From Cladocopium goreaui (taxonomy: Eukaryota > Sar > Dinophyceae > Suessiales > Symbiodiniaceae), in NCBI GenBank assembly GCA_947184155.2, contig CAMXCT020000123.1:139001-203000 (forward strand): a DNA stretch of 64,000 nt, written 5' to 3'. Shown here one piece after another: positions 1 to 64,000 of this stretch (its first letter is position 1; the number at the start of each line of letters is the position of its first letter). Made by a program: the position numbers and the translations under genes. The notes beneath the pieces were generated by a model. That model saw nothing but the letters and a program-made list of their open reading frames with translations. It was not told the DNA's origin and ran no database searches.

Positions 1-268
1 AAATAAGCTAACTTCGGATGGTTTGGGAAGTACCAAATGCTGATGATAGGTGAGGGCTCCAATTTGTTTTGAGCACAAACCCAGATAAATCCATACTTTT
101 GGTCAAGCAGCACTTACACCAATTCTTCGACTGACTCCCCAAGAAAAAAAATCATAAAGCAGTCAAATTGACTTTTGGTTATTGTCATTACCATTACTAA
201 TATTGGTTTCTATCATCATGTGTTATTCATTACTACTATCATCATTGGTTTGATCAAAGGTTCCTCAG

Positions 269-343
269 TGGATCGGATCTGAAGGGGCGTTCCGTGAGGA
301 GCGAGACCAATGGGTCGAAAAGATTGGATACCTCGTCTCCAAG
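269..343 (+). CDS. candidate exon, charged peptide
   Basis: A 75-base stretch gives 25 open codons (begins WIGSEGAFREERDQW). It follows a pyrimidine-rich acceptor ending TTCCTCAG and is followed by an AAG|GTGCGT donor. Base composition is richer in G and C than the flanks. I recognise no family; the peptide looks like a helical, charged segment. It lies in the same orientation as the later candidate exons up to the stop at 14198, so it may belong to the same gene, but this is inference. Confidence 0.45.
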
Positions 344-480
344 GTGCGTTGGGATTCCACTTCGTGCTGGGCTGGCGAAGAGAATCGGGAAGATGATGAC
401 GAACTATGGATATCTATGGATCGAGTTGGGGAGTTGGGAATTCATTCAATTCTTGAGACCCCATTCAGGTCCCGAAAATT

Positions 481-598
481 TACCCTCTGGTAAACGTTTA
501 CATAACTATGGAAAATCACCATTTTTCATGGGAAAATCAACTATTTCGACTGGGCCATTTTCAAGTTCGCAAACTGTAAACGTTTACCAGGCCGGGTA
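481..598. repeat. introner-like inverted-repeat element, family 1
   Basis: The left end TACCCTCTGGTAAACG is mirrored by an imperfect inverted copy at the right end (CGTTTACCAG then GCCGGGTA). The interior carries the family-typical AAAATCACCATTTTT and GGCCATTTTCAAG segments. GT at 490-491 and AG at 589-590 would form splice sites. GC-richer sequence begins immediately after the AG. Confidence 0.7.
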
Positions 599-879
599 GT
601 TGCAGAGTTGTTTTTGAAAGCCCAAAGCAGATAGGACCGTGGAGGTTCTGCTGAGCATCCATTGGGCATCCATTGGCATATGGAGACGATGGAGACTAGC
701 ATTGAAGCTATCAATTCTTGATAGACGAACCATCTCCAGTAGTGAGTCTCGGACCAGTAGTTCATACGGCTTTGTCTGATTTTTTCAAGGGGCATCTTTT
801 ACCATTCCGATGCATTCAAAGCCCATTTTCCCCAATCAAATCGCCCTATCTTTTGGATACATCCCCCACTTTTAAAGAA

Positions 880-985
880 TACCCTCTGGTAATTTAACAG
901 TTTGCTATTGAAAATGGCCATTTATAGTGGATTTTCCCATAAAAAATAGTGATTTTCCATAGCTATGTTAAATTACCAGAGGGTA
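880..985. repeat. introner-like inverted-repeat element, family 1, intact ends
   Basis: This 106-bp copy has near-perfect termini TACCCTCTGGTAATTTAA and TTAAATTACCAGAGGGTA. Its two halves are strongly self-complementary (AAAATGGCCATTTATAG against the later TTTTCCATAG side), so it would fold as a hairpin. CTG|GTAA and TTACCAG|A in the termini resemble a splice donor and acceptor. Confidence 0.8.
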
Positions 986-2055
986 AACCCAGTAGGATTG
1001 TTCCTCCCCAACGCCAGCGACCTTGGCTGTTGTTAGGTGACACAATCCTTGTATCCCACATCCGATCTGCAGGTGCCGAGGATTTTTTTTTGTCCCCTAT
1101 TAAGGACCGATATACCAAGTAAATCGTGATTATTAAGGATCTTTATGGGGATATAACTGATATTATTAGGACTTTATTGGAATAGAACTGATACAAGTAA
1201 TTATGTATGATTTTATATACCAAAATGACGATTTAATTGGGATTTTTTGAGGATATATAACTGATATAAGAGTGAGATTAAATTGTATATTGATGGGGTG
1301 ATGGGGATATCATTGGTTTGTAACTAACCAACAAAAGGGATTCCAAAGGGAATGTGTGTTTTTGTTGCATCCCTATATGGAGGTTTCCAAAAATATGGCT
1401 ATACCTCCCTAGCTGGATGATTTCATGGAAAATCCCAACCAAAAATGGGTGATTGCTTGGGGTCGACAAAACGGAAAGCTCCATGACTTTTTTCTATGGC
1501 ATCGGTGAAATCCCGGAGAAATTCCCAGAGAAATTGACTCTGCAAATCCAATGATCCAATGTCTAAATTCATAAAGCGACATAGGATGATATTCATGTGG
1601 TTCATATATGGTTAATATATGGTTAATATATGGTTATGGAGATATATCTATAGTTAGCCTCTGGCATTTTTTTACAAAAAGCGAACTTGAAGCCATGGCC
1701 CAGTCGAAATAGTTGATTTACCCAGCTATGACATGGTGGATCTTTCCAGTTCGTTATGTTTGTACGTTGACCAGGCCGACTTTTTTCCTCTCTAAAAATC
1801 CTGATGCTTTGCTTTAAAGTTCCTTTTTTTTTCTGTGTGTTCCTCTAAATCTCCTATGTTAACACTTAATTCGTCATTCCTTGTCTATGAATAAGCATCA
1901 GTTAACCATTAATAACCATTAGTTTACAAATGGTTAACAAATGAAAAACATTAGAAACAACTAGTTAATCGTTGAAAAGCATTGAAAACAATGTGTCAAT
2001 TATTAAGGACCAGCAACTAACCATTAAACACCATCGGTCACCCATGTTTTCGCAG
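986..2055. other. AT-rich non-coding stretch
   Basis: A GC-richer patch at about 1000-1080 lies just after the introner-like copy and could hold a short exon, but no frame is convincing. The rest is AT-rich, with TGGTTAATATATGG repeats near 1610-1640 and no supported gene. Confidence 0.5.
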
Positions 2056-2137
2056 GTGCAGCCCCTGCCCGGCAACGAAGCCACCCGGACGCGGATCTTG
2101 GCGCGGAACGCAAAGAGAGGGCGTTCCGGATTCAGAA
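2056..2137 (+). CDS. candidate exon, basic peptide
   Basis: This 82-base segment has a clear acceptor (GTTTTCGCAG) and a consensus donor (CAGAA|GTGAGT). It is fully open in one frame (begins VQPLPGNEATRTRILARNA, then Arg/Lys/Gly-rich). It stands out as GC-rich inside AT-rich DNA. No domain can be assigned to so short a piece. It is one of the better supported exon candidates in the window. Confidence 0.6.
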
Positions 2138-2710
2138 GTGAGTAGCGTGTAACAATAGGATTATTTATAATAGATATTACTATAAAAGATAATCCTATTA
2201 TTACTATAATGATCATTTGTTATAATAGATTATTTATAATCCTATTATTTTGGTGAATTTGGATAATCTGGTGAATTATAATCCTATTATTTTGGTGAAT
2301 TTGGATAATCTGGTGAATTATAATAGATAAATAGGATAATTATTCACATTATTATGGTGAGTATTATGGTGAATCTATTATAATAATCTGGCGAATTATA
2401 ATAGATTCACCATAATAATATACTTTACCTTTAAAAGATATGGTGATAATAGATGAATGGTACCCTCTAATGGTGATTTTGGGGATGGTAATTATAGTGA
2501 TAATAGTAATACTAATATTTAATTGTATTAATAATGATGTATGACAACAATCAACAATAATGTTTATCCATATGATGATAATCTATTATCAACAATCGTA
2601 ATGTGGTTAAAACAGTGTCATAAACCATCCCCAAAATCACCATTAGTAATGATTCTGAGTGTGATAGTAATCATTAGTAATCATCAATCAACCATAATCG
2701 CAATCATCAT
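2138..2710. other. AT-rich non-coding stretch with local duplications
   Basis: A segment of about 44 bp (TATTTTGGTGAATTTGG and neighbours) is repeated in tandem at about 2232-2320, and related pieces recur to 2410. No gene is seen. The 60 bases before 2711 resemble those before the repeat at 23978. Confidence 0.6.
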
Positions 2711-2813
2711 CTGGTGGGTGGTTTGGAACATTTGGATGATTTTTCCATTCAGTTGGGAATAGTCATCCCAACTGACTTTCATATTTTTCAGAGGGGTTCA
2801 AACCACCAACCAG
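2711..2813. repeat. inverted-repeat element, family 2
   Basis: This 103-bp element starts CTGGTGGGTGGTTTGGAAC and ends AAACCACCAACCAG, so the ends are inverted copies. The interior CATCCCAACTGACTTTCA is shared with copies at 23978, 61281 and 61918. The termini again contain CTG|GT and CCAG, resembling splice sites. Confidence 0.8.
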
Positions 2814-4319
2814 ATAATAAACCATCCCCCAAATCACAATTTTTATGGGTGGTTTTTCAACCATCCAAAATGGGGTGGTTTATGACATTGTTTTAACCAC
2901 ATTAGATGAATGATACCTCTGGTGAACAGTTCGCGAACTGGAAAATCACCATATTTTTTAGCAAATGATCTACAGGGGATGATGGTTTCGTGCAGGGACC
3001 CCAGTACGAACTGGCTGCCGCAAATGTCTTGAGGAAAACTAGAGTTTATAGGGGATAATCCACATGATCTAACTATAGTTTTTCGGGGGTCATTTCCAGT
3101 TATAAACTTATAACGGGGCCCTTCCTGTCGGTGAACTAACAGTTGAAAAACGGATGAAATCAATGGGGATAGTAAATGATAGTAATGCATATTTAATTGT
3201 ACAACAATCAACAATCATGTACTAACATTACTATCATTAATAGATTATTGGATTATTAATGCATTAATTGTATTTTCATATTATTAATGGATAATAATTT
3301 TCATTATGTATAACAACAAATAATAATTATGTATAACAACAATCAACAATAATGATTAACCAAATGATAATAATCTATTATAAACAATCGTAATGTGGTT
3401 AAAACAATGTCATGTTTACCATCCCCCAGTCATCATCATCTTTATAGGTGCTATGTTTACCATTCCCAAATGGGTAGGTTATTATTGTTTTAACCACATT
3501 ATTAATAATGATGTATAACAACAATCAACAGTAATAATATGGAATATGATAGTAATATGGATATAATTGTATTGCAATAACAATAATAGTGATAACATGG
3601 GTAGGCATAATGTCTATAGATAGCAACACTGATAACAAGGACAAGGATTACAATAAGAATATTAACCACAATAAACATTAGTAGTGATAATGCAAACAAT
3701 AACAATGAGTGTTTCTTGTTGTTGTTGTTGTTAGTTTTGTTGTCATTATTGTTGTTGTTATGATAATATGACATGTTGGAATCACCAACAGAGTTGGAGA
3801 GTTCGCCAGAAAGAAGGGAGCTGAAAGAATTACCATGGGGGTTCCACATAAAATTTCCTCTCAGAACCCCCCCAAAAAAATCAGGTGATTTATGAGATCC
3901 TAACCTAAAAATTGAGTTATAGAGTGGCTTACATAACTTTGGAGCCCTGTATATAAAGTGGGCTTTCAGCAACAACAATTTGGGGATTTCACCAAAACAA
4001 AATGATGTTGGGGCGTACATTAAATTCTGTGTTTTTGACCAAAAACATACGGTTTGATCCAAGAACAATGGTGAGTTATCCAAACAAAAGTGCTGGTGTT
4101 TGCCATCGGAGAACGGACGATTCAATGGCTAATTCAATGTAATTCAATGAGAAAGAACTCAGTCGTCGAAGAAAAGATGCTTTTTTACATCAGTGACAAC
4201 TTAAAAGAAACATGGCATACAAATTTTAAAAAACATCAACAAATAGAAGTCCAAAGCTTCCAGAGCTTCCCCAACTTGGGAAATCTCATACCCCCCATCC
4301 CCATCCCCGTCGCATCGAG
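2814..4319. other. AT-rich non-coding stretch
   Basis: A decayed family-1 end lies at about 2913-2970 (ACCTCTGGTGAACAG, then AAAATCACCAT). The remainder is AT-rich with TAATAATG-type short repeats; a 207-codon minus-strand frame across 3502-4125 is low-complexity Asn/Tyr/His/Leu and is not a credible gene. Confidence 0.5.
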
Positions 4320-4388
4320 GCCGGTTTCCTTCTGCACGGTTCGGCCATGGACACCTGCCAGCTGGTCTATGCAGAGCTCCATGCGTGA
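4320..4388 (+). CDS. candidate terminal exon
   Basis: This GC-rich segment is open for 22 codons (AGFLLHGSAMDTCQLVYAEL...) and ends in TGA at 4386-4388. It follows an AG at 4318-4319. The peptide looks like ordinary protein but no family is recognised. A second plus frame through the same bases is also open, so the choice is uncertain. Confidence 0.35.
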   Translation, partial: AGFLLHGSAMDTCQLVYAELHA

Positions 4389-4460
4389 CCCGCAAAAAAA
4401 GAGGGTCCTGTCCAATGGGGCCCGACTGGGGAGAGAAACATCAGTTACAAAGCGATATGT

Positions 4461-7400
4461 TTATATATGATGATATATGATGATACATGTTGATTATATG
4501 ATGATATATGATGATACATGATGATACATGTTGATTATATGATGATATATGATGATATATGATGATACATGTTGATTATATGATGATATATGATGATACA
4601 TGATGATACATGTTGATTATATGATGATATATGATGATATATGATGATACATGTTGATTATATGATGATATATGATGATACATGATGATACATGTTGATT
4701 ATATGATGATATATGATGATATATGATGATACATGTTGATTATATGATGATATATGATGATACATGATGATACATGTTGATTATATGATGATATATGATG
4801 ATATATGATGATACATGTTGATTATATGATGATATATGATGATATATGATGATACATGTTGATTATATGATGATATATGATGATATATGATGATATATGA
4901 TGATACATGTTGATTATATGATGATATATGATGATATATGATGATACATGTTGATTATATGATGATATATGATGATATATGATGATGATATATGATGATA
5001 TATGATGATACATGTTGATTATATGATGATATATGATGATATATGATGATACATGTTGATTATATGATGATATATGATGATATATGATGATACATGTTGA
5101 TTATATGATGATATATGATGATACATGATGATACATGTTGATTATATGATGATATATGATGATATATGATGATACATGTTGATTATATGATGATATATGA
5201 TGATATATGATGAACATGTTGATTATATGATGATATATGATGATATGATGATACATGTTGATTATATGATGATATATGATGATATATGATGATACATGTT
5301 GATTATATGATGATATATGATGATAATGATGATACATGTTGATTATATGATGATATATGATGATATATGATGATATATGATGATACATGTTGATTATATG
5401 ATGATATATGATGATATATGATGATACATGTTGATTATATGATGATATATGATGATATATGATGATTATATGATGATATATGATGATATATGATGATACA
5501 TGTTGATTATATGATGATATATGATGATATATGATGATACATGTTGATTATATGATGATATATGATGATATATGATGATACATGTTGATTATATGATGAT
5601 ACATGATGATACATGTTGATTATATGATGATATATGATGATATATGATGATACATGTTGATTATATGATGATATATGATGATACATGATGATATATGATG
5701 ATACATGTTGATTATATGATGATATATGATGATACATGTTGATTATATGATGATATATGATGATATATGATGATATATGATGATTATATGATGATATATG
5801 ATGATATATGATGATACATGTTGATTATATGATGATATATGATGATATATGACGATACATGTTGATTATATGATGATATATGATGATATATGATGATACA
5901 TGTTGATTATATGATGATATATGATGATATATGATGATACATGTTGATTATATGATGATTATATGATGATTATATGATGATATATGATGATAAATGATGA
6001 TATATGTTGATATATGTTTATATATGATGATACATGTTGATATATGATGATACATGTTGATTATATGATGATACATGTTGATTATATGATGATACATGTT
6101 GATTATATGATGATACATGTTGATTGTATGATGATTATATGATGATTACATGTTGATTATATGATGATATATGATGATACATGTTGATATATGATGATTA
6201 TATGATGATGTATGTTGATATATGATGATTATATGATGATACATGTTGATATATGATGATTATATGATGATACATGTTGATTATATGATGATACATGTTG
6301 ATTGTATGATGATTATATGTTGATTATATGTTGATATATGATGATATATGATGATATATGATGATATATGTTGATATATGTTTATATATGATGATACATG
6401 TTGATATATGATGATTATATGATGATACATGTTGATATATGATGATTATATGATGATACATGTTGATATATGATGATTATATGATGATATATGTTGATAT
6501 ATGTTGATTATATGATGATATATGTTTATACATGATGATACATGTTGATATATGATGCTTATATTATGATACATGTTGATTATATGATGATTATATGATG
6601 ATACATGTTGATATATGATGATTATATGATGATATATGTTTATCTTTGATGATTATATGATGATACATGTTGATATATGTTGATTATATGATGATATATG
6701 TTTATATATGATGATACATGTTGATATATGATGATTATATGATGATACATGTTGATATATGATGATTATATGATATATGTTTATATATGATGATTATATG
6801 TTGATATATGATGATTATATGATGATACATGTTGATTATATGATGATATATGATGATACATGTTGATATATGATGATTATATGATGATACATGTTGATAT
6901 ATGATGATTCTATGTTGATATATGATGATTATATGATGATATATGTTTATATATGATGATTATATGATGATATATGTTGATATATGATGATTATATGATG
7001 ATATATGTTTATATATGATGATACATGTTGATATATGGTGATTATATGATGATACATGTTGATATATGATGATTATATGATGAGATATGTTTATATATGA
7101 TGATTATATGATGATATATGTTTATATATGATGATACATGTTGATTATATGATGATATATGATGATACATGTTGATATATGATGATTCTATGATGATATA
7201 TGTTTATATATGATGATACATTTTGATTATATGATGATATATGATGATATATGATGATACATGTTGATATATGATGATTATATGATGATATATGTTTATA
7301 TATGATAATACATGTTGATTATATGATGATTATATGATGATATATGTTGATATATGATTATATATGTTGATTATATGATGATACATGTTGATTATATGAT

Positions 7401-7982
7401 GATATATGATGATTATATGTTGATATACGATGATTATATGATGATATATGTTGATTATATGATGATACATGTTGATTATATGATGATATATGATGATACA
7501 TGTTGATATATGATGATTATATGATGATATATGTTTATATATGATTATATATGATGATTATATGATGATACATGTTGATTATATGATGATACATGTGGAT
7601 TGTATGATGATATGTGATGATTATATGTTGATATACGATGATTATATGTTGATGTATGATGATACATGATGATTATATGATGATACATGTTGATTGTATG
7701 ATGATATGTGATGATTATTTGTTGATATACGATGATTATATGTTGATACATGATGATATATGATGATACATGTTGATATATGATGATATATGATGATATA
7801 TGATGATACATGTTGATATATGATGATATATGATGATATATGATGATACATGTTGATTGTATGATGATACATGTTGATTGTATGATGATACATGTTGATT
7901 GTATGATGATATGTGATGATTATATGTTGATATACGATGATTATATGTTGATGTATGATGATTATATGTGATATACATATGC
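4461..7982. repeat. 3.5 kb AT-rich minisatellite, 41-bp period built on 10-bp subunits
   Basis: Units of about 41 bp are made of three decamers of the TGATGATATA/TGATGATACA type plus one 11-mer (TGTTGATTATA). From about 4490 to 4800 two unit variants alternate, giving an 82-bp higher-order repeat. The array is regular to about 5945 and then more degenerate. Long minus-strand frames (MYHHISSYIII repeats) are by-products of the repeat, not genes. Confidence 0.97.
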
Positions 7983-9074
7983 ATTACAACGTGGACCCAG
8001 TGACAGTGATGTTTGTTGGTTTATAAACCCGATGAACTTTGCTATCCTTGGGGGGGCCACAACTTGTAGGGGGATCTCGTTGACATATAGTTGATATATG
8101 ATGGTTGGAAACCAGGGCCAAGTTCAACATGGTGATAATTGATATCTTATGGAATATAGTAGCTTATAATAATAGTTAATAAGAAATGAATTGGATATGA
8201 TGGGGATATGACGGGGATATAGTAGATATAGTCTTGGAATAAGCATCAATGAATCAATCAAAAACCAACACTCGGCGCGACGTCTTCAGTGTTTCCCCTC
8301 TAGTAACCAACGGATAATCGCATAATCGCCCGTTTATAGATGGTCCATTGCGATGTGAAAAACATTCCAGTGGATACCCTCCAGTAAACTCACATAGCGA
8401 ACTGGGAAATCACTATTTTTAATGGGTAAATCCACTACTTCAATGGCCAGTTTCAATAGCTTTTTGTATGTTTAGCAGTGGATAAAATTGATCGCCTCAT
8501 TCCTAGAGAAACCCAGATCTTGGATCAACATATGGGTCCCATGTGCGGGACACCAGGTAATCAACTTGTCTATTTGGGGTGATATTTTTGGTGTCACCAA
8601 AGGGGATAGATTTGATTTGTGTACTGTTTTTTAAAAAAAATGTTTGGAACCAAAGTCAGAGCAAAAGGTGGGTCATGTCATCGAATCATCGAACTTCCAG
8701 TGAGGGGAGATCCAAATCATGACCATATCTCCAATCCACCATTCCATAACTCTTCAGAAACCTCAAAAACTGAAAGGTCACAGTAACTGCTATACATGGT
8801 TCCCCCATCTTTCACCTAAGCCATGATGAAAAATCCTCAGGTCACTCTTGAAAACTGATGAATTCTGAGAGCTTCCATGCAGTCACGACTTCAGCTTGGA
8901 TTCCTGGTGTCACACCCCAAAAATAGTTCGACACTATGACTCGAAAGATGACACCTGACAAAACTAGCTGAACACTATTTTGGTCTCCTAAAAACACTCT
9001 TTTCAATCTCCATCTGAACCTGGATTTTTTGGTGCCAGAATCGGTCACGGGGAAATCGCACGGCCGTCCCTTAG
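7983..9074. other. non-coding stretch with a decayed family-1 copy
   Basis: A degenerate introner-like copy spans about 8375-8483 (TACCCTCCAGTAAAC at the left, TTTAGCAGTGGATA at the right). No exon is supported elsewhere. Confidence 0.5.
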
Positions 9075-9132
9075 GTACTCGGGAGGGGAGTCCAAGATGA
9101 CCTTATACCGCGATGCCTGGTGCGACCGCGAG
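9075..9132 (+). CDS. candidate exon with possible GC donor
   Basis: After an acceptor CCCTTAG, one frame reads YSGGESKMTLYRDAWCDRE, which looks like genuine protein sequence. The segment ends CGCGAG|GCGGGT, a possible non-canonical GC donor; such donors are known in dinoflagellates. The frame stays open beyond this point, so the 3' border is an inference. Family not recognised. Confidence 0.5.
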
Positions 9133-9826
9133 GCGGGTACCCTTGTCCAATGCCATAAACCTACCATTTGGGTGTGGTTTATACAAGCCATAAACATGGG
9201 CATGGGGATAGTGGGCTTGGGTTTACCAGATTACAGGGTATTTATTAGATGTATCCAAGATTGATGGCGAACTAATCTTATGAATCTGATGCCGAATTTT
9301 TGACTGCAGAGTGTCCAAGATTGACCACGGTTTTAGGAAGAAGTTGGCAGAAAACCATCGAAAACCATCGAAAACGAGAATGAATGGAAACAAACAAACC
9401 AAAAGCACACAGGGTTTCTGGATGTTTTTGGTAAATGAAGCTTATCCATTACATTTTTTCATCCATGGTTTCCATCGAAACCACTTCTCGAGCTCGCTTT
9501 GAAGTCATCCCTTGGGGGATGTTTCATTGACCTATGGGATTATTTTTGGACATGTTTTCATCATTATTCATTTCATAATTTGTTTCATGTGTTTCCTCCA
9601 TTTATTGTAGATTTCCCCATGATCTTCCCATTTCCCCGACTATAAGCCTCATTAAACCTCCACGTTTCATGAAAGTGGATTCCATTTCCCATTGATTTCC
9701 CATGGTTTTACCCATGAAACAACGATGTAAACCTCATTCTGAGTGGATTTCCCATGGTTTTTCCCATGGTTTTCCCCTTAGAAAACCTCCATTTTCTATG
9801 GAAAATGGTCCCTTATCGCTTCGCAG

Positions 9827-9877
9827 CTCTCGACCGTGGCGCTGTCAGAGTCCACCACCGTCAGTGGCCCAAGCTAT
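9827..9877 (+). CDS. candidate short exon
   Basis: It follows CGCTTCGCAG and precedes TAT|GTGACC. The 17 codons read LSTVALSESTTVSGPSY. The GC-rich island is small and other frames, including minus-strand ones, are also open, so strand and frame are tentative. Confidence 0.35.
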
Positions 9878-10254
9878 GTGACCAGGAATTTTCATGGCTT
9901 GTCTTAGGGGATCATATGGGATTATACAACAGATATATACAACAGATATATCATCAGGGTTATCCAATATCATCCCCAATATAATATACAACAGATATTT
10001 TCCCAATTATCCAATATGGGTATGGATCAATACCTATGAAAATACCATTACTTTAGGGGGATGAACATCCATTTTAACCCAGCTATTTTGATGTGAACAG
10101 AAGGGGTACTATTGGTTTTGACACACTGCCATATGGGACTATGATCCTATTAATATGGCATCTATGTGACCAGTCCCATTTTACTGATATCTGTAATTTT
10201 TCACATAACTGCCATGTATGTACATCCATGTATATCTATATACATATATATATA

Positions 10255-10375
10255 TACCCTCTGGTTATTTAACATAGCCATGGAAGCCATGGCCCATAGA
10301 AATAGATGGTTTACCTGGGTTTACCTATCAAAAATGGTGGATCTTTCCATGGCTATGTTAAATAACCAGATGGTT
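10255..10375. repeat. introner-like inverted-repeat element, family 1
   Basis: The left end is TACCCTCTGGTTATTTAAC and the right end GTTAAATAACCAGATGG, with matching hairpin-forming interior (CATAGCCATGG and CCATGGCTATG). AG at 10368-10369 lies 13 bases before the acceptor of the exon at 10383. Confidence 0.8.
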
Positions 10376-10382
10376 GTCCTAG

Positions 10383-10464
10383 GTCTCCACTCGCTCGGGC
10401 GTGTACTGCAACGTCTTTGGCATCGACCAGCTGGGCACCGCAGTTTTTGCTGCCGGGAAAACCG
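10383..10464 (+). CDS. candidate exon, Gly-rich globular peptide
   Basis: The 82-base exon lies between GTCCTAG and ACCG|GTGGTT. One frame is open and protein-like (SGVYCNVFGIDQLGTAVFAA, followed by GKTG). The in-frame TAG of the acceptor means the exon cannot extend leftwards. The motif style suggests a beta-rich fold, but I cannot name the family. It is one of the strongest host exon candidates. Confidence 0.6.
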
Positions 10465-10997
10465 GTGGTTTACTCTGGGGACATAGAAAAAGATGGGGAA
10501 AACCCATGGTTTCCCTCTGAAAAAATCTACACATGGTGGGTTAAAACCACATTAATATGTTACTTTACAGAGGGGTATACCTTTTGGTGATGGAGGATCA
10601 TAAAAATCATCACCATTATGAATTATGAGTTGAAAATCATCACCATCATGAGCTGAGATGGTGATGAACTAAAATCACCACATTTATGTCATGATATTTA
10701 TCAGCCTCAACAATCACCTAAGAATCTCTCAACATTTCCGGTTGGTAGATTTTACAGTTGAACCAGATGGCCTAATAGTTTTTGCAAAATTTGTTTGGCA
10801 AGTTTTGCCACGGAAACCGTAAGTGACCGTGTGATCATTGTCCACCCTGCAAAAGAGATCATAGAGTGAATCAATCGAGAAGATGGTTACTGTAGAACTC
10901 ATTGCAGGTGGTTGATATTTGTTGGTAGGGGTTTGGATTTGATTTCAGTGCTGGTAGATAGTTATAGTACAAAAGTGATTTATCACTATTTGAGTAG

Positions 10998-11168
10998 CAT
11001 TTTACTTTTCTATGTTGTTGGGGGTCAACGTCTCACTGGGTTTCACCTTCACGCAACGCCTCCACAACTGCTTCCCCGAGTCATCGTTTCTGCGCTCGCA
11101 ACGCGGACGAGAAGGACTTGTGGCTCCGCGCCGTGAGCAACGTGAAGGCGCTGTGGGGGAGATTTCCA
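10998..11168 (+). CDS. candidate exon, C-terminal end of a PH-like domain
   Basis: The frame reading FCARNADEKDLWLRAVSNVK matches the last strand and C-terminal helix typical of pleckstrin-homology domains, where an aromatic-Ala-x-x-x-x-Glu-Lys-x-x-Trp pattern is followed by an amphipathic helix. PH domains bind phosphoinositides or proteins at membranes. The frame is open from 10998 to a TAG at 11169; the real acceptor is not clear, and GTGAGC inside the helix could be a decoy donor. Confidence 0.5.
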
Positions 11169-12286
11169 TAGGATGTTTTATGGGATTTCTCTGGGAATAG
11201 TGGTATAATACTGGGGATACAATGGTATGATCACCAAACAACGGTCTCATGGTAATTTTATATTTTTTTAAGGGGATAATGGTATAATGATGATATAATG
11301 ATATAATCGTGTAAAAATGGTAAAATTCTATGGGGATAGTGGTACAATAATAGGAATATAATAGGATAAGGATAAGGTGTTCATACGGGGATTTCTCTGG
11401 GATTTTTGTTTGGGATAGTGGTAAAACAATGGGGATATAGTAATGACCCATGGGATATAGCAATAATACTGATAATGATAATAATCATGGGGATATAGTA
11501 ATAATGGGGATATTGACAGACTAATGTCTCTATGGGATTTCATGGCATTTCTATGGGGATAGTAGAATAGGGAAATGATGATATAGTATTGTAACAATGG
11601 TACAACCACCAAACAGCGGGAACATAATCCATACATAACTGGGGCAAGAAATGGCGAGAAGCGTTCATTTTGTAACTGGAGCAATGAATACAACCATCCA
11701 AAATGGTTTTTGGATATCCCCCAAAAATGGGGATATCTTGACACAAGCCTAATAGCTGTAACAGCGAGCACGATCTAGAGCACGATTTTTGGCACGAAGG
11801 AGAGCACCAAAAAGCACGGTTTGTGGCACGAAGGAGAGCACCAAAAAGCACAAATTTTGGCACGAAGGAAAACATTCAAAACAACGTTCGCCCAAAATAT
11901 AAAGACTGTTTTTTTTGACTGTTACAGCTATTAGGATGGACCCAAGGGATATCTGTAGCTAACCGCAGTAAATCCCCTCATGTATATGCATATAAATTAT
12001 ACATATATATATATATATATTTAGATAATTATATATGTCTGTGTGTGCGTGTGTGTACATGCCCCGTTTGTAAGTTGGTTTATAATCCCATCCAACTATA
12101 GATATATTTGCCATAAACCAAATATCTATAGAAAGGGGAACCTCTGTGGATTCGTCAAATTGCCAAACATCCCATACCCATCCAACTATAGAGATGGATA
12201 AAGCCCACATAACCCTAGTTGTTGTAGTTATAAACCAACAGAAACCGATCATTTTGGCGTCCCTTTCTGTCGGTATGGGGCCCAAG
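11169..12286. other. non-coding stretch with a short triplicated repeat
   Basis: Three partial copies of a unit of about 33 bp containing TTTGGCACGAAGG and GAGCACCAAAAAGCAC lie at 11775-11875. The remainder is AT-rich (GGGGATATAGTAATAATGG style) without a supported gene. Confidence 0.5.
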
Positions 12287-12352
12287 TCAATTTTGAGGAT
12301 CGTACACCATCCTGCTGATGAAGAACCGGAGGAGTTTCCAAAAAAAGTTTGA
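12287..12352 (+). CDS. weak candidate terminal exon, acidic
   Basis: After CCCAAG a frame reads LRIVHHPADEEPEEFPKK and ends in TGA at 12350-12352. The peptide is protein-like, but there is no strong pyrimidine tract before it. Confidence 0.3.
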   Translation, partial: SILRIVHHPADEEPEEFPKKV

Positions 12353-12532
12353 TACGTCGTCCTTAAAAAACTGATACTGCCCCCTTTGGGAGAAATAAAA
12401 AGATGATTAAATCCTGGGTTAGCATAGGCGGGGGGGCGAATTTTGATGGGGGAGGCAACTTTATCTAAAATTGGTCAGTTACCCTCCAGTAGGTGGTTTC
12501 TTGGCGGAAACTCATGTTCCAACCCCAAAAAC

Positions 12533-12586
12533 CTTCATGACAGGGGGTCTCTGTGAATCTACCGCAGGGTATCTGGCATTGCCGAT
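12533..12586 (-). CDS. candidate exon on the minus strand
   Basis: Read on the minus strand, GGTCTTGCAG precedes 18 open codons (IGNARYPAVDSQRPPVMK) that end at AAG|GTTTTT. Both borders are good, but the orientation is opposite to that of nearly all other candidates, so this may be chance or a separate gene. Confidence 0.35.
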
Positions 12587-12788
12587 CTGCAAGACCATGG
12601 AAAGTAGATCATTTGGCACCACCATTCTTAATGGTTTTTTATAATTAATAATATCATTAGTATCATTAATATCCCATATTAAACCCCATGAACTCATTAA
12701 TATCATGAATATCCCCATGAATGTCCCATATGAAAAACCTCCATCTTTTTCGTGTTCCTCATGTTCGGGGATTTCCCCATGGCTCCAG

Positions 12789-12827
12789 GTGAAGTTGATG
12801 TTTGAAGCACCAGATCCCACCATCGAG
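12789..12827 (+). CDS. candidate short exon
   Basis: It follows GGCTCCAG and reads VKLMFEAPDPTIE, ending at ATCGAG|GCGTTT, again a possible GC donor of the same GAG|GCG form seen at 9132. The frame stays open past this border. Family unknown. Confidence 0.4.
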
Positions 12828-13204
12828 GCGTTTTGGGGGCCTTTTTTGAGGGGGGATGGGATGGGAAGATTTTGGGAGATGGGATGGGAAGATGGTGAAA
12901 ACTGGAAAACCTCAAGTTGATGGCTGATTTGGGATGATATTAGCAATATTCGACTTGATCATTGGGAATGGAATCGCTATGGGTGATGTCAGAGTCACCA
13001 GTAAGTAGTAATTCGATGATTTTCACCACGATCTTCCACTGCAGATCGAGTGCAGCCAGTAGAAGCAGCCCAAACATAGTGAGATCACCATCCGGTTTAT
13101 GACGGTTTTTAGGTGTTAAGTATCCATTTCCATGTTTATATTATCTTATATGTTATATTATATTCATAGTTTTTTCTTGGATACACTAAATCAAATCCTA
13201 AATC

Positions 13205-13310
13205 GACTGGCAATTTAACATAGCTAATTATTGAAAATGGCCCAGTCGAAACCGTTGATTTACCCAGCTATAAAATGGTGGATCTTTCCATAGTTTTTTA
13301 AATCAACCAG
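13205..13310. repeat. introner-like element, family 1, ending exactly at an exon
   Basis: The left end is degenerate (CGACTGGCAATTTAACATAG); the right end AAATCAACCAG directly precedes the open frame at 13311. Interior motifs (GAAAATGGCCCAGTCGAAA and ATGGTGGATCTTTCCATAG) are the family-1 hairpin arms. Confidence 0.7.
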
Positions 13311-13394
13311 CCTGGGCCCAACCCTCCGTCGCAGGAGATCTGGATCTTTCGGCAGTCGGTGCAGGAAAGAGTGGCCTTGATTGGCAGCATCTCG
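13311..13394 (+). CDS. candidate exon directly after an introner end
   Basis: The 84-base exon (28 codons, PGPNPPSQEIWIFRQSVQER then VALIGSIS) begins at the base after the CAACCAG acceptor supplied by the repeat and ends TCG|GTTGGC. It is GC-rich and protein-like. No family recognised. Confidence 0.6.
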
Positions 13395-14108
13395 GTTGGC
13401 GTTTCCGTTTTCATACCATGGAAACCAATGGAAACCAATAGATTCCATGGGAAATTATGGGGAAAGCTCCCGAAAGTCACTGCTTAGTCACTGGTAAAAC
13501 TCATGGATTTCTGCAGTCAGCATGGTTTCATATGGTTTCTTGGGAGTTTTGGAGAGGGAACCTTTCGAATTTGGGTGAAAATGTCTGGATGCCGTGGTCC
13601 CTGTGGAGTTGCCCATGATCCAAGTGGGTCAGAAATTGTGGTGTCCCGGGTGCCCCGGAACCATAGATTCCATAGATACCATAAGCGTGTATCATTATAC
13701 AACTACCATAAGCCCCAGTTTTTTTAAGTCATAGAACAACTTGGCAATTCCGAACTAGGGCACCACCTTGTGTACATTTTTAAGGGGGGCCGATTCCATT
13801 CATTGGAATTCACTTGGCCGAATAGCTGGTCGCTTCAAATAGGGTGAGATGTTGCGGTGGTTGATTTCCACACGAAGGGACCCGGATGTGGCCTGCAGCA
13901 CGGCAATGGCGTCAGATGGCGTCTTCACTCAGGAATCCATCCACATTCCCAATGTTGATGACATATCCCTAATGATTTCTGAGATCCTATGGATATTCAC
14001 GAATCTTCATGGCATGTTCATTCATTGTCTTCCCAAGTTTCATGGGTTGCCCCTGAAAAAGGCATCCCAACAAAGTCAGCCTCACTGCCGAAATGGCAGC
14101 TTTTACAG
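13395..14108. other. intron-like stretch with two ambiguous GC islands
   Basis: Islands at about 13560-13680 and 13850-13930 are GC-rich and open on both strands, so I cannot assign strand or frame. The rest shows no gene. Confidence 0.4.
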
Positions 14109-14198
14109 AACTTCAAACTTCCGTCGCGCCGAGATGCCAAAGATCCTGAATCCAAAGCGTTGCTGTTGGAGGCACCGATCAATGGAGCGCTTCTCTAA
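14109..14198 (+). CDS. candidate last exon with stop codon
   Basis: After CAGCTTTTACAG, 29 codons (begins NFKLPSRRDAKDPESKALLL) run to TAA at 14196-14198. The peptide is hydrophilic then aliphatic and protein-like. It would be the 3' end of a plus-strand gene whose earlier exons may lie upstream in this window. Confidence 0.5.
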   Translation, partial: NFKLPSRRDAKDPESKALLLEAPINGALL

Positions 14199-14574
14199 AG
14201 TATTCAAAGGGATCCCTAGCTGGATGGTTTATTTGTGTTTACATGGAAAATCCAGACATCAAATAAATCCAGCAGATTGTTTACATCGGATTTTATAAAC
14301 AATTCAAATAAACAATTGATGATTTCAAGTTTAGATGATTCAAAATCCGATGAAACTTGGGATCAGAATAGCTGGATGATTCAGGGATCCGATCAACAAT
14401 TGGGAGATTTTTTCCCAGTGCACCCAGTTTTTCCGGATCCCACCAGAGAAAATGGATGTCCTACAAGTGCCCCGAGTTCGTTGACCAAGTTGGATTATAG
14501 CCGATGTACTCGTTGGATTTTGAGTGGATTTATGATTATATATTATTGAATACGATATATATTTATATATATAT
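14199..14574. other. 3' flank before the LTR element
   Basis: No gene is supported. It ends in an (AT)n tract that is the insertion site of the copia element. Confidence 0.6.
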
Positions 14575-14772
14575 TGCGAATCTTTCACCCTGAAAGCTGC
14601 CTTACCTGACCACTGCTGAACCCTGTCTGCAGCCTGCTTTTCCACTTTGGCTCCTCTGCCCTCCCGCCACTGTAAAGATGGTTGGACGGCGCGGCGAGTT
14701 GGATGGAACGTGGAAACCCCTGCTGATGCCATGAATGTCGGACAATGCAAGAGGAAACTAGGGAGTTTCACA
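14575..14772 (-). repeat. 3' LTR of the copia element
   Basis: This 198-bp copy begins TGCGAATCTTTCACCC and ends GGGAGTTTCACA on the plus strand, giving TG...CA ends in either orientation. By eye it matches the copy at 22799-22996 base for base. Confidence 0.95.
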
Positions 14773-14782
14773 CACCCTCTTT
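14773..14782 (-). other. polypurine tract for plus-strand priming
   Basis: On the element's strand AAAGAGGGTG immediately precedes the 3' LTR, the position and composition expected of a polypurine tract. Confidence 0.7.
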
Positions 14783-14805
14783 ATAGCCCAAAAATAGTCA
14801 CATGA

Positions 14806-16689
14806 CTAACCCTTAATAAAGAAAATGGTTGATCCTGTCCAAGCATATCCAACATTCTTTGCAGCATTGGTTCCTACCCAAAAGTCTCTTTCACTCCTAT
14901 TCTTTCCAATTTGAGTGACCCGACAAGTCTCAAGCTTACGAAGATCCACTGGGCAATCCAAAATTCCAATAGGAGTGAACTTGAGTTCGCGAGGACGAAC
15001 ATGAACTCTAATGAGTTCACCTTGTGGTCCCCATTTCCAAAAATCTTGCAATGGCTGAGCATGATGATTCGTTGTGGCCATTTGGCAAGACTCAGCTTCC
15101 ACAGGAGGCTCATCAACAGCCTGCCCCTTGATCCATTCCAGCCTCTGACGTCGATCAGACCTAGTCTTCAAAACATGACCTTCGTCCTGTAGAACATATC
15201 TCCCTGTGGCCAGGCAAGTACGGAGAGCCTGCGAGTCCATGGTTTTTGTTAAACAGTCGGCCAACATGGCCTGTGATGAGACCCATCTCACTTTGCAATT
15301 CTCTTGAAGCCTTTCTCTGATCAACAAACACTCCACTGTTGTCCGATGTTCGGAGCACTGAGGAATTGCTGTCCTAGTTAAAAGATCGTACGCTGACTTG
15401 CAATCTGTCACCAAAGCTGATGTTGTTTCAGACTTCAAAAGTTTTTCCGGATGTGCCCAATCACATGTTGGATCTTTGATCCAGGCCCACAACAAACGGA
15501 TCCACATTAGTCGATCCACTGTGTTGCTGAGTGCAGCGGCCTCAGCTCCCAAGGTGCTTCGCACCACCCGAGGCACTTTCTTGCTGGCCCAAGCTACTGG
15601 CGCTACAATCGCCCTCTTGTTTTCCAAAAGCTCAGGTGTTGTGGAGAAAATAAGTGTCCCCTGATGAGCACCAGACCGTTTTCCCGACATAAAGGAGGCA
15701 TCTGAAAAGGCACAGTACGTTAAAAGCTCGGGCTGTATAGGGAGTACCATTAGTGACACCTTATGTTGTTTGGCCTCTGCAAGCACTCGATTTGCCTGTA
15801 CAAGATCCGCAATTGTCGCAGTATTTACTGCAGACTGCAACTCTCCAACCTTCGCAGCTATGTCTGGCCTGCTGTGGACTGCTGCGTACTGGAGTGCTCC
15901 TACGATGCTACGCAAGTTGCTCTTCTCGTTGTCATTCAAGGGAGAAGAGGTTTGATGCTTTCGGGATTTATCAATGGAAACAGGTTGAATCTTCTCAATA
16001 TAAGCTACCTGGTCATATTCAATACTACCATCATCCCATTGACGGAAATGAATCCCAGTGTACTTGAATTCCCTCTTTTCAAAAGCACCAAACTTGAAGC
16101 GTTTTTCTACTCTTCCCAGCATTTTCAGAAAAGTCTCATCCCCTCCAGCAATACCGTCATCAACATGAATTCCTAGACAACCATGAAATTTTGGGGTTGA
16201 CTTCTCACCAGTGCTGGAATCCTTTGACTCAGAGTATAGACCAAAAACGAAGGGATCTAAGGGATGTTGGGTGCACCCTTGACGAATGAGTTCATCCCTA
16301 AATTCACAAAACCACAAGAAGGGAGCGTCAATACGACCATAAGCTCCTCCATCCAAAGCACACTGGTCATTTGGACCCATGCCCAGGGATTCCCTCAGTT
16401 CTGGTGGTGGGTGTATTCCCAGCGTTCTCCCGTCACCCCGACCATGAAGAAATGCCGTGGAGACATCGAAACTTAAAAGTTCCCAGCGATGCGATGCCAC
16501 AGCTTGCAAGACTGTCATTCTTCCATCTTTCGTTAAGGTCGGAGCATCATTGTTGACAACATCAATGTCAGGGTCCTCATAACCAATGATTACTAGTCTT
16601 GCTTTGGCACGGCAGCCCTGGTCAGAGAGATCCTCTTTCAACTCTTCACCTGTGGCTTCTTTCCAGTTCAGGATCCAACGACACCTCAT
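14806..16689 (-). CDS. pol (RT-RH): copia reverse transcriptase and RNase H
   Basis: A 627-residue ORF of the RVT_2 family. RT motifs run from FDVSTAFLHG (catalytic Asp near 75) through AYGRIDAPF (116-124) to IHVDDG (Asp 177/178). The connection GALQYAAVHSRPDIAAKVG (264-282) is typical of copia. RNase H follows, with Asp 330 (FSDAS), Glu 383 (LGAEAAALS), Asp 429 (VTDCKS) and the ADCLTK motif near 478. The 127 or so residues after that are a less conserved tail. The product copies element RNA to DNA in cytoplasmic particles. The first ATG here is internal to the domain: the same frame is open upstream to about 16840 and contains the usual RT start (KNKEIKAWLHHGTV), so the true N-terminus overlaps the integrase ORF in another frame. 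Confidence 0.95.
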   Translation of the reverse strand: MRCRWILNWKEATGEELKEDLSDQGCRAKARLVIIGYEDPDIDVVNNDAPTLTKDGRMTVLQAVASHRWELLSFDVSTAFLHGRGDGRTLGIHPPPELRESLGMGPNDQCALDGGAYGRIDAPFLWFCEFRDELIRQGCTQHPLDPFVFGLYSESKDSSTGEKSTPKFHGCLGIHVDDGIAGGDETFLKMLGRVEKRFKFGAFEKREFKYTGIHFRQWDDGSIEYDQVAYIEKIQPVSIDKSRKHQTSSPLNDNEKSNLRSIVGALQYAAVHSRPDIAAKVGELQSAVNTATIADLVQANRVLAEAKQHKVSLMVLPIQPELLTYCAFSDASFMSGKRSGAHQGTLIFSTTPELLENKRAIVAPVAWASKKVPRVVRSTLGAEAAALSNTVDRLMWIRLLWAWIKDPTCDWAHPEKLLKSETTSALVTDCKSAYDLLTRTAIPQCSEHRTTVECLLIRERLQENCKVRWVSSQAMLADCLTKTMDSQALRTCLATGRYVLQDEGHVLKTRSDRRQRLEWIKGQAVDEPPVEAESCQMATTNHHAQPLQDFWKWGPQGELIRVHVRPRELKFTPIGILDCPVDLRKLETCRVTQIGKNRSERDFWVGTNAAKNVGYAWTGSTIFFIKG

Positions 16690-16840
16690 GAGAGCATGCT
16701 CAGGTATCTTGTCACCTGTTACCTTACGAACCGTACCATGATGAAGCCATGCTTTAATCTCTTTGTTTTTCGCACTGGCAAAGAGTTGTTGTTCTCTTTC
16801 TCCGCTTCTTTCTCTGTTCCGTGGCCAGTAGGATCATTTC
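16690..16840 (-). other. frame change between integrase and RT
   Basis: The integrase frame ends at a stop at 16754 after a Lys/Arg-rich run, while the conserved beginning of RT is encoded one frame over, open after a TGA near 16842. The overlap is about 85 bases and includes purine-rich runs. Either a one-base indel or a +1 frameshift site would join them; most copia elements keep IN and RT in one frame. Confidence 0.75.
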
Positions 16841-19800
16841 ATCTACAGTAACTGTGGAACTATGGAAGATATCTAATCCCAGTTGTGAGGGGTCCCAGTT
16901 ACTTTCAGGGGTAACATCAATCTCCCAACAACTCTTACCAAATCCAGAACCAAAATCACAAACATCCCCAAACCACGCAGTCTCATCCTCATCATCAGTG
17001 TTTGGAACTGGGACATGCAAACCTCCTACCGGAATTGTCGGCTCTTCGACATGTCCACTTTCAGGGAGTGTTCCAGTTTCCCCTGACACCACGCTTGGCG
17101 CACTCTCAGGTTCCGGAAGGCTTTCAGCTTCAGCCGTGATTGAAACATCCCCAGAAACAACATCACCCAAACCAGGCAAATCCCCACCTAGATCAAAATA
17201 GTCCTGATGTCCAGCCCTCTTCAACAACTGGTCCATGGGCAACTTGGCTTCTTCTGAAGCTTTTACTGCCTTCCATTCCCTCAGTGATGCTGGTCTCAGC
17301 TGTTCTGGACTGGCACGAATTAGTTTGTTGGCGTGAGTCAGCCAGACTACTTTGAGTCCTTCGACCATGGCCACCCTTGCTGGTCCATGCCACCTACCAT
17401 GTTCTCGACGCATGTTGCCGCCCCTTTTTCGCCAATACAAAACCCAATCTCCAACTTCATAACCATCCCTCAATGGCCTACTCCTTCTCAAAAGAGCCCT
17501 TCGGAGACTACTGCAGTTATCTGCTTGTACAAAAGCCTTTTGGGCAGCACAGCGGAGACGCAAAGCTTCATGGAACACATTTCCATCCGTGCTATTGCTG
17601 TCAGCCAAGGAGTGACTAGACGCCTCAGTTCCTGAGATCACTGACGCCGGGAGTCGTCTTGCTACTCCCAAAACGGCTTGTTCAGGGGTGAAGCCATGGA
17701 CACGTGACATGGAATTCTTTGCACAAAAGACCTGACGAATTGCCCTGTCAAACTCCTCTTCACTACGAATGGGAACCTCTGCATTCATGAGGTCCAACAT
17801 CCTCTTCACAATTCTTCCATGGGCTTCTACCCTGCCTAGCTGCCAGTGTGATTCGGCCGCAGACATCTTGAGTTGGATATCCTCGGATTGCATGGCTTCC
17901 AACCACTTATCACTATTGTACTCAGAAGCTGGGTCTAGATATACCTGCCTCGGTGGACCAGCCCATGAAAGCCAGGTATCTCCAAAACAAGACAATTGTG
18001 AATCCGAGTCCTCAGCACACCGTTTTCCCAAGTGAAATAGGGTTCCTTCATCCAAAAAGTGAACAAAAGTGAACCTCAAACCCTGATCATTAGTCCAACT
18101 TGCAGTGTCCATCCCTATCACTTCATTAAAGGTAAGGTGTGCATGAATTGCCGCCGGTCGTGCAAGAGAGTATCCAGTTTGGGACTCTCCACAAGCATCA
18201 CACTGATACTCCAAAGCTCCAGCAATAATCTTGGGATCAGCATGGGTGTCTTTGAGAAAAACAGCAAACTTCTTTGGATCCGGGTGGCCCATCCGGTGAT
18301 GTACCCTTTTAACCCATTCCCTTTCCTCCTTACTCAAACTCAAAAAGGCTGGACCATGCTTGGCTACCCCCTTTGGTGGAAACCCCTCAAGATACTCATC
18401 ATCAACCCCATCATCTCCCCCGTGGTTACCAACACAATGACGTTTTTCGGGATCATCACCAGTGGTTTCCAACACCCTCTTTTTGACAATATTTTGGTCT
18501 TGATTGGATCCAATTGGTGGTGCAGTATGGACGGCACTAGAGTCTCCATTCGATGACTTCTCACGAATCGGAAGCGACACGGGAACGGTCTCAGCACGCC
18601 GCACAGAAGCTGTTGAGCTGGAAGGTGATTCTGGGTATCCCCCAAACACAGTGACACAAACTTTTGCAGGTTTAGACTTCTGATACCTTCTAGTTCGGGG
18701 AAGTTTTGTCCACTCTTCAGGTTTTCCAAGCTCATACACTTCTCCAGTTTCTCGGTGCATGACAAAAGTCTGACGGAGCGGAATGGTCTCCAAACTGATG
18801 TTCTCTTTAGGCAGCCGGAAACGGTCCGTGCCGCGACACAGTTCGACACTCTTGACAGCCATGTTGCTGCAAAGGCTTTGAAAATCACGAGACAGTTCTT
18901 CCCCACAAGGTACCACAATTGTCCCTACCCGGGGTGCCCTCTTTTCTACCTTGACAAAAACTTCCCTCAATCGTTTTCCCCGAGGAGTCTTATGGGTGTT
19001 TTCCCAAATTTCATTTTTCCGGGGTTTTACTGTTTCCAGTTGTTGGAGAGACTTCCGCCGAGATTTATTGTCGCTCGCCGCCGCAAGAATTTCTGCCTGG
19101 GATTGATCATTGCTCTCAATGCACAGCTCAGCAGTTTCCAAAGGCAACTCACCGCAACCAACACTTCGCAAAAGAAACCATGCAACATTCTTCGCAAAAC
19201 CATTTGAATACCGAGCTGCATACTCAGAGAGGTTAATCCATTTTCCCAGGTATCGAATTTTTCCTTCAATCTGCTGATGGTTGTGCCTTTTGTTGCAATA
19301 CCGGGCATCCAAACTTTCATGGAGCTCCCGTGAAGTTGTCCTAACAACACTTCTTTTTCTCAAGTAGTTGTTGCCTTTGGGGACTTTGAGCTTACCTACC
19401 TCACACATGTCAAACACAGTCCTAAGAGTTCCCATGACTATGTTCCCCATAACAGGTTGCTCAAAAACTTCTGATCCCTGAGGTTGTTCAATGTGGAAGT
19501 GTCCCCCTTCGGCAATTTGAAATTCATATACCTCATTACAGAGTTCTAAGTGTTTTTGTTGTTCTGCTCTTGCTGACATGATTTTGTCACGTGTGGAGGA
19601 ACTTCGGCACATATTCAATCGACTGAAGTTGCCCCAAGGTCCACATTCTGGGGCCATCCAAACATGTCGCGGACGTTCACGTACCAGAAGCCTCCAAAGG
19701 GCGTCTCTACCCTCTTGTGTTCGCAAATCACCGTCTGCACGGGTAAATCGTCTTGCTTTGAGACCCAGTTGAGAGGCTACTTCTGTCAATCTAGAATTCT

Positions 19801-19996
19801 CTTCACAGTAAACCTCCAACAGGTCTAGTCTTTGGCATTGTCCATGTGCAGACACTGACTTGCTTCGTGGTGCATGGGCTTCCTGTCGTACCGATGCCAA
19901 GCCTGCCACATCATTCTTTAAGTTATGGACCAAAGCATCTAACTCTCGTTGAATGCTTTCAGATTTCTTTTGCAATTCTGATTCGAGAGTGGACAT
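16754..19996 (-). CDS. pol (IN): methyltransferase-like region plus copia integrase
   Basis: From the ATG at 19996 this is 1080 residues. A coiled-coil-like start (MSTLESELQKKSESIQREL) is followed at about 56-275 by a region resembling cytosine methyltransferases or related SAM enzymes: LLEVYC (59-64) in the place of motif I, PECGPWGNFS (116-125) resembling the catalytic Pro-Cys loop, and IEQP (169-172) in the place of the ENV motif. Integrase follows: zinc-binding H-x3-H (567-571) with Cys 599/602, catalytic Asp 629 and Asp 688, and Glu 724 exactly 35 residues after the second Asp (D,D35E), then a C-terminal beta-barrel region (GRWHGPARV). The frame is open further upstream to 20821, but that part is out of frame with a better ORF and I left it out. 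Integrase call firm; methyltransferase-like call inferred. Confidence 0.9.
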   Translation of the reverse strand: MSTLESELQKKSESIQRELDALVHNLKNDVAGLASVRQEAHAPRSKSVSAHGQCQRLDLLEVYCEENSRLTEVASQLGLKARRFTRADGDLRTQEGRDALWRLLVRERPRHVWMAPECGPWGNFSRLNMCRSSSTRDKIMSARAEQQKHLELCNEVYEFQIAEGGHFHIEQPQGSEVFEQPVMGNIVMGTLRTVFDMCEVGKLKVPKGNNYLRKRSVVRTTSRELHESLDARYCNKRHNHQQIEGKIRYLGKWINLSEYAARYSNGFAKNVAWFLLRSVGCGELPLETAELCIESNDQSQAEILAAASDNKSRRKSLQQLETVKPRKNEIWENTHKTPRGKRLREVFVKVEKRAPRVGTIVVPCGEELSRDFQSLCSNMAVKSVELCRGTDRFRLPKENISLETIPLRQTFVMHRETGEVYELGKPEEWTKLPRTRRYQKSKPAKVCVTVFGGYPESPSSSTASVRRAETVPVSLPIREKSSNGDSSAVHTAPPIGSNQDQNIVKKRVLETTGDDPEKRHCVGNHGGDDGVDDEYLEGFPPKGVAKHGPAFLSLSKEEREWVKRVHHRMGHPDPKKFAVFLKDTHADPKIIAGALEYQCDACGESQTGYSLARPAAIHAHLTFNEVIGMDTASWTNDQGLRFTFVHFLDEGTLFHLGKRCAEDSDSQLSCFGDTWLSWAGPPRQVYLDPASEYNSDKWLEAMQSEDIQLKMSAAESHWQLGRVEAHGRIVKRMLDLMNAEVPIRSEEEFDRAIRQVFCAKNSMSRVHGFTPEQAVLGVARRLPASVISGTEASSHSLADSNSTDGNVFHEALRLRCAAQKAFVQADNCSSLRRALLRRSRPLRDGYEVGDWVLYWRKRGGNMRREHGRWHGPARVAMVEGLKVVWLTHANKLIRASPEQLRPASLREWKAVKASEEAKLPMDQLLKRAGHQDYFDLGGDLPGLGDVVSGDVSITAEAESLPEPESAPSVVSGETGTLPESGHVEEPTIPVGGLHVPVPNTDDEDETAWFGDVCDFGSGFGKSCWEIDVTPESNWDPSQLGLDIFHSSTVTVDEMILLATEQRKKRRKRTTTLCQCEKQRD

Positions 19997-20058
19997 GTTG
20001 GCCTCTTGGACTTGATGGGCATCGAGCGGTACTTCGTCAGGACTTACTTCGAATTGGT

Positions 20059-20739
20059 TCACAAGCTGTCTTGCTTCAGACGATCCAATTCTCGCTGAAG
20101 GATAGCGATCTTGGACTCGAGCATCTGCTCCTTGTCGCGGTCTTTCTCCAAGTCCATCTTGGCAATCTCCCCTTCCATCTCGCTCTCGATCTGCCCCCTT
20201 TTTCCACGGTTCTGGCAAGTTGGAGCTTGGCTCAGTCCCGGGCTGCTCAGAAGATCCCACTCGCTGGCTGAAGGGCTTGTCGTCCCCTTCGGTGTGAGGC
20301 AAGGAGTCTGCTGACTTCCCATCGGCATGTGCATGGCCTTGACGAAGTTCTGGAAGCTTTTGGCCCATGCGGAAGTCAGGTGACTGTGGCCCTTCATGTA
20401 CGCAGTGTACTTCTGGTCTTTGTTGTACACCGCGATGAAGGTTGTCCCTTGATACTTCCCCTCTGGGAAAACTTGATTGCCCCACTGACGAAGGGTCGCC
20501 ACACCTGGAGGACGATGGATCGTCTCCTGAGTTGGGTTCTCGTAGGCCAGTGACGGATCCACCGACAAAGCGAGCTCCACATCCGGCAGCGGCACTGGGC
20601 AACTCTTGGCTGCATAGGTCGAGTTCGGCACCGACGCCATGAGCTTCAGGAAGAGAGCGTTGATAATGACTTGGATCACGATTGGGTTCTGAACGTTGGG
20701 CCACAGCTGCTGGATCACACGCACGGTCTCCAGTGTCAT
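20059..20739 (-). CDS. extra copia ORF with a WG-type domain
   Basis: A 226-residue ORF from an ATG at 20739. Its middle part (LRQWGNQVFPEGKYQGTTF, then a Tyr-rich stretch and SAWAKSFQNFVKA) is strongly protein-like and of a style I associate with dinoflagellate retroelement proteins, though I cannot name the family. The C-terminus is a charged coiled coil (EMEGEIAKMDLEKDRDKEQM). It lies between the gag-protease stop (20808) and the ATG of the integrase ORF (19996), each in a different frame. The overlapping integrase-frame translation here is Ser/Gly/Pro-rich and looks like a shadow. Confidence 0.7.
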   Translation of the reverse strand: MTLETVRVIQQLWPNVQNPIVIQVIINALFLKLMASVPNSTYAAKSCPVPLPDVELALSVDPSLAYENPTQETIHRPPGVATLRQWGNQVFPEGKYQGTTFIAVYNKDQKYTAYMKGHSHLTSAWAKSFQNFVKAMHMPMGSQQTPCLTPKGTTSPSASEWDLLSSPGLSQAPTCQNRGKRGQIESEMEGEIAKMDLEKDRDKEQMLESKIAILQRELDRLKQDSL

Positions 20740-20807
20740 CTGCTGCAGGCTTGTTGTTTGTTGTGTTCTGTTTTACACTACTCTCAATCATGGCTGTTGT
20801 GACAACT

Positions 20808-22664
20808 TCATGTTTTGGCACAATTGACAGTGTCCTGATCTTTGGACACGGCTTTCAAAACTTCTGCAAGCTCAACAGTGTACAGCCCTTTTGCATTAAG
20901 CTGAAGAGGAACACTGATTCCCAGTTTTCGGAAAAACAGAGCTGATTCTGTGGAGCACACATCAGCAGCCGTTGCTTTCAAAAATGCGTTTGACAGCAAA
21001 AACGGTGTTTCACCATTCACAACTTCCAACCTCATCCAATTCTCACCAAAAGGGATATACAAAGCTCCTACACTTGGCAAAATACCATTATTCCCAAAAC
21101 GAAACACTGTTTCTGACTTTCCAAACTGCACACGCTGACGGATCGCCGCAGGTAGGCTGTTGATAAGCCCTTTCACCTTTTTTCGACCGATGACTGATTT
21201 ACTGGCACCTGTGTCTATGATTCCAGGGCAACTACATTCAGTGACCAACACTGACTCCGGCTTCTGAAGAAAATCAGTCCTGCAACTCTTACCAAAACAA
21301 ACCCCCCTGAGCCTTCTTTCCAAAGATGCCACTTTCAGATATCGGTCAAGGGCCACAAAATTTTGTTTCTCAGTCATAAAAATGAATTCCTCATTAACTC
21401 CGTGTTCACATTTTAGAACATCGGTGGACTCAAGCAGCACTTGGGAGGTATCCGGACAGTCCTGGTTGTCCGTCGCCAAGAGGTCGGACAGGGAGAGGCT
21501 CATGCCATGCGTCACCGACTGAACGATCTCGTCATCAGTGCGGCCAGTCGTCACCTTCATCGCCATGTTGATGTCTGCATTGGAGGTTGCACTTTGTCCA
21601 CTTGAAGCTCCTTGGCCATTGCCACCAGCTCGTCGTGGACATTCCCACTTCCAGTGTCCTTTTGCTCCACAGATCCTGCAGCTAGATGCTGCAATTCTGT
21701 CAGCCAACGTCTGGTGCCGACGTTTTCCAAAACCTTTGAAGACACTCTTTTTGCCACTCTTTCCTTTTCCTCCTCCAGCTCCTCGAGGAGGCCAGAAACG
21801 CCTAGCTCGGATCTTGTCTCTGATCCTCGACCTGGCTTCAGCGTATGCTGAAAAGCACAAACTGAGTTCTTGAGACTCCTGGCAAACGTCAATCAACTGC
21901 TCCTCAAATTCGCTCACTGTTTGAGCATCTTCATCCCCTTGTTCTGCCATGCTTTGAAGGATGACATCCTCATCCCAGGTTTCGTCCTCGCCGACCATGT
22001 TGATCTCATCGACATCATCATCCATGAAGTTGACTGGGTAGGTCTTTTTCTTGACATCAGCTCCACTGTTCAGCACCTTGGTAGCAAGGGACCTCATTGA
22101 TTTCTCAACCAGTTTGAGGCTCAGGTCACCATTGGTCATAGTGATCACCTTCTTCTTGTCCTCAGGCACCAAAGCACTCTGTCTCAAGAGTACAAACGAT
22201 TGCACATCTTTCAGAGCCACATCTCCAAGTTCTTGGAAAGCCACTGTCATGCGATTCACATAGCTAACTGTTGACTCATCCGACTTCTGGACCACTCGGT
22301 AGATCGCTTTCTCAAACTTTTCATAGGTCTGGTGTTCTGCTGCCTCCTCCCATGTCGACACAGCAGCTAGAATCGTTTTGATTCCTTCAGTCGGATCTGA
22401 CAGTGTCGTTGGGTCTGCCAAACGAATTTGTGCCCAGGCTGTTCCTCGCATGAGCATCGCTAAGCGTGGCGCTAACATTGGTTTGTCCTTTGTTGGACAT
22501 ACTGCACTCAAAAACTTCACCTTGTCCACATACTCCTTCGGGTCATCACTGGCCGGGTCGAAAGTGGGAAGTACGTTCCACAAGGAGTTCCCCTTTTCAT
22601 CCGAACCAGAGGCAGTTGCCGCCGGAGATCCACCAATGACAGTCGCCGTTGTTTCGGCGGACAT
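20808..22664 (-). CDS. gag-pr: copia Gag with aspartic protease
   Basis: 618 residues from an ATG at 22664. The N-terminal half is Gag-like and helical: a UBN2/retrotransposon-gag type arrangement is suggested by YRVVQKSDESTVSYVNRM near 122-139. A basic Gly/Lys stretch (about 285-318) precedes a perfect CCHC zinc knuckle (Cys 329, Cys 332, His 337, Cys 342), which binds RNA. The protease motif IIDTGASKSVIG (482-493) provides the catalytic Asp 484. Gag builds the particle and the protease cleaves the polyprotein. The stop lies 68 bases before the next ORF's ATG. Confidence 0.93.
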   Translation of the reverse strand: MSAETTATVIGGSPAATASGSDEKGNSLWNVLPTFDPASDDPKEYVDKVKFLSAVCPTKDKPMLAPRLAMLMRGTAWAQIRLADPTTLSDPTEGIKTILAAVSTWEEAAEHQTYEKFEKAIYRVVQKSDESTVSYVNRMTVAFQELGDVALKDVQSFVLLRQSALVPEDKKKVITMTNGDLSLKLVEKSMRSLATKVLNSGADVKKKTYPVNFMDDDVDEINMVGEDETWDEDVILQSMAEQGDEDAQTVSEFEEQLIDVCQESQELSLCFSAYAEARSRIRDKIRARRFWPPRGAGGGKGKSGKKSVFKGFGKRRHQTLADRIAASSCRICGAKGHWKWECPRRAGGNGQGASSGQSATSNADINMAMKVTTGRTDDEIVQSVTHGMSLSLSDLLATDNQDCPDTSQVLLESTDVLKCEHGVNEEFIFMTEKQNFVALDRYLKVASLERRLRGVCFGKSCRTDFLQKPESVLVTECSCPGIIDTGASKSVIGRKKVKGLINSLPAAIRQRVQFGKSETVFRFGNNGILPSVGALYIPFGENWMRLEVVNGETPFLLSNAFLKATAADVCSTESALFFRKLGISVPLQLNAKGLYTVELAEVLKAVSKDQDTVNCAKT

Positions 22665-22782
22665 GGCTCACGACTTCCTACTTGGAGTTGTCTGTCTTGT
22701 GTTTGTTGTACCAATACACCTTGCACTAACCCCAAAACGGGAATTAAACCTAAGCCCCTTAGGTTATAGGAGACCTCCAGAG

Positions 22783-22797
22783 GAGGCTCCGCTACCA
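22783..22797 (-). other. primer-binding site
   Basis: One base inside the 5' LTR the element strand reads TGGTAGCGGAGCC. This differs at only a few positions from the complement of the 3' end of eukaryotic initiator tRNA-Met (TGGTAGCAGAGG), the usual copia primer. The match is from memory of that tRNA and not a search. Confidence 0.7.
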
Positions 22798-22798
22798 A

Positions 22799-22996
22799 TG
22801 CGAATCTTTCACCCTGAAAGCTGCCTTACCTGACCACTGCTGAACCCTGTCTGCAGCCTGCTTTTCCACTTTGGCTCCTCTGCCCTCCCGCCACTGTAAA
22901 GATGGTTGGACGGCGCGGCGAGTTGGATGGAACGTGGAAACCCCTGCTGATGCCATGAATGTCGGACAATGCAAGAGGAAACTAGGGAGTTTCACA
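22799..22996 (-). repeat. 5' LTR of the copia element
   Basis: It should carry the element's promoter and polyadenylation signals. I see no clear TATA box. It is followed outward by (AT)n and matches the 3' LTR throughout. Confidence 0.95.
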
Positions 22997-23343
22997 ATAT
23001 ATATATATATATATGTATATATATATGGATTTTTTATGGATGTTTTAGCTAATCAATATAGCTAAATTTTCAGCTAAATGGATATATGGAATATTTGGAA
23101 TTGCTTATGTACACCAATTCGTTTTTGTCAGCTAAATTGGTGTGCTCCACATATTGAACTAGTGGGGTGTGCACACCAACTTGTTCACAGCACCACCTTG
23201 AATGGATCTAGACTCTTTTCATACATCTTATATATACATACAGAACATAGCATTAAATAATATGTTTGATTAATATGATATATATATATATGTATATATA
23301 CATATGATCATTGAAAACATATAAGTAATATATAGTCATATGA
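22997..23343. other. AT-rich flank without a gene
   Basis: (AT)n tracts and a repeated ACACCAACTTGTTCACA-like phrase; no open frame of interest. Confidence 0.5.
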
Positions 23344-23450
23344 TACCCGTCATGGTAAATAAACATAGACCAACCGGAAATCACCAATTTTTCATGGAAA
23401 CACTCATCTTCCAACCCCGATGACTGCCAGGGTCTATGTTAATTTACCAG
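23344..23450. repeat. introner-like element, family 1, ending exactly at an exon
   Basis: The left end is degenerate (TACCCGTCATGGTAAATAAAC). The right end is TTAATTTACCAG at 23439-23450, and the open GC-rich frame begins at the next base, so the repeat supplies the acceptor. Confidence 0.7.
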
Positions 23451-23560
23451 AGGGCCGCCGCCGGAGGTCACCAACAAACCGCCCCGCAGCCCCACTGGAG
23501 ATGCCATGGATCCAGCGCCCATCGAGGCGGATGAGCTGGATGCTGGGGCAGCGGGATGCT
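23451..23560 (+). CDS. candidate exon, Pro-rich then acidic
   Basis: One frame is open throughout, reading GPPPEVTNKPPRSPTGDAMD and then an acidic stretch (IEADELDAGAAG). It begins directly after the CAG of the repeat. The 3' border is unclear: ATCGAG|GCGGAT at 23526 would be another GC donor of the same form as at 9132 and 12827. It looks like a disordered linker. Confidence 0.55.
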
Positions 23561-23602
23561 GTTTGGAACATGGAAAAACCACCATGGGGGATGGTTTACT
23601 AT

Positions 23603-23845
23603 GGTTTAACCATGAAAAATGATGATTTAACCATGAAAAATGATGGTTTATTTAACCATGAAAAATGATGGTTTATTTAACCATGAAAAATGATGGTTTA
23701 TTTAACCATGAAAAATGATGGTTTAACCATGAAAAATGATGGTTTAACCATGAAAAATGATGGTTTAACCATGAAAAATATGGTTTAACCATGAAAAATG
23801 ATGGTCTAACATGATGTTTAACCATGAAAAATGATGGTTTACTAT
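23603..23845. repeat. tandem repeat of about 21-25 bp
   Basis: About ten copies of CCATGAAAAATGATGGTTTA, partly self-complementary (AACCAT and ATGGTT), with small indels between copies. Confidence 0.9.
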
Positions 23846-23977
23846 GGTTTTGATGGGATGATGTAATGTGATGTATTGGGATATATGTACATTACTCATA
23901 TTTTATTGTCACTATAATGATTCTGAGTGTGATAGTAATCTTTTTTGTAATCATCAATCAACCATTATCACAATCAT

Positions 23978-24081
23978 CTGGTTGGTGGTTTGGAACATGA
24001 ATTTTCCTTTTCCATATATTGGGACTTTCATCATCCCAACTGACTTTCATATTTTTCAGAGGGGTTGAAACCACCAACCAG
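23978..24081. repeat. inverted-repeat element, family 2
   Basis: A 104-bp copy with ends CTGGTTGGTGGTTTGGAAC and GAAACCACCAACCAG and the interior CATCCCAACTGACTTTCA. The 65 bases on its left also match the left flank of the copy at 2711, so a longer segment was duplicated. Confidence 0.85.
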
Positions 24082-24851
24082 TCAGCTATATGGGTAGCAT
24101 TTCATATGACTCAAGTCACATTTTCTACTAGACTGGTTCAAAAAGAAAGCCCTGATTTTAGGCTACCATTTGGGTCCCGGTTGGCTGACTCATAGCTATA
24201 TAACTAGATTCAGCCGGCTGGCTGAATCACGATATCAACACAACTGGAGGCCGATCTGGTTCCAAGATCTGCCAACTTTACGAATTCACCATTTCTCCAC
24301 CATCTCGGTGGAAATTTCACCAACAACTAGCTGGCAAAACAAATTTGGAGACATAGCCAAGACGAGCAGTACATCATTTTTTGCGTGTCCAAAGATTGAA
24401 TTTCCTAGTTCCAAAAACCGAGTAGGAATCAATTTTCTCGCCTCGTAAAATCCAACCTGGTATACGGACCTCAGGAAAGGTACGCTCCAACACTGACTGG
24501 AAAAATATCCACAGAAAAGTCAGCTATCATTGGTTTGTTTATCATGGATTACCATGAAAAATTAGAAATTCTAGCCATTCCTGCAGGTTTATGAACCCGA
24601 AATCGCTGGTGGGTGAGAACCACTGTTGTTTGGCCCGTGGAATCTCTTCAAACTTCGCGAACTCTCTCGAGTTTCAAGCCAAATCCAACCAGAAATTCCC
24701 TTCCAACTCTTCAATTACCCATCAATTCCCATATAAGTGATGATATTTTTTCTGGAAATGGTTTTTTTCTATAATTTCCTTATATGGATGGTATCCATCT
24801 TCATCCAATTTTCATCAATTATCCATCGCCCCAATCCCATCGCCGGGTCAG

Positions 24852-24904
24852 GATCCAACTCCGATGATGCAAGCGTCAGGTCGGCGCGAAAAGCGACCCA
24901 AAAT
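24852..24904 (+). CDS. candidate exon, Ser/Arg-rich
   Basis: After CGCCGGGTCAG a frame reads SNSDDASVRSARKATQ. It is GC-rich and protein-like but short; the 3' border is not clear and no family is recognised. Confidence 0.4.
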
Positions 24905-26283
24905 TATCACCCCTCTGGATGATTTTTCTGAGAAAACAACAATGTTGATACTACATAATACATATAATACATACATAAATTTATATACATATATATATAT
25001 ACAATGTATATGTGTGTATAATTTATGTATATAGAGAGAGAGAGAGAAAGATATTTAATAATTGGAATATACATGTGTATCTATATATATACAAAGAGAT
25101 ACAACATAATGAGATATATTTCACCAACAAACAAATTTGTAGCTTCCCCAAAAATGCTGGGGTCGCTTTAGGATCTGAAACCACATGTTGAAAAGAACTA
25201 GTTTTGTGGGGTCATTCCCCAGTTACCCCCAACAGAAGGGCCGGAGAACGATGTTTCAAGCAATAAAAGGATCAAATGGTAGGAACAGGACTCATATATG
25301 CCATGGTCAAAAGTGGCTTAATGTCGACATGATAAGGAATCCCATGGGACGAATGTAGCCCATAGAACCATCTTCTTCAAGCCGTCCCATAGTCTCCCTG
25401 GTGTCCATTGGAACTGGTGCCCCAGAAAAAAGAGAACCAGTTTGCTCAGGGAACCACATAAATCTGGGTAAATTCATAAGGGAAATCATCCCCAGCCATG
25501 GCCGAACTATTCCAGGTTTGTGAAATATGATCATTTACCCACATAAATCAGAATTTGTGTTGGTTCAAACCCTGTGTTAGATCGCCTATTTTGCTTCTTA
25601 AACCCTCTGTAGCCAAGTTATGAATCAACTTATTGGTTAAATCCCTATTGTTTGTTATCCATGCCTTACCCTAGTTAAGTAAACCAACCATCCAACCTAT
25701 CTATCTTCAATCACATCTATATCGCATTTCGTTGGTGAAATCCTAATTTGATTGTTTTTGGTTGAAAAAAAACCTGGAAATCTCAGAGATTCGTCACGAA
25801 AGCAAGGTCCTTCTGCTGAAGTCCTTGCTTTAACAAGGTATTGGGGGGGCTGGAATCTCCAATCCCATGAAACTTCATAGTTATACCGTGATACCCCCCC
25901 GGCTGGCTGGTTTCATTGTGGTTTCATGCCAAGCTCCCTACCAAGGTAGCTTTCGTCCCTTACCCCTGGGCCTCAAGTTGCGTGAAATCTTGATATTTCT
26001 TCCTCGGCTCTAAGTCAAAACTCCACCCAAACGGTACCCTAAGTCATAGCTGGTATAGCTGGATATTTTCTCCCAAGTATGATACTATCAATGGCCATTT
26101 CAGGTTCCTAAATTGGACGTACCATATATTTTTGGTCTATTTTTCAGGCCTAAATTTCAGGGAATATCCCTACAAAACATGGCCTTTTCATGATTTTTCC
26201 ATCTATTTTTCCATATATTGGGAATTTCATCATCCCAACTGACGAAGTCATATTTTTCAGGGGGGTAGGTATACCACCAACCA
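24905..26283. other. AT-rich non-coding stretch
   Basis: Contains (AT)n and GAGAGA runs near 24970-25090. The right half of a family-2 inverted-repeat element lies at about 26205-26284 (CATCCCAACTGACGAAG to ACCACCAACCAG). No gene supported. Confidence 0.5.
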
Positions 26284-26516
26284 GATTATTATTAACCATC
26301 ATTAACCATATAATAACCATATAATCACCATTATTAACCACATAATAACCATTATTAACCATATAATAACCATTATTAACCATATAATAACCATTATTAA
26401 CTATATAATAACCATTATTGACCATATAATAACCATTATTAACCATATAATAACCATTATTAACCATATAATAACCATTATTAACCATATAATAACCATT
26501 ATTAACCATATATTAA
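26284..26516. repeat. tandem repeat of 21 bp
   Basis: About eleven copies of ACCATATAATAACCATTATT. The minus-strand frame (MVNNGYY repeats) is a by-product. Confidence 0.95.
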
Positions 26517-26563
26517 TAGCATATTTCCAACCAATGGTAGGTTGAAACCACCAACCAGACTAG

Positions 26564-26673
26564 GGCTTCCACCGTGCAGGCGGTTCCGGCGATGTGGCCG
26601 CCGGCCCCGCTGGCCCTGCTGAGTCCATACTGCCGGGGTCCACCGAGGCAAGGCCTGCTCCGCGCTCCACTGA
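26564..26673 (+). CDS. candidate exon, Gly/Ala/Pro-rich
   Basis: It lies just after a family-2 terminus (ACCACCAACCAG ends at 26558), with ACTAG as acceptor. The frame reads GFHRAGGSGDVAAGPAG and continues open to ACTGA|GTGATG. It is very GC-rich. The minus strand is also open, so strand is not certain. Confidence 0.5.
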
Positions 26674-27768
26674 GTGATGAATAGATGATATCAACAATTA
26701 TGACTGGTATACAATATATCATAAATGTCCAATGATTATGATCATTATTTCTATCTATATTTCATCAATCTATGAAAACTATCCCATATATGATAATTGT
26801 TGATTAATGATGCTTATCAACAATTATAGATGATTAGAGGGGATATATGATTGAAAGTTATTCGTGATGAGTTGACAATGATAGGTGTATGAAGTATCAA
26901 TGTTGAAACGCTTTTGAGATATGAATTATATTGATATTGATATACATTGATAAATAATGTATCACTATTCAAGTGATTTTCAGATATCCTGGAGGATTTG
27001 TGCTTGAAATTATTCCACTACAGTTACTTTTTATATTATTGAAACTATTTATATCTCCAGGATTGTTGATTGATGAGAGAACTAATCATCCTGGAGTAGT
27101 TGATGGTGAGATTTCAACTGTCAAAACATCCTCACTGAAATGGGAAGATGATTAAAAAAAGACAAAAGTCTATCTACTTCAGGATGACTGTGTGTATATG
27201 CATGTGTATATATATATATATATACGGGTTGTACCGTCCATCGCCGAGGTTACCAGAATAAATTATGGAAAATCCATTTGGCCACCTGGCCAACTATGGA
27301 TAAAATGGGGATATCTTATTTGGGATAATCTAAAATTAGATGGTACCCAATCCTAGTATTTTCCATGATATGCATAGTATGAATAGTGACATGATATCTT
27401 GTATGGTGTGTTTATGAAAATACAATGGAATACCATAATAATGAAGATGACAATGATAATGTTACATATGACCAATGCGGAGCGGTTTGTAAAATTAGAT
27501 TGTTTACTATAGATAAACTGTGATGTTTTAAGATGAATGGTTGTATGTGTATGTATATATATATACATTCGTTTACATTTATACGAATAAATATTCCATG
27601 ATAGCGCATTATATTCCATCATATCCTATTACCCACATACATATATATATATATATACATATATACATACATACATACATACGTACATACATACATACAT
27701 ATGTATCTATGTGTGCCATAGATAATGACATACCACAATTCTCGCTGTCGTCTCCGACAACTGACCAG
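26674..27768. other. AT-rich non-coding stretch
   Basis: Contains TATA- and ACATACAT-type microsatellites (27540-27560, 27640-27705). No gene supported. Confidence 0.5.
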
Positions 27769-27809
27769 GTGAAGACACCTCTGGAGGCCGTTTTGCAGCA
27801 AGTGACAAG
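27769..27809 (+). CDS. candidate short exon
   Basis: After CAACTGACCAG a frame reads VKTPLEAVLQQVTS, a helix-like peptide. The 3' border could be CAA|GTGACA or ACAAG. Family unknown. Confidence 0.4.
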
Positions 27810-29256
27810 TGGACAAGGGATATCATGGAGATATCATGGGGATAATGGTATTATAAGGGGAATACCAAACTAACAGGGGAACTAACATAGATGCGGAAAA
27901 CCTATGGTTTGCTACAAATGGTTGATATTCCACATCTATGTTAGTTTACCCTAGGCTAATTCCATGGAATATTTAGGGAAAAAAGTGAAACATGAGGATT
28001 GATCTGGAGATGTCCGGAAAATAGTTGGATATGACTGGAAATAGTGGTGGTATCATGGGGATAAAATGGGGAAAATAGCAATAACCATCACTTCTGCAAG
28101 GTGGTGCCAAATAGTTAGTTTACATCTAAAATTTCACTAGGTTTCTGGTAGATATATTGAACTATTTAATTGGGTTCAATACAACTGGGCAGCACCTTGT
28201 AGAGGGATGTGACTGGATTGGTTTTGATCATCAAAAAATATGGCGGTTTCTTGAGGAACTTACTTGTTCGGGAGTCTAAGAGCCATTGCAACAAGGTAAA
28301 AACTGACTGGCTGAGGTGGAAACCCTGGACACGCAGTAAAACACTACCCATTTGACCATTTTTGTGGATATAAACCCTCTAAATATTGTTGGTGCATTAT
28401 TGTTTTACTAACATTACATGATATATCTCGAAATGTCTTTAAGTACTCCATGATTGTTGGTGGTGTCTCATATTTCGCAATTTCCTTCTTAAAATTGTCC
28501 TACAGAATATAGGGGGTTTTATTGGCCATGTATTGTCGCAATATATCCCTGAAGCACAATTCCATGTTCTTTGTAAGAGAGCAGCGGACAAACCCCTTTG
28601 TGGTTTGATATCTATACGGCATCCCATACTATGAGGTCTGATGGTGGCTAGTATAGAAGACGGAGTTTGGCAACTGCTAAATTTAATAAATCGCGAAGTC
28701 AAGCTAACACACAAGCCACTAATCAAGGTTCATGATTAGATGATCGCCACGCTCTCACATAATTTCATATTTTCATACGACGATCAGTTTTTGCAGAAGC
28801 GGTTTGATTTAATCTGCGAAACAACTCAAATTCTGCAGAATCGGTCTTCATCCCTGGCGGTAACAGTTCTTTGGTAGAGGACCTATCATACAGGGATCCC
28901 ATTTCTTGTTGTGTAAAGCATAAAACCACTTCTGTGAGGAGAAACACCTAGTAAGAGACCTCACAAAAACCTCTATATTGCTGAGTTGAACCACCATTTT
29001 TCCAAAGTGCATACGTCCAGTTACACAAGCCATACTCGCATATGTTGAAGATACTTAAATCAAATCTTCCCCATGTCAGGCCGATTAATCCATTGAACTT
29101 GCTGTAATGCTCTTCCACCATGAATAGATGGTGCCCCAAAAAAAACCATGTGAATATGCAATGAATATCTATGGATCATGGATTTTTTCCCACATCTATG
29201 ATTCCTGGCATGATTTCCCACCATTTTCTCACCATTTTCCCATGATCTCACCATAG
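27810..29256. other. non-coding stretch of mixed composition
   Basis: A decayed family-1 hairpin is at about 27877-27955 (CTAACATAGATG against CATCTATGTTAG). The part from 28160 to 28960 is less AT-rich and has several short open frames on both strands, none recognisable. Confidence 0.4.
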
Positions 29257-29338
29257 ATTCCACCACGACACGGACTCGCCAGGCACCGGACCCGGCCGTG
29301 TCGTCATAAAACTCAGGAGAGCCCGCAAGAAATGTTGG
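29257..29338 (+). CDS. candidate exon, basic peptide
   Basis: After CTCACCATAG one frame reads FHHDTDSPGTGPGRVVIKLR and continues with a basic stretch (RARKKCW) to TGG|GTCGAA. At 82 bases it is the same length as the exons at 2056 and 10383. GC-rich and protein-like; family unknown. Confidence 0.5.
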
Positions 29339-30169
29339 GTCGAAACAGTGATTTTCGATGGATCGATTAATATGTGTTTAGAATCTTATAGAATCTTTAG
29401 ATTTACACATATATGTAACTGTATCATATACATATATATATATATACGTAATTATGGCTAATTATTCCTTATATATATATAGAGAGAGATGCACATAGAT
29501 TAGGTTAGATTGGGTTAGATTTGGTTAGATTGGATTGAGATGAGATTAAATATGAATCATTACACCCAGATGTCTATAGAATCATTACACCTCTGATATA
29601 TATATATATATATCATACAATCTAGATCATAATAGATAGTATCTCATATATTTCTATCAGAGGTTTTCATATATATATATATGTTATTATTATCACTATT
29701 ATTATCAGAATTATCATTATTATCATGATTATCAATATTATTAGTTTCCCATTATATTATCTATATATATATATATAAAAAGCGGGGCCCCCAAGATAGC
29801 GTTCAGTTGGTTCTACAATAACTAGGGTTTATGGTAGTTATAACTATAGTTAGATTGGGTTATAGACCAACTTATAACTAGGGGGCCCCACATTGTATGT
29901 TATTATATATATATATTACCATTATTTCAATATTACCATATCATCATTATTACTATTATATATGTTATTATTTATTGCCATCATTATTACCATTATTATC
30001 ATGATTATCAATATTATTAGTTTCCCATTATCTATATATCTATCTATATATATATATATATACATATATATATACCCTCTGGTAAATAAACATAGCCATG
30101 GAAAATCACCATTTTTAATAGGTAAACCATCTATAAATGGGCCATTTTCCTGCCGCTCCTGGCTCCAAG
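29339..30169. other. AT-rich stretch with microsatellites and a truncated family-1 copy
   Basis: GGTTAGATT repeats near 29500, (AT)n tracts, two copies of a segment with TTATCATGATTATCAATATT (29720-29750 and 29996-30020), and at 30073-30135 the left half of an introner-like element whose right half is replaced by GC-rich sequence. Confidence 0.5.
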
Positions 30170-30253
30170 GTCCAGCGCCTTTGCGGAGCCCACGGTGGAC
30201 GTGGCCAGCAGTGCGGAGCCGCCGCTGACGTGGGGAACTCACAACGGACAGGA
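30170..30253 (+). CDS. candidate exon, acidic/Ser-rich
   Basis: After GGCTCCAAG a frame reads SSAFAEPTVDVASSAEPPLT and continues WGTHNGQEG. Very GC-rich against the AT-rich flanks. The open frame also extends leftwards, so the 5' border is approximate. Confidence 0.5.
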
Positions 30254-30290
30254 GGGGAAACCTTTAATTAATTCAATGGGAATAGCCCAT

Positions 30291-30446
30291 TACCCTCTGG
30301 TAAATTAACATAGACCCCTGGACTATTGGTGGTAAATCATGGTACCCTCTGGTAATTTAACGTAGCTATTGAAAATGACCATTTATAGTGGATTTTCCCA
30401 TTAAAAATGGTGATTTTCCATAGTTATGTTAGTTTACCAGAGGGTA
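30291..30446. repeat. fragment plus intact family-1 introner-like element
   Basis: A left-end fragment (TACCCTCTGGTAAATTAAC) at 30291 is followed by an intact 104-bp copy at 30343-30446 with ends TACCCTCTGGTAATTTAAC and GTTTACCAGAGGGTA. A 26-base piece at 30319-30344 recurs exactly at 62706-62731. Confidence 0.8.
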
Positions 30447-31874
30447 ATTCAATGGGAATAGCCCTTTAACCATTATTAACCATCTTATAAACCCATAAAA
30501 AATATATAAACCCATGATCATCAATGGGAAAATTCATGAAAAAACCCATAATATTCCCATTGTTGTTGGTTTATAGCCTATTAACCACGATTAACCATCA
30601 CTATTAACCACTATTAACCACTATTAACCATCATCATTGATCATCAGTTAAGTAACCAATCAATGAGAGATCTCCAGGATAAAATGGAGGTACGTAAATG
30701 TACCATTTTTTTGGCCATATTTTGTGGGGATATTCCCTTACATAGGCCTGAAAAATTGGCCTTACATAGGCCTTATATATGGTAGGTACCTCCAATTTAG
30801 GTTCCTGAAATGGCCATTGATTAATTGACTGGAAATAATACATTAAATAATTTTACCTATCATTTATATTTAATATTATATATAATAGTATGTATAATGT
30901 AATATAATGTAATATTATGTATTTTTGTATTATACTTATTTAAATGGGGATAGATAGAAGTGATATAAAAATATCTTGTCTATATATATATATATACATG
31001 TATTTCAAAAATAAATGGAGATAATAGATTATATATTATTAGATAATCTTTTAATATAATTAGAATGTAATATTATGTATGTATTTCTGTATGTCTATAT
31101 GTGTGATATTTTTATTTAGCTCATTATAAATATATATATATGTGTGATATATTTTATATTATATAATATATACACATCATATACATGTGTTCTGGATAAA
31201 ATGATATAGAGGGTTGGCGGAAAAATCTGAGAAACCGCATGAGCCATTAAAGTGCCACTGTTGATTGGTTGTGAAATAGTCGTTTATCCCTACCTGTTGA
31301 TTCTTGATAGTTGTAACAACTGGTGAAACCAGCTCGTGAAACCCGATTGGTGAAGCAACAGAAATAGAGGTTTCACCAATTTTCTAGGGTGATTTTACCA
31401 TCCAAGTACGGGGCCCCTGATCTAGTTATATTCGGAGGCATATGGTACTTAATACTAGGGGACTAGGGGGCAGAATCAGCGTTTGATTAAGCAGAAAACA
31501 AGTCCGGCCGCAGCTGAATTTGCAAATGGAAGGGGTTTGGTCAAGCAGTGCAACAGGACATGACGTGCTTAGAGTTGCAATGCATGTACCATGACATGAT
31601 AACTTATGGACTTCAGCCAACGGCTCCCAAGTTCGACATATTACATCCCCGACAAATGGACCCCGGAGCTACTTCAAACTGGATGAATAATCCCACTCAA
31701 CTCTTACCCGCAAAGCCCTTGTTTTTGGATGGCAAATTTTGGGTAAACCTTGGTTTGGTAGGTCCATGGGTTTGTTTGGTTTGCCACTTTTATGGAGCAA
31801 TGAATTGAAGGATCTCATACCCTGCAACTTGCCTTAGTGGTCAGAGACACATCCAAGATGGACAGCTGACCGCC
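30447..31874. other. AT-rich non-coding stretch
   Basis: AACCACTATTAACC repeats near 30590-30630, then long (AT)-rich sequence to 31180. No gene supported. Confidence 0.5.
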
Positions 31875-32300
31875 ATGGACCGTGCCAATCCCCGCAGCCC
31901 TGCAGTCATCCGCTTTCGCCCCCCGGTGCGCAGCTACCCTGAGCAGCCCAGCTACCCTGAGCAGCCCAGCTACCCTGAGCAACTTCCATTGCCCGGTGCT
32001 CCCAGCTCTTTCAATTGGTCCCCCAGTTCCCAACTTTCACCAACGACACTTTCCCCAACTTCACCAGCAGCTGCTTCCAGCCCGGGGAAACCATCCAGGT
32101 TGCTTGGGTCCCCCGTGTCTTCGGGATGGCAACCCACCCTGGCTCCGGTGGGGTTCCGGCCACGGCCGACCCCGGGCTGCCTCTGGCAGCGCCCCGTGCC
32201 GACGGCGCCGCAGCACGAGGATCCTCCGGCGGCGCCCCCAGAGAGCGACGGTAGCGAAAGCGGGGCGGATGCGCCGGAGGAGGCATCAGTGACTTGGTGA
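31875..32300 (+). CDS. candidate exon(s) of a Pro/Ser-rich protein
   Basis: This is a 141-codon open frame ending in TGA at 32298-32300. It holds three tandem SYPEQP hexapeptides (18-bp unit, about 31931-31983), a Ser/Pro-rich middle and an acidic end (PPESDGSESGADAPEEA). The true exon probably starts after CCCCGCAG near 31907. Its acidic end resembles that of the exon at 33129 (DSDSSNDAPEAPPEE), suggesting repeats within one disordered protein. Other plus frames are partly open because the sequence is GC-rich, so the frame is likely but not certain. Confidence 0.5.
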   Translation: MDRANPRSPAVIRFRPPVRSYPEQPSYPEQPSYPEQLPLPGAPSSFNWSPSSQLSPTTLSPTSPAAASSPGKPSRLLGSPVSSGWQPTLAPVGFRPRPTPGCLWQRPVPTAPQHEDPPAAPPESDGSESGADAPEEASVTW

Positions 32301-33128
32301 AACCACCCGGTGGGGACGTGGGATACCAGTAACTTGGGTTTGTTATGCGGTAGAACTATAGTTAGCTAGGATTCAGAACTAGGGTTTATACATATAACTG
32401 TGAGGTTTAGGTTTCTGACTCCAATCAGCGTTGGGTTGATTAGGGGGATATAATTATGGTAACTATATAGTTTAACGGGGTGAAACTAAACCAACTCATA
32501 ACCGGCCGGGGGGTGGCACCACCCTGTACATCCCACAGCTTCCTGGAAAATTGATGAAAATGGCAGTTTCACCCAGAAAATGTGGTTTCAAATAAGAAGA
32601 GAAACTGAAGGGGTTGGCCCGCAAGAATCGGGATGCATCATAATGAGGAACCCTCCGGGATCTCAGGGGGTTGTTATCAATAGGAGTAGCAACTGAAAAG
32701 AAAAGAACGATGGTTGAGTGGGTCAGAGACGTTGAGCTGGCCAAGAATTCCGTTTACAAACAGCAAGGATGTCTCCCCAACAGATTGCGGTTTAACCCCA
32801 AGAATGGTCCAGTGATGTGATGGTGATATGCTCAGCCATGGTAACTGGAATAGTTTTCCCAACTTCGGTAGTTTTCATCTATAGAAAGGTGTTGGAAAGC
32901 TATACGCAGTATAGACAATGGGAATGCCAAATTGGCCATCAAGTTGTACGCTTCTTCGACCAGCAGCTATGAGCCAGACACGCTATATTTAGCCAAGTTG
33001 GGAAAATTCATCATCACAGAATCACAGAATGCATACGTGGTTCATAGACTCTACTGTTTCACTTATCCCTTCACAATTCATTCCATGGACGTCCCCAAAA
33101 TCTCGAAACCTCTCACGGCTTAGCTCAG
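32301..33128. other. intron-like stretch
   Basis: No supported exon; ends in a pyrimidine-rich run and GGCTTAGCTCAG, the acceptor of the next exon. Confidence 0.5.
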
Positions 33129-33485
33129 GTGAAGCCTCCACCACGAAGAGCTCCCGGCAAGGCCGTCCCGCTGCGCCCGGCACCTGCTGCGATCGAGCCG
33201 GAAGCGCTGCCCGAGTCGACGCGGTCGACGCCACAGAAAGTGCCGCAGCCAGCGCCGAAAGTGCGAAGCACTGCAGCTGCACCTGGAACAATTTCAGCGG
33301 CGCTGGATCCGCCCAGCTCTGACTCGGATTCGTCGAATGACGCGCCAGAAGCCCCGCCGGAGGAGCCCAAGAAGCCCAAGGTGAGTTTGCGGAAACCGTT
33401 GACGAAGAAGCCCTCCAAGGTGGAAAGCAAAACGGTGGAGGCATCCAACAAAGAAAAGAAGGTCACCATTGCGGCTGAGGAAACC
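33129..33485 (+). CDS. candidate exon of a Pro/Ser/acidic then Lys-rich protein
   Basis: After TTAGCTCAG the frame is open and protein-like: KPPPRRAPGKAVPLRPAPAA, later PPSSDSDSSNDAPEAPPEE, then a Lys-rich part (KKPSKVESKTVEASNKEKK). A consensus donor (CCCAAG|GTGAGT) at 33380 would end the exon after 84 codons, but the frame beyond it is also protein-like, so the exon may run to about 33485. The protein appears disordered with charge blocks; no function can be assigned. Confidence 0.55.
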
Positions 33486-33719
33486 AAAACAACGATACTT
33501 GGACTGAATTGCAATGGCAGAAATCCCGATCCCGTTCCACGCATGTGTTATGCATGGATTTTGGAAAAGAAGACCGTCAAGGAATCAGCAGGAAATACCT
33601 TATGTGTGGTGTGCTTTTTGTTCCCCACATCTTTGTGTGGGGTTCTTGTTTTTGGTTGCCCGCCTGCCTCTCCTCCTGCCTCCTCCTCCTGCCTCCTCCT
33701 CCCGCCTCCTCCTCCCCAT

Positions 33720-34105
33720 CTCCAACACACAACTTACTCACACACAACTCTCTAACACAACTTGTTCACACACAACTTACCCACACACAACTTACTCACA
33801 CACACAACGTACTCACACACAACTTACTCACACACAACTTATTCACACACAACTTATTCACACACAGCTTATTCACACACAACTTAAACTTACTCACACA
33901 ACTTAAACTTACTCACAACTTGCTCACACACAACTTGTTCACGCACAACTTGCTCACACACTCACACACAACTTGCTCACACACAACTTGTTCACACACA
34001 CAACTTACTCACACACACACACAATTTACACACACACACAAACAAAAAAAAACTCCCTCACACACAATTTGTTCACACACACACACAACTCTCTCACACA
34101 CAGCT
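33720..34105. repeat. CACACAACTT-type tandem repeat
   Basis: Repeats of about 14-15 bp with ACTCACACACAACTTGTTC, passing into (CA)n. The frames across it (THNLLTHNLF repeats) are by-products. Confidence 0.95.
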
Positions 34106-34106
34106 T

Positions 34107-34390
34107 GGCGTGGCAGGCGTGGCACTTGGTGACATCGACCTTCACTTTGTGTGGCACTTGGTGACATCCACCTTCACTTTACGTGGCAGGCATGGCGCTT
34201 GGTGACATCCACCGTCACTTTGCATGGCAGGCGTGGCACGTATGGCACTGGGTTGGCTCTGGTGGCGCGCTTGGGTTGGCGCCGTTGTCGCCGCGGCTGT
34301 TTGTGTGGCAGGCGTGGCACTTGGCGACATGGACCTCCACTTTGCATGGCAGGCGTGGCACTTGGCGACATCAAAGTGCATTTTGCGTTT
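34107..34390. repeat. GC-rich 41-bp minisatellite, first locus
   Basis: Units begin TGGCAGGCGTGGCACTTGG and contain GACATC and CACTTTG. One longer unit of about 81 bp contains CACTGGGTTGGCTCTGGTGG. The same units recur at 36885-37430. Confidence 0.95.
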
Positions 34391-35207
34391 CATGCATGTT
34401 GAAGCAACTTGCAAACAAGGCGGGGGTCAAGCAAGAGGTGCAAAGAAACCCGAGATACGATTGGTCTGAATCTGCAATCTATTTTCAGAACATCTTTGCT
34501 CAGACGTTTTATTTTCCGCTTGTATTGCAGTGTTGTCATCAACCATGCAGCAAAACAAATCAATTCAGTATTTGTTGCTGTGGCAATGGTATCCGATTTA
34601 GCAGTCCCAAGACATACTGTATCAGTTTCGAAATATGTATTAGCTGTGCTATTTGGACTCGTAGGAATTGAGAGACACTCTTTCTTAAATAGATATGATA
34701 TGCATTAATCCTTTTTGCAGATAGTATTTTGAGAAACGGTTTTTTAGAATAGCATGACTCATGTTTGGACTTCTTCGCAGTGTTGGTAAAGCTCTAGTGA
34801 CACAAGCTGCAAGAAATTATGGACGTCAAGCAGTTCAAAAATTAACAAGATCAATAACTGAAGATATTGCAACAAGAAATGATCTGCGACAATTTGTTTA
34901 AATCTTGGTAGAATAGGATTTAGCGAACTTCCTCCGTTCAAAAGATGTTGCTTTCGTTTGTTTTCACGGGGGCCGCTCAAGATTAGAAGTCGATTAAATA
35001 CATCATCAGCATCGCTCAGCTCGCGTGGCAGGAACAAAGATCTTCTGAAGCTGAAATGGAACTTCTAAGAGCAGAAGAATTTTCGATGGAAGTTTAGAAG
35101 TCTAATTTCCGACTTACTGACAAATCAAGTTTGAGCAGCGCGAAGAGTCAGGAGAGATGAGAGTCAGAAGAAAGAAGATGCATTAAATACAAAGACCGTA
35201 AATCCAC

Positions 35208-35259
35208 ATGCCCGATGAATTCGATCGGGAAGCCTTGGCTGCAGTCAGAGATGAAACAG
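35208..35259 (+). CDS. candidate first exon
   Basis: An ATG frame reads MPDEFDREALAAVRDET and meets a donor ACAG|GTAACT. The next open, protein-like segment lies beyond an AG at 35376-35377. No family is recognised; modest support only. Confidence 0.3.
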
Positions 35260-36379
35260 GTAACTTTTTGCATACGAACATGTCAGCGCTAGCCACTTTC
35301 TTGGAGATATGGATCTCGATGATGTCATGCAAAGACCCGGGTTCCAATGATGCTTTACTAACTTCAAGAAGTTTTAGCGGGTTTCAATTGAATTCAATGA
35401 GATTGACATCCGCATGATTTTTCGATCACTGAACTCAGCCACAGAACTTGCCACCCCTCTGCCTGGCAACCACCTTGTTGCAGGCCAAGATGTATCGACA
35501 GCCTGACGCTGGGCAAACCGAAAAGCCGTGGATCTACCAGAAATCGTTGGCCGCTCAGGAATCTGCGAGTTCTTTCTGACAAACGCTGAGCTTGTAGTCC
35601 GGCACATTCTTTGCTACCCACATCACAGGTACTTTTTATCTTTCATAAAACATGGTGTGGGTCTTCTTGTTTGCTGAATCTCGAACACCAGTTTGGCGCC
35701 CCATTGCTTGAAGAGTGTGCAAATAGAACCTCATTCTTAGTTTCTTCCAAAACCAGGTTGTTACCACGCGATGAGTCGAATCTTAAAATGACATCATCTC
35801 ACGTGAGCTCTTGGTCCTCAGGCCCTGAGGAGCCCACCGCCCACAGTCTCAGTCCTTGACAGCAATGCTTGATTCTCAGGTGTCGGAAAAAAATCAAACA
35901 AAGTTACCAAACGTGATGCACCAGCATCCGGAATGTCATGTATGAAGAATGTTTTGAAACATATCATGATTTTATCGCATCATGTCATGGTGCTTGAAAT
36001 CTTTTAATATCACAATGTAATTTGATCAATGCATGCAGTCCTGCAAAAGAAGGTAGACAAGTTGAATTGCAAACCAAGATGAAAGCCTCAAATCATTGAC
36101 ATCTGGTACCATGTAGATTCCATGATGTTGCAAGTGTGTATTCTGCCACTGCATTGCAAGTCCTCCGTCTTTTTCCTTTGCTTTGCAAGTCTCGATTCGA
36201 GTTCACACGGGAATGGCACAGAGGAGATTGTCGACTTGCCGTAAAGTGTGGATCAAGAAGATCAACGTCGCACTGCCCCACCTATCCGTTGTTGGGCGCC
36301 ATCGGCTCTTCATGCTGTTGCTTTGGTCGTGAGAAGGCCTGACATGGCGTTTTGCTTGTGAGGTGACAGCTGTTTAGGT

Positions 36380-36432
36380 TGGTGGCCGCGCCGCCTGGGT
36401 TGGTGGCCGCGCCGCCTGGGTTGGAGGCCACG
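36380..36432. repeat. short GC-rich tandem repeat, 25-bp unit
   Basis: Three copies of a unit containing GTTGGTGGCCGCGCCGCCTG, the last diverged. Confidence 0.9.
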
Positions 36433-36884
36433 CCAAGGCTGGTCTGCCAAGGGCGGTTGGTTGGGATGGATGGCCCCAAAGTTGGAACGCAACTGCTTTG
36501 GTCTCAGTATTTTATGTTGGTGGCTAAACCGCTGAAACTGGTGGGATTGGGGACGCCTGCTGGTGCGATGCCGGTGCCATTGCCAACAAGCACGGCTGGT
36601 GGCCCCAGGTGATGGCAATGACAGAGATCCGTCCAACAATGACCCATGTAGGAGAGACATGGAAACCAATATTGACACGGCGCCCCATTCCTTGGCGGTT
36701 CAAGGTGGCTAAGATCCCCTTTAAATCATCTGATGTTTGTCCTGAATCATGTGCACGGGCATGCATTGGCGTGTTTGAATGTAAGGCAGTGGAAAGGGCC
36801 AGCCGGGCGCTCGGTGCGGGATTAGATCCGGAGACGAATCTCTCAGAAGTGTGAACTTGTTGACAGTGCAACTGGCAACCAGGC

Positions 36885-37430
36885 AGCGTGGCACTTATGG
36901 CACAGGGCTGGCTCTGGTGGTGCGCTTGGGTCCCGCTGTCGCCACGGCTGTTTGTGTGGCAGGCGTGGCACTTGGCGACATCCACCTTCACTTTGCTTGG
37001 CAGGCGTGGCACCTGGCGACATCCACCGTCACTTTGCTTGGCAGGCGTGGCACGTATGGCACTGGGTTGGCTCTGGTGGCGCGCTTGGTTCTCGTTTGCC
37101 GCGTTGTCGCCCCAGCTGTTTGTGTGGCAGGCGTGGCACTTGGGGACATCGACCTTCACTTTGTGTTGCAGGCGTGGCACGTATGGCACTGGGTTGGCTC
37201 TGGTGGCGCGCTTGGGTCCCGTTTGCCCCCGGTGGACGTTGCAGCTGTTTGTGTGGCAGGCGTGGCACTTGGTGACATCGACATTCACTGTGCGTGGCAG
37301 GCGTGGCACTTCATCGGCTTTTGTGCCACCCCTACTTGGTAACATGCAGTGTTATTTGGCGTGGCAGGCGTTGTACTTGGTGTCATCGACGTGCACTTTG
37401 TGTGGCAGGGGTTGCACTTGGTGACGTCCA
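36885..37430. repeat. GC-rich 41-bp minisatellite, second locus
   Basis: The units match those at 34107-34390 (TGGCAGGCGTGGCAC..., with long variants containing GGTTGGCTCTGGTGGCGCGC). Short and long units are intermixed. Long frames through it are by-products. Confidence 0.95.
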
Positions 37431-38067
37431 GGGATGACGCGGTTTTGTGTGCTTGTGCTAACGCTCGGTTTCCAACGGAGTATGACAGCAAGGGCCATGG
37501 GCTAATGCGCCTTGCTGGGCATACACCGAGGCACTGGCCGGTCAGTTCGCGTCCTTGCGACTGCCGAACGTTCCGCCCTGCTCTCCACTGCGTCGCTTGG
37601 GAGGCCTTCACAAAGTTTCCAAGTCATGCACCGTTGTCATACGCAAATGCCTTTTCTTGCACATGTCTATTTTTCATGCTGTTTGTGGCTCATGGCCAGC
37701 ACCTGGTCATGCTGCATAGTAGGAATCAACACTTTCAGCACTTATATTTGAGGCGGAAGCCTTGACACGTCGCGTGAAAAGGCAACTAGATTGCACAACA
37801 GTTTTGTGTGTTCGATGCCACCTGTTGCCGGTTGCGCATGTCTTTGCTGTTGCTCCTGTACCAAGCAGATCGACGTAATGCCGTCTGTCACCTCGTTGGC
37901 CGGGGGTGCGGGATGACGGGACCTTGTGTGCTTGGGGCCAAGGCTCAGTTTCCAACCGCGTATGTTGATACTTCTGTTTGTCTCCTCCCATGTCTCTTCC
38001 ACACATGTGGCTGCCAGGTACCTCTTCGTCTTCGTCGTGCACGTGCCGCAGTTGCTCAACACCGTCT

Positions 38068-38205
38068 TCAACACACACACACAAACACACAAACACACAC
38101 ACCCACCCACCCACCCACCCACCCACCCACAAACACACACGCGCGCACACACACACAAACACACACGCACACACACACACATACACACACACATACACAC
38201 ACACT
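38068..38205. repeat. (CA)n microsatellite at the left edge of the large element
   Basis: (CA)n, then (CCCA)n, then CACACATA variants, running directly into the terminal repeat of the element. Confidence 0.97.
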
Positions 38206-38778
38206 AGACAAGAATGGATCATTATATGATCCGGCAGGAACTGAATCCTGAAACATGCAAACCAGCCTAGATCGTTAGATTAATAAAGGAGCCATATGAG
38301 GTACTTCTCGAAAACGATGTAGGGCATCCAATATTGTCCAACGTAGTTAAAACCAGAGTCCAAAGTGTTTTGACCAGCATGTTGAAAATCCAGAATAATG
38401 TTTCGGCGATTGTTTCCCAAAAAACCCAAAGTTCGTCGGCGACATGATCTCGGCGAAAATATGTCAAAAAATCATAATACTGTCGGCGATATGGTTTCGG
38501 CGAAAATCTGAGGAAGGTTCTGATGCATGCAATACAGATTGTGACAACCGTGTAGATTCGAAACAACGCAGTGTAACAGCTTGATCAACAGTTGAAACCA
38601 AATTTTGCAGGTACACAGAGTTGATCAGACTCTGCTTCCAGCACAAGTGGATAGCTTCGTTGGGTGCAGTCTCCACTGTGCTCTGCACCCCCCTGCAAAT
38701 GTGAAAGGATTCCCTGCAAATGTGAACAGGTTTGAATCAAAGAAGTTTTACATCTGTTCAGATGTTACACACACACAC
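38200..38778 (-). repeat. terminal direct repeat, 3' copy
   Basis: It begins CACACTAGACAAG and ends GATGTTACACACACA. Notable parts are the palindrome GGATCATTATATGATCC (38216-38232) and two diverged copies of a CGGCGACATGATCTCGGCG-type segment (about 38430-38510). Just inside, the sequence CCCCGCGTGTAGCGGGG (38778-38794) forms a 6-bp-stem hairpin that is absent from the other copy. Confidence 0.95.
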
Positions 38779-38886
38779 CCCGCGTGTAGCGGGGTTTGAT
38801 TTTTTGGAAGACCAACGCTGCAAATGTCGGCAAGATTATTCAAATACAAAAACCTTTCCGGTGCTAATGTACAGAGCCGTGTTCAG

Positions 38887-39708
38887 TCACTCAGAAGGGA
38901 GGTTCGTCTCAGCTTGAAGTGTTTGGATCGCGTCACGGAAGCTCATGTCCTCAAGCATCCTCCACGTGTCGTTGATTTCCCCCGATGTCATAGCAGCCCT
39001 CAAAGTGATTGAAAGTTGTTGGGCCAGGTCCTGAATCTTCGGAGTAAAGTGGGTTGCCTCCGTAGGTGCCGTGGTCTCAATGGGAACATTGTGAAAAGGA
39101 TGATGTCCATGTACTAGAGGAATCTCAAAATGATGTCGCCAATAATCCGCTGTGTGCAGGGACCACTCCCAGTTGCCCGAAAGACCGTAAAAGTAGTGCT
39201 CAGGATCACGACATTTGGAAAGCCCTGACAAGGGGATCTCTTCAATGAATAGCTCCCTGGTATTGTTGGAGTGGGTAATGATCTTGAATTGGATCTGGTG
39301 AACCACGCTGGAAGAGAAGTGAGCACGATGGAGGTAGTGGTATGCAGGACTTTGCTCCGTCGGAAAAGGGACGTCAGGAGGTGCGAGGCCTGAATATGTA
39401 TCAGAATGGGCCGTAGTTCCAATGTCGGTAGTTGTACTGTCAGCTGCCAAAGGTGCCGAAGGGGTCCCAGTAGTAGGATCAGGAGGACCAGAATGACATA
39501 GTGCAGAAGCCGGGCCGTCTGGTGCTTGATCTGGGTTGGTGGGAGCAAGTCCACGGTTGGGATTCGAAGGCCAAGCCAAGCCCGCCACGGTAGCGTCTCG
39601 TTTATGCTCCATGGGTGAAACGATCAGAAATGCGTGAAATGGTGCGACAAAAGCTGAGGCATCATGAAATTGCGAAAGTAAGCCAAGCCCAAGAATAATA
39701 ATAACCAT
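38887..39708 (-). CDS. element ORF8, type B accessory protein
   Basis: 273 residues from the ATG at 39708; a second ATG (MEHKRDATVAG) 32 codons on is an alternative start, since the first part is hydrophobic. The N-terminal third is Pro/Thr-rich. The core (TRELFIEEIPLSG, then TADYWRHHFEIPL) aligns by eye with ORF6 (DELWIVERTLDG, then TANHWRRYYDVPL). No known family is recognised. It is the last ORF before the 3' terminal repeat. Confidence 0.75.
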   Translation of the reverse strand: MVIIILGLGLLSQFHDASAFVAPFHAFLIVSPMEHKRDATVAGLAWPSNPNRGLAPTNPDQAPDGPASALCHSGPPDPTTGTPSAPLAADSTTTDIGTTAHSDTYSGLAPPDVPFPTEQSPAYHYLHRAHFSSSVVHQIQFKIITHSNNTRELFIEEIPLSGLSKCRDPEHYFYGLSGNWEWSLHTADYWRHHFEIPLVHGHHPFHNVPIETTAPTEATHFTPKIQDLAQQLSITLRAAMTSGEINDTWRMLEDMSFRDAIQTLQAETNLPSE

Positions 39709-39877
39709 AATGATGATAAAAGTGAGGTCCAGTCATCCATCAAGTGGTTCAAGGTTCACGGAAAGGCCATAGCTCAAAGCCTAACAAAATGGAAATCCAA
39801 GAATCCTTCGTGTTGAAAAATTGTCATAGGTAAAACGACAAACCCTCGAGCATGGTCTTTTTTGGCCAGTGAGCGTA

Positions 39878-40471
39878 TCAGGGCAGGATCACACCGGGGG
39901 TAACTTTGTTGCATCGCAGACGTAGCACGAAAGGCTGCGAGGTACCCGGGACGAGCAAGGAGGATTCAATGTAGTTGTACTGTCGGAGTCGCCATTCGGG
40001 TCGGTATTCCTCCAAAAGCTGCAAGATCGTCATATCATTGGGGACTTGGAATGTATCACCTTCCAGGTCGCAATAGCGAAACTCCAAATTCGAGGGGTCA
40101 AACTGGATGTCCCATTGGGTCCTCAATCTTTTTGAAATGCAGAAACGTAGTTCTCCAGTGGGAAGGAGGCCGGCTTCCACTGGTCCCATCTGACGTGACC
40201 AGGTGAACAGAGCTTCAAGTTCGTAGCCACTAACATTTTTGAGATTTGAACTAGCCAAAGCCATGTAGTGTTCACGGTCAGGTTCGCTGCGATGAGTCAG
40301 TTCCTGTAAGGGAGAGTAGTCAATCAAAATAAGGACAGGTCGGTATGGAGGAGGGTTCAAGTGACCAGGAAGGCCTCGGGGTCCAGCAAACCATCCAATG
40401 GTTCGGGTGCCCAGTGGTGTCTCAACCGTAGCTGTAGCGCGATATGGATGGGGCCGAGACGAATGAGCCAT
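39878..40471 (-). CDS. element ORF7, type A accessory protein
   Basis: 197 residues from the ATG at 40471; the frame is open to 40540 but without an earlier ATG. The segment YRPVLILIDYSPLQELTHRS, followed about 100 residues later by EEYRPEWRLRQYN, resembles ORF5 (HRPVIFQLDLKPMQQLAVRN and NWFYPTWKTHQHL). It lies 169 bases before ORF8. Function unknown. Confidence 0.75.
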   Translation of the reverse strand: MAHSSRPHPYRATATVETPLGTRTIGWFAGPRGLPGHLNPPPYRPVLILIDYSPLQELTHRSEPDREHYMALASSNLKNVSGYELEALFTWSRQMGPVEAGLLPTGELRFCISKRLRTQWDIQFDPSNLEFRYCDLEGDTFQVPNDMTILQLLEEYRPEWRLRQYNYIESSLLVPGTSQPFVLRLRCNKVTPGVILP

Positions 40472-40652
40472 GGCGTTGAATGTCGAGTTTCGAGTATAAA
40501 GCGGAAAGCCCAAGCTGCAACATAGAAGGACAATGACCAAGGAATAAATCCCAAAAATTGGAAAATGGAGGGAAACGGTGTACCTAGTGAGTAGTCACAA
40601 ATCGACGTGTAGTCACCGTACTTTTTTCGATGCCGACAAATAATGTGGTGTA

Positions 40653-41351
40653 TTACACACTGGAGTCAGACATATCCATCGGGTCCGTCTCGCTCGCTTC
40701 CAGTGGACCATGTACTTGTTGAGGAGGGATGGTAGGGCGATTGAGATGTAAGGTACGTTGCAATGTTGCCGGTGGTGAAGAAGGTGGTGTAGACCGCCAT
40801 GGTGGCCAATATAAAGAGGTGGTGGTTCCTTGAGAGTGGTGTTGGGCGGAACGTCCCCAGCATGACTGTAAAATATGGAGTTCGTCCGGTATCGCTTCGT
40901 ACGGTTGGGAGACATAGACGTTGGAGTGTTCAGGGTGTGGTAGAACAGGAACAGCAGTTGCCGTAGGGGAGGAGGGTGATTGGAGTGGTACGTCATAGTA
41001 TCGGCGCCAATGGTTGGCCGTGGTACGTAGGGTAGCACGATCGTTGGTGAGGTGCATGTTCTCCAGAAATGTTTCCACTGGCTTCCACGTTTCAATACCA
41101 TCAAGTGTCCTTTCCACGATCCAAAGTTCATCCGGACGAGTAGACAAAGGATAGTTCAGCTTCTTGATGAAGACGGAATGGACGGTGGTAGAGGTTGGGA
41201 TCATTCGCGCCGCTCGGGGAATATACGATGCCGAAGTAGGATCATCAGGTGGTAGGTGTGGGACTAGGCCATGTGCGGATGTAGGTGAGGAACGGTTTGA
41301 GACCAATCGAGCAGTATCATCCGTGTTGGAGGTCATCATGTACAGTAGCAT
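40653..41351 (-). CDS. element ORF6, type B accessory protein
   Basis: 232 residues from the ATG at 41351. The core DELWIVERTLDGIETWKP and TLRTTANHWRRYYDVPL has a counterpart in ORF8. The C-terminal half is Ser/Thr/Pro-rich and looks disordered. No known family. Confidence 0.75.
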   Translation of the reverse strand: MLLYMMTSNTDDTARLVSNRSSPTSAHGLVPHLPPDDPTSASYIPRAARMIPTSTTVHSVFIKKLNYPLSTRPDELWIVERTLDGIETWKPVETFLENMHLTNDRATLRTTANHWRRYYDVPLQSPSSPTATAVPVLPHPEHSNVYVSQPYEAIPDELHILQSCWGRSAQHHSQGTTTSLYWPPWRSTPPSSPPATLQRTLHLNRPTIPPQQVHGPLEASETDPMDMSDSSV

Positions 41352-41559
41352 AATATGATATCGAGATACACTGAACTGAAGCCAAAAAGCCGTGGGAAAA
41401 GGTCAATGATGGAAAGACTAACCACGAACATCGCAATATGTAAAGAAGAGAAGCAAGGGAGACAAAAGAAACCCAAAAACCGGGGTAGAGGACATCATAA
41501 CGAGTGCTTTTTCCTTTCTCATAGACGTGAGCGTCGCCAAGATCTATCTCAAAGGCTAA

Positions 41560-42231
41560 TCACTCGGCCGATTTAGTGTATCTGGTGGCCGTGACGAATG
41601 GATGCCCGCGGGGAATCACTTGAACATGGACAGCGAAGCCTGTGTCCTGTGGGTCTGGATGGGGTGTCAGCGTCAAAGGTGAACAATCCCGAGTCGTGAA
41701 GGCATCGAGATGTTGATGAGTTTTCCATGTCGGGTAGAACCAGTTCAAAACGTCCAGGAGAGAATGAGGTAGGTCGTCCAGCATCTGAGCTCCTTGATCG
41801 GTGTCAATCATCATGTAGAAATCTGTCGCTGGTAGGTGTATCGACCATCGTTGTAACAGCGTGTCGGTAACCACGGTTTTGAGGTCTGAAACGAAATAAC
41901 TGCGAGCATAGTCCGGGTAGATCACCTTGAAAGTCTGGAACAAGCTATCATAGGTGGCCGTAGAGAGGTTGCCTGCGACCTTGGGGGTCAAGATGTTGTA
42001 GTAAGGGTTGCGGACGGCAAGTTGCTGCATCGGCTTCAGGTCCAATTGGAAAATAACCGGTCGATGGGGTGTTGTAGGTGGAGTCCGGTTGAGTGGGTGC
42101 TGCAGTGACGAAGACCCCATAGCGGAAGACGATGCCCTTGTTGGAGAGCGTGAGCGTCGTGTAGGTGAGATCCTCTCGTGGGACATAGCTCGCAGTTGGC
42201 AATAGCGGTCCAGGTGAATGCGGAGAGACAT
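41560..42231 (-). CDS. element ORF5, type A accessory protein
   Basis: 223 residues from the ATG at 42231; MSHERISPTRRSRSPTRA shortly after is another possible start with a short Arg/Ser stretch. The globular part runs from HRPVIFQLDLKPMQQL to about residue 200 and is distantly similar to ORF7. No known family. Spacers of 178 and 208 bases separate it from ORF4 and ORF6. Confidence 0.75.
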   Translation of the reverse strand: MSLRIHLDRYCQLRAMSHERISPTRRSRSPTRASSSAMGSSSLQHPLNRTPPTTPHRPVIFQLDLKPMQQLAVRNPYYNILTPKVAGNLSTATYDSLFQTFKVIYPDYARSYFVSDLKTVVTDTLLQRWSIHLPATDFYMMIDTDQGAQMLDDLPHSLLDVLNWFYPTWKTHQHLDAFTTRDCSPLTLTPHPDPQDTGFAVHVQVIPRGHPFVTATRYTKSAE

Positions 42232-42409
42232 AATAAATGGCTAGCGGGTTGTATGAAATGACATGTCAAATTTCACTGGAGCAACAGCGCCAGAGTTTGC
42301 GAAGATCAAAATTAGGAACGAAAATTCTCAAAAGACGAGCAAAACTGTGTGGTGACGCTATAATACAGTGCCGCAGGCTAACTTTTCCTTGGTTCGCATA
42401 TGTCGTTGG

Positions 42410-43042
42410 TCAGCCAAGCTTGTCCTTAATCTTGTTCCACATAGAGCGAACATCTTCCTCGGACTTGCCCATCTTGGTCGATATCACCCGCCATGAAAAT
42501 CGAGACTTCTCGTCCGCCTTCAAAGTACGTAGTTTCTGTTTGTCTTCGGAAGTCCAGATTGACAGTGGGCTCGCGGAGCGGGATCGGGATCGGTCAAGTC
42601 GGCGACGACGTTTGGCAGGCGCTTTGGGAGCGGATTTGGCTTTTTGTTTGCGAGTCGGTGGTGATGGTGTTCTGGCAGAAAGCTTCGAGGGTGCAGGTAG
42701 GACATCAGGTGACGGAGCAGCAACATGGTGGTGTGGTTCAGGGAGATGGGTTTCCACCAGTTCGTCCATAAGTGTCTCGTCCTCCACAATATCCGGCGAC
42801 GGGATGGGGGCATTGTCAATGAAGTCGTTGGTCTGGTCCGAGTAATGCGGTCGTAGCCCATCAGGTTGATTCCATACGTCTGTACTGGGAAGAGGAGTAG
42901 GTTCAATGTTGGGAATGAGCGTGGGTGGTAGTAGCGCCATTGCTCGATGTAGTAAAAGGTAAGCATGGTGAACATCATGAAGAAATTGAAGGAACACTGG
43001 TTCTTGAATCGGAATTGACGTAGTAGGAGACGAGGAAGCCAT
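42410..43042 (-). CDS. element ORF4, Myb/SANT-like DNA-binding protein
   Basis: 210 residues from the ATG at 43042 (the frame is open to 43066). The C-terminal 48 residues contain three Trp at 163, 184 and 202 with Myb-like spacing, starting WTSEDKQKL and ending SMWNKIKDKLG, as in Myb/SANT or trihelix-type DNA-binding domains. A basic nuclear-localisation-like cluster (KRRRR) and an SRSRS stretch precede it; the middle is acidic and Pro-rich. A role in target choice or transcription of the element is possible but is inference. Confidence 0.75.
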   Translation of the reverse strand: MASSSPTTSIPIQEPVFLQFLHDVHHAYLLLHRAMALLPPTLIPNIEPTPLPSTDVWNQPDGLRPHYSDQTNDFIDNAPIPSPDIVEDETLMDELVETHLPEPHHHVAAPSPDVLPAPSKLSARTPSPPTRKQKAKSAPKAPAKRRRRLDRSRSRSASPLSIWTSEDKQKLRTLKADEKSRFSWRVISTKMGKSEEDVRSMWNKIKDKLG

Positions 43043-43215
43043 GACGAAACGTCGAATATGGGCCAAGAAGTAAATGAAGCCGAGTTTGAGGGTGAGCCAG
43101 CTGAGAGCGCACTACTCCAAGATCATATAAATTCACATGTGGTCCGGATAGGTGAAACGTTCAGCAGGATGTGAATAATGAAATGTAAGCGCTAGCGGCA
43201 GGACGGTTCAGGATT

Positions 43216-45942
43216 TTACCACAATGAGGAAACGTGCAAGTATTGACGGATCGGCTTGGCGGCAGCAGCAAGATCGGTCTCGGTAAAACCTGCAGTTCTG
43301 TACAAACGGTGCAATGCGGCAAAACCTCGTGTTCGTTCGTGTGCAGGGTGCGCGCATTTGGCGACCAGAAATAATCGTGAAACAAAACCCGAAAGTTGGA
43401 CGGCCAGAGGTGATGCGGAGAATGGCGCCATGACCTGGTTGAAGTCGCGTGGAGGGCTGTAGCGAAGGGCAAAGGGCTCGAACTCGATGCAAAAGCCCAG
43501 GAACTCCTGGTCCGGTTCCGTTTCCAAAATGATGGGATGACCGTAGAACTCCGGGTGAAGGAAATTGGCGAAGCAGATTTCGTAGTCCCAGCAGGGATCC
43601 GACAAGCACAGTCTGTTGTCCACATAGCGAAGGAGGTGAGCTGTAAGGTCCATGGTGTTGAGGGTGGTGCGGTAGGTTCGGTACCAGATTTCTTCAGAGA
43701 GTGCGACAACCATCATGCACAATGCTGGACTCAGTGGGGAGCCCATAGGGGATCCCCGAATTTGTTCAAAAACCGTAGTGCCAATGGAGAATTGAGTCAT
43801 CTTCAACGACATAAGGATGATGCGTTCAATGTCCCGAATGAAGATCTTCCTGGTCACATTGAGTGTACGGCATGTGCGGCCTTTGACTACATCGCCTGTG
43901 GTGTTGCCCGGAGTTGCCTTCACGGAGATGATCTCGTCGGGGTCGGTGTTCATGAGAGCCGAGAGGAACTGCAAGGTCAGTCGCCAGCTAGCGATGAAGC
44001 GGTCAGTGTCGATGCTCGTGAAGAAACCCGCAAGATCTTGGTTGTGTATTCGTGGAGTAGGGAGCGAATCGAAATCGGTGTCCTTGAGGAGCTTGATGAG
44101 ATCAAATACATCACCCTTGGCCAGGTTGTTGGGAAACGCTTGGGGCAGAAGGTTGTAGATCAGCTTGGCGGTGCAGTTCAACATAGGTCGGAAAGGTGCC
44201 GTGAAGAAGCTGACAATGGGTCGCCCGGCCTTGAACTGTTTCTTTCGTTTGGGGAGAACGTAAGCATTCGGTAGGTCTCGTCCCGCCCCAAGTGCCCATG
44301 GGTATGCTTTGCCAAATTGACGGTTGATCTCGGCGATGGTCTTCTCGATGATGTCATTTGGGCTTTGCTCCAATTTTCGAAATACCAACGGGTCGGCGAA
44401 GGTGGTGGTGAGGCACTGGAAGTAGAGTACGGGGCAGTAGATTCGTAGGGATGTAGCTCGCTTGTCCTCGTTGTGGAAGACGGCTTCTGGAAAGAGACGT
44501 TTGAATCGGCCGATGTCTTTATGTGTGATGTGGTTGTTGAGGGTGTGGTGGTGGGACTGAATAGAGCGATGCCAAAGCTCATCGATATGGGACTTTTGTA
44601 AGGAAGGGAGTGAGTTCCGGGTAGTCCACGTCCGCAGAGCCAGGCGAAGGGACGTCTGGATCTCTTTGGAAGGTGGGAAGATTTTGTTTTGGAGCGAGCC
44701 CGTCGCAATGGATGTGTGTGGGCCATCATCGAAATGTAGGTTGTCGCCGTCCAGGACCAAGTGGTGATCAGGTTGGGGATCATGAAGGGCGTGAGGTCGC
44801 AAGGCGTCACAGGCACATTTTGGGGTTTCGCCATCAGCCCATTTTGTAGCGGCTTCTTTGTGATTGCACAAGCTGTCCATAACCGAAGGGAACTTTGTGA
44901 AGACAATCCCGGTGGAAGGAGTCTGCAATGTAGTGTTGTAACTTCGAGTTTGATGAACGTGGGAGGTGAGCAGCCGTCGAAGATCCCGAGTCCAGTTGGG
45001 GCCTAGTAGCCAAGGTGCACGAAGAGGAACCGGTTTTCTGACTCGTTTGGCCTTCCAGAAGGTCAAGGCTCGGTCGATGGCATTGATTGCGTACGACCTC
45101 TGGGGTTCGCCTAGGTTGTTGGCAAGACGTCGAATAAAATAGCATCCTTGGGCTCCAATTTCGTTGGATCGGAGTTTCTTCTCCATGTGGAAGCGTCGGA
45201 CGGAGTTACTGCCCAAATCCTGAATGATCTCCCAAAGTTGTACTCGTCGATGAAAAAGAGGACTATGAAGAGCATGTCGAACATGATGTGGTGTAGATCG
45301 CCAGCGAAGTTTCCGCCACAAGGAAAATGCTCCAAATTGTCGGGAGGCGGAAAATTTGGTACGTGCAATGAGTCCCTTTCGGCAATTGAAAAACTGGTAA
45401 ATGAACGGAATGTTTAATCGAGGTTGCCACAATTGAATTAAGGCTTGCTCCAAAGCCCAAAAGTTGGATTTATTGGTGTAGATCGGGAAAACAGACCACA
45501 TCCAGAAATTGTCAAATCTGCACCAAAACCGTAAGGCTACTTCGGCCAGCACGAATTTATGTTGTTGCACTTGCAGAAATTTCCGATAGCGAGAGTGTTC
45601 GCGGTCCAAAACAAAAGAGGAAGTGGAACCAACATAAAACTTGGGTTGAAAATTGGCAATGTGGCAAAAGCGAATATACACCGCCTGAGGGTGCTTGAAA
45701 CATTGGAGGGCGATTGACAAGTCATCCCACGATCTGCAAAAGAAAATACTCTGCATCGGAGTGCCTTTGAGCAAGGCTTGGAGTTTCGGATTGGCACGTG
45801 GATGTAATAACACATATTGGCCCATCAGTACCGTTTGGAGCATCCGAAAGGCAAAAAAGACATCAACAGAAGGGGACAACGTGAATGGGGTCAATAGTGC
45901 AAGAACAAGAATACAGGAATGAGCCACGGCCAAAGTTCGCAT
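43216..45942 (-). CDS. Penelope-like reverse transcriptase with N-terminal GIY-YIG nuclease
   Basis: 908 residues from the ATG at 45942 (frame open to 45975, 12 bases after ORF2's stop). After a hydrophobic start, the GIY-YIG nuclease spans about 85-185: a Tyr at 89 in the GIY position, YVG at 103-105, Arg 114, Glu 165 and Asn 177 (WQPRLN). A Cys/His-rich segment (CNH, CAC, 359-378) follows. RT motifs: GRPIVSF (573-579), QDLAGFFTSI with Asp 636, RGSPMGSPLSP (729-739), RYVDN (772-776) and EFLGF (813-817). The second Asp of the usual YxDD box is Asn. The nuclease would nick target DNA and the RT prime from it. The nuclease-first order matches the permuted Naiad/Chlamys group rather than classical Penelope, which has it last. 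Confidence 0.9.
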   Translation of the reverse strand: MRTLAVAHSCILVLALLTPFTLSPSVDVFFAFRMLQTVLMGQYVLLHPRANPKLQALLKGTPMQSIFFCRSWDDLSIALQCFKHPQAVYIRFCHIANFQPKFYVGSTSSFVLDREHSRYRKFLQVQQHKFVLAEVALRFWCRFDNFWMWSVFPIYTNKSNFWALEQALIQLWQPRLNIPFIYQFFNCRKGLIARTKFSASRQFGAFSLWRKLRWRSTPHHVRHALHSPLFHRRVQLWEIIQDLGSNSVRRFHMEKKLRSNEIGAQGCYFIRRLANNLGEPQRSYAINAIDRALTFWKAKRVRKPVPLRAPWLLGPNWTRDLRRLLTSHVHQTRSYNTTLQTPSTGIVFTKFPSVMDSLCNHKEAATKWADGETPKCACDALRPHALHDPQPDHHLVLDGDNLHFDDGPHTSIATGSLQNKIFPPSKEIQTSLRLALRTWTTRNSLPSLQKSHIDELWHRSIQSHHHTLNNHITHKDIGRFKRLFPEAVFHNEDKRATSLRIYCPVLYFQCLTTTFADPLVFRKLEQSPNDIIEKTIAEINRQFGKAYPWALGAGRDLPNAYVLPKRKKQFKAGRPIVSFFTAPFRPMLNCTAKLIYNLLPQAFPNNLAKGDVFDLIKLLKDTDFDSLPTPRIHNQDLAGFFTSIDTDRFIASWRLTLQFLSALMNTDPDEIISVKATPGNTTGDVVKGRTCRTLNVTRKIFIRDIERIILMSLKMTQFSIGTTVFEQIRGSPMGSPLSPALCMMVVALSEEIWYRTYRTTLNTMDLTAHLLRYVDNRLCLSDPCWDYEICFANFLHPEFYGHPIILETEPDQEFLGFCIEFEPFALRYSPPRDFNQVMAPFSASPLAVQLSGFVSRLFLVAKCAHPAHERTRGFAALHRLYRTAGFTETDLAAAAKPIRQYLHVSSLW

Positions 45943-45987
45943 AATGTTGGCTGCTTTTGAGCCAGGTGATTTCAAATACGCTGCTAG

Positions 45988-47292
45988 TCAGGAGTGCATC
46001 AATAACGCCACAGTCATGACCTTGAGGACGACTTCATCCGTGGAGGCCCCTTTGTGCTTGCATGGGTCGATGCCCATAGCCACGCTTGCGCGTTGGATAG
46101 TTTTGGAAGCATCATCGGGTTGGTTTTGCCACCATTCGTTGACCTTCTCCAAGTTCTTCTCCAGGATGTCCTGCTTGGGCTGTGGTAACTTCAGATCTTT
46201 CACCCACTTCTTGTATTGGGTGTCCGACAATGATGTGGGTTGATTGTCAACGAGCCAAGTGTTCACGGATCCCGGGGAGATAAGTAGAGTCGAAGGGTCA
46301 AAGGTCGTAGAGGCGGCAGGTTGTCCTTGAAGTGCGCGTCCAATCGGTGTCGTGGCCGGAGTAGAGCCCTGAGGTGCCGTACCCGGTGAAGTAGTGGCGG
46401 CCGATTTTACCTTGGCCAGTTCTGCCTCCAGTTCAAGAATGCGTTGTTGGCTCGCCACGTCCGCGGAGGGTTGAGCCGGGAGCCAAGATTGGAGAAGTTG
46501 AGCAACGTCTTTGGCCATGTTTTGAGTTGCTTCCTTCTGGTTGAGACATTGGCCTGCTGAGCGAGCTCGAAAGGTAGCAAGTTTGTCCAAATCCACATTG
46601 CGGGTGCGTAGTTGTGATACCAATTCAGCCACAAATACTGTAGTGCCTATGTTGTCAAAAGGGAGGACGAAGGTTTCTCTTCCGTATGCAACCCGACGGA
46701 GCCAGGTATTGTGCAAGCCCTGGTACAAGAACTTCCAGAGTGGGACTTGTAAAGGATCCATCCCTTCAATGTCCTTGTAGCTTGAAAATCTGCTCTGTCG
46801 GATTCTGGAGGGGAAAATCCAAACCATTGATTTGTTGGAGTCGTGGAAGTCGACATCAGGTTTCCATTGCTCCACTGGTGGGATTTCAATTGGTCTGCAT
46901 GTATATCCTTCGTTGACAGTGGAACTTGCTCCCGGGGATGACATAGGCCTCGGCGATCTCGGTGTAAAAGGATGACGTTGAGGTGCAAAGTTGGCATTGT
47001 TGGGAGGTGTCTGTGAACACGGAGGCGGTGTGGGCGGAAAAGGTGCCGTAGGTGGAGTCCATGGTGGGCGTGTTGGGAACGATGGAGATGTAGGTGGCGG
47101 AGGCGGTATTCCGGACGGGTTCCAGAAAGGTCGATGGGGCGCCATGGCATAGTGCATCGGGCCACGGAACGCAGGTACTGCTTGGTGCCATCCATGTTGA
47201 TGACGGGGAGGTGTGCGAGAGCGATCCGGCTGGGAAGGAGGAATTCCATTCACATCCGAGTTGAACTGGGAGATCAGGTCCTGGGACGCCAT
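45988..47292 (-). CDS. element ORF2, gag-like protein
   Basis: 434 residues from the ATG at 47292. The N-terminal 140 residues are Pro-rich and disordered. A globular region (about 150-280) contains WKPDVDFHDSNKSMVWIF and PLWKFLYQGLHNTWLRRVAY. A short coiled coil (RILELEAELAKVKS) follows, then a C-terminal domain with WVKDLKLPQPKQDILEKNLE. No family is recognised; the layout suggests a structural RNA-associated protein. Its stop lies 12 bases before the RT frame opens, so coupled translation or one transcript is likely. Confidence 0.75.
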   Translation of the reverse strand: MASQDLISQFNSDVNGIPPSQPDRSRTPPRHQHGWHQAVPAFRGPMHYAMAPHRPFWNPSGIPPPPPTSPSFPTRPPWTPPTAPFPPTPPPCSQTPPNNANFAPQRHPFTPRSPRPMSSPGASSTVNEGYTCRPIEIPPVEQWKPDVDFHDSNKSMVWIFPSRIRQSRFSSYKDIEGMDPLQVPLWKFLYQGLHNTWLRRVAYGRETFVLPFDNIGTTVFVAELVSQLRTRNVDLDKLATFRARSAGQCLNQKEATQNMAKDVAQLLQSWLPAQPSADVASQQRILELEAELAKVKSAATTSPGTAPQGSTPATTPIGRALQGQPAASTTFDPSTLLISPGSVNTWLVDNQPTSLSDTQYKKWVKDLKLPQPKQDILEKNLEKVNEWWQNQPDDASKTIQRASVAMGIDPCKHKGASTDEVVLKVMTVALLMHS

Positions 47293-47638
47293 GGTGTAGA
47301 CGGGGCCACGAAATAATAGGTCAAATAAGCTCGAACTGCCGGTTGAAAGCTGCGGAAATTGTCAAGGTGAGACAAGAGTAATGTGCGATTGAAATGGTGT
47401 GAAACTTAATACGTAGTACCAGTATGTGAAACGTAAAGTGAAATCCGAATCTGGCGTAAGGTTCAAATATCATGAGCATGCAGCAGTTCACAAACCTTTT
47501 GAGGAAGAAGTGGCATCAATACCGAATGTCGGGAGAAGCATTGTTACTCCAAAATGATCGGGCAGGGCCACTAGGCTCACTGTATCGCTGTCGTAGAATG
47601 GTCGATACTTGTTCCGGTGCTCCTCAGAGGTAAAGAGT

Positions 47639-50242
47639 TCACCAACGAGATCTGGAGTGATATGTCGAGTGTCGAGAACGAGGTCGGCCTTCACGGTGCT
47701 GGTCTCGAGAGTGGCCTTCATGATAGGAGGAACGGCGATCTCGGCGGCTGTAGGTTGAATTGTCCCAAGAAGCTGTGTCGTGCCAAGATCGGCGAGCATG
47801 ATCTCGAGAACCAGAAGCAGCGGTCTCGTGGTGGCCAGGTGTGTCTCGAGAGTCGTCTGGAGGTGGTTCCAAAGGTTCTGGGGCGTTGGCAGGAGGGTCA
47901 GGTCGTACTGGACGTGCATGATCATCAGGAGGTTCCGTGGGTGCATTGGTCTCCGCCGTCTGGTGTGTGATCAGGCCCGGGAAAACCGAGTGAGTGGAGG
48001 CAACATAGCATATGGATGCGGCGCTGGAGTTCATAGCCGTTGCATTGTCTTTGCCCTTGGCTATGCCCGCAAGGTTGCACAAGCGTTGAATTTGGTCATT
48101 TCCTCCAGCTAGGGCACGGATGCATTTGGGTGAGCGGCAAATGGCCAGCAGGCCTGATGGGTTTTGTCCTTTGCCAATTTTGTAGAGCTGAGAGGTACAG
48201 ATCTTGACAGCATAGCCGGGTAGGTTGTCGATGTCTGCGATCTCAGAGGACATACCGAAGAACCCGTAACATGGGTATTGAGTTGGCATGCCGGCTTCGT
48301 TTTTTGTCCAAGTTGCCTGCAGTCTTCCGCGAGAATTTTGGCAACTGTTTCCCAACTCGTTTTGTGGTAGATGGGTGCCCATGTGTTCGCCACGATAGAT
48401 TGGTTTCTTTTTCAATCCTGTGCTGATGGTCAGCAGGTTCTCTGGCTCGATGTAGAAGGCTTGTGTTTGCCTCGCAAGCTCGATGTCCAGTAAGTTGGAT
48501 TGTGCAAAGGCCCTGGCAATGTTTTTGACGGTGGCTTGGCTTGCTTTGATATAAATACGTTGGTTGTTGACGGTGCGGTATGGTTGAGCCAACTGGTGGA
48601 ACATCTCGTCAACGAATTGGTTGAAGAGCTGCAAGATGGCCGGGGTCAATGATTGGCGTAGGGGCACAACATGATCGGGCCCAAGCTCAGTCAGGCAGCG
48701 GACCCTAAGGGGGTCATTGGCCGCCTCAACCATTTCACTGAGGTCGATGTCATTCGTGTCGAACTTGGTGATCGAAATTGTATCTGCAACCTCAGAATTT
48801 TCACTGTCACCGTCAGGGACGCGGAAGGACACAGCGCCAAGTGGTGCTGAAGTATGGGCTGGTGGGTTGGTTGGTGGTTCCGGTGGTGGTGGATTGGCAG
48901 GAGAATTGGGTCGAGCATTGTGGTGATGGTAGTTGTCGGTGTAGTGGCTGTCGTTCCATGTACCCCAGGTGTCATCAGCGTCGGGAGTGGGGATGTAGTT
49001 CGGATTGAATGGGTTTGCAGCTGGTCGAAGTATGACTCCACGGCCTCTGGATCGGTGACGTGGTGTCTCGGAACGTGGTCGTGGGTGAGATCGATGACGT
49101 CGAGGAACCACGGGAGAGCGGCGTCTTGGTGGTGATCGTCGTCTGTATGGAGATGGGGTTCTGCGGTCCTTGGCATGTTTCGTGGATGACCGATAACGAG
49201 GAAGAGGAGAACGAGGTCGAGCTGCACGGTGGGGAGAATAGCGAGGGTGATGGGAACGTACAGAAGGTCGATGGGAACGTGATCTTGGAGTCCTGGATCG
49301 TGGTCGGCGTGTTGGTGATGGTGGAACATGTAGTTGGTGAGGAGGAGCGATGGTTGGAGCTTGGACAATACGAGGGTCTGGAACGTCAGGTTCGGTGGGT
49401 CTGGCTTTCGGTGCAGGTGGAGGAGTGGCGATCATTGGTGGTGCAGTTGTAGGTGGTGGTGTCTGTGGAATAGGGTTCGGTGGAGGTCCATCTTGTTGGA
49501 GAAGTAGCTGACGTTGTTCTTGGGCTCGTTGGGAATCCATGATCATTTGTTGCTGAGCTTGAATAAGTCGAACCGATTCCGCAAGTTGCTGTGCAGTGGA
49601 GCCCAATGCTACAAGTTCAGGTGACACGGATGAAGTCGGTGCTGCCGTAGGTGTTGGTGGTGTAGTAGGAGGAGGGGCTTTTGGAGCTGGTCGACGCGGT
49701 CGATCCGGTCGCTTGTCAGAGCGAAGCCTGGGAGCCGCCTTAACTGCTGGGGCCCGTGGTGAAGGTTCATCTGGAGGGACCATCGATGCGTCCGTTTGTA
49801 ATGGAGGTTGAATGTGGTGAGGTGGGTATGGAGAACTGGGCAAAGGTGTTGGTGGCGTAGTCGATGTAGGTGGTGTAGTCGATGTAGGGGATGGAGCTGG
49901 AGGAGGAGGCCACGTGGGTGGAGCGGTGGGTGCCGTAGGAGATGGAAAGGTCGACGGAGCGGTGTGCACCATAGTGGTTTCAGGGGCCAAAGGCGAGGGC
50001 ATGGTGGGTACGAGCTGTGGGCCTGGTATTGCATGAGGAGCCGGAGTCAATGAGGTGAACGGCAACGATGTTGGGGCTGATGTAGACGGCATGAGCGAAG
50101 CTGAGGAAGACCATGTAGGATGCAATGCCGAGGGATGTCCAAATAGATGTGCGTTCTGCGATGATTGCTGCCACGTCGAAGATGGGTTCGCAGGCTGCGG
50201 TGGAGCAGGCCATGACGTCGGAGGAGTGGTCCACGGATACAT
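47639..50242 (-). CDS. element ORF1, Pro- and Arg/Ser-rich gag-like protein
   Basis: 867 residues from the ATG at 50242. The first 310 or so are Pro/Thr/Ala-rich; about 310-410 is Arg/Ser/Pro-rich with many RS/SR dipeptides (RRPRSRTPRSRSHRPSVRS), like the RS domains of splicing factors. A globular domain at about 480-760 begins near DLSEMVEAANDPLRVRC and includes LTPAILQLFNQFVDEMFHQL. The C-terminus returns to Arg/Ser/His-rich sequence. RS-rich stretches bind RNA and proteins, so an RNP role is plausible. A second minus-strand frame (47488-47946) overlaps the end and also looks protein-like. Confidence 0.75.
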   Translation of the reverse strand: MYPWTTPPTSWPAPPQPANPSSTWQQSSQNAHLFGHPSALHPTWSSSASLMPSTSAPTSLPFTSLTPAPHAIPGPQLVPTMPSPLAPETTMVHTAPSTFPSPTAPTAPPTWPPPPAPSPTSTTPPTSTTPPTPLPSSPYPPHHIQPPLQTDASMVPPDEPSPRAPAVKAAPRLRSDKRPDRPRRPAPKAPPPTTPPTPTAAPTSSVSPELVALGSTAQQLAESVRLIQAQQQMIMDSQRAQEQRQLLLQQDGPPPNPIPQTPPPTTAPPMIATPPPAPKARPTEPDVPDPRIVQAPTIAPPHQLHVPPSPTRRPRSRTPRSRSHRPSVRSHHPRYSPHRAARPRSPLPRYRSSTKHAKDRRTPSPYRRRSPPRRRSPVVPRRHRSHPRPRSETPRHRSRGRGVILRPAANPFNPNYIPTPDADDTWGTWNDSHYTDNYHHHNARPNSPANPPPPEPPTNPPAHTSAPLGAVSFRVPDGDSENSEVADTISITKFDTNDIDLSEMVEAANDPLRVRCLTELGPDHVVPLRQSLTPAILQLFNQFVDEMFHQLAQPYRTVNNQRIYIKASQATVKNIARAFAQSNLLDIELARQTQAFYIEPENLLTISTGLKKKPIYRGEHMGTHLPQNELGNSCQNSRGRLQATWTKNEAGMPTQYPCYGFFGMSSEIADIDNLPGYAVKICTSQLYKIGKGQNPSGLLAICRSPKCIRALAGGNDQIQRLCNLAGIAKGKDNATAMNSSAASICYVASTHSVFPGLITHQTAETNAPTEPPDDHARPVRPDPPANAPEPLEPPPDDSRDTPGHHETAASGSRDHARRSWHDTASWDNSTYSRRDRRSSYHEGHSRDQHREGRPRSRHSTYHSRSRW

Positions 50243-50760
50243 CGCTCACGAAGAATAATGAAAAATAATGAAATTGCAACGACAGGATTCAGTTCCTAGA
50301 CCTACTGTTCGTGCGATTGTGCCACAACAGGCCCGTGGTCAAGTCGTGCCCCAATGGCATCAAACGGCTATCAAATTCCATCGAATTGGATGCACAACAT
50401 GTTTCACCTCACCAGAAACCAAAAAGACCACACCTGCAGGAAAAGGACATGCCTGTTGCCTGTTGTCTCACATGTCATGTTGAACTTCAAAAGCTCGAGC
50501 TGCAGTAGTAAAAATGAGGTTTCTGGTAGTTCGAAGTGGCTTCACTCAATAGAGATGCATTCCACTGGGTTCATAAAGGACAGCCGGAAACGCGGGACTT
50601 CACAAAAAGGTGCAAAACGGAAAGGCCAACTGTTGCGATTTACTTAGATGAATTACTAAATTAAAATGCGTAAATTCGACAGTCCGGACAGTCATCACTC
50701 ACCCTTAAAAGGGTTGCCTCAATTGGCTCCATGGCACCATGTCGGAGCCACCATGGAAAT
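50243..50760 (-). other. 5' leader of the large element
   Basis: About 520 bases between the 5' terminal repeat and ORF1 with no long frame on the element strand. CAGGATTCAGTTCCT at 50283-50297 is the exact reverse complement of 50797-50811 in the adjacent repeat (and of 38236-38250). Confidence 0.7.
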
Positions 50761-51339
50761 CACACTAGACAAGAATGGATCATTATATGATCCGGCAGGA
50801 ACTGAATCCTGAAACATGCAAACCAGCCTAGATCGTTAGATTAATAAAGGAGCCATATGAGGTACTTCTCGAAAACGATGTAGGGCATCCAATATTGTCC
50901 AACGTAGTTAAAACCAGAGTCCAAAGTGTTTTGACCAGCATGTTGAAAATCCAGAATAATGTTTCGGCGATTGTTTCCCAAAAAACCCAAAGTTCGTCGG
51001 CGACATGATCTCGGCGAAAATATGTCAAAAAATCATAATACTGTCGGCGATATGGTTTCGGCGAAAATCTGAGGAAGGTTCTGATGCATGCAATACAGAT
51101 TGTGACAACCGTGTAGATTCGAAACAACGCAGTGTAACAGCTTGATCAACAGTTGAAACCAAATTTTGCAGGTACACAGAGTTGATCAGACTCTGCTTCC
51201 AGCACAAGTGGATAGCTTCGTTGGGTGCAGTCTCCACTGTGCTCTGCACCCCCCTGCAAATGTGAAAGGATTCCCTGCAAATGTGAACAGGTTTGAATCA
51301 AAGAAGTTTTACATCTGTTCAGATGTTACACACACACAC
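50761..51339 (-). repeat. terminal direct repeat, 5' copy
   Basis: The sequence matches 38200-38778 with a constant offset of 12561 and no indel. It presumably holds the promoter. The three short ORFs in it are the same as in the other copy and are not credible genes. Confidence 0.95.
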
Positions 51340-51480
51340 ACAAACACAGACAGACGGACAGACGGACATACTTACTTACATTACAGTACATTCCATTACA
51401 TTACAGCACATTACATTACATCACATTACATTACTCATTACACTACACTAACTACGCCACATTACATAACATACATATAT
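51340..51480. repeat. microsatellite flank, (CA)n, (CAGA)n and CATTACATTA repeats
   Basis: Simple repeats follow the element directly, mirroring the (CA)n on its left side. Confidence 0.95.
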
Positions 51481-51917
51481 ACACAACCATCTGATTTCGC
51501 CATACACCAGTCGCAGACCATCCCTTTCCATGATGGTCTGCGCCGGCACATACACACATACACACATACAGACATACATGCAACTCTCTCACACGCACGT
51601 CTTTCATACGTACCTTTCACCATCTCATGTCTCTTTCCTGCCTTTCCCATTCCGTCTTCACCTTGCTTTTGTGACTTATGGGAAGAAGTTGACATGTGGG
51701 GTTGTCCGGTCATTTATTTTTGTTTTACAAGCACCATTGAAGCACTAAGCATGACAGAGACTCTCATCTCTAAAACTCTAAAAATCAACTTTGCTAACCA
51801 TGTATTTCTCAAACTTGCATGGTTCACACAAATATTTTTCACACCCACTGACATGCATTTTTTCATATGTGACTTTGCTAGGGGCCGGATTTCTACCACC
51901 AATTCCTTCCCGCCCAG

Positions 51918-52020
51918 GACTCCGCCTGCCACGCCTGTCCCTGCGACACCTGCGACACCTGCGACACCTGCGACACCTGCGACACCTGGAAGCGCCAAGA
52001 GCTTTCTGTCAGACTCTGAG
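51918..52020 (+). CDS. candidate exon with a PAT tripeptide repeat
   Basis: The 103-base exon lies between CCCGCCCAG and TCTGAG|GTGCCT. It encodes TPPATPVP followed by five tandem ATP units (9-bp repeat GCGACACCT) and GSAKSFLSDSE. The repeat looks like a flexible linker. Good borders, disordered product, function unknown. Confidence 0.5.
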
Positions 52021-52396
52021 GTGCCTCCCATGGGAAACCCCCCTTTTTGCTTCAGGGAAATATTTTGTACAACAACCCAGGAAAAGTGTGAAAGCCGGGA
52101 TCTAAACACCATGTTCAAAACAAAAAGTGTTCTGTTCAGTTCCTTCAAACAAGCCTGGCAGGAGACTGACTGAGCGCCCAAGGCCATGCAGTCGTGTTAG
52201 AGCTGAGGGGGTCCAAACAATTCCAAACATTTTTTTCGGCGAAATCTATATATCTATCTCTCGCCTCATCAGACATCAGAAAATGTGTGTTAAATGAAAT
52301 ACATGTATTTTGCCTCATCAGAATACGTTAAGGTTATTTTTGCTTATTGTTGAGGGTTGTTTTGTTGATTTTGTTGGTGAAAGGCAGCTTAGTACC

Positions 52397-52528
52397 ATGA
52401 CTTTTCGATCCCCTAGAGATGAGGAGAAATTGAGAAGCCGGGCCCGAAGGGCTCTGGGGCGGGCCCGTATCTACATCTGGAGCCAAAACGAAAAACTATG
52501 GAAGCATCCCGAAAACCTCAAAAATTGA
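52397..52528 (+). CDS. candidate small ORF, basic
   Basis: 43 residues from ATG to TGA (MTFRSPRDEEKLRSRARRAL...). Arg-rich and protein-like; overlaps the end of the minus-strand candidate at 52496, so at most one is likely to be real. Confidence 0.3.
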   Translation: MTFRSPRDEEKLRSRARRALGRARIYIWSQNEKLWKHPENLKN

Positions 52529-52681
52529 TGAGTTCGCATCATTTCGATCCACATATTCTAAATCTTCAGGGCCCAAGTAGAGAACAAGCTGTTGATCAGC
52601 AATAATACCCAAGACCAGGCGGCAAAACCCCCTGTTTAACGCATCGGCCATTTCCTCAAAGAGGACATCATGGCGGCTCAA
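52496..52681 (-). CDS. candidate terminal exon on the minus strand
   Basis: One minus frame reads LFEEMADALNRGFCRLVLGI, then an acidic stretch (GPEDLEYVDRNDANSS) to a TAG. It looks like a folded protein piece. The frame begins without an ATG and is open further upstream to an acceptor-like CACCCAG. Family unknown. Confidence 0.4.
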   Translation of the reverse strand: MSRHDVLFEEMADALNRGFCRLVLGIIADQQLVLYLGPEDLEYVDRNDANSSIFEVFGMLP

Positions 52682-52744
52682 AAAGGAAAGGGCGCTGGGT
52701 GAAACGTCGGCCTTGGATTATCACGGATGGATGCAATGGAAACT

Positions 52745-53015
52745 CACTATGACAAAACAAATATAGATAGATATAAATAAATATATATATGCATATATGC
52801 ATTTATGCATATATGCATATATGATTATGCATATATATTTATATACATACATATATACATATATACATATATACATATATACATATATACATATATATAT
52901 ATACGTATATACATATATATACATATATACACATATATACATATATACACATATATACATATATACATATATACATATATACATATATACATATATACAT
53001 ATATACATATATACA
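52745..53015. repeat. (ACATATAT)n microsatellite
   Basis: Long ATATACATATATAC tract; all frames across it are by-products. Confidence 0.97.
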
Positions 53016-53079
53016 TGAAAATGATGATACTGCAGTTTGAATCTGGTGTGTGTGATCGTCATTGTCATCGTCTTCGTCA

Positions 53080-53165
53080 CCACCACCACCACCACCACCA
53101 CCATCACCATCACCATCACCATCACCATCATCATCATCATCATCATCATCATCGGTATCATCATC
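53080..53165. repeat. (CAC)n/(CAT)n trinucleotide tract
   Basis: CACCAC, then CATCAC, then CATCAT runs. Read on the plus strand it would give polyhistidine, but it lies in no supported exon. Confidence 0.95.
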
Positions 53166-54109
53166 ATAAGTATCAGGGGCTGGCAAGCCTGAAGATGTTT
53201 GAACCATCGTGAGATGGCCAAAGACGGTTTTCCGTGCGATGGGCCAGCTACCCTGAGTTATCCACAGTCAGCAAGCACTGAACATTCGGATGGTTACAGC
53301 GACAAACATTTGTGAAGATCTCTTCCTGTATGCATTGTAGCATTAACTACTGCCCATGTTTGCTGATATGGGCGATGATTTCTTTTCTGGATTACATCCC
53401 CATTATTTTTTACGTGTGACGCATTCTGCTTAATCTGGATAATATTCTAGATCCGTAATATTCCAACTATGGTAGAAATAGTATATTCCAGAATTATGGT
53501 TCTGGATATCTATCTAAAACATCACTTTTATTCATTCCCCATTTGCTGATGCTTTCCAAACCCCCAAAACATTGCCAGCTCCAAGGAAGGAGGTGGAATG
53601 CAAGGAGCTGGGTGAAAGGGCCGAAAATTGGAGGGATTAACCAGAGGAAAAGTGGATATATCCCACATAGAAGAAGTGAATTGTTTATTTTCGAGGAGAC
53701 ATCGCCAATCCAATGGATTTTGATGAACCCTGCGAGAAAACTCAATGGTTTGGACCATCCATTCCCAACGAGAAAGTTACTGGTGAATTAGATGGAAATT
53801 GGATAATTTGGGACATTGCAACATGGGCTAGCCAACGGGTGAAGAGTAGCTTAGTTGTTTTTTCGACGTGCATGGAGAAATATATAAAATTGAGAATTGT
53901 TCCATCATTTTGGGAGAAGAAACCGCATTTAATAGGATTAAACCTTCAATTGTAAAGGTGGCGCCCAATATGTGGATTTGATAAATTATGGTTTTGTTAG
54001 CAAAAAACATGGTTGACTGATTTTTACCACAAGTTAATCATAGAACTGCGACATAAAACATCATTGACTGTGAAATCTTCGCAAAAACTTACCCAACTCC
54101 ATCATTTAG
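53166..54109. other. non-coding stretch
   Basis: Mixed composition, no supported exon; ends in ATCATTTAG, the acceptor of the next candidate. Confidence 0.5.
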
Positions 54110-54149
54110 GAGGAAGATGTGGCACCGGCGGACCGCGAGATCCTTCCTG
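54110..54149 (+). CDS. candidate short exon, acidic
   Basis: After CATCATTTAG a frame reads EEDVAPADREILP and meets CCTG|GTGAAG. Small but GC-rich with good borders. Confidence 0.4.
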
Positions 54150-55166
54150 GTGAAGGTTGCTGGCCTTGTACCTGGGGTGTTGGGAGCAACCCTATCGCAT
54201 GGGATTTTTCGACGCATTTCCATGTCGGTCACTATCAAATGCATAACGTTTGATGGTGAAATTAATCAAAAAGATCATTTCGATGACCGGAACTACGTAT
54301 TCATATTTATTAAACGGTTCATTTGATAAGAAACTGATCATTGTAGGAATGAACTTATGAAAGTTGATGATTTACAGGGCAATTTTCCAGCCAGATTGGC
54401 GTCATAGGAAACAGAAACATCCCATTGCGAACATAGTATACCCAATGGTAAAACCTGTATTGGTGGTGGTCTATTATTGGGTTTACCATGTTAGAAATGT
54501 ACGTTCCTGCAGATTGCTCATGTTTGTTGCCTATCCATCAAATCAACTTTGCTTGGGTGCATCACTGTGAGGTTGGCTAGAACTTCCCTATGTTTAGTGT
54601 CCAAAGCCATTGAATTGGTTTTCTTGCTTCTATCTTCATTTGGGTGTTTCTCAAAATCGGGGTGCCCCTTTTTTTCAATGAGAAACCCCAATAAAAAGGA
54701 CCAATTACGGGATGATACCTGGGACTTCCCCATTTCGGGAAACCCAAAAAATCACATGTCATACATCATGGTAATATAGCAGACGACTATACGCATCAAG
54801 AGAGGTCACGAACCCCATCCCCCTATATATTAAGTACCCCCATTCTATGGTTCCAAAGATGTAGTTTCATCCCCTACTAGACATGACTAAACCATGGTTT
54901 ATGTGGGGTGTTTAGTATGAACGCGGGAAGGGGTTGCAGTGAAAGCTTATCTACATGAATTGCACCCCACTAAGTCCCATGAAGTCTGAATACAAATCCC
55001 ATTAGTTCATCCCATGAATACAAATCCCCATTCAAAATCCCATTGAATCCCGTAGAGAACTCCCATGAAAAATCCCATAGAAACATTCAAAATCCCCTAG
55101 AAATCCCAGTAAGTCCCGTTATCGTCCCAAGAATCGCCCCTGAAATCCCCAAAAAAAAACCGCCAG
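54150..55166. other. intron-like stretch
   Basis: No supported exon. Imperfect GAAATCCC/AATCCCAT repeats lie at 54980-55140. Confidence 0.5.
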
Positions 55167-55283
55167 GCAGCGTCGCCACGCGTCTGCCGCGCGTGCGCGC
55201 CGCGGGGAGGCGGAGGGACGATGCCACCCACGAGGTCGTGGCGGGTCCCGGGTCCGATGCTGATTTCATGGGGAAATCTGTTG
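55167..55283 (+). CDS. candidate exon, Arg-rich then acidic, ending at an introner
   Basis: 117 bases after AACCGCCAG with the frame (G)SVATRLPRVRAAGRRRDDA and then EVVAGPGSDADFMGKSV. It ends at TTG|GTACCC, where the GT is the first two bases of the family-1 inverted-repeat element's flank. Very GC-rich. The minus strand is also open; the plus frame is preferred for its borders. Confidence 0.55.
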
Positions 55284-55284
55284 G

Positions 55285-55402
55285 TACCCTCTGGTCAACA
55301 TACCAAAAACTATGGAAAGATCCACCATTTTATAGCTGGGTAAATCCACTATTTCAATGACCATTTTCAAGTTCGCAAACTGTAAACGTTTACCAGAGGG
55401 TA
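55285..55402. repeat. introner-like element, family 1, starting at an exon edge
   Basis: The ends are TACCCTCTGGTCAAC and GTTTACCAGAGGGTA; the interior has ATGGAAAGATCCACCATTTT and CCATTTTCAAGTTCGCAAA, the latter as in the copy at 481. Confidence 0.8.
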
Positions 55403-56197
55403 AACCCGGTGGAATTTAGGGATAGTAGGGTTAGCCCATTTTCAGACCCCTTTTTTTTGATGGGAAGGTGTTGAGATGGAAATGTTGATGGGAAAAATCT
55501 ATTGGATATAACGGGCTAAGGTGTTAATATGAAGATATTTAGTTGCTGGTAATGGGATTTCGATGGAAAGTCGATGGGATTCTAATGGGATTTGGTCAGG
55601 TATGTATTGAACTATAGTTGGTTAACTATAGTTGGTTCAAAGATAGCTACAGTATTAACTAGTTTGTATTAACTATAGTTGGTTCATAGTGAAATATTAG
55701 TTGTTTTCCGCTATTCCCACGGGAAAAAAACCATGGGATCTTTAGAGGGAAACTATGGAGATTCTCTGTTGGATTGGTGTCTACTGAAGCTCGACATATC
55801 TGCAGCAACTTGACTATGATAACTATGGGGCCACTACCAGGTAGAATGGTTTTCAGGGCCATTTTCATAAAGGGATCTACTAACTATGATACTTGACTAT
55901 GTTTTTTTTGGGGATTTCTATGGGGCTTTCTGAATGGGGATTTCTAATGGTTTTCAGGGCCATGTTCATTGCGGAAACTGGTGGAATTTCCAGCAAGCCA
56001 TGTTTCATTACCAGGGGATAAACCAAACAATTCTCCCAATTTTACCATTTATGGATGTTTGATATGTTTCACCATACTCAATGCTATCTGTTTGACAGAT
56101 TGTTGATATGGAGGTTTCCTAAAATGGGGGGTACCCCCAAATCATCCATTTAAATTGGATATCCCATTATAAACCATCCATTTTGTGCTACCTTCAT
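55403..56197. other. AT-rich non-coding stretch
   Basis: Repeated AACTATAGTTGGTT phrases (55610-55690) and duplicated GGTTTTCAGGGCCAT phrases; no gene. Confidence 0.5.
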
Positions 56198-57345
56198 TCC
56201 CCACCTGCCAGGTGAGGGTTGTTAGATTTTATGTCAGTTGCCTCCTCGTCCTCCTTCTCCTCCTCCTCCTTCTCCTCCTCCTCCTCCGCCTCGTCCTGCC
56301 TCGTCCTCCTCTCCTCCTCCTCCTCGTCCTCCTCGTCGTCCTCGTCGTCCTCGTCGTCCTTGCTCAACTGCGACCCGCGATCCACAGTGTTCTCTGCCGG
56401 ACCTCAACCACGAACCATCCACGCCCAGTGTTCCCTGCCGGACCTCAACCACGACCATCCACGCCCAGTGTTCCCTGCCGGACCTCAACCACGACCATCC
56501 GCGCCCAGTGTTCCCTGCCGGACCTCAACCGCGACCATCCGCGCCCAGTGTTCCCTGCCGGACCTCAACTGCGACCATCCGCGCCCAGTGTTCCCTGCCG
56601 GACCTCAACCGCGACCATCCGCGCCCAGTGTTCCCTGCCGGACCTCAACCGCTCTTCTGACATATCTTCTGACATTTTATTTGGCATTCTATCTGGCATA
56701 TCTTCTGGCATATCTTCTGGCATTCTATCTGGCATTCTATCTGGCATATCTTCTGGCATATTATCTGGCATTCTATCTGACATATCTTCTGGCATATATT
56801 CTGACATATCTTCTGGCATATCTTCTGGCATATCTTCTGGCATATCTTCTGACATATCTATCTGGCATATCTTCTGGCATATTTCTGGCATTCTATCTGG
56901 CAACTCTTCTGGCATTCTATTCTGGCATTCTATCTGACATATCTTCTGGCATTCTATCTCTGGCATTCTATCTGGCATATCTTCTGGCATTCTATCTTCT
57001 GGCATTATATCTGGCATATCTTCTGGCATTCTATCTGGCATATCTTCTGGCATTCTATCTGGCATTCTATCTGGCATTCTATCTGGCATTCTATCTGGCA
57101 TATCTTCTGGCATTCTATCTGGCATATCTTCTGACATTCTATTTGGCATTCTATTTGGCATATCGTCTGGCATATGATCTGGCATATCTTCTGGCATTCA
57201 ATCTGGCATTCTATCTGGCATATCTTCTGGCATATCTTCTGGCACTCTATCTGACATATCTTCTGGCATTCTATCTGGCATATCGTCTGGCATATATTCT
57301 GACATATCTTCTGGCATTGGCAAATCTTTCCCTGCCGGACCTCAT
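56198..57345. repeat. compound tandem-repeat module 1
   Basis: In order: a unique lead (CCACCTGCCAGGTGAGGG), a CTC/CGTCGTCCT pyrimidine tract, about seven 40-bp units (CCCTGCCGGACCTCAACC...), then a 12-bp array (TCTGGCATATCT/TCTGGCATTCTA) of about 660 bases, closing with GCCGGACCTCATGTAGGAAG. Long frames (SLPDLNHDHPRP, LAYLLAFYLA, MPEDMPDR) are repeat by-products. Confidence 0.95.
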
Positions 57346-57749
57346 GTAGGAAGATATGGGCCACTATTGAGTTTGCGGGTGGCAAAGTTTGAAGCAATCA
57401 GTTTGAACAGATGACAGAGTCACTGGGGTGGACAGAGACATTTCCATTTCTGTACCTTTGGAGCTGTTTGCAAAGACGCTTGAGACAGGCAACATCTTAC
57501 AGCAAGTTACTACAAATTACTTGATGGGATCTCATGCTGGATTGATGCTTGAGACAGTCAACATCACACAGAGTTTCTATTGTGTATCACAGCTATGGTA
57601 GCATGGTGGATATGTGACATCGGAACATTCGCTGGAGCATTTGCGCCCTCATCTACTCGATCGCGGGCCAGAGGCAGGATGGACATCATCATAGAAGCAT
57701 TCAGCAGGAGGAGGTTATGTGATCAGTAGTGTCTTCTTGCGTGTTTTTC
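57346..57749. other. unique spacer between repeat modules
   Basis: Mixed composition with two similar phrases containing GCTTGAGACAG and CAACATC (about 57480 and 57550). No gene. Confidence 0.5.
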
Positions 57750-58905
57750 CCCACCTGCCAGGTGAGGGTTGTTAGATTTTATGTCAGTTGCCTCCTCCTC
57801 CTCCTCCTTCTCCTCCTTCTCCTCCTCCTCCTCCTCCGCCTCCTCCTGCCTCGTCCTCCTCTCCTCCTCCTCCTCGTCCTCCTCGTCGTCCTCGTCGTCC
57901 TCGTCGTCCTTGCTCAACTGCGGCCCGCGATCCACAGTGTTCTCTGCCGGACCTCAACCACGACCATCCACGCCCAGTGTTCCCTGCCGGACCTCAACCA
58001 CGACCATCCACGCCCAGTGTTCCCTGCCGGCCCTCAACCACGACCATCCCCGCCCAGTGTTCCCTGCCGGACCTCAACCACGACCATCCACGCCCAGTGT
58101 TCCCTGCCGGACCTCAACCGCGAGTATCCACGCCAAGTGTTCCCTGCCGGACCTCATGTAGGAAGATAAAATGTCAGATAGAGTGCCAGAAGATTTGCCA
58201 GGTAGAATGCCAGAAAATATGCCAGAAAATATGCCAGAAGATATGCCAGATAGATATGCCAGAAGATATGTCAGAATATATGCCAGATAGAATGCCAGAT
58301 AGAATGCCAGATAGAATGCCAGAAGATATGCCAGAACATATGCCAGAAGATATGCCAGATAGAATCCCAGAAGATTTGCCAGATAATATGCCAGAAGATA
58401 TGCCAGAAGATATTCCAGATAGAATGCCAGAAGATATGCCAGAAGATATGCCAGAAGATATACCAGAAGATATACCAGAAGATATGCCAGATAGAATGCC
58501 AGAAGATATGTCAGAATATATGCCAGAAGATATGTCAGAATATATGCCAGAAGATATGTCAGATAGAATGCCAGAAGATATGTCAGAATATATGCCAGAA
58601 GATATGCCAGATAGAATGCCAGATTGAATGCCAGAAGATATGTCAGATAGAATGCCAGAAGATATGCCAGATAGAATGCCAGAAGATATGTCAGATAGAA
58701 TGCCAAATAGAATGTCAGAAGATATGTCAGATAGAATGCCAGAAGATATGCCAGAAGATATGCCAGATAGAATGCCCAAATAGAATGTCAGAAGATATGT
58801 CAGATAGAATGCCAGAAGATATGCCAGAAGATATGCCAGATAGAATGCCAAACAGAATGTCAGAAGATATGTCAGATAGAATGCCAGAAGATGTGCCAGT
58901 AAGAA
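57750..58905. repeat. compound tandem-repeat module 2, with inverted 12-bp array
   Basis: The lead, pyrimidine tract and about five 40-bp units repeat module 1 in the same direction, but CTCATGTAGGAAGATA follows at once and the 12-bp array comes after it in the opposite orientation (AGAATGCCAGAAGATATGCC). Array 1 and array 2 are therefore inverted copies. Confidence 0.95.
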
Positions 58906-59149
58906 CATGTATAAATGTTATGGTGGGGATCACACGAAGTAAAGTAATTTTTTAGAAACCCCCATATCTTGTTTTTGGAGATGATTTCATCTCCAATTCC
59001 AAACCCTGGGGTTTTTTATGTGCCATGGCCAATTTATTTTGGAGTATACCAATCCATTAACCACCATTAATCACCATTGACCACCATTATTGGGGGATGG
59101 CCATGAATCCATTCCTACCTGGATTCCCATGGGAGGCAATCCTACAAAG

Positions 59150-59193
59150 CGCCGCGATGGCGCAGGCGGGAAGAAACTACGGCGCAGGGCAAG
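59150..59193 (+). CDS. candidate short exon
   Basis: Between CCTACAAAG and GGCAAG|GTAGTT, with the frame AAMAQAGRNYGAGQ. GC-rich with a plausible donor. Confidence 0.4.
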
Positions 59194-59254
59194 GTAGTTG
59201 TAGGAAAATATGGCTATGATATGGCTATTTATATCGCTGCATCCATGTATGTAT

Positions 59255-59400
59255 ATATATATATATTGTATTTATTTGTTGATTTATTTATTTATTTATT
59301 GTTTATTTATTTATTTATTTATTTTATTTTGTTGGTTGTTTATTTATTTAGTTATTTATTTATTTATGTTTGTGTGTTTATATTTATATGCAATTATATA
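59255..59400. repeat. (TTTA)n microsatellite
   Basis: TTTATTTATTTATT tract with (AT)n at both ends. Confidence 0.97.
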
Positions 59401-60586
59401 TATATATATAATAGTTGTTCTTCTTATGGTTATAATTGTCCACAACATATATATATATAGTGATAGATACCCACTATACTCACATCATGGTAAATATAAC
59501 ATCATAATATGGTTATGGATACTTTAATCCACAACAACTATCATTGTAGTATAGTAATATAGAATTAGTTTTAATGATTCACATCGTTAGTATAATGTTG
59601 TAGTTATGGTTTTAAGTATCCTTGTCATATATGATATAGGATCCACATCAAGACTATAATGTTCGAATGTTGCAGCAATGGATATGGGTTTTGGGTACTG
59701 CAACTCCCCAAGGTATTATTGTCTATGGATATGGAAATATAGTTACGGATACATGTTTCAAATATACATATATACACGTTTTGATGGATAATATAGTTAT
59801 AATATGGTTAGTGTTGCTAATACTGATGGGCATTTTTTAATATACTGTACATAATAGCCGCGGATAATGTTGATATAATATCGTGATATGCTTAATGTTG
59901 GTTCACCTGTTCTTTCCGGATCATCATGGATAGATAAGTCCATACCTGAGACAGTGCTGCTCAAAACCCCTGTTGGTAATATTAACATCATTCAGAGGAT
60001 TCTAGCCATCAAGGATCAAGATAGACTTGGGCTAAAGTTGATCAATCATGGTTGGTGGATGATTATATGGGCCATATGGGCTTAAAAACTACCCTTCGCT
60101 TTCTTCGGCGATAATCGTAATCCATGAAATGGGAATCCCGTTCTTGACCAACCAGTCATTGACAGAGGGCTGTCCTCATCAAGATTAAAAACTCCCAGTC
60201 TAGTTATATCCTCATGATATCTCCATTATGTCCCAATAATTGGATAAAAAAAAATCCAAGGCAATATGAAACCTCCCATGAAGTGCCCCCGATATAACAT
60301 GATATCATTAATCCCCATGATATCCCCATTATAACCGAATATAAAAATGTATCTATTTGGATTTTAGAAAAAAGAAATGATATCCCTCACTGAAATATCC
60401 AGTGTATATACATTCATATGAATATTTGAATACATGAATACATGTGTATATATATATATACAATATATATATATATATGTATACATATCTGTCTATCTAA
60501 TCTAATCTAACCTGTTCTATCCTGTTCTACTCCATTCCATTCGATTCTATTCTATAGATCTATCTATCCCCATGATATCCTCACGA
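59401..60586. other. AT-rich non-coding stretch
   Basis: (AT)n and CTAATCTAATCT repeats; no supported exon. Confidence 0.5.
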
Positions 60587-60636
60587 GGTCGAGGAACCTG
60601 AGCCGGAAGTGGCGCTGGAATCCGCCTCGCAGGAGC
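60587..60636 (+). CDS. candidate exon, acidic
   Basis: After CCTCACGAG a frame reads VEEPEPEVALESASQE. It ends near GAGC|GATGGG, possibly a GA donor. GC-rich against AT-rich flanks. Confidence 0.45.
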
Positions 60637-61118
60637 GATGGGGATGGGCATGGGATTCTTATAGGGCAACAATGGGTGTTTAATGGGAATATCATGGATA
60701 TAAAGCCATCTAATATTCCAACACTGGGATATAATGGGTGTATAGTGGGTATATGATGGGATTATCATAGGAATCTGATGGGAATAATTGTGATATAATG
60801 GGAATATGGTGGGAATGAACCTATTGACGCAACATGTTATTGGAATATGAATAGGGATATAGTGGGACAATAACGGGACATTCCCCTCCGGTGTCAACGT
60901 GGCTGAGAAATCCTCAACGAAATGGCGCGATGCAATGGGTAGCAAATTGCCCAAAAAAAACCGTCCGTCAATTAAGGGATAGCGAGTGCCCTGAGTGCCC
61001 ACATCATCCACTATAATTTTAAATGATCCCAAGTTCAAATCCAAATTGAATTTTGGTATCATCATCTACATTGGATACCCATAAATGGACCAAGTGATCA
61101 GCTCGCTGTACCACGCAG

Positions 61119-61175
61119 GAGGAGAAATCCAAAGCTCGGCTCGGGGCCTCAGCGGCGAATCTGCCGGAATTTGGG
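61119..61175 (+). CDS. candidate exon
   Basis: After GTACCACGCAG a frame reads EEKSKARLGASAANLPEF. GC-rich; the 3' border is unclear. About 470 bases lie between it and the previous candidate, where 60880-60940 is also somewhat GC-rich but open on both strands. Confidence 0.45.
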
Positions 61176-61280
61176 GATCTCAATTTTTTCCGCTGATGAT
61201 GTGATCATAGCTGGTTAATAGTGATGGTTAATAGATGTTAATAGGCTATAAACCAACAACAATGGGAATATGATGGTGAT

Positions 61281-61395
61281 CTGGTTGGTGGTGACTGGAA
61301 CATGAATGGATGATGACTTTCCATTCAGTTGGGAATGTCATAACCCCAACTGACGAACTCATATTTTTCAGAGGGGTAGGTATACCACCAACCAG
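61281..61395. repeat. inverted-repeat element, family 2
   Basis: 115 bp with ends CTGGTTGGTGGTGACTGGAAC and ACCACCAACCAG; the interior has CCCAACTGACGAACTCAT, matching the half copy at 26205. Confidence 0.85.
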
Positions 61396-61917
61396 AGATG
61401 TTCATTTGTACTAAAATTTACTCCTCTAAAATTGGTTCTTTGAACTAGTGATGTGAATTCTTCAATTTTTGTTGATTGGTGTTCCGTAGTTGGAACGATA
61501 CTTGACTTGGCGACTGTAGATCCAGGATCAACCTCACTGGGCAAATGAAATAGGGCCTCAGGTTGCGACCTCACTGTTTGGTGATGGTTTATAAGGGAAA
61601 TTGTCCCACAATAGCCGAACTATTCAGCTTAGAAAATGATAATTCATGCAAAATAATACTGTAATCACTTGTATTTTTTTCATCATTGTCCCTCTCCCAC
61701 CTTTTTTGGACAAAGTCATATCACATTGTTAGTTATATATTCCGTTATATCCAATCGTGAAGATCGATATCGATTGATAGGCTGATGGACATATAGATGG
61801 CTAGGATCGATAGATATATTTTCTAACCCCAATGATGTTGATTGATTATCCTAATCCCAATCATGTATAGATATATGTTCTAGAAAGATTTAATGAATCT
61901 ATCGTTATTTTCCTTAT

Positions 61918-62032
61918 TTGGTTGGTGGTTTGGAACATTTGTTATTTTTCCATATATTGGGAATGTCATCATCCCAACTGACTAATAGTGACTTTCATTT
62001 TTTTTTAGAGGAGCAGGTATACCACCAACCAG
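61918..62032. repeat. inverted-repeat element, family 2
   Basis: Ends TTGGTTGGTGGTTTGGAAC and ATACCACCAACCAG; the interior has CATCCCAACTGACTAATAG. Confidence 0.85.
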
Positions 62033-62162
62033 CAGTCAGATTAATGGAATATGATAATCTATAGAATATCTATGAATATCTACCACAACTGGGCAACCCA
62101 TATCCCTATCATATTCTGAATGATATCCTTTTTAAAAAATGTAACGATAGATATTCCCGCAG

Positions 62163-62224
62163 GCTCCAGAGACGGCAAGCCATCGAGAATAACCTGGAAG
62201 TGAGTGAGAAGGCGCTGATCAAAG
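62163..62224 (+). CDS. candidate exon, helical
   Basis: After GATATTCCCGCAG a frame reads LQRRQAIENNLEVSEKALIK, a typical amphipathic helix. It could end at CTGGAA|GTGAGT (consensus donor, 62201 region) or at AAAG|GATGTC. The peptide reading through argues for the later border. Confidence 0.5.
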
Positions 62225-62379
62225 GATGTCATTGGGATATCATATGGATATTATGTTGGTTAATTTTCTATATATATATATGTACACATAGGTAAACATA
62301 GATATATATATATACAAACATAGATGTAGAAATGCATATATATATATGTGCTAATTGCAATATATGTTTTTTGGAATTT

Positions 62380-62503
62380 ACTCTCTGGTAATCAAACGTG
62401 GCTGTGAAATCTCCTGTAAAGGGAGATTTTTTTCGCGTATAGCTGGGAAAATCAACGATCAATGGTGGATTGTCCATTGTAATGGTTGATCGGAGGGTAA
62501 TTG
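62380..62503. repeat. diverged introner-like element, family 1
   Basis: The left end is TTTACTCTCTGGTAATC and the right end GGTTGATCGGAGGGTAA, with interior ATAGCTGGGAAAATCAAC. Divergent but recognisable. Confidence 0.6.
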
Positions 62504-64000
62504 ATATAATGGCTATGTGATTGGGATATAATTTGGATATCATGTGAATCACACACAGTACACCAAAATGTGGGGCGCATACAATCCACAATAGACGTTC
62601 GACAACAATGGGGGGTTTACCTTCAGGTATTGGGTGAGTTAAATCTCATCACTTGCCGCATTTTTAAGGGAGAAACATGAGGCCTCCATCCAACTTGGAA
62701 TAGCTTGGACTATTGGTGGTAAATCATGGTAAATGGATGTATCCCAAAAAAAAAGTTATCCCCAAATCCTCTGGTTGATCGTCATCTTCCCAATGAAATC
62801 ATGTCACCATGTCTCCGATACCAAGATCCCCATGATATCCCCATTGAGTCCCTTTTATACAAAAAAAACATCCTAGTCAGTCGTTAAAATCCCCATTTCA
62901 TCCATAAATACATACTTATACAGTGTATTACATATATCCCCATATATGGATAGTGTTGGATAGTGTATATGTATATATCCCCACTTCATCCATCTATGAC
63001 ATACATTACTCCATCATATCCCCACTATATCCCCCACTATATACCGCTACAACGGGCAACCCACGAGGCCCTGGAATGTATCGCAGTGTGCACGGGCGCG
63101 CAGCCACGTGCACTGCCCGGGCACCAATGGCGAGCCAACCAGGGAAATCCAGGAATATATGGGAGTTTGAATGGGAAGAACATGGGAAAATATGGAAGAA
63201 CATGGGAACTATATATCCCCCACTATCGCCACTAGATCCCCCAATATATCCCCCACTATATGGAAGAACATGGGAAATTTTGAGGAAAATTACTTGGAAA
63301 AGCATGGAAAATAAGGAAAATTCATCGGAAAATATGGGAAAATAAGCGAAACGTATGAGAAAAAACCACTGTAAGTGAAGGTTAGCTGAGAAGATCATCG
63401 CACTAAATGGCGGATTTTGCAGCACCATGTTTGATGATACTGGATGGTAAGTATTACAACAAATAGCGGTTGATATTGTTGCAAAGAATGTTTTTAATAT
63501 TGATTAACTATTGGCAGTTGAAAATGTTAAATATTTAGTTATTTCTTAATATTAATATTTAATATTGATACGTATCATTGACAAAAAGCTACTAATGATT
63601 AACTATTGGCAGTTGAGTTGCCGATGAACTAATATGTGTAGCCTAGTTTCAGACAAAACCAAAAAAACATAAGCTAGTTGACTGTGAGGTAATCTAAGTA
63701 AGATTGTGTGCAAGCATTGTTGTTTGCACAGCACAACCAAAGTCGTCTTATCCATCGATATTTGAAGCAACACTTAGATAATCGGTCAACCATTTACGGT
63801 GGCTACGGGCAAACGGGCAAACTACAGGACAAAATAGGCGTAAGATGATCCCAATTTTGGGTTCATATCCGTGCATGATGGTTTTACACCTATGATATCT
63901 GTGTAAACCTTGGTTGAGTACTTTAGTGGATTAAAAACATGCTTCATTTGCTTGTGCTTTTTGGGTGGATTGATGTTGAATGCCAAGTTAGTCCATTTGT
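62504..64000. other. mostly non-coding end of the window
   Basis: A GC-rich island at about 63055-63140 is open in several frames on both strands and may be an exon, but strand and frame cannot be chosen. TTAACTATTGGCAGTTGA occurs twice (about 63505 and 63598). Nothing else is supported. Confidence 0.4.

Follow-up and report, generated by a model that had tools for sequence, protein, structure and literature searches.

A probable eight-gene family of Penelope-like retroelements in a dinoflagellate genome

We describe an element of about 13 kb that very probably represents an autonomous family of Penelope-like retroelements with eight genes, abundant in the genome of its host. The host is a dinoflagellate, in which the spliced-leader pattern gave 172 matches (control 0). 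The element was found in a stretch of 64,000 nucleotides that was analysed as a whole and is called the window here. It is provisionally filed as a multi-gene form of Penelope-like elements. The initial annotation of a multi-gene mobile element bounded by terminal direct repeats is supported by our analyses, as are GIY-YIG-like motifs ahead of a telomerase-like reverse transcriptase (RT).

Structure of the element

The element and its non-coding parts are arranged as follows.

38200..51339, ORFs on the minus strand: whole element, about 13 kb
50761..51339, minus strand: 5' terminal direct repeat (pseudo-LTR), identical to 38200-38778
50243..50760, minus strand: 5' leader, with a hairpin at about 50728-50757 just inside the repeat
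38778..38794, minus strand: GC hairpin CCCCGC-loop-GCGGGG by the inner border of the 3' repeat, adjoining (GT)n
38200..38778, minus strand: 3' terminal direct repeat (pseudo-LTR), identical to 50761-51339
38070..38199, no strand: CA-rich microsatellite adjoining the 3' end of the element, probable target

Both repeats comprise exactly 579 bases and show 0 mismatches in a pairwise comparison within the window, as had been noted at first inspection. On the sense strand, the 5' repeat starts with (GT)n-AACATCTGAACAGATG and ends with GTCTAGTGTG. In other copies, the GC hairpin has one pair altered on both sides. Sequence related to the 5' leader is also present in short relatives.

Pseudo-LTRs combined with a tandem or partial-tandem arrangement are a trait of Penelope-like elements and are present here. 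Hammerhead ribozymes are common in Penelope-like repeats and are not taken as universal; neither a hammerhead nor another Rfam RNA was detected between 37500 and 52000 at E 5 or better. The window contains no tRNAs and no spliced-leader relics at 3 mismatches.

Between the repeats, the eight head-to-tail ORFs of the initial annotation were confirmed, all on the minus strand.

47639..50242, minus strand: ORF1, 867 aa, Pro/RS-rich, its C-terminal part conserved
45988..47292, minus strand: ORF2, 434 aa, labelled gag-like from its position alone
43216..45987, minus strand: ORF3, 923-codon frame that follows directly on the ORF2 stop, with a telomerase-like RT preceded by GIY-YIG-like motifs
42410..43066, minus strand: ORF4, 218 aa, C-terminal Myb/SANT-like domain
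41560..42231, minus strand: ORF5, 223 aa, related to ORF7 but diverged
40653..41351, minus strand: ORF6, 232 aa, weakly related to ORF8
39878..40540, minus strand: ORF7, 220 aa as listed, beta-grasp (RAWUL/PB1-like) core
38887..39708, minus strand: ORF8, 273 aa, the most diverged between copies among the eight ORFs

Copies in the genome and coding constraint

The search for further copies with the same borders and ORF set yielded many, ten of which, at other sites, are collinear over about 13 kb. All eight ORFs were found in 10 of 10, and their order is fixed in 11 copies including the window. The identity of the two repeats would also fit an assembly duplication around host genes, which we regard as practically negligible: genome-wide, 12 repeat pairs (that of the window included) lie at different sites, 11 with a spacing of 12.5-12.8 kb and one (C71, of which the ends alone were examined) with 17.5 kb, and in the flanks that were compared, the sequence shared between copies stems only from neighbouring related elements. 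Of the two outcomes that would have refuted the initial annotation, neither was seen: the ORF set recurs, and an assembly duplication does not account for the repeats. Recent movement, which it had deduced from the matching repeats, is borne out by 0-7 differing sites per repeat pair in 9 of 10 copies, C1605, without the right end motif, being omitted. A search for relatives in viral contigs gave four pattern matches, none of which was confirmed.

The ORFs are under constraint. In pairwise comparisons with the window, dN/dS values of about 0.06-0.35 were obtained over all ORFs in nine of ten copies, most of them from one subfamily, with 0.07-0.10 for ORF2 (nine copies); the copy C1757 is near-identical to the window and its values are uninformative (o6 2.0, o8 1.1). 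Third codon positions substitute faster than the first two in 8 of 8 ORFs (ratio 1.4-8.3 against C3001, C225 and C2332, in a comparison that drew on four of the ten copies), which shows that the ORFs are more than chance. The frame of ORF3 is broken in C225, C1502 and C341, where the longest frames, counted stop to stop, are 881, 882 and 617.

Known elements of this class typically measure 4-6 kb and carry one or two ORFs (PMC6431247), and PLE repeats are able to carry host genes (PMC3846280). Both would agree with recent insertion of host genes, or of a second transposon, between the repeats of an ordinary Penelope-like element with one or two genes, and the extra ORFs had initially been suspected to be recent arrivals. 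However, the eight ORFs are the same and constrained in all ten copies, and ORF7 is situated downstream of 39 of 50 RT genes, where 0.02 were expected. In addition, a second family, whose RT is 44% identical, has nearly the same gene order: a Myb ORF, two ORF5/7-like ORFs and an ORF of the ORF6/8 type follow each other in the same succession. The extra ORFs are therefore old parts and not recent passengers, and we consider the capture scenario highly improbable, on evidence that concerns recent and not old capture.

The nuclease and RT frame

ORF3 was first called as 919 aa (45975-43216) with a TTG start. The Pfam match of the window protein to RVT_1 is weak (E 0.047); 5 of 8 aligned relatives match as well, the best with E 4e-5. 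For GIY-YIG, Pfam gave no match in the window or the aligned relatives. An E-containing motif and an FYxG-type motif, which resemble those of GIY-YIG nucleases, are conserved in 38 and 37 of 62 relatives, respectively, fragments included. The GIY-YIG-like part lies N-terminal to the RT, an order that would fit Chlamys/Naiad. In RT motif C, the sequence YVDN is found instead of the usual YxDD. No match was obtained by sequence in the PDB, either with a single-sequence query or with a profile. Structurally, the RT is closest to telomerases, which may point to a telomerase-type RT, the underlying model being poor (pLDDT 58). Of the 62 RT relatives, A1 comprised 7 and A3 comprised 34, each together with the window. 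Of the GIY-YIG nuclease and Penelope-like RT annotated initially, GIY-YIG-like motifs ahead of a telomerase-like RT are retained, while the nuclease is not recognised by Pfam and RVT_1 is weak.

The stop codon between ORF2 and ORF3

45984..45990, minus strand: ORF2 stop in TGACTAG context, possible readthrough, 19/19 loci

The new observation of our study is this TGACTAG context with the nuclease/RT frame behind it. All 19 loci inspected across the two families have UGA-CUA-G at the end of ORF2, part of these loci having been picked from two lists and not at random. UGA CUA(G) is documented as a leaky stop in fungi and animals (PMC4207609), and its conservation in front of the nuclease/RT frame suggests a Gag-Pol-like readthrough. 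The RT matches scored were full length in 50 of 50 cases and free of internal stops in 48, with open frames of 920-927 codons, which points to a stop preserved at the end of ORF2. For ORF7, the count was 150 of 150 matches scored. At one locus (C4651), a further stop follows 9 codons on from TGACTAG. Four predicted fusions (P0012, P0055, P0059 and P0062) have W at the stop position, either by the gene caller's reading of TGA or from a real TGG.

Alternatively, ORF3 could be made from its own trans-spliced mRNA, UGA-CUA-G being conserved for another reason and without readthrough. The spliced leader is present in the host, and in the window the RNA downstream of the stop shows no strong fold (z 0.81, not unusual). 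On the other hand, just 12 nt in the same frame, with no stop between in the window, separate the ORF2 stop from the mechanical TTG start of ORF3, whereas the other ORF junctions span 112-346 nt, and CUA-G is conserved although the adjacent codons differ between the families. A separate mRNA therefore appears unlikely, yet deserves serious consideration beside the readthrough. Stable folding of the RNA downstream of this stop was rejected as a general feature, the second family giving an unusual fold (z -2.5) and the window none.

Accessory ORFs

In the window copy, about 20 residues of ORF1 are out of frame compared with other copies. The initially proposed gag-like label of ORF2, which has no Pfam match, reflects its position only. 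The Myb match of ORF4, also proposed initially, remains below the Pfam cut-off in the window (19.6 versus 22.9 bits), whereas the second family gives 30.0 bits, above that cut-off. Further Pfam searches with the ORF1 and the ORF2 to ORF8-type proteins of C6176 and a part of the C3001 ORF1 gave only Myb above cut-off.

As listed, ORF7 starts at TTG, its first ATG being codon 24. The kinship of ORF5 with ORF7 and of ORF6 with ORF8 was tested with relatives chosen by length, namely 85 of 100 ORF7 relatives and 94 of the best 120 of 138 ORF8 relatives; A2 comprised 49 of the 100 ORF7 relatives and the window. ORF6 was not recovered in the ORF8 profile search, and the ORF8 stop region is without match in 8 of 10 copies. 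We infer the roles of the accessory proteins throughout: the Myb-like ORF4 is probably DNA-binding, the beta-grasp (PB1/RAWUL-like) proteins ORF5 and ORF7 are probably assembly scaffolds, and none is proposed for ORF1, ORF6 and ORF8.

Insertion sites and proposed mechanism

Insertions adjoin CA tracts, (GT)n is carried at the element ends, and elements are chained head to tail. C3001 is flanked by a satellite, and in units of this satellite that carry no interruption the empty site is seen as a short (AC)n tract. At C2332, C71 and C4210, the flank extends the CACAC of the element itself by only a few bases of this kind, and beyond CA no target-site duplication could be defined.

Near-identical paired direct repeats and a layout resembling gag-stop-pol would also suit an LTR retrotransposon, or a reverse-transcribing virus akin to one, with tRNA priming and integrase. 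However, no integrase, protease or RNase H was matched in the eight ORFs by Pfam at E 1, a search that hardly picks up even this RT, and 16 further places yielded no solo repeat. As the GIY-YIG-like motifs, the CA targets and, on a poor model, the resemblance of the RT to telomerase also speak against it, this origin is very unlikely.

For the Penelope-like element, the following course can be envisaged. The 5' repeat would drive transcription of a long RNA, which spliced-leader trans-splicing would split into mRNAs. Besides ORF2 alone, passage through the leaky UGA would give an ORF2-nuclease-RT fusion, in the manner of Gag-Pol. This fusion protein may bind the element RNA while its nuclease cuts a CA tract, whose CACA 3' end could pair with (GU)n at the RNA 3' end or with the internal hairpin-(GU)n and so prime reverse transcription. 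The terminal repeats might arise from priming on chained or tandem templates. It is conceivable, if rather doubtful, that the telomerase/Penelope RT branch has yielded a retrovirus-like grade with a Gag-like protein, a readthrough Gag-Pol-like fusion, particle-building scaffolds and primed CA-tract insertion. If true, this grade would be parallel to LTR retroelements, but with primed insertion into CA tracts.

Comparison with known systems

If a dinoflagellate has an abundant, constrained lineage with eight genes, this would broaden the scope of the Penelope-like class, and the stop context may be an instance of readthrough in the style of Gag-Pol beyond the LTR elements. The workings of large retroelements also become testable in a group whose genomes are huge. 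No description of the element was found among the listed literature records that were examined.

In Chlamys and Naiad the nuclease precedes the RT, an order that the motifs of ORF3 would fit, and Chlamys resembles the element in its CA-repeat targets. Craig et al. 2021 reportedly described Chlamys and Naiad elements with permuted domains. These elements have few ORFs, and we know of no accessory gene set or stop readthrough in either.

In a 2019 review, Penelope-like elements are compact, rotifer Terminons excepted (PMC6431247), and according to a 2025 paper, none had been reported before Ectocarpus in the supergroup that holds the alveolates (PMC12477816). Penelope and Poseidon combine an RT with a GIY-YIG-type part in a single frame, which the GIY-YIG-like motifs of ORF3 may match, and likewise show pseudo-LTRs, tandems and partial tandems; they differ by a single ORF, a C-terminal nuclease, a size of about 4-6 kb, hammerheads and AT-rich cut sites (PMC6431247, PMC11167929, PMC3846280). 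The Terminons/Athena of bdelloid rotifers resemble our element in their many ORFs, head-to-tail arrays and PLE-type RT. They have an endonuclease-deficient RT ORF, telomeric repeats beside a 3' hammerhead, and other accessory genes (PMC6431247, PMC5408684), whereas the RT ORF described here contains GIY-YIG-like motifs, not recognised by Pfam, and the element ends consist of (GT)n beside CA tracts, with no telomeric repeat at the 3' end. Tca2 of Candida albicans also places a UGA between gag and pol; in contrast, it is a retrotransposon whose stop is followed by a potential pseudoknot (PMC2194720).

Structure and copies of the element

Our results are best explained, with good confidence, by an autonomous multi-gene Penelope-like lineage whose RT would be produced by stop readthrough and which would insert adjoining or inside CA tracts through primed reverse transcription. 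The initial annotation, a multi-gene Penelope-like element with terminal direct repeats, was right in kind. The repeats match exactly over 579 bases and enclose eight ORFs:

38200–38778, left repeat, preceded by a CA-rich microsatellite
38887–50242, minus strand, ORF8 to ORF1 by rising coordinate, head to tail
50761–51339, right repeat, continuing into a CA tract

A repeat search of the assembly (1.166 Gb, 6202 contigs) gave at least 46 matches and at least 12 pairs on the same contig and strand, including the window, among the best 40 of 1770 candidates scored. The spacing is 12.5–12.8 kb in 11 of the 12 pairs, including the window, and 17.5 kb in one (contig C71). Ten pairs beyond the window were retrieved for comparison. 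All align collinearly to the element in the window (87–98% identity), start with the border CACAC-TAGACAAG and contain all eight ORFs (blastn), so that the predicted further copies with the same borders and ORFs do exist. The alignment is split into two blocks in C341 and C740, and the end portion of the right-hand repeat is absent or altered in C1605. Between copies, the compared flanks share sequence only from neighbouring related elements. Within copies, the repeats differ at 0–7 sites (nine of the ten copies measured). No solo repeat was found among 16 further repeat places outside the ten copies and C71, since all 16 have element body next to them on one side.

The repeat 50761–51339 is 2.6–5.4% different from those of C3001, C225 and C2332 over the aligned part, versus 18–21% in the spacers, which reflects either strong constraint or exchange between copies. 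In the C1757 copy (L009, L010), spacers and repeats are about 99% identical to the window and the 5′ leader is 19% diverged; by its sequence this copy looks like a mosaic, perhaps arisen from template switching.

With the RT as query, all 50 scored matches (best 50 of 1888 candidates) are full length and 96–100% identical, and 48 have no internal stop. The ORF7 query matched all 150 candidates scored (best 150 of 1142). ORF7 lies downstream on the same strand of 39 of the 50 scored RTs, where random placement predicts 0.02, at a distance of 2655–2729 bases in 37 cases and of 3571 and 4028 in the other two; for 11 RTs no ORF7 lies downstream among the matches listed (best 150 of 1142 candidates). 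Motif C, which is YxDD in most RTs, reads YVDN in all 35 ORF3 relatives matching the pattern.

The window also holds a 3.5-kb tandem array of a ATATGATGAT-type unit (4455–7975; about 22% GC, strong GC skew) and two arrays of a 40-base unit, each followed by a 12-base array (56385–58904); the two 12-base units appear mutually reverse-complementary.

Constraint on the ORFs

Pairwise dN/dS against the window (nine copies; dS 0.16–0.56) and number of the ten copies with a stop-to-stop frame no shorter than 95% of that in the window
ORF1, Pro/RS-rich: 0.20–0.24; 8
ORF2, gag-like by position: 0.07–0.10; 9
ORF3, GIY-YIG-like and RT: 0.06–0.07; 9
ORF4, Myb-like: 0.10–0.16; 9
ORF5, relative of ORF7: 0.08–0.12; 8
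ORF6, weak relative of ORF8: 0.17–0.22; 9
ORF7: 0.23–0.34; 10
ORF8: 0.33–0.35; 9

The ten copies are not ten independent tests because most belong to one subfamily. The near-identical C1757 was excluded; its values for ORF6 (2.0) and ORF8 (1.1) rest on too few changes to be informative. Relative to the window's frame, ORF6 carries one stop in eight of ten copies, seven of which still keep a 231-codon frame, and the stop region of ORF8 is too diverged for a match in eight of ten.

Probable stop codon readthrough

ORF2 ends in TGACTAG in 19 of 19 loci from both families (window, ten copies, C6176, seven further loci). UGA CUA(G) is documented as a leaky stop for fungi and animals (PMC4207609). 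From this context we infer readthrough at the ORF2 UGA-CUA-G. The following frame is open for at least 920 codons in the window and seven of ten copies and broken in C225 (881), C1502 (882) and C341 (617). Of the seven further loci, which were viewed as short stretches, six keep this frame open in phase; in C4651 another stop follows 9 codons past TGACTAG. The open frames of the 50 scored RT matches measure 920–927 codons, exactly 923 in 47, which implies that the stop at the ORF2 end is kept in place. That no readthrough occurs at this junction seems rather unlikely to us. ORF1, ORF4, ORF5, ORF7 and ORF8 likewise end in TGA, so TGA works as a stop in the window element; four predicted proteins of relatives are fused across the ORF2/ORF3 junction with W at the stop position, which could reflect either TGA translated as W or a genuine TGG codon.

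Ends and target sites

On the sense strand, the 5′ end is (GT)n-AACATCTG-AA-CAGATG, or the variant ACCATCTG, and the 3′ end GTCTA-(GT)n. A GC hairpin precedes the (GT)n at the inner 3′ repeat, CCCCGC..GCGGGG or CCTCGC..GCGAGG depending on the copy, one pair being altered on both sides; C225 has a mismatch here, and the second family a comparable hairpin. Adjacent flanks are CA tracts of highly variable length, which in some copies add merely a few CA bases to the element's own CACAC. The C3001 copy sits in a satellite whose uninterrupted units show CTT-(AC)n-GCAAG at the element's position, indicating entry into a short (AC)n tract with no flank lost. Short relatives, including loci L029, L032 and L043, have repeats that match those of the element over only some 60 bases at the start and 38 at the end, and they share part of the leader. 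These common regions are likely cis signals, and the three loci are probably non-autonomous elements moved in trans.

A second family and relatives

The element on contig C6176 represents a second family, with 44% identity in the RT, 39% in ORF2, repeats of about 417 bp (99.3% identical) and the same ORF2 stop context followed by the RT. It also has a Myb ORF (Pfam E 5.8e-7) and, as read, three ORFs of the ORF5–8 type, two ORF5/7-like and one ORF6/8-like, versus four in the first family. An RS-rich ORF1-like region is present, as read split across frames. It follows that the gene plan is old. The extra ORFs had been regarded as probable recent passengers, which is not supported, since they are constrained and the second family has nearly the same plan. 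At its 5′ end the C6176 element is separated by no more than a (GT)n tract from the 3′ end of a first-family element, and an apparent further 5′ end follows it. With a query from the 46–49% family, 50 of 50 RT matches were full length or nearly so.

The C-terminal part of ORF1 in window-family copies and C6176 has a conserved stretch, IYHKTSW.. / LVHGTT.., which we take to recall ADP-ribosyltransferase-like motifs; Pfam gave nothing of that kind for this part.

The dinoflagellate spliced-leader sequence has 172 exact matches in the assembly, versus 0 for the reversed control. The sole RT relative bearing an organism name is from Durusdinium trenchii (62% identical). Both results identify the host as a dinoflagellate. 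The element may belong to the Chlamys/Naiad group or form a lineage of its own.
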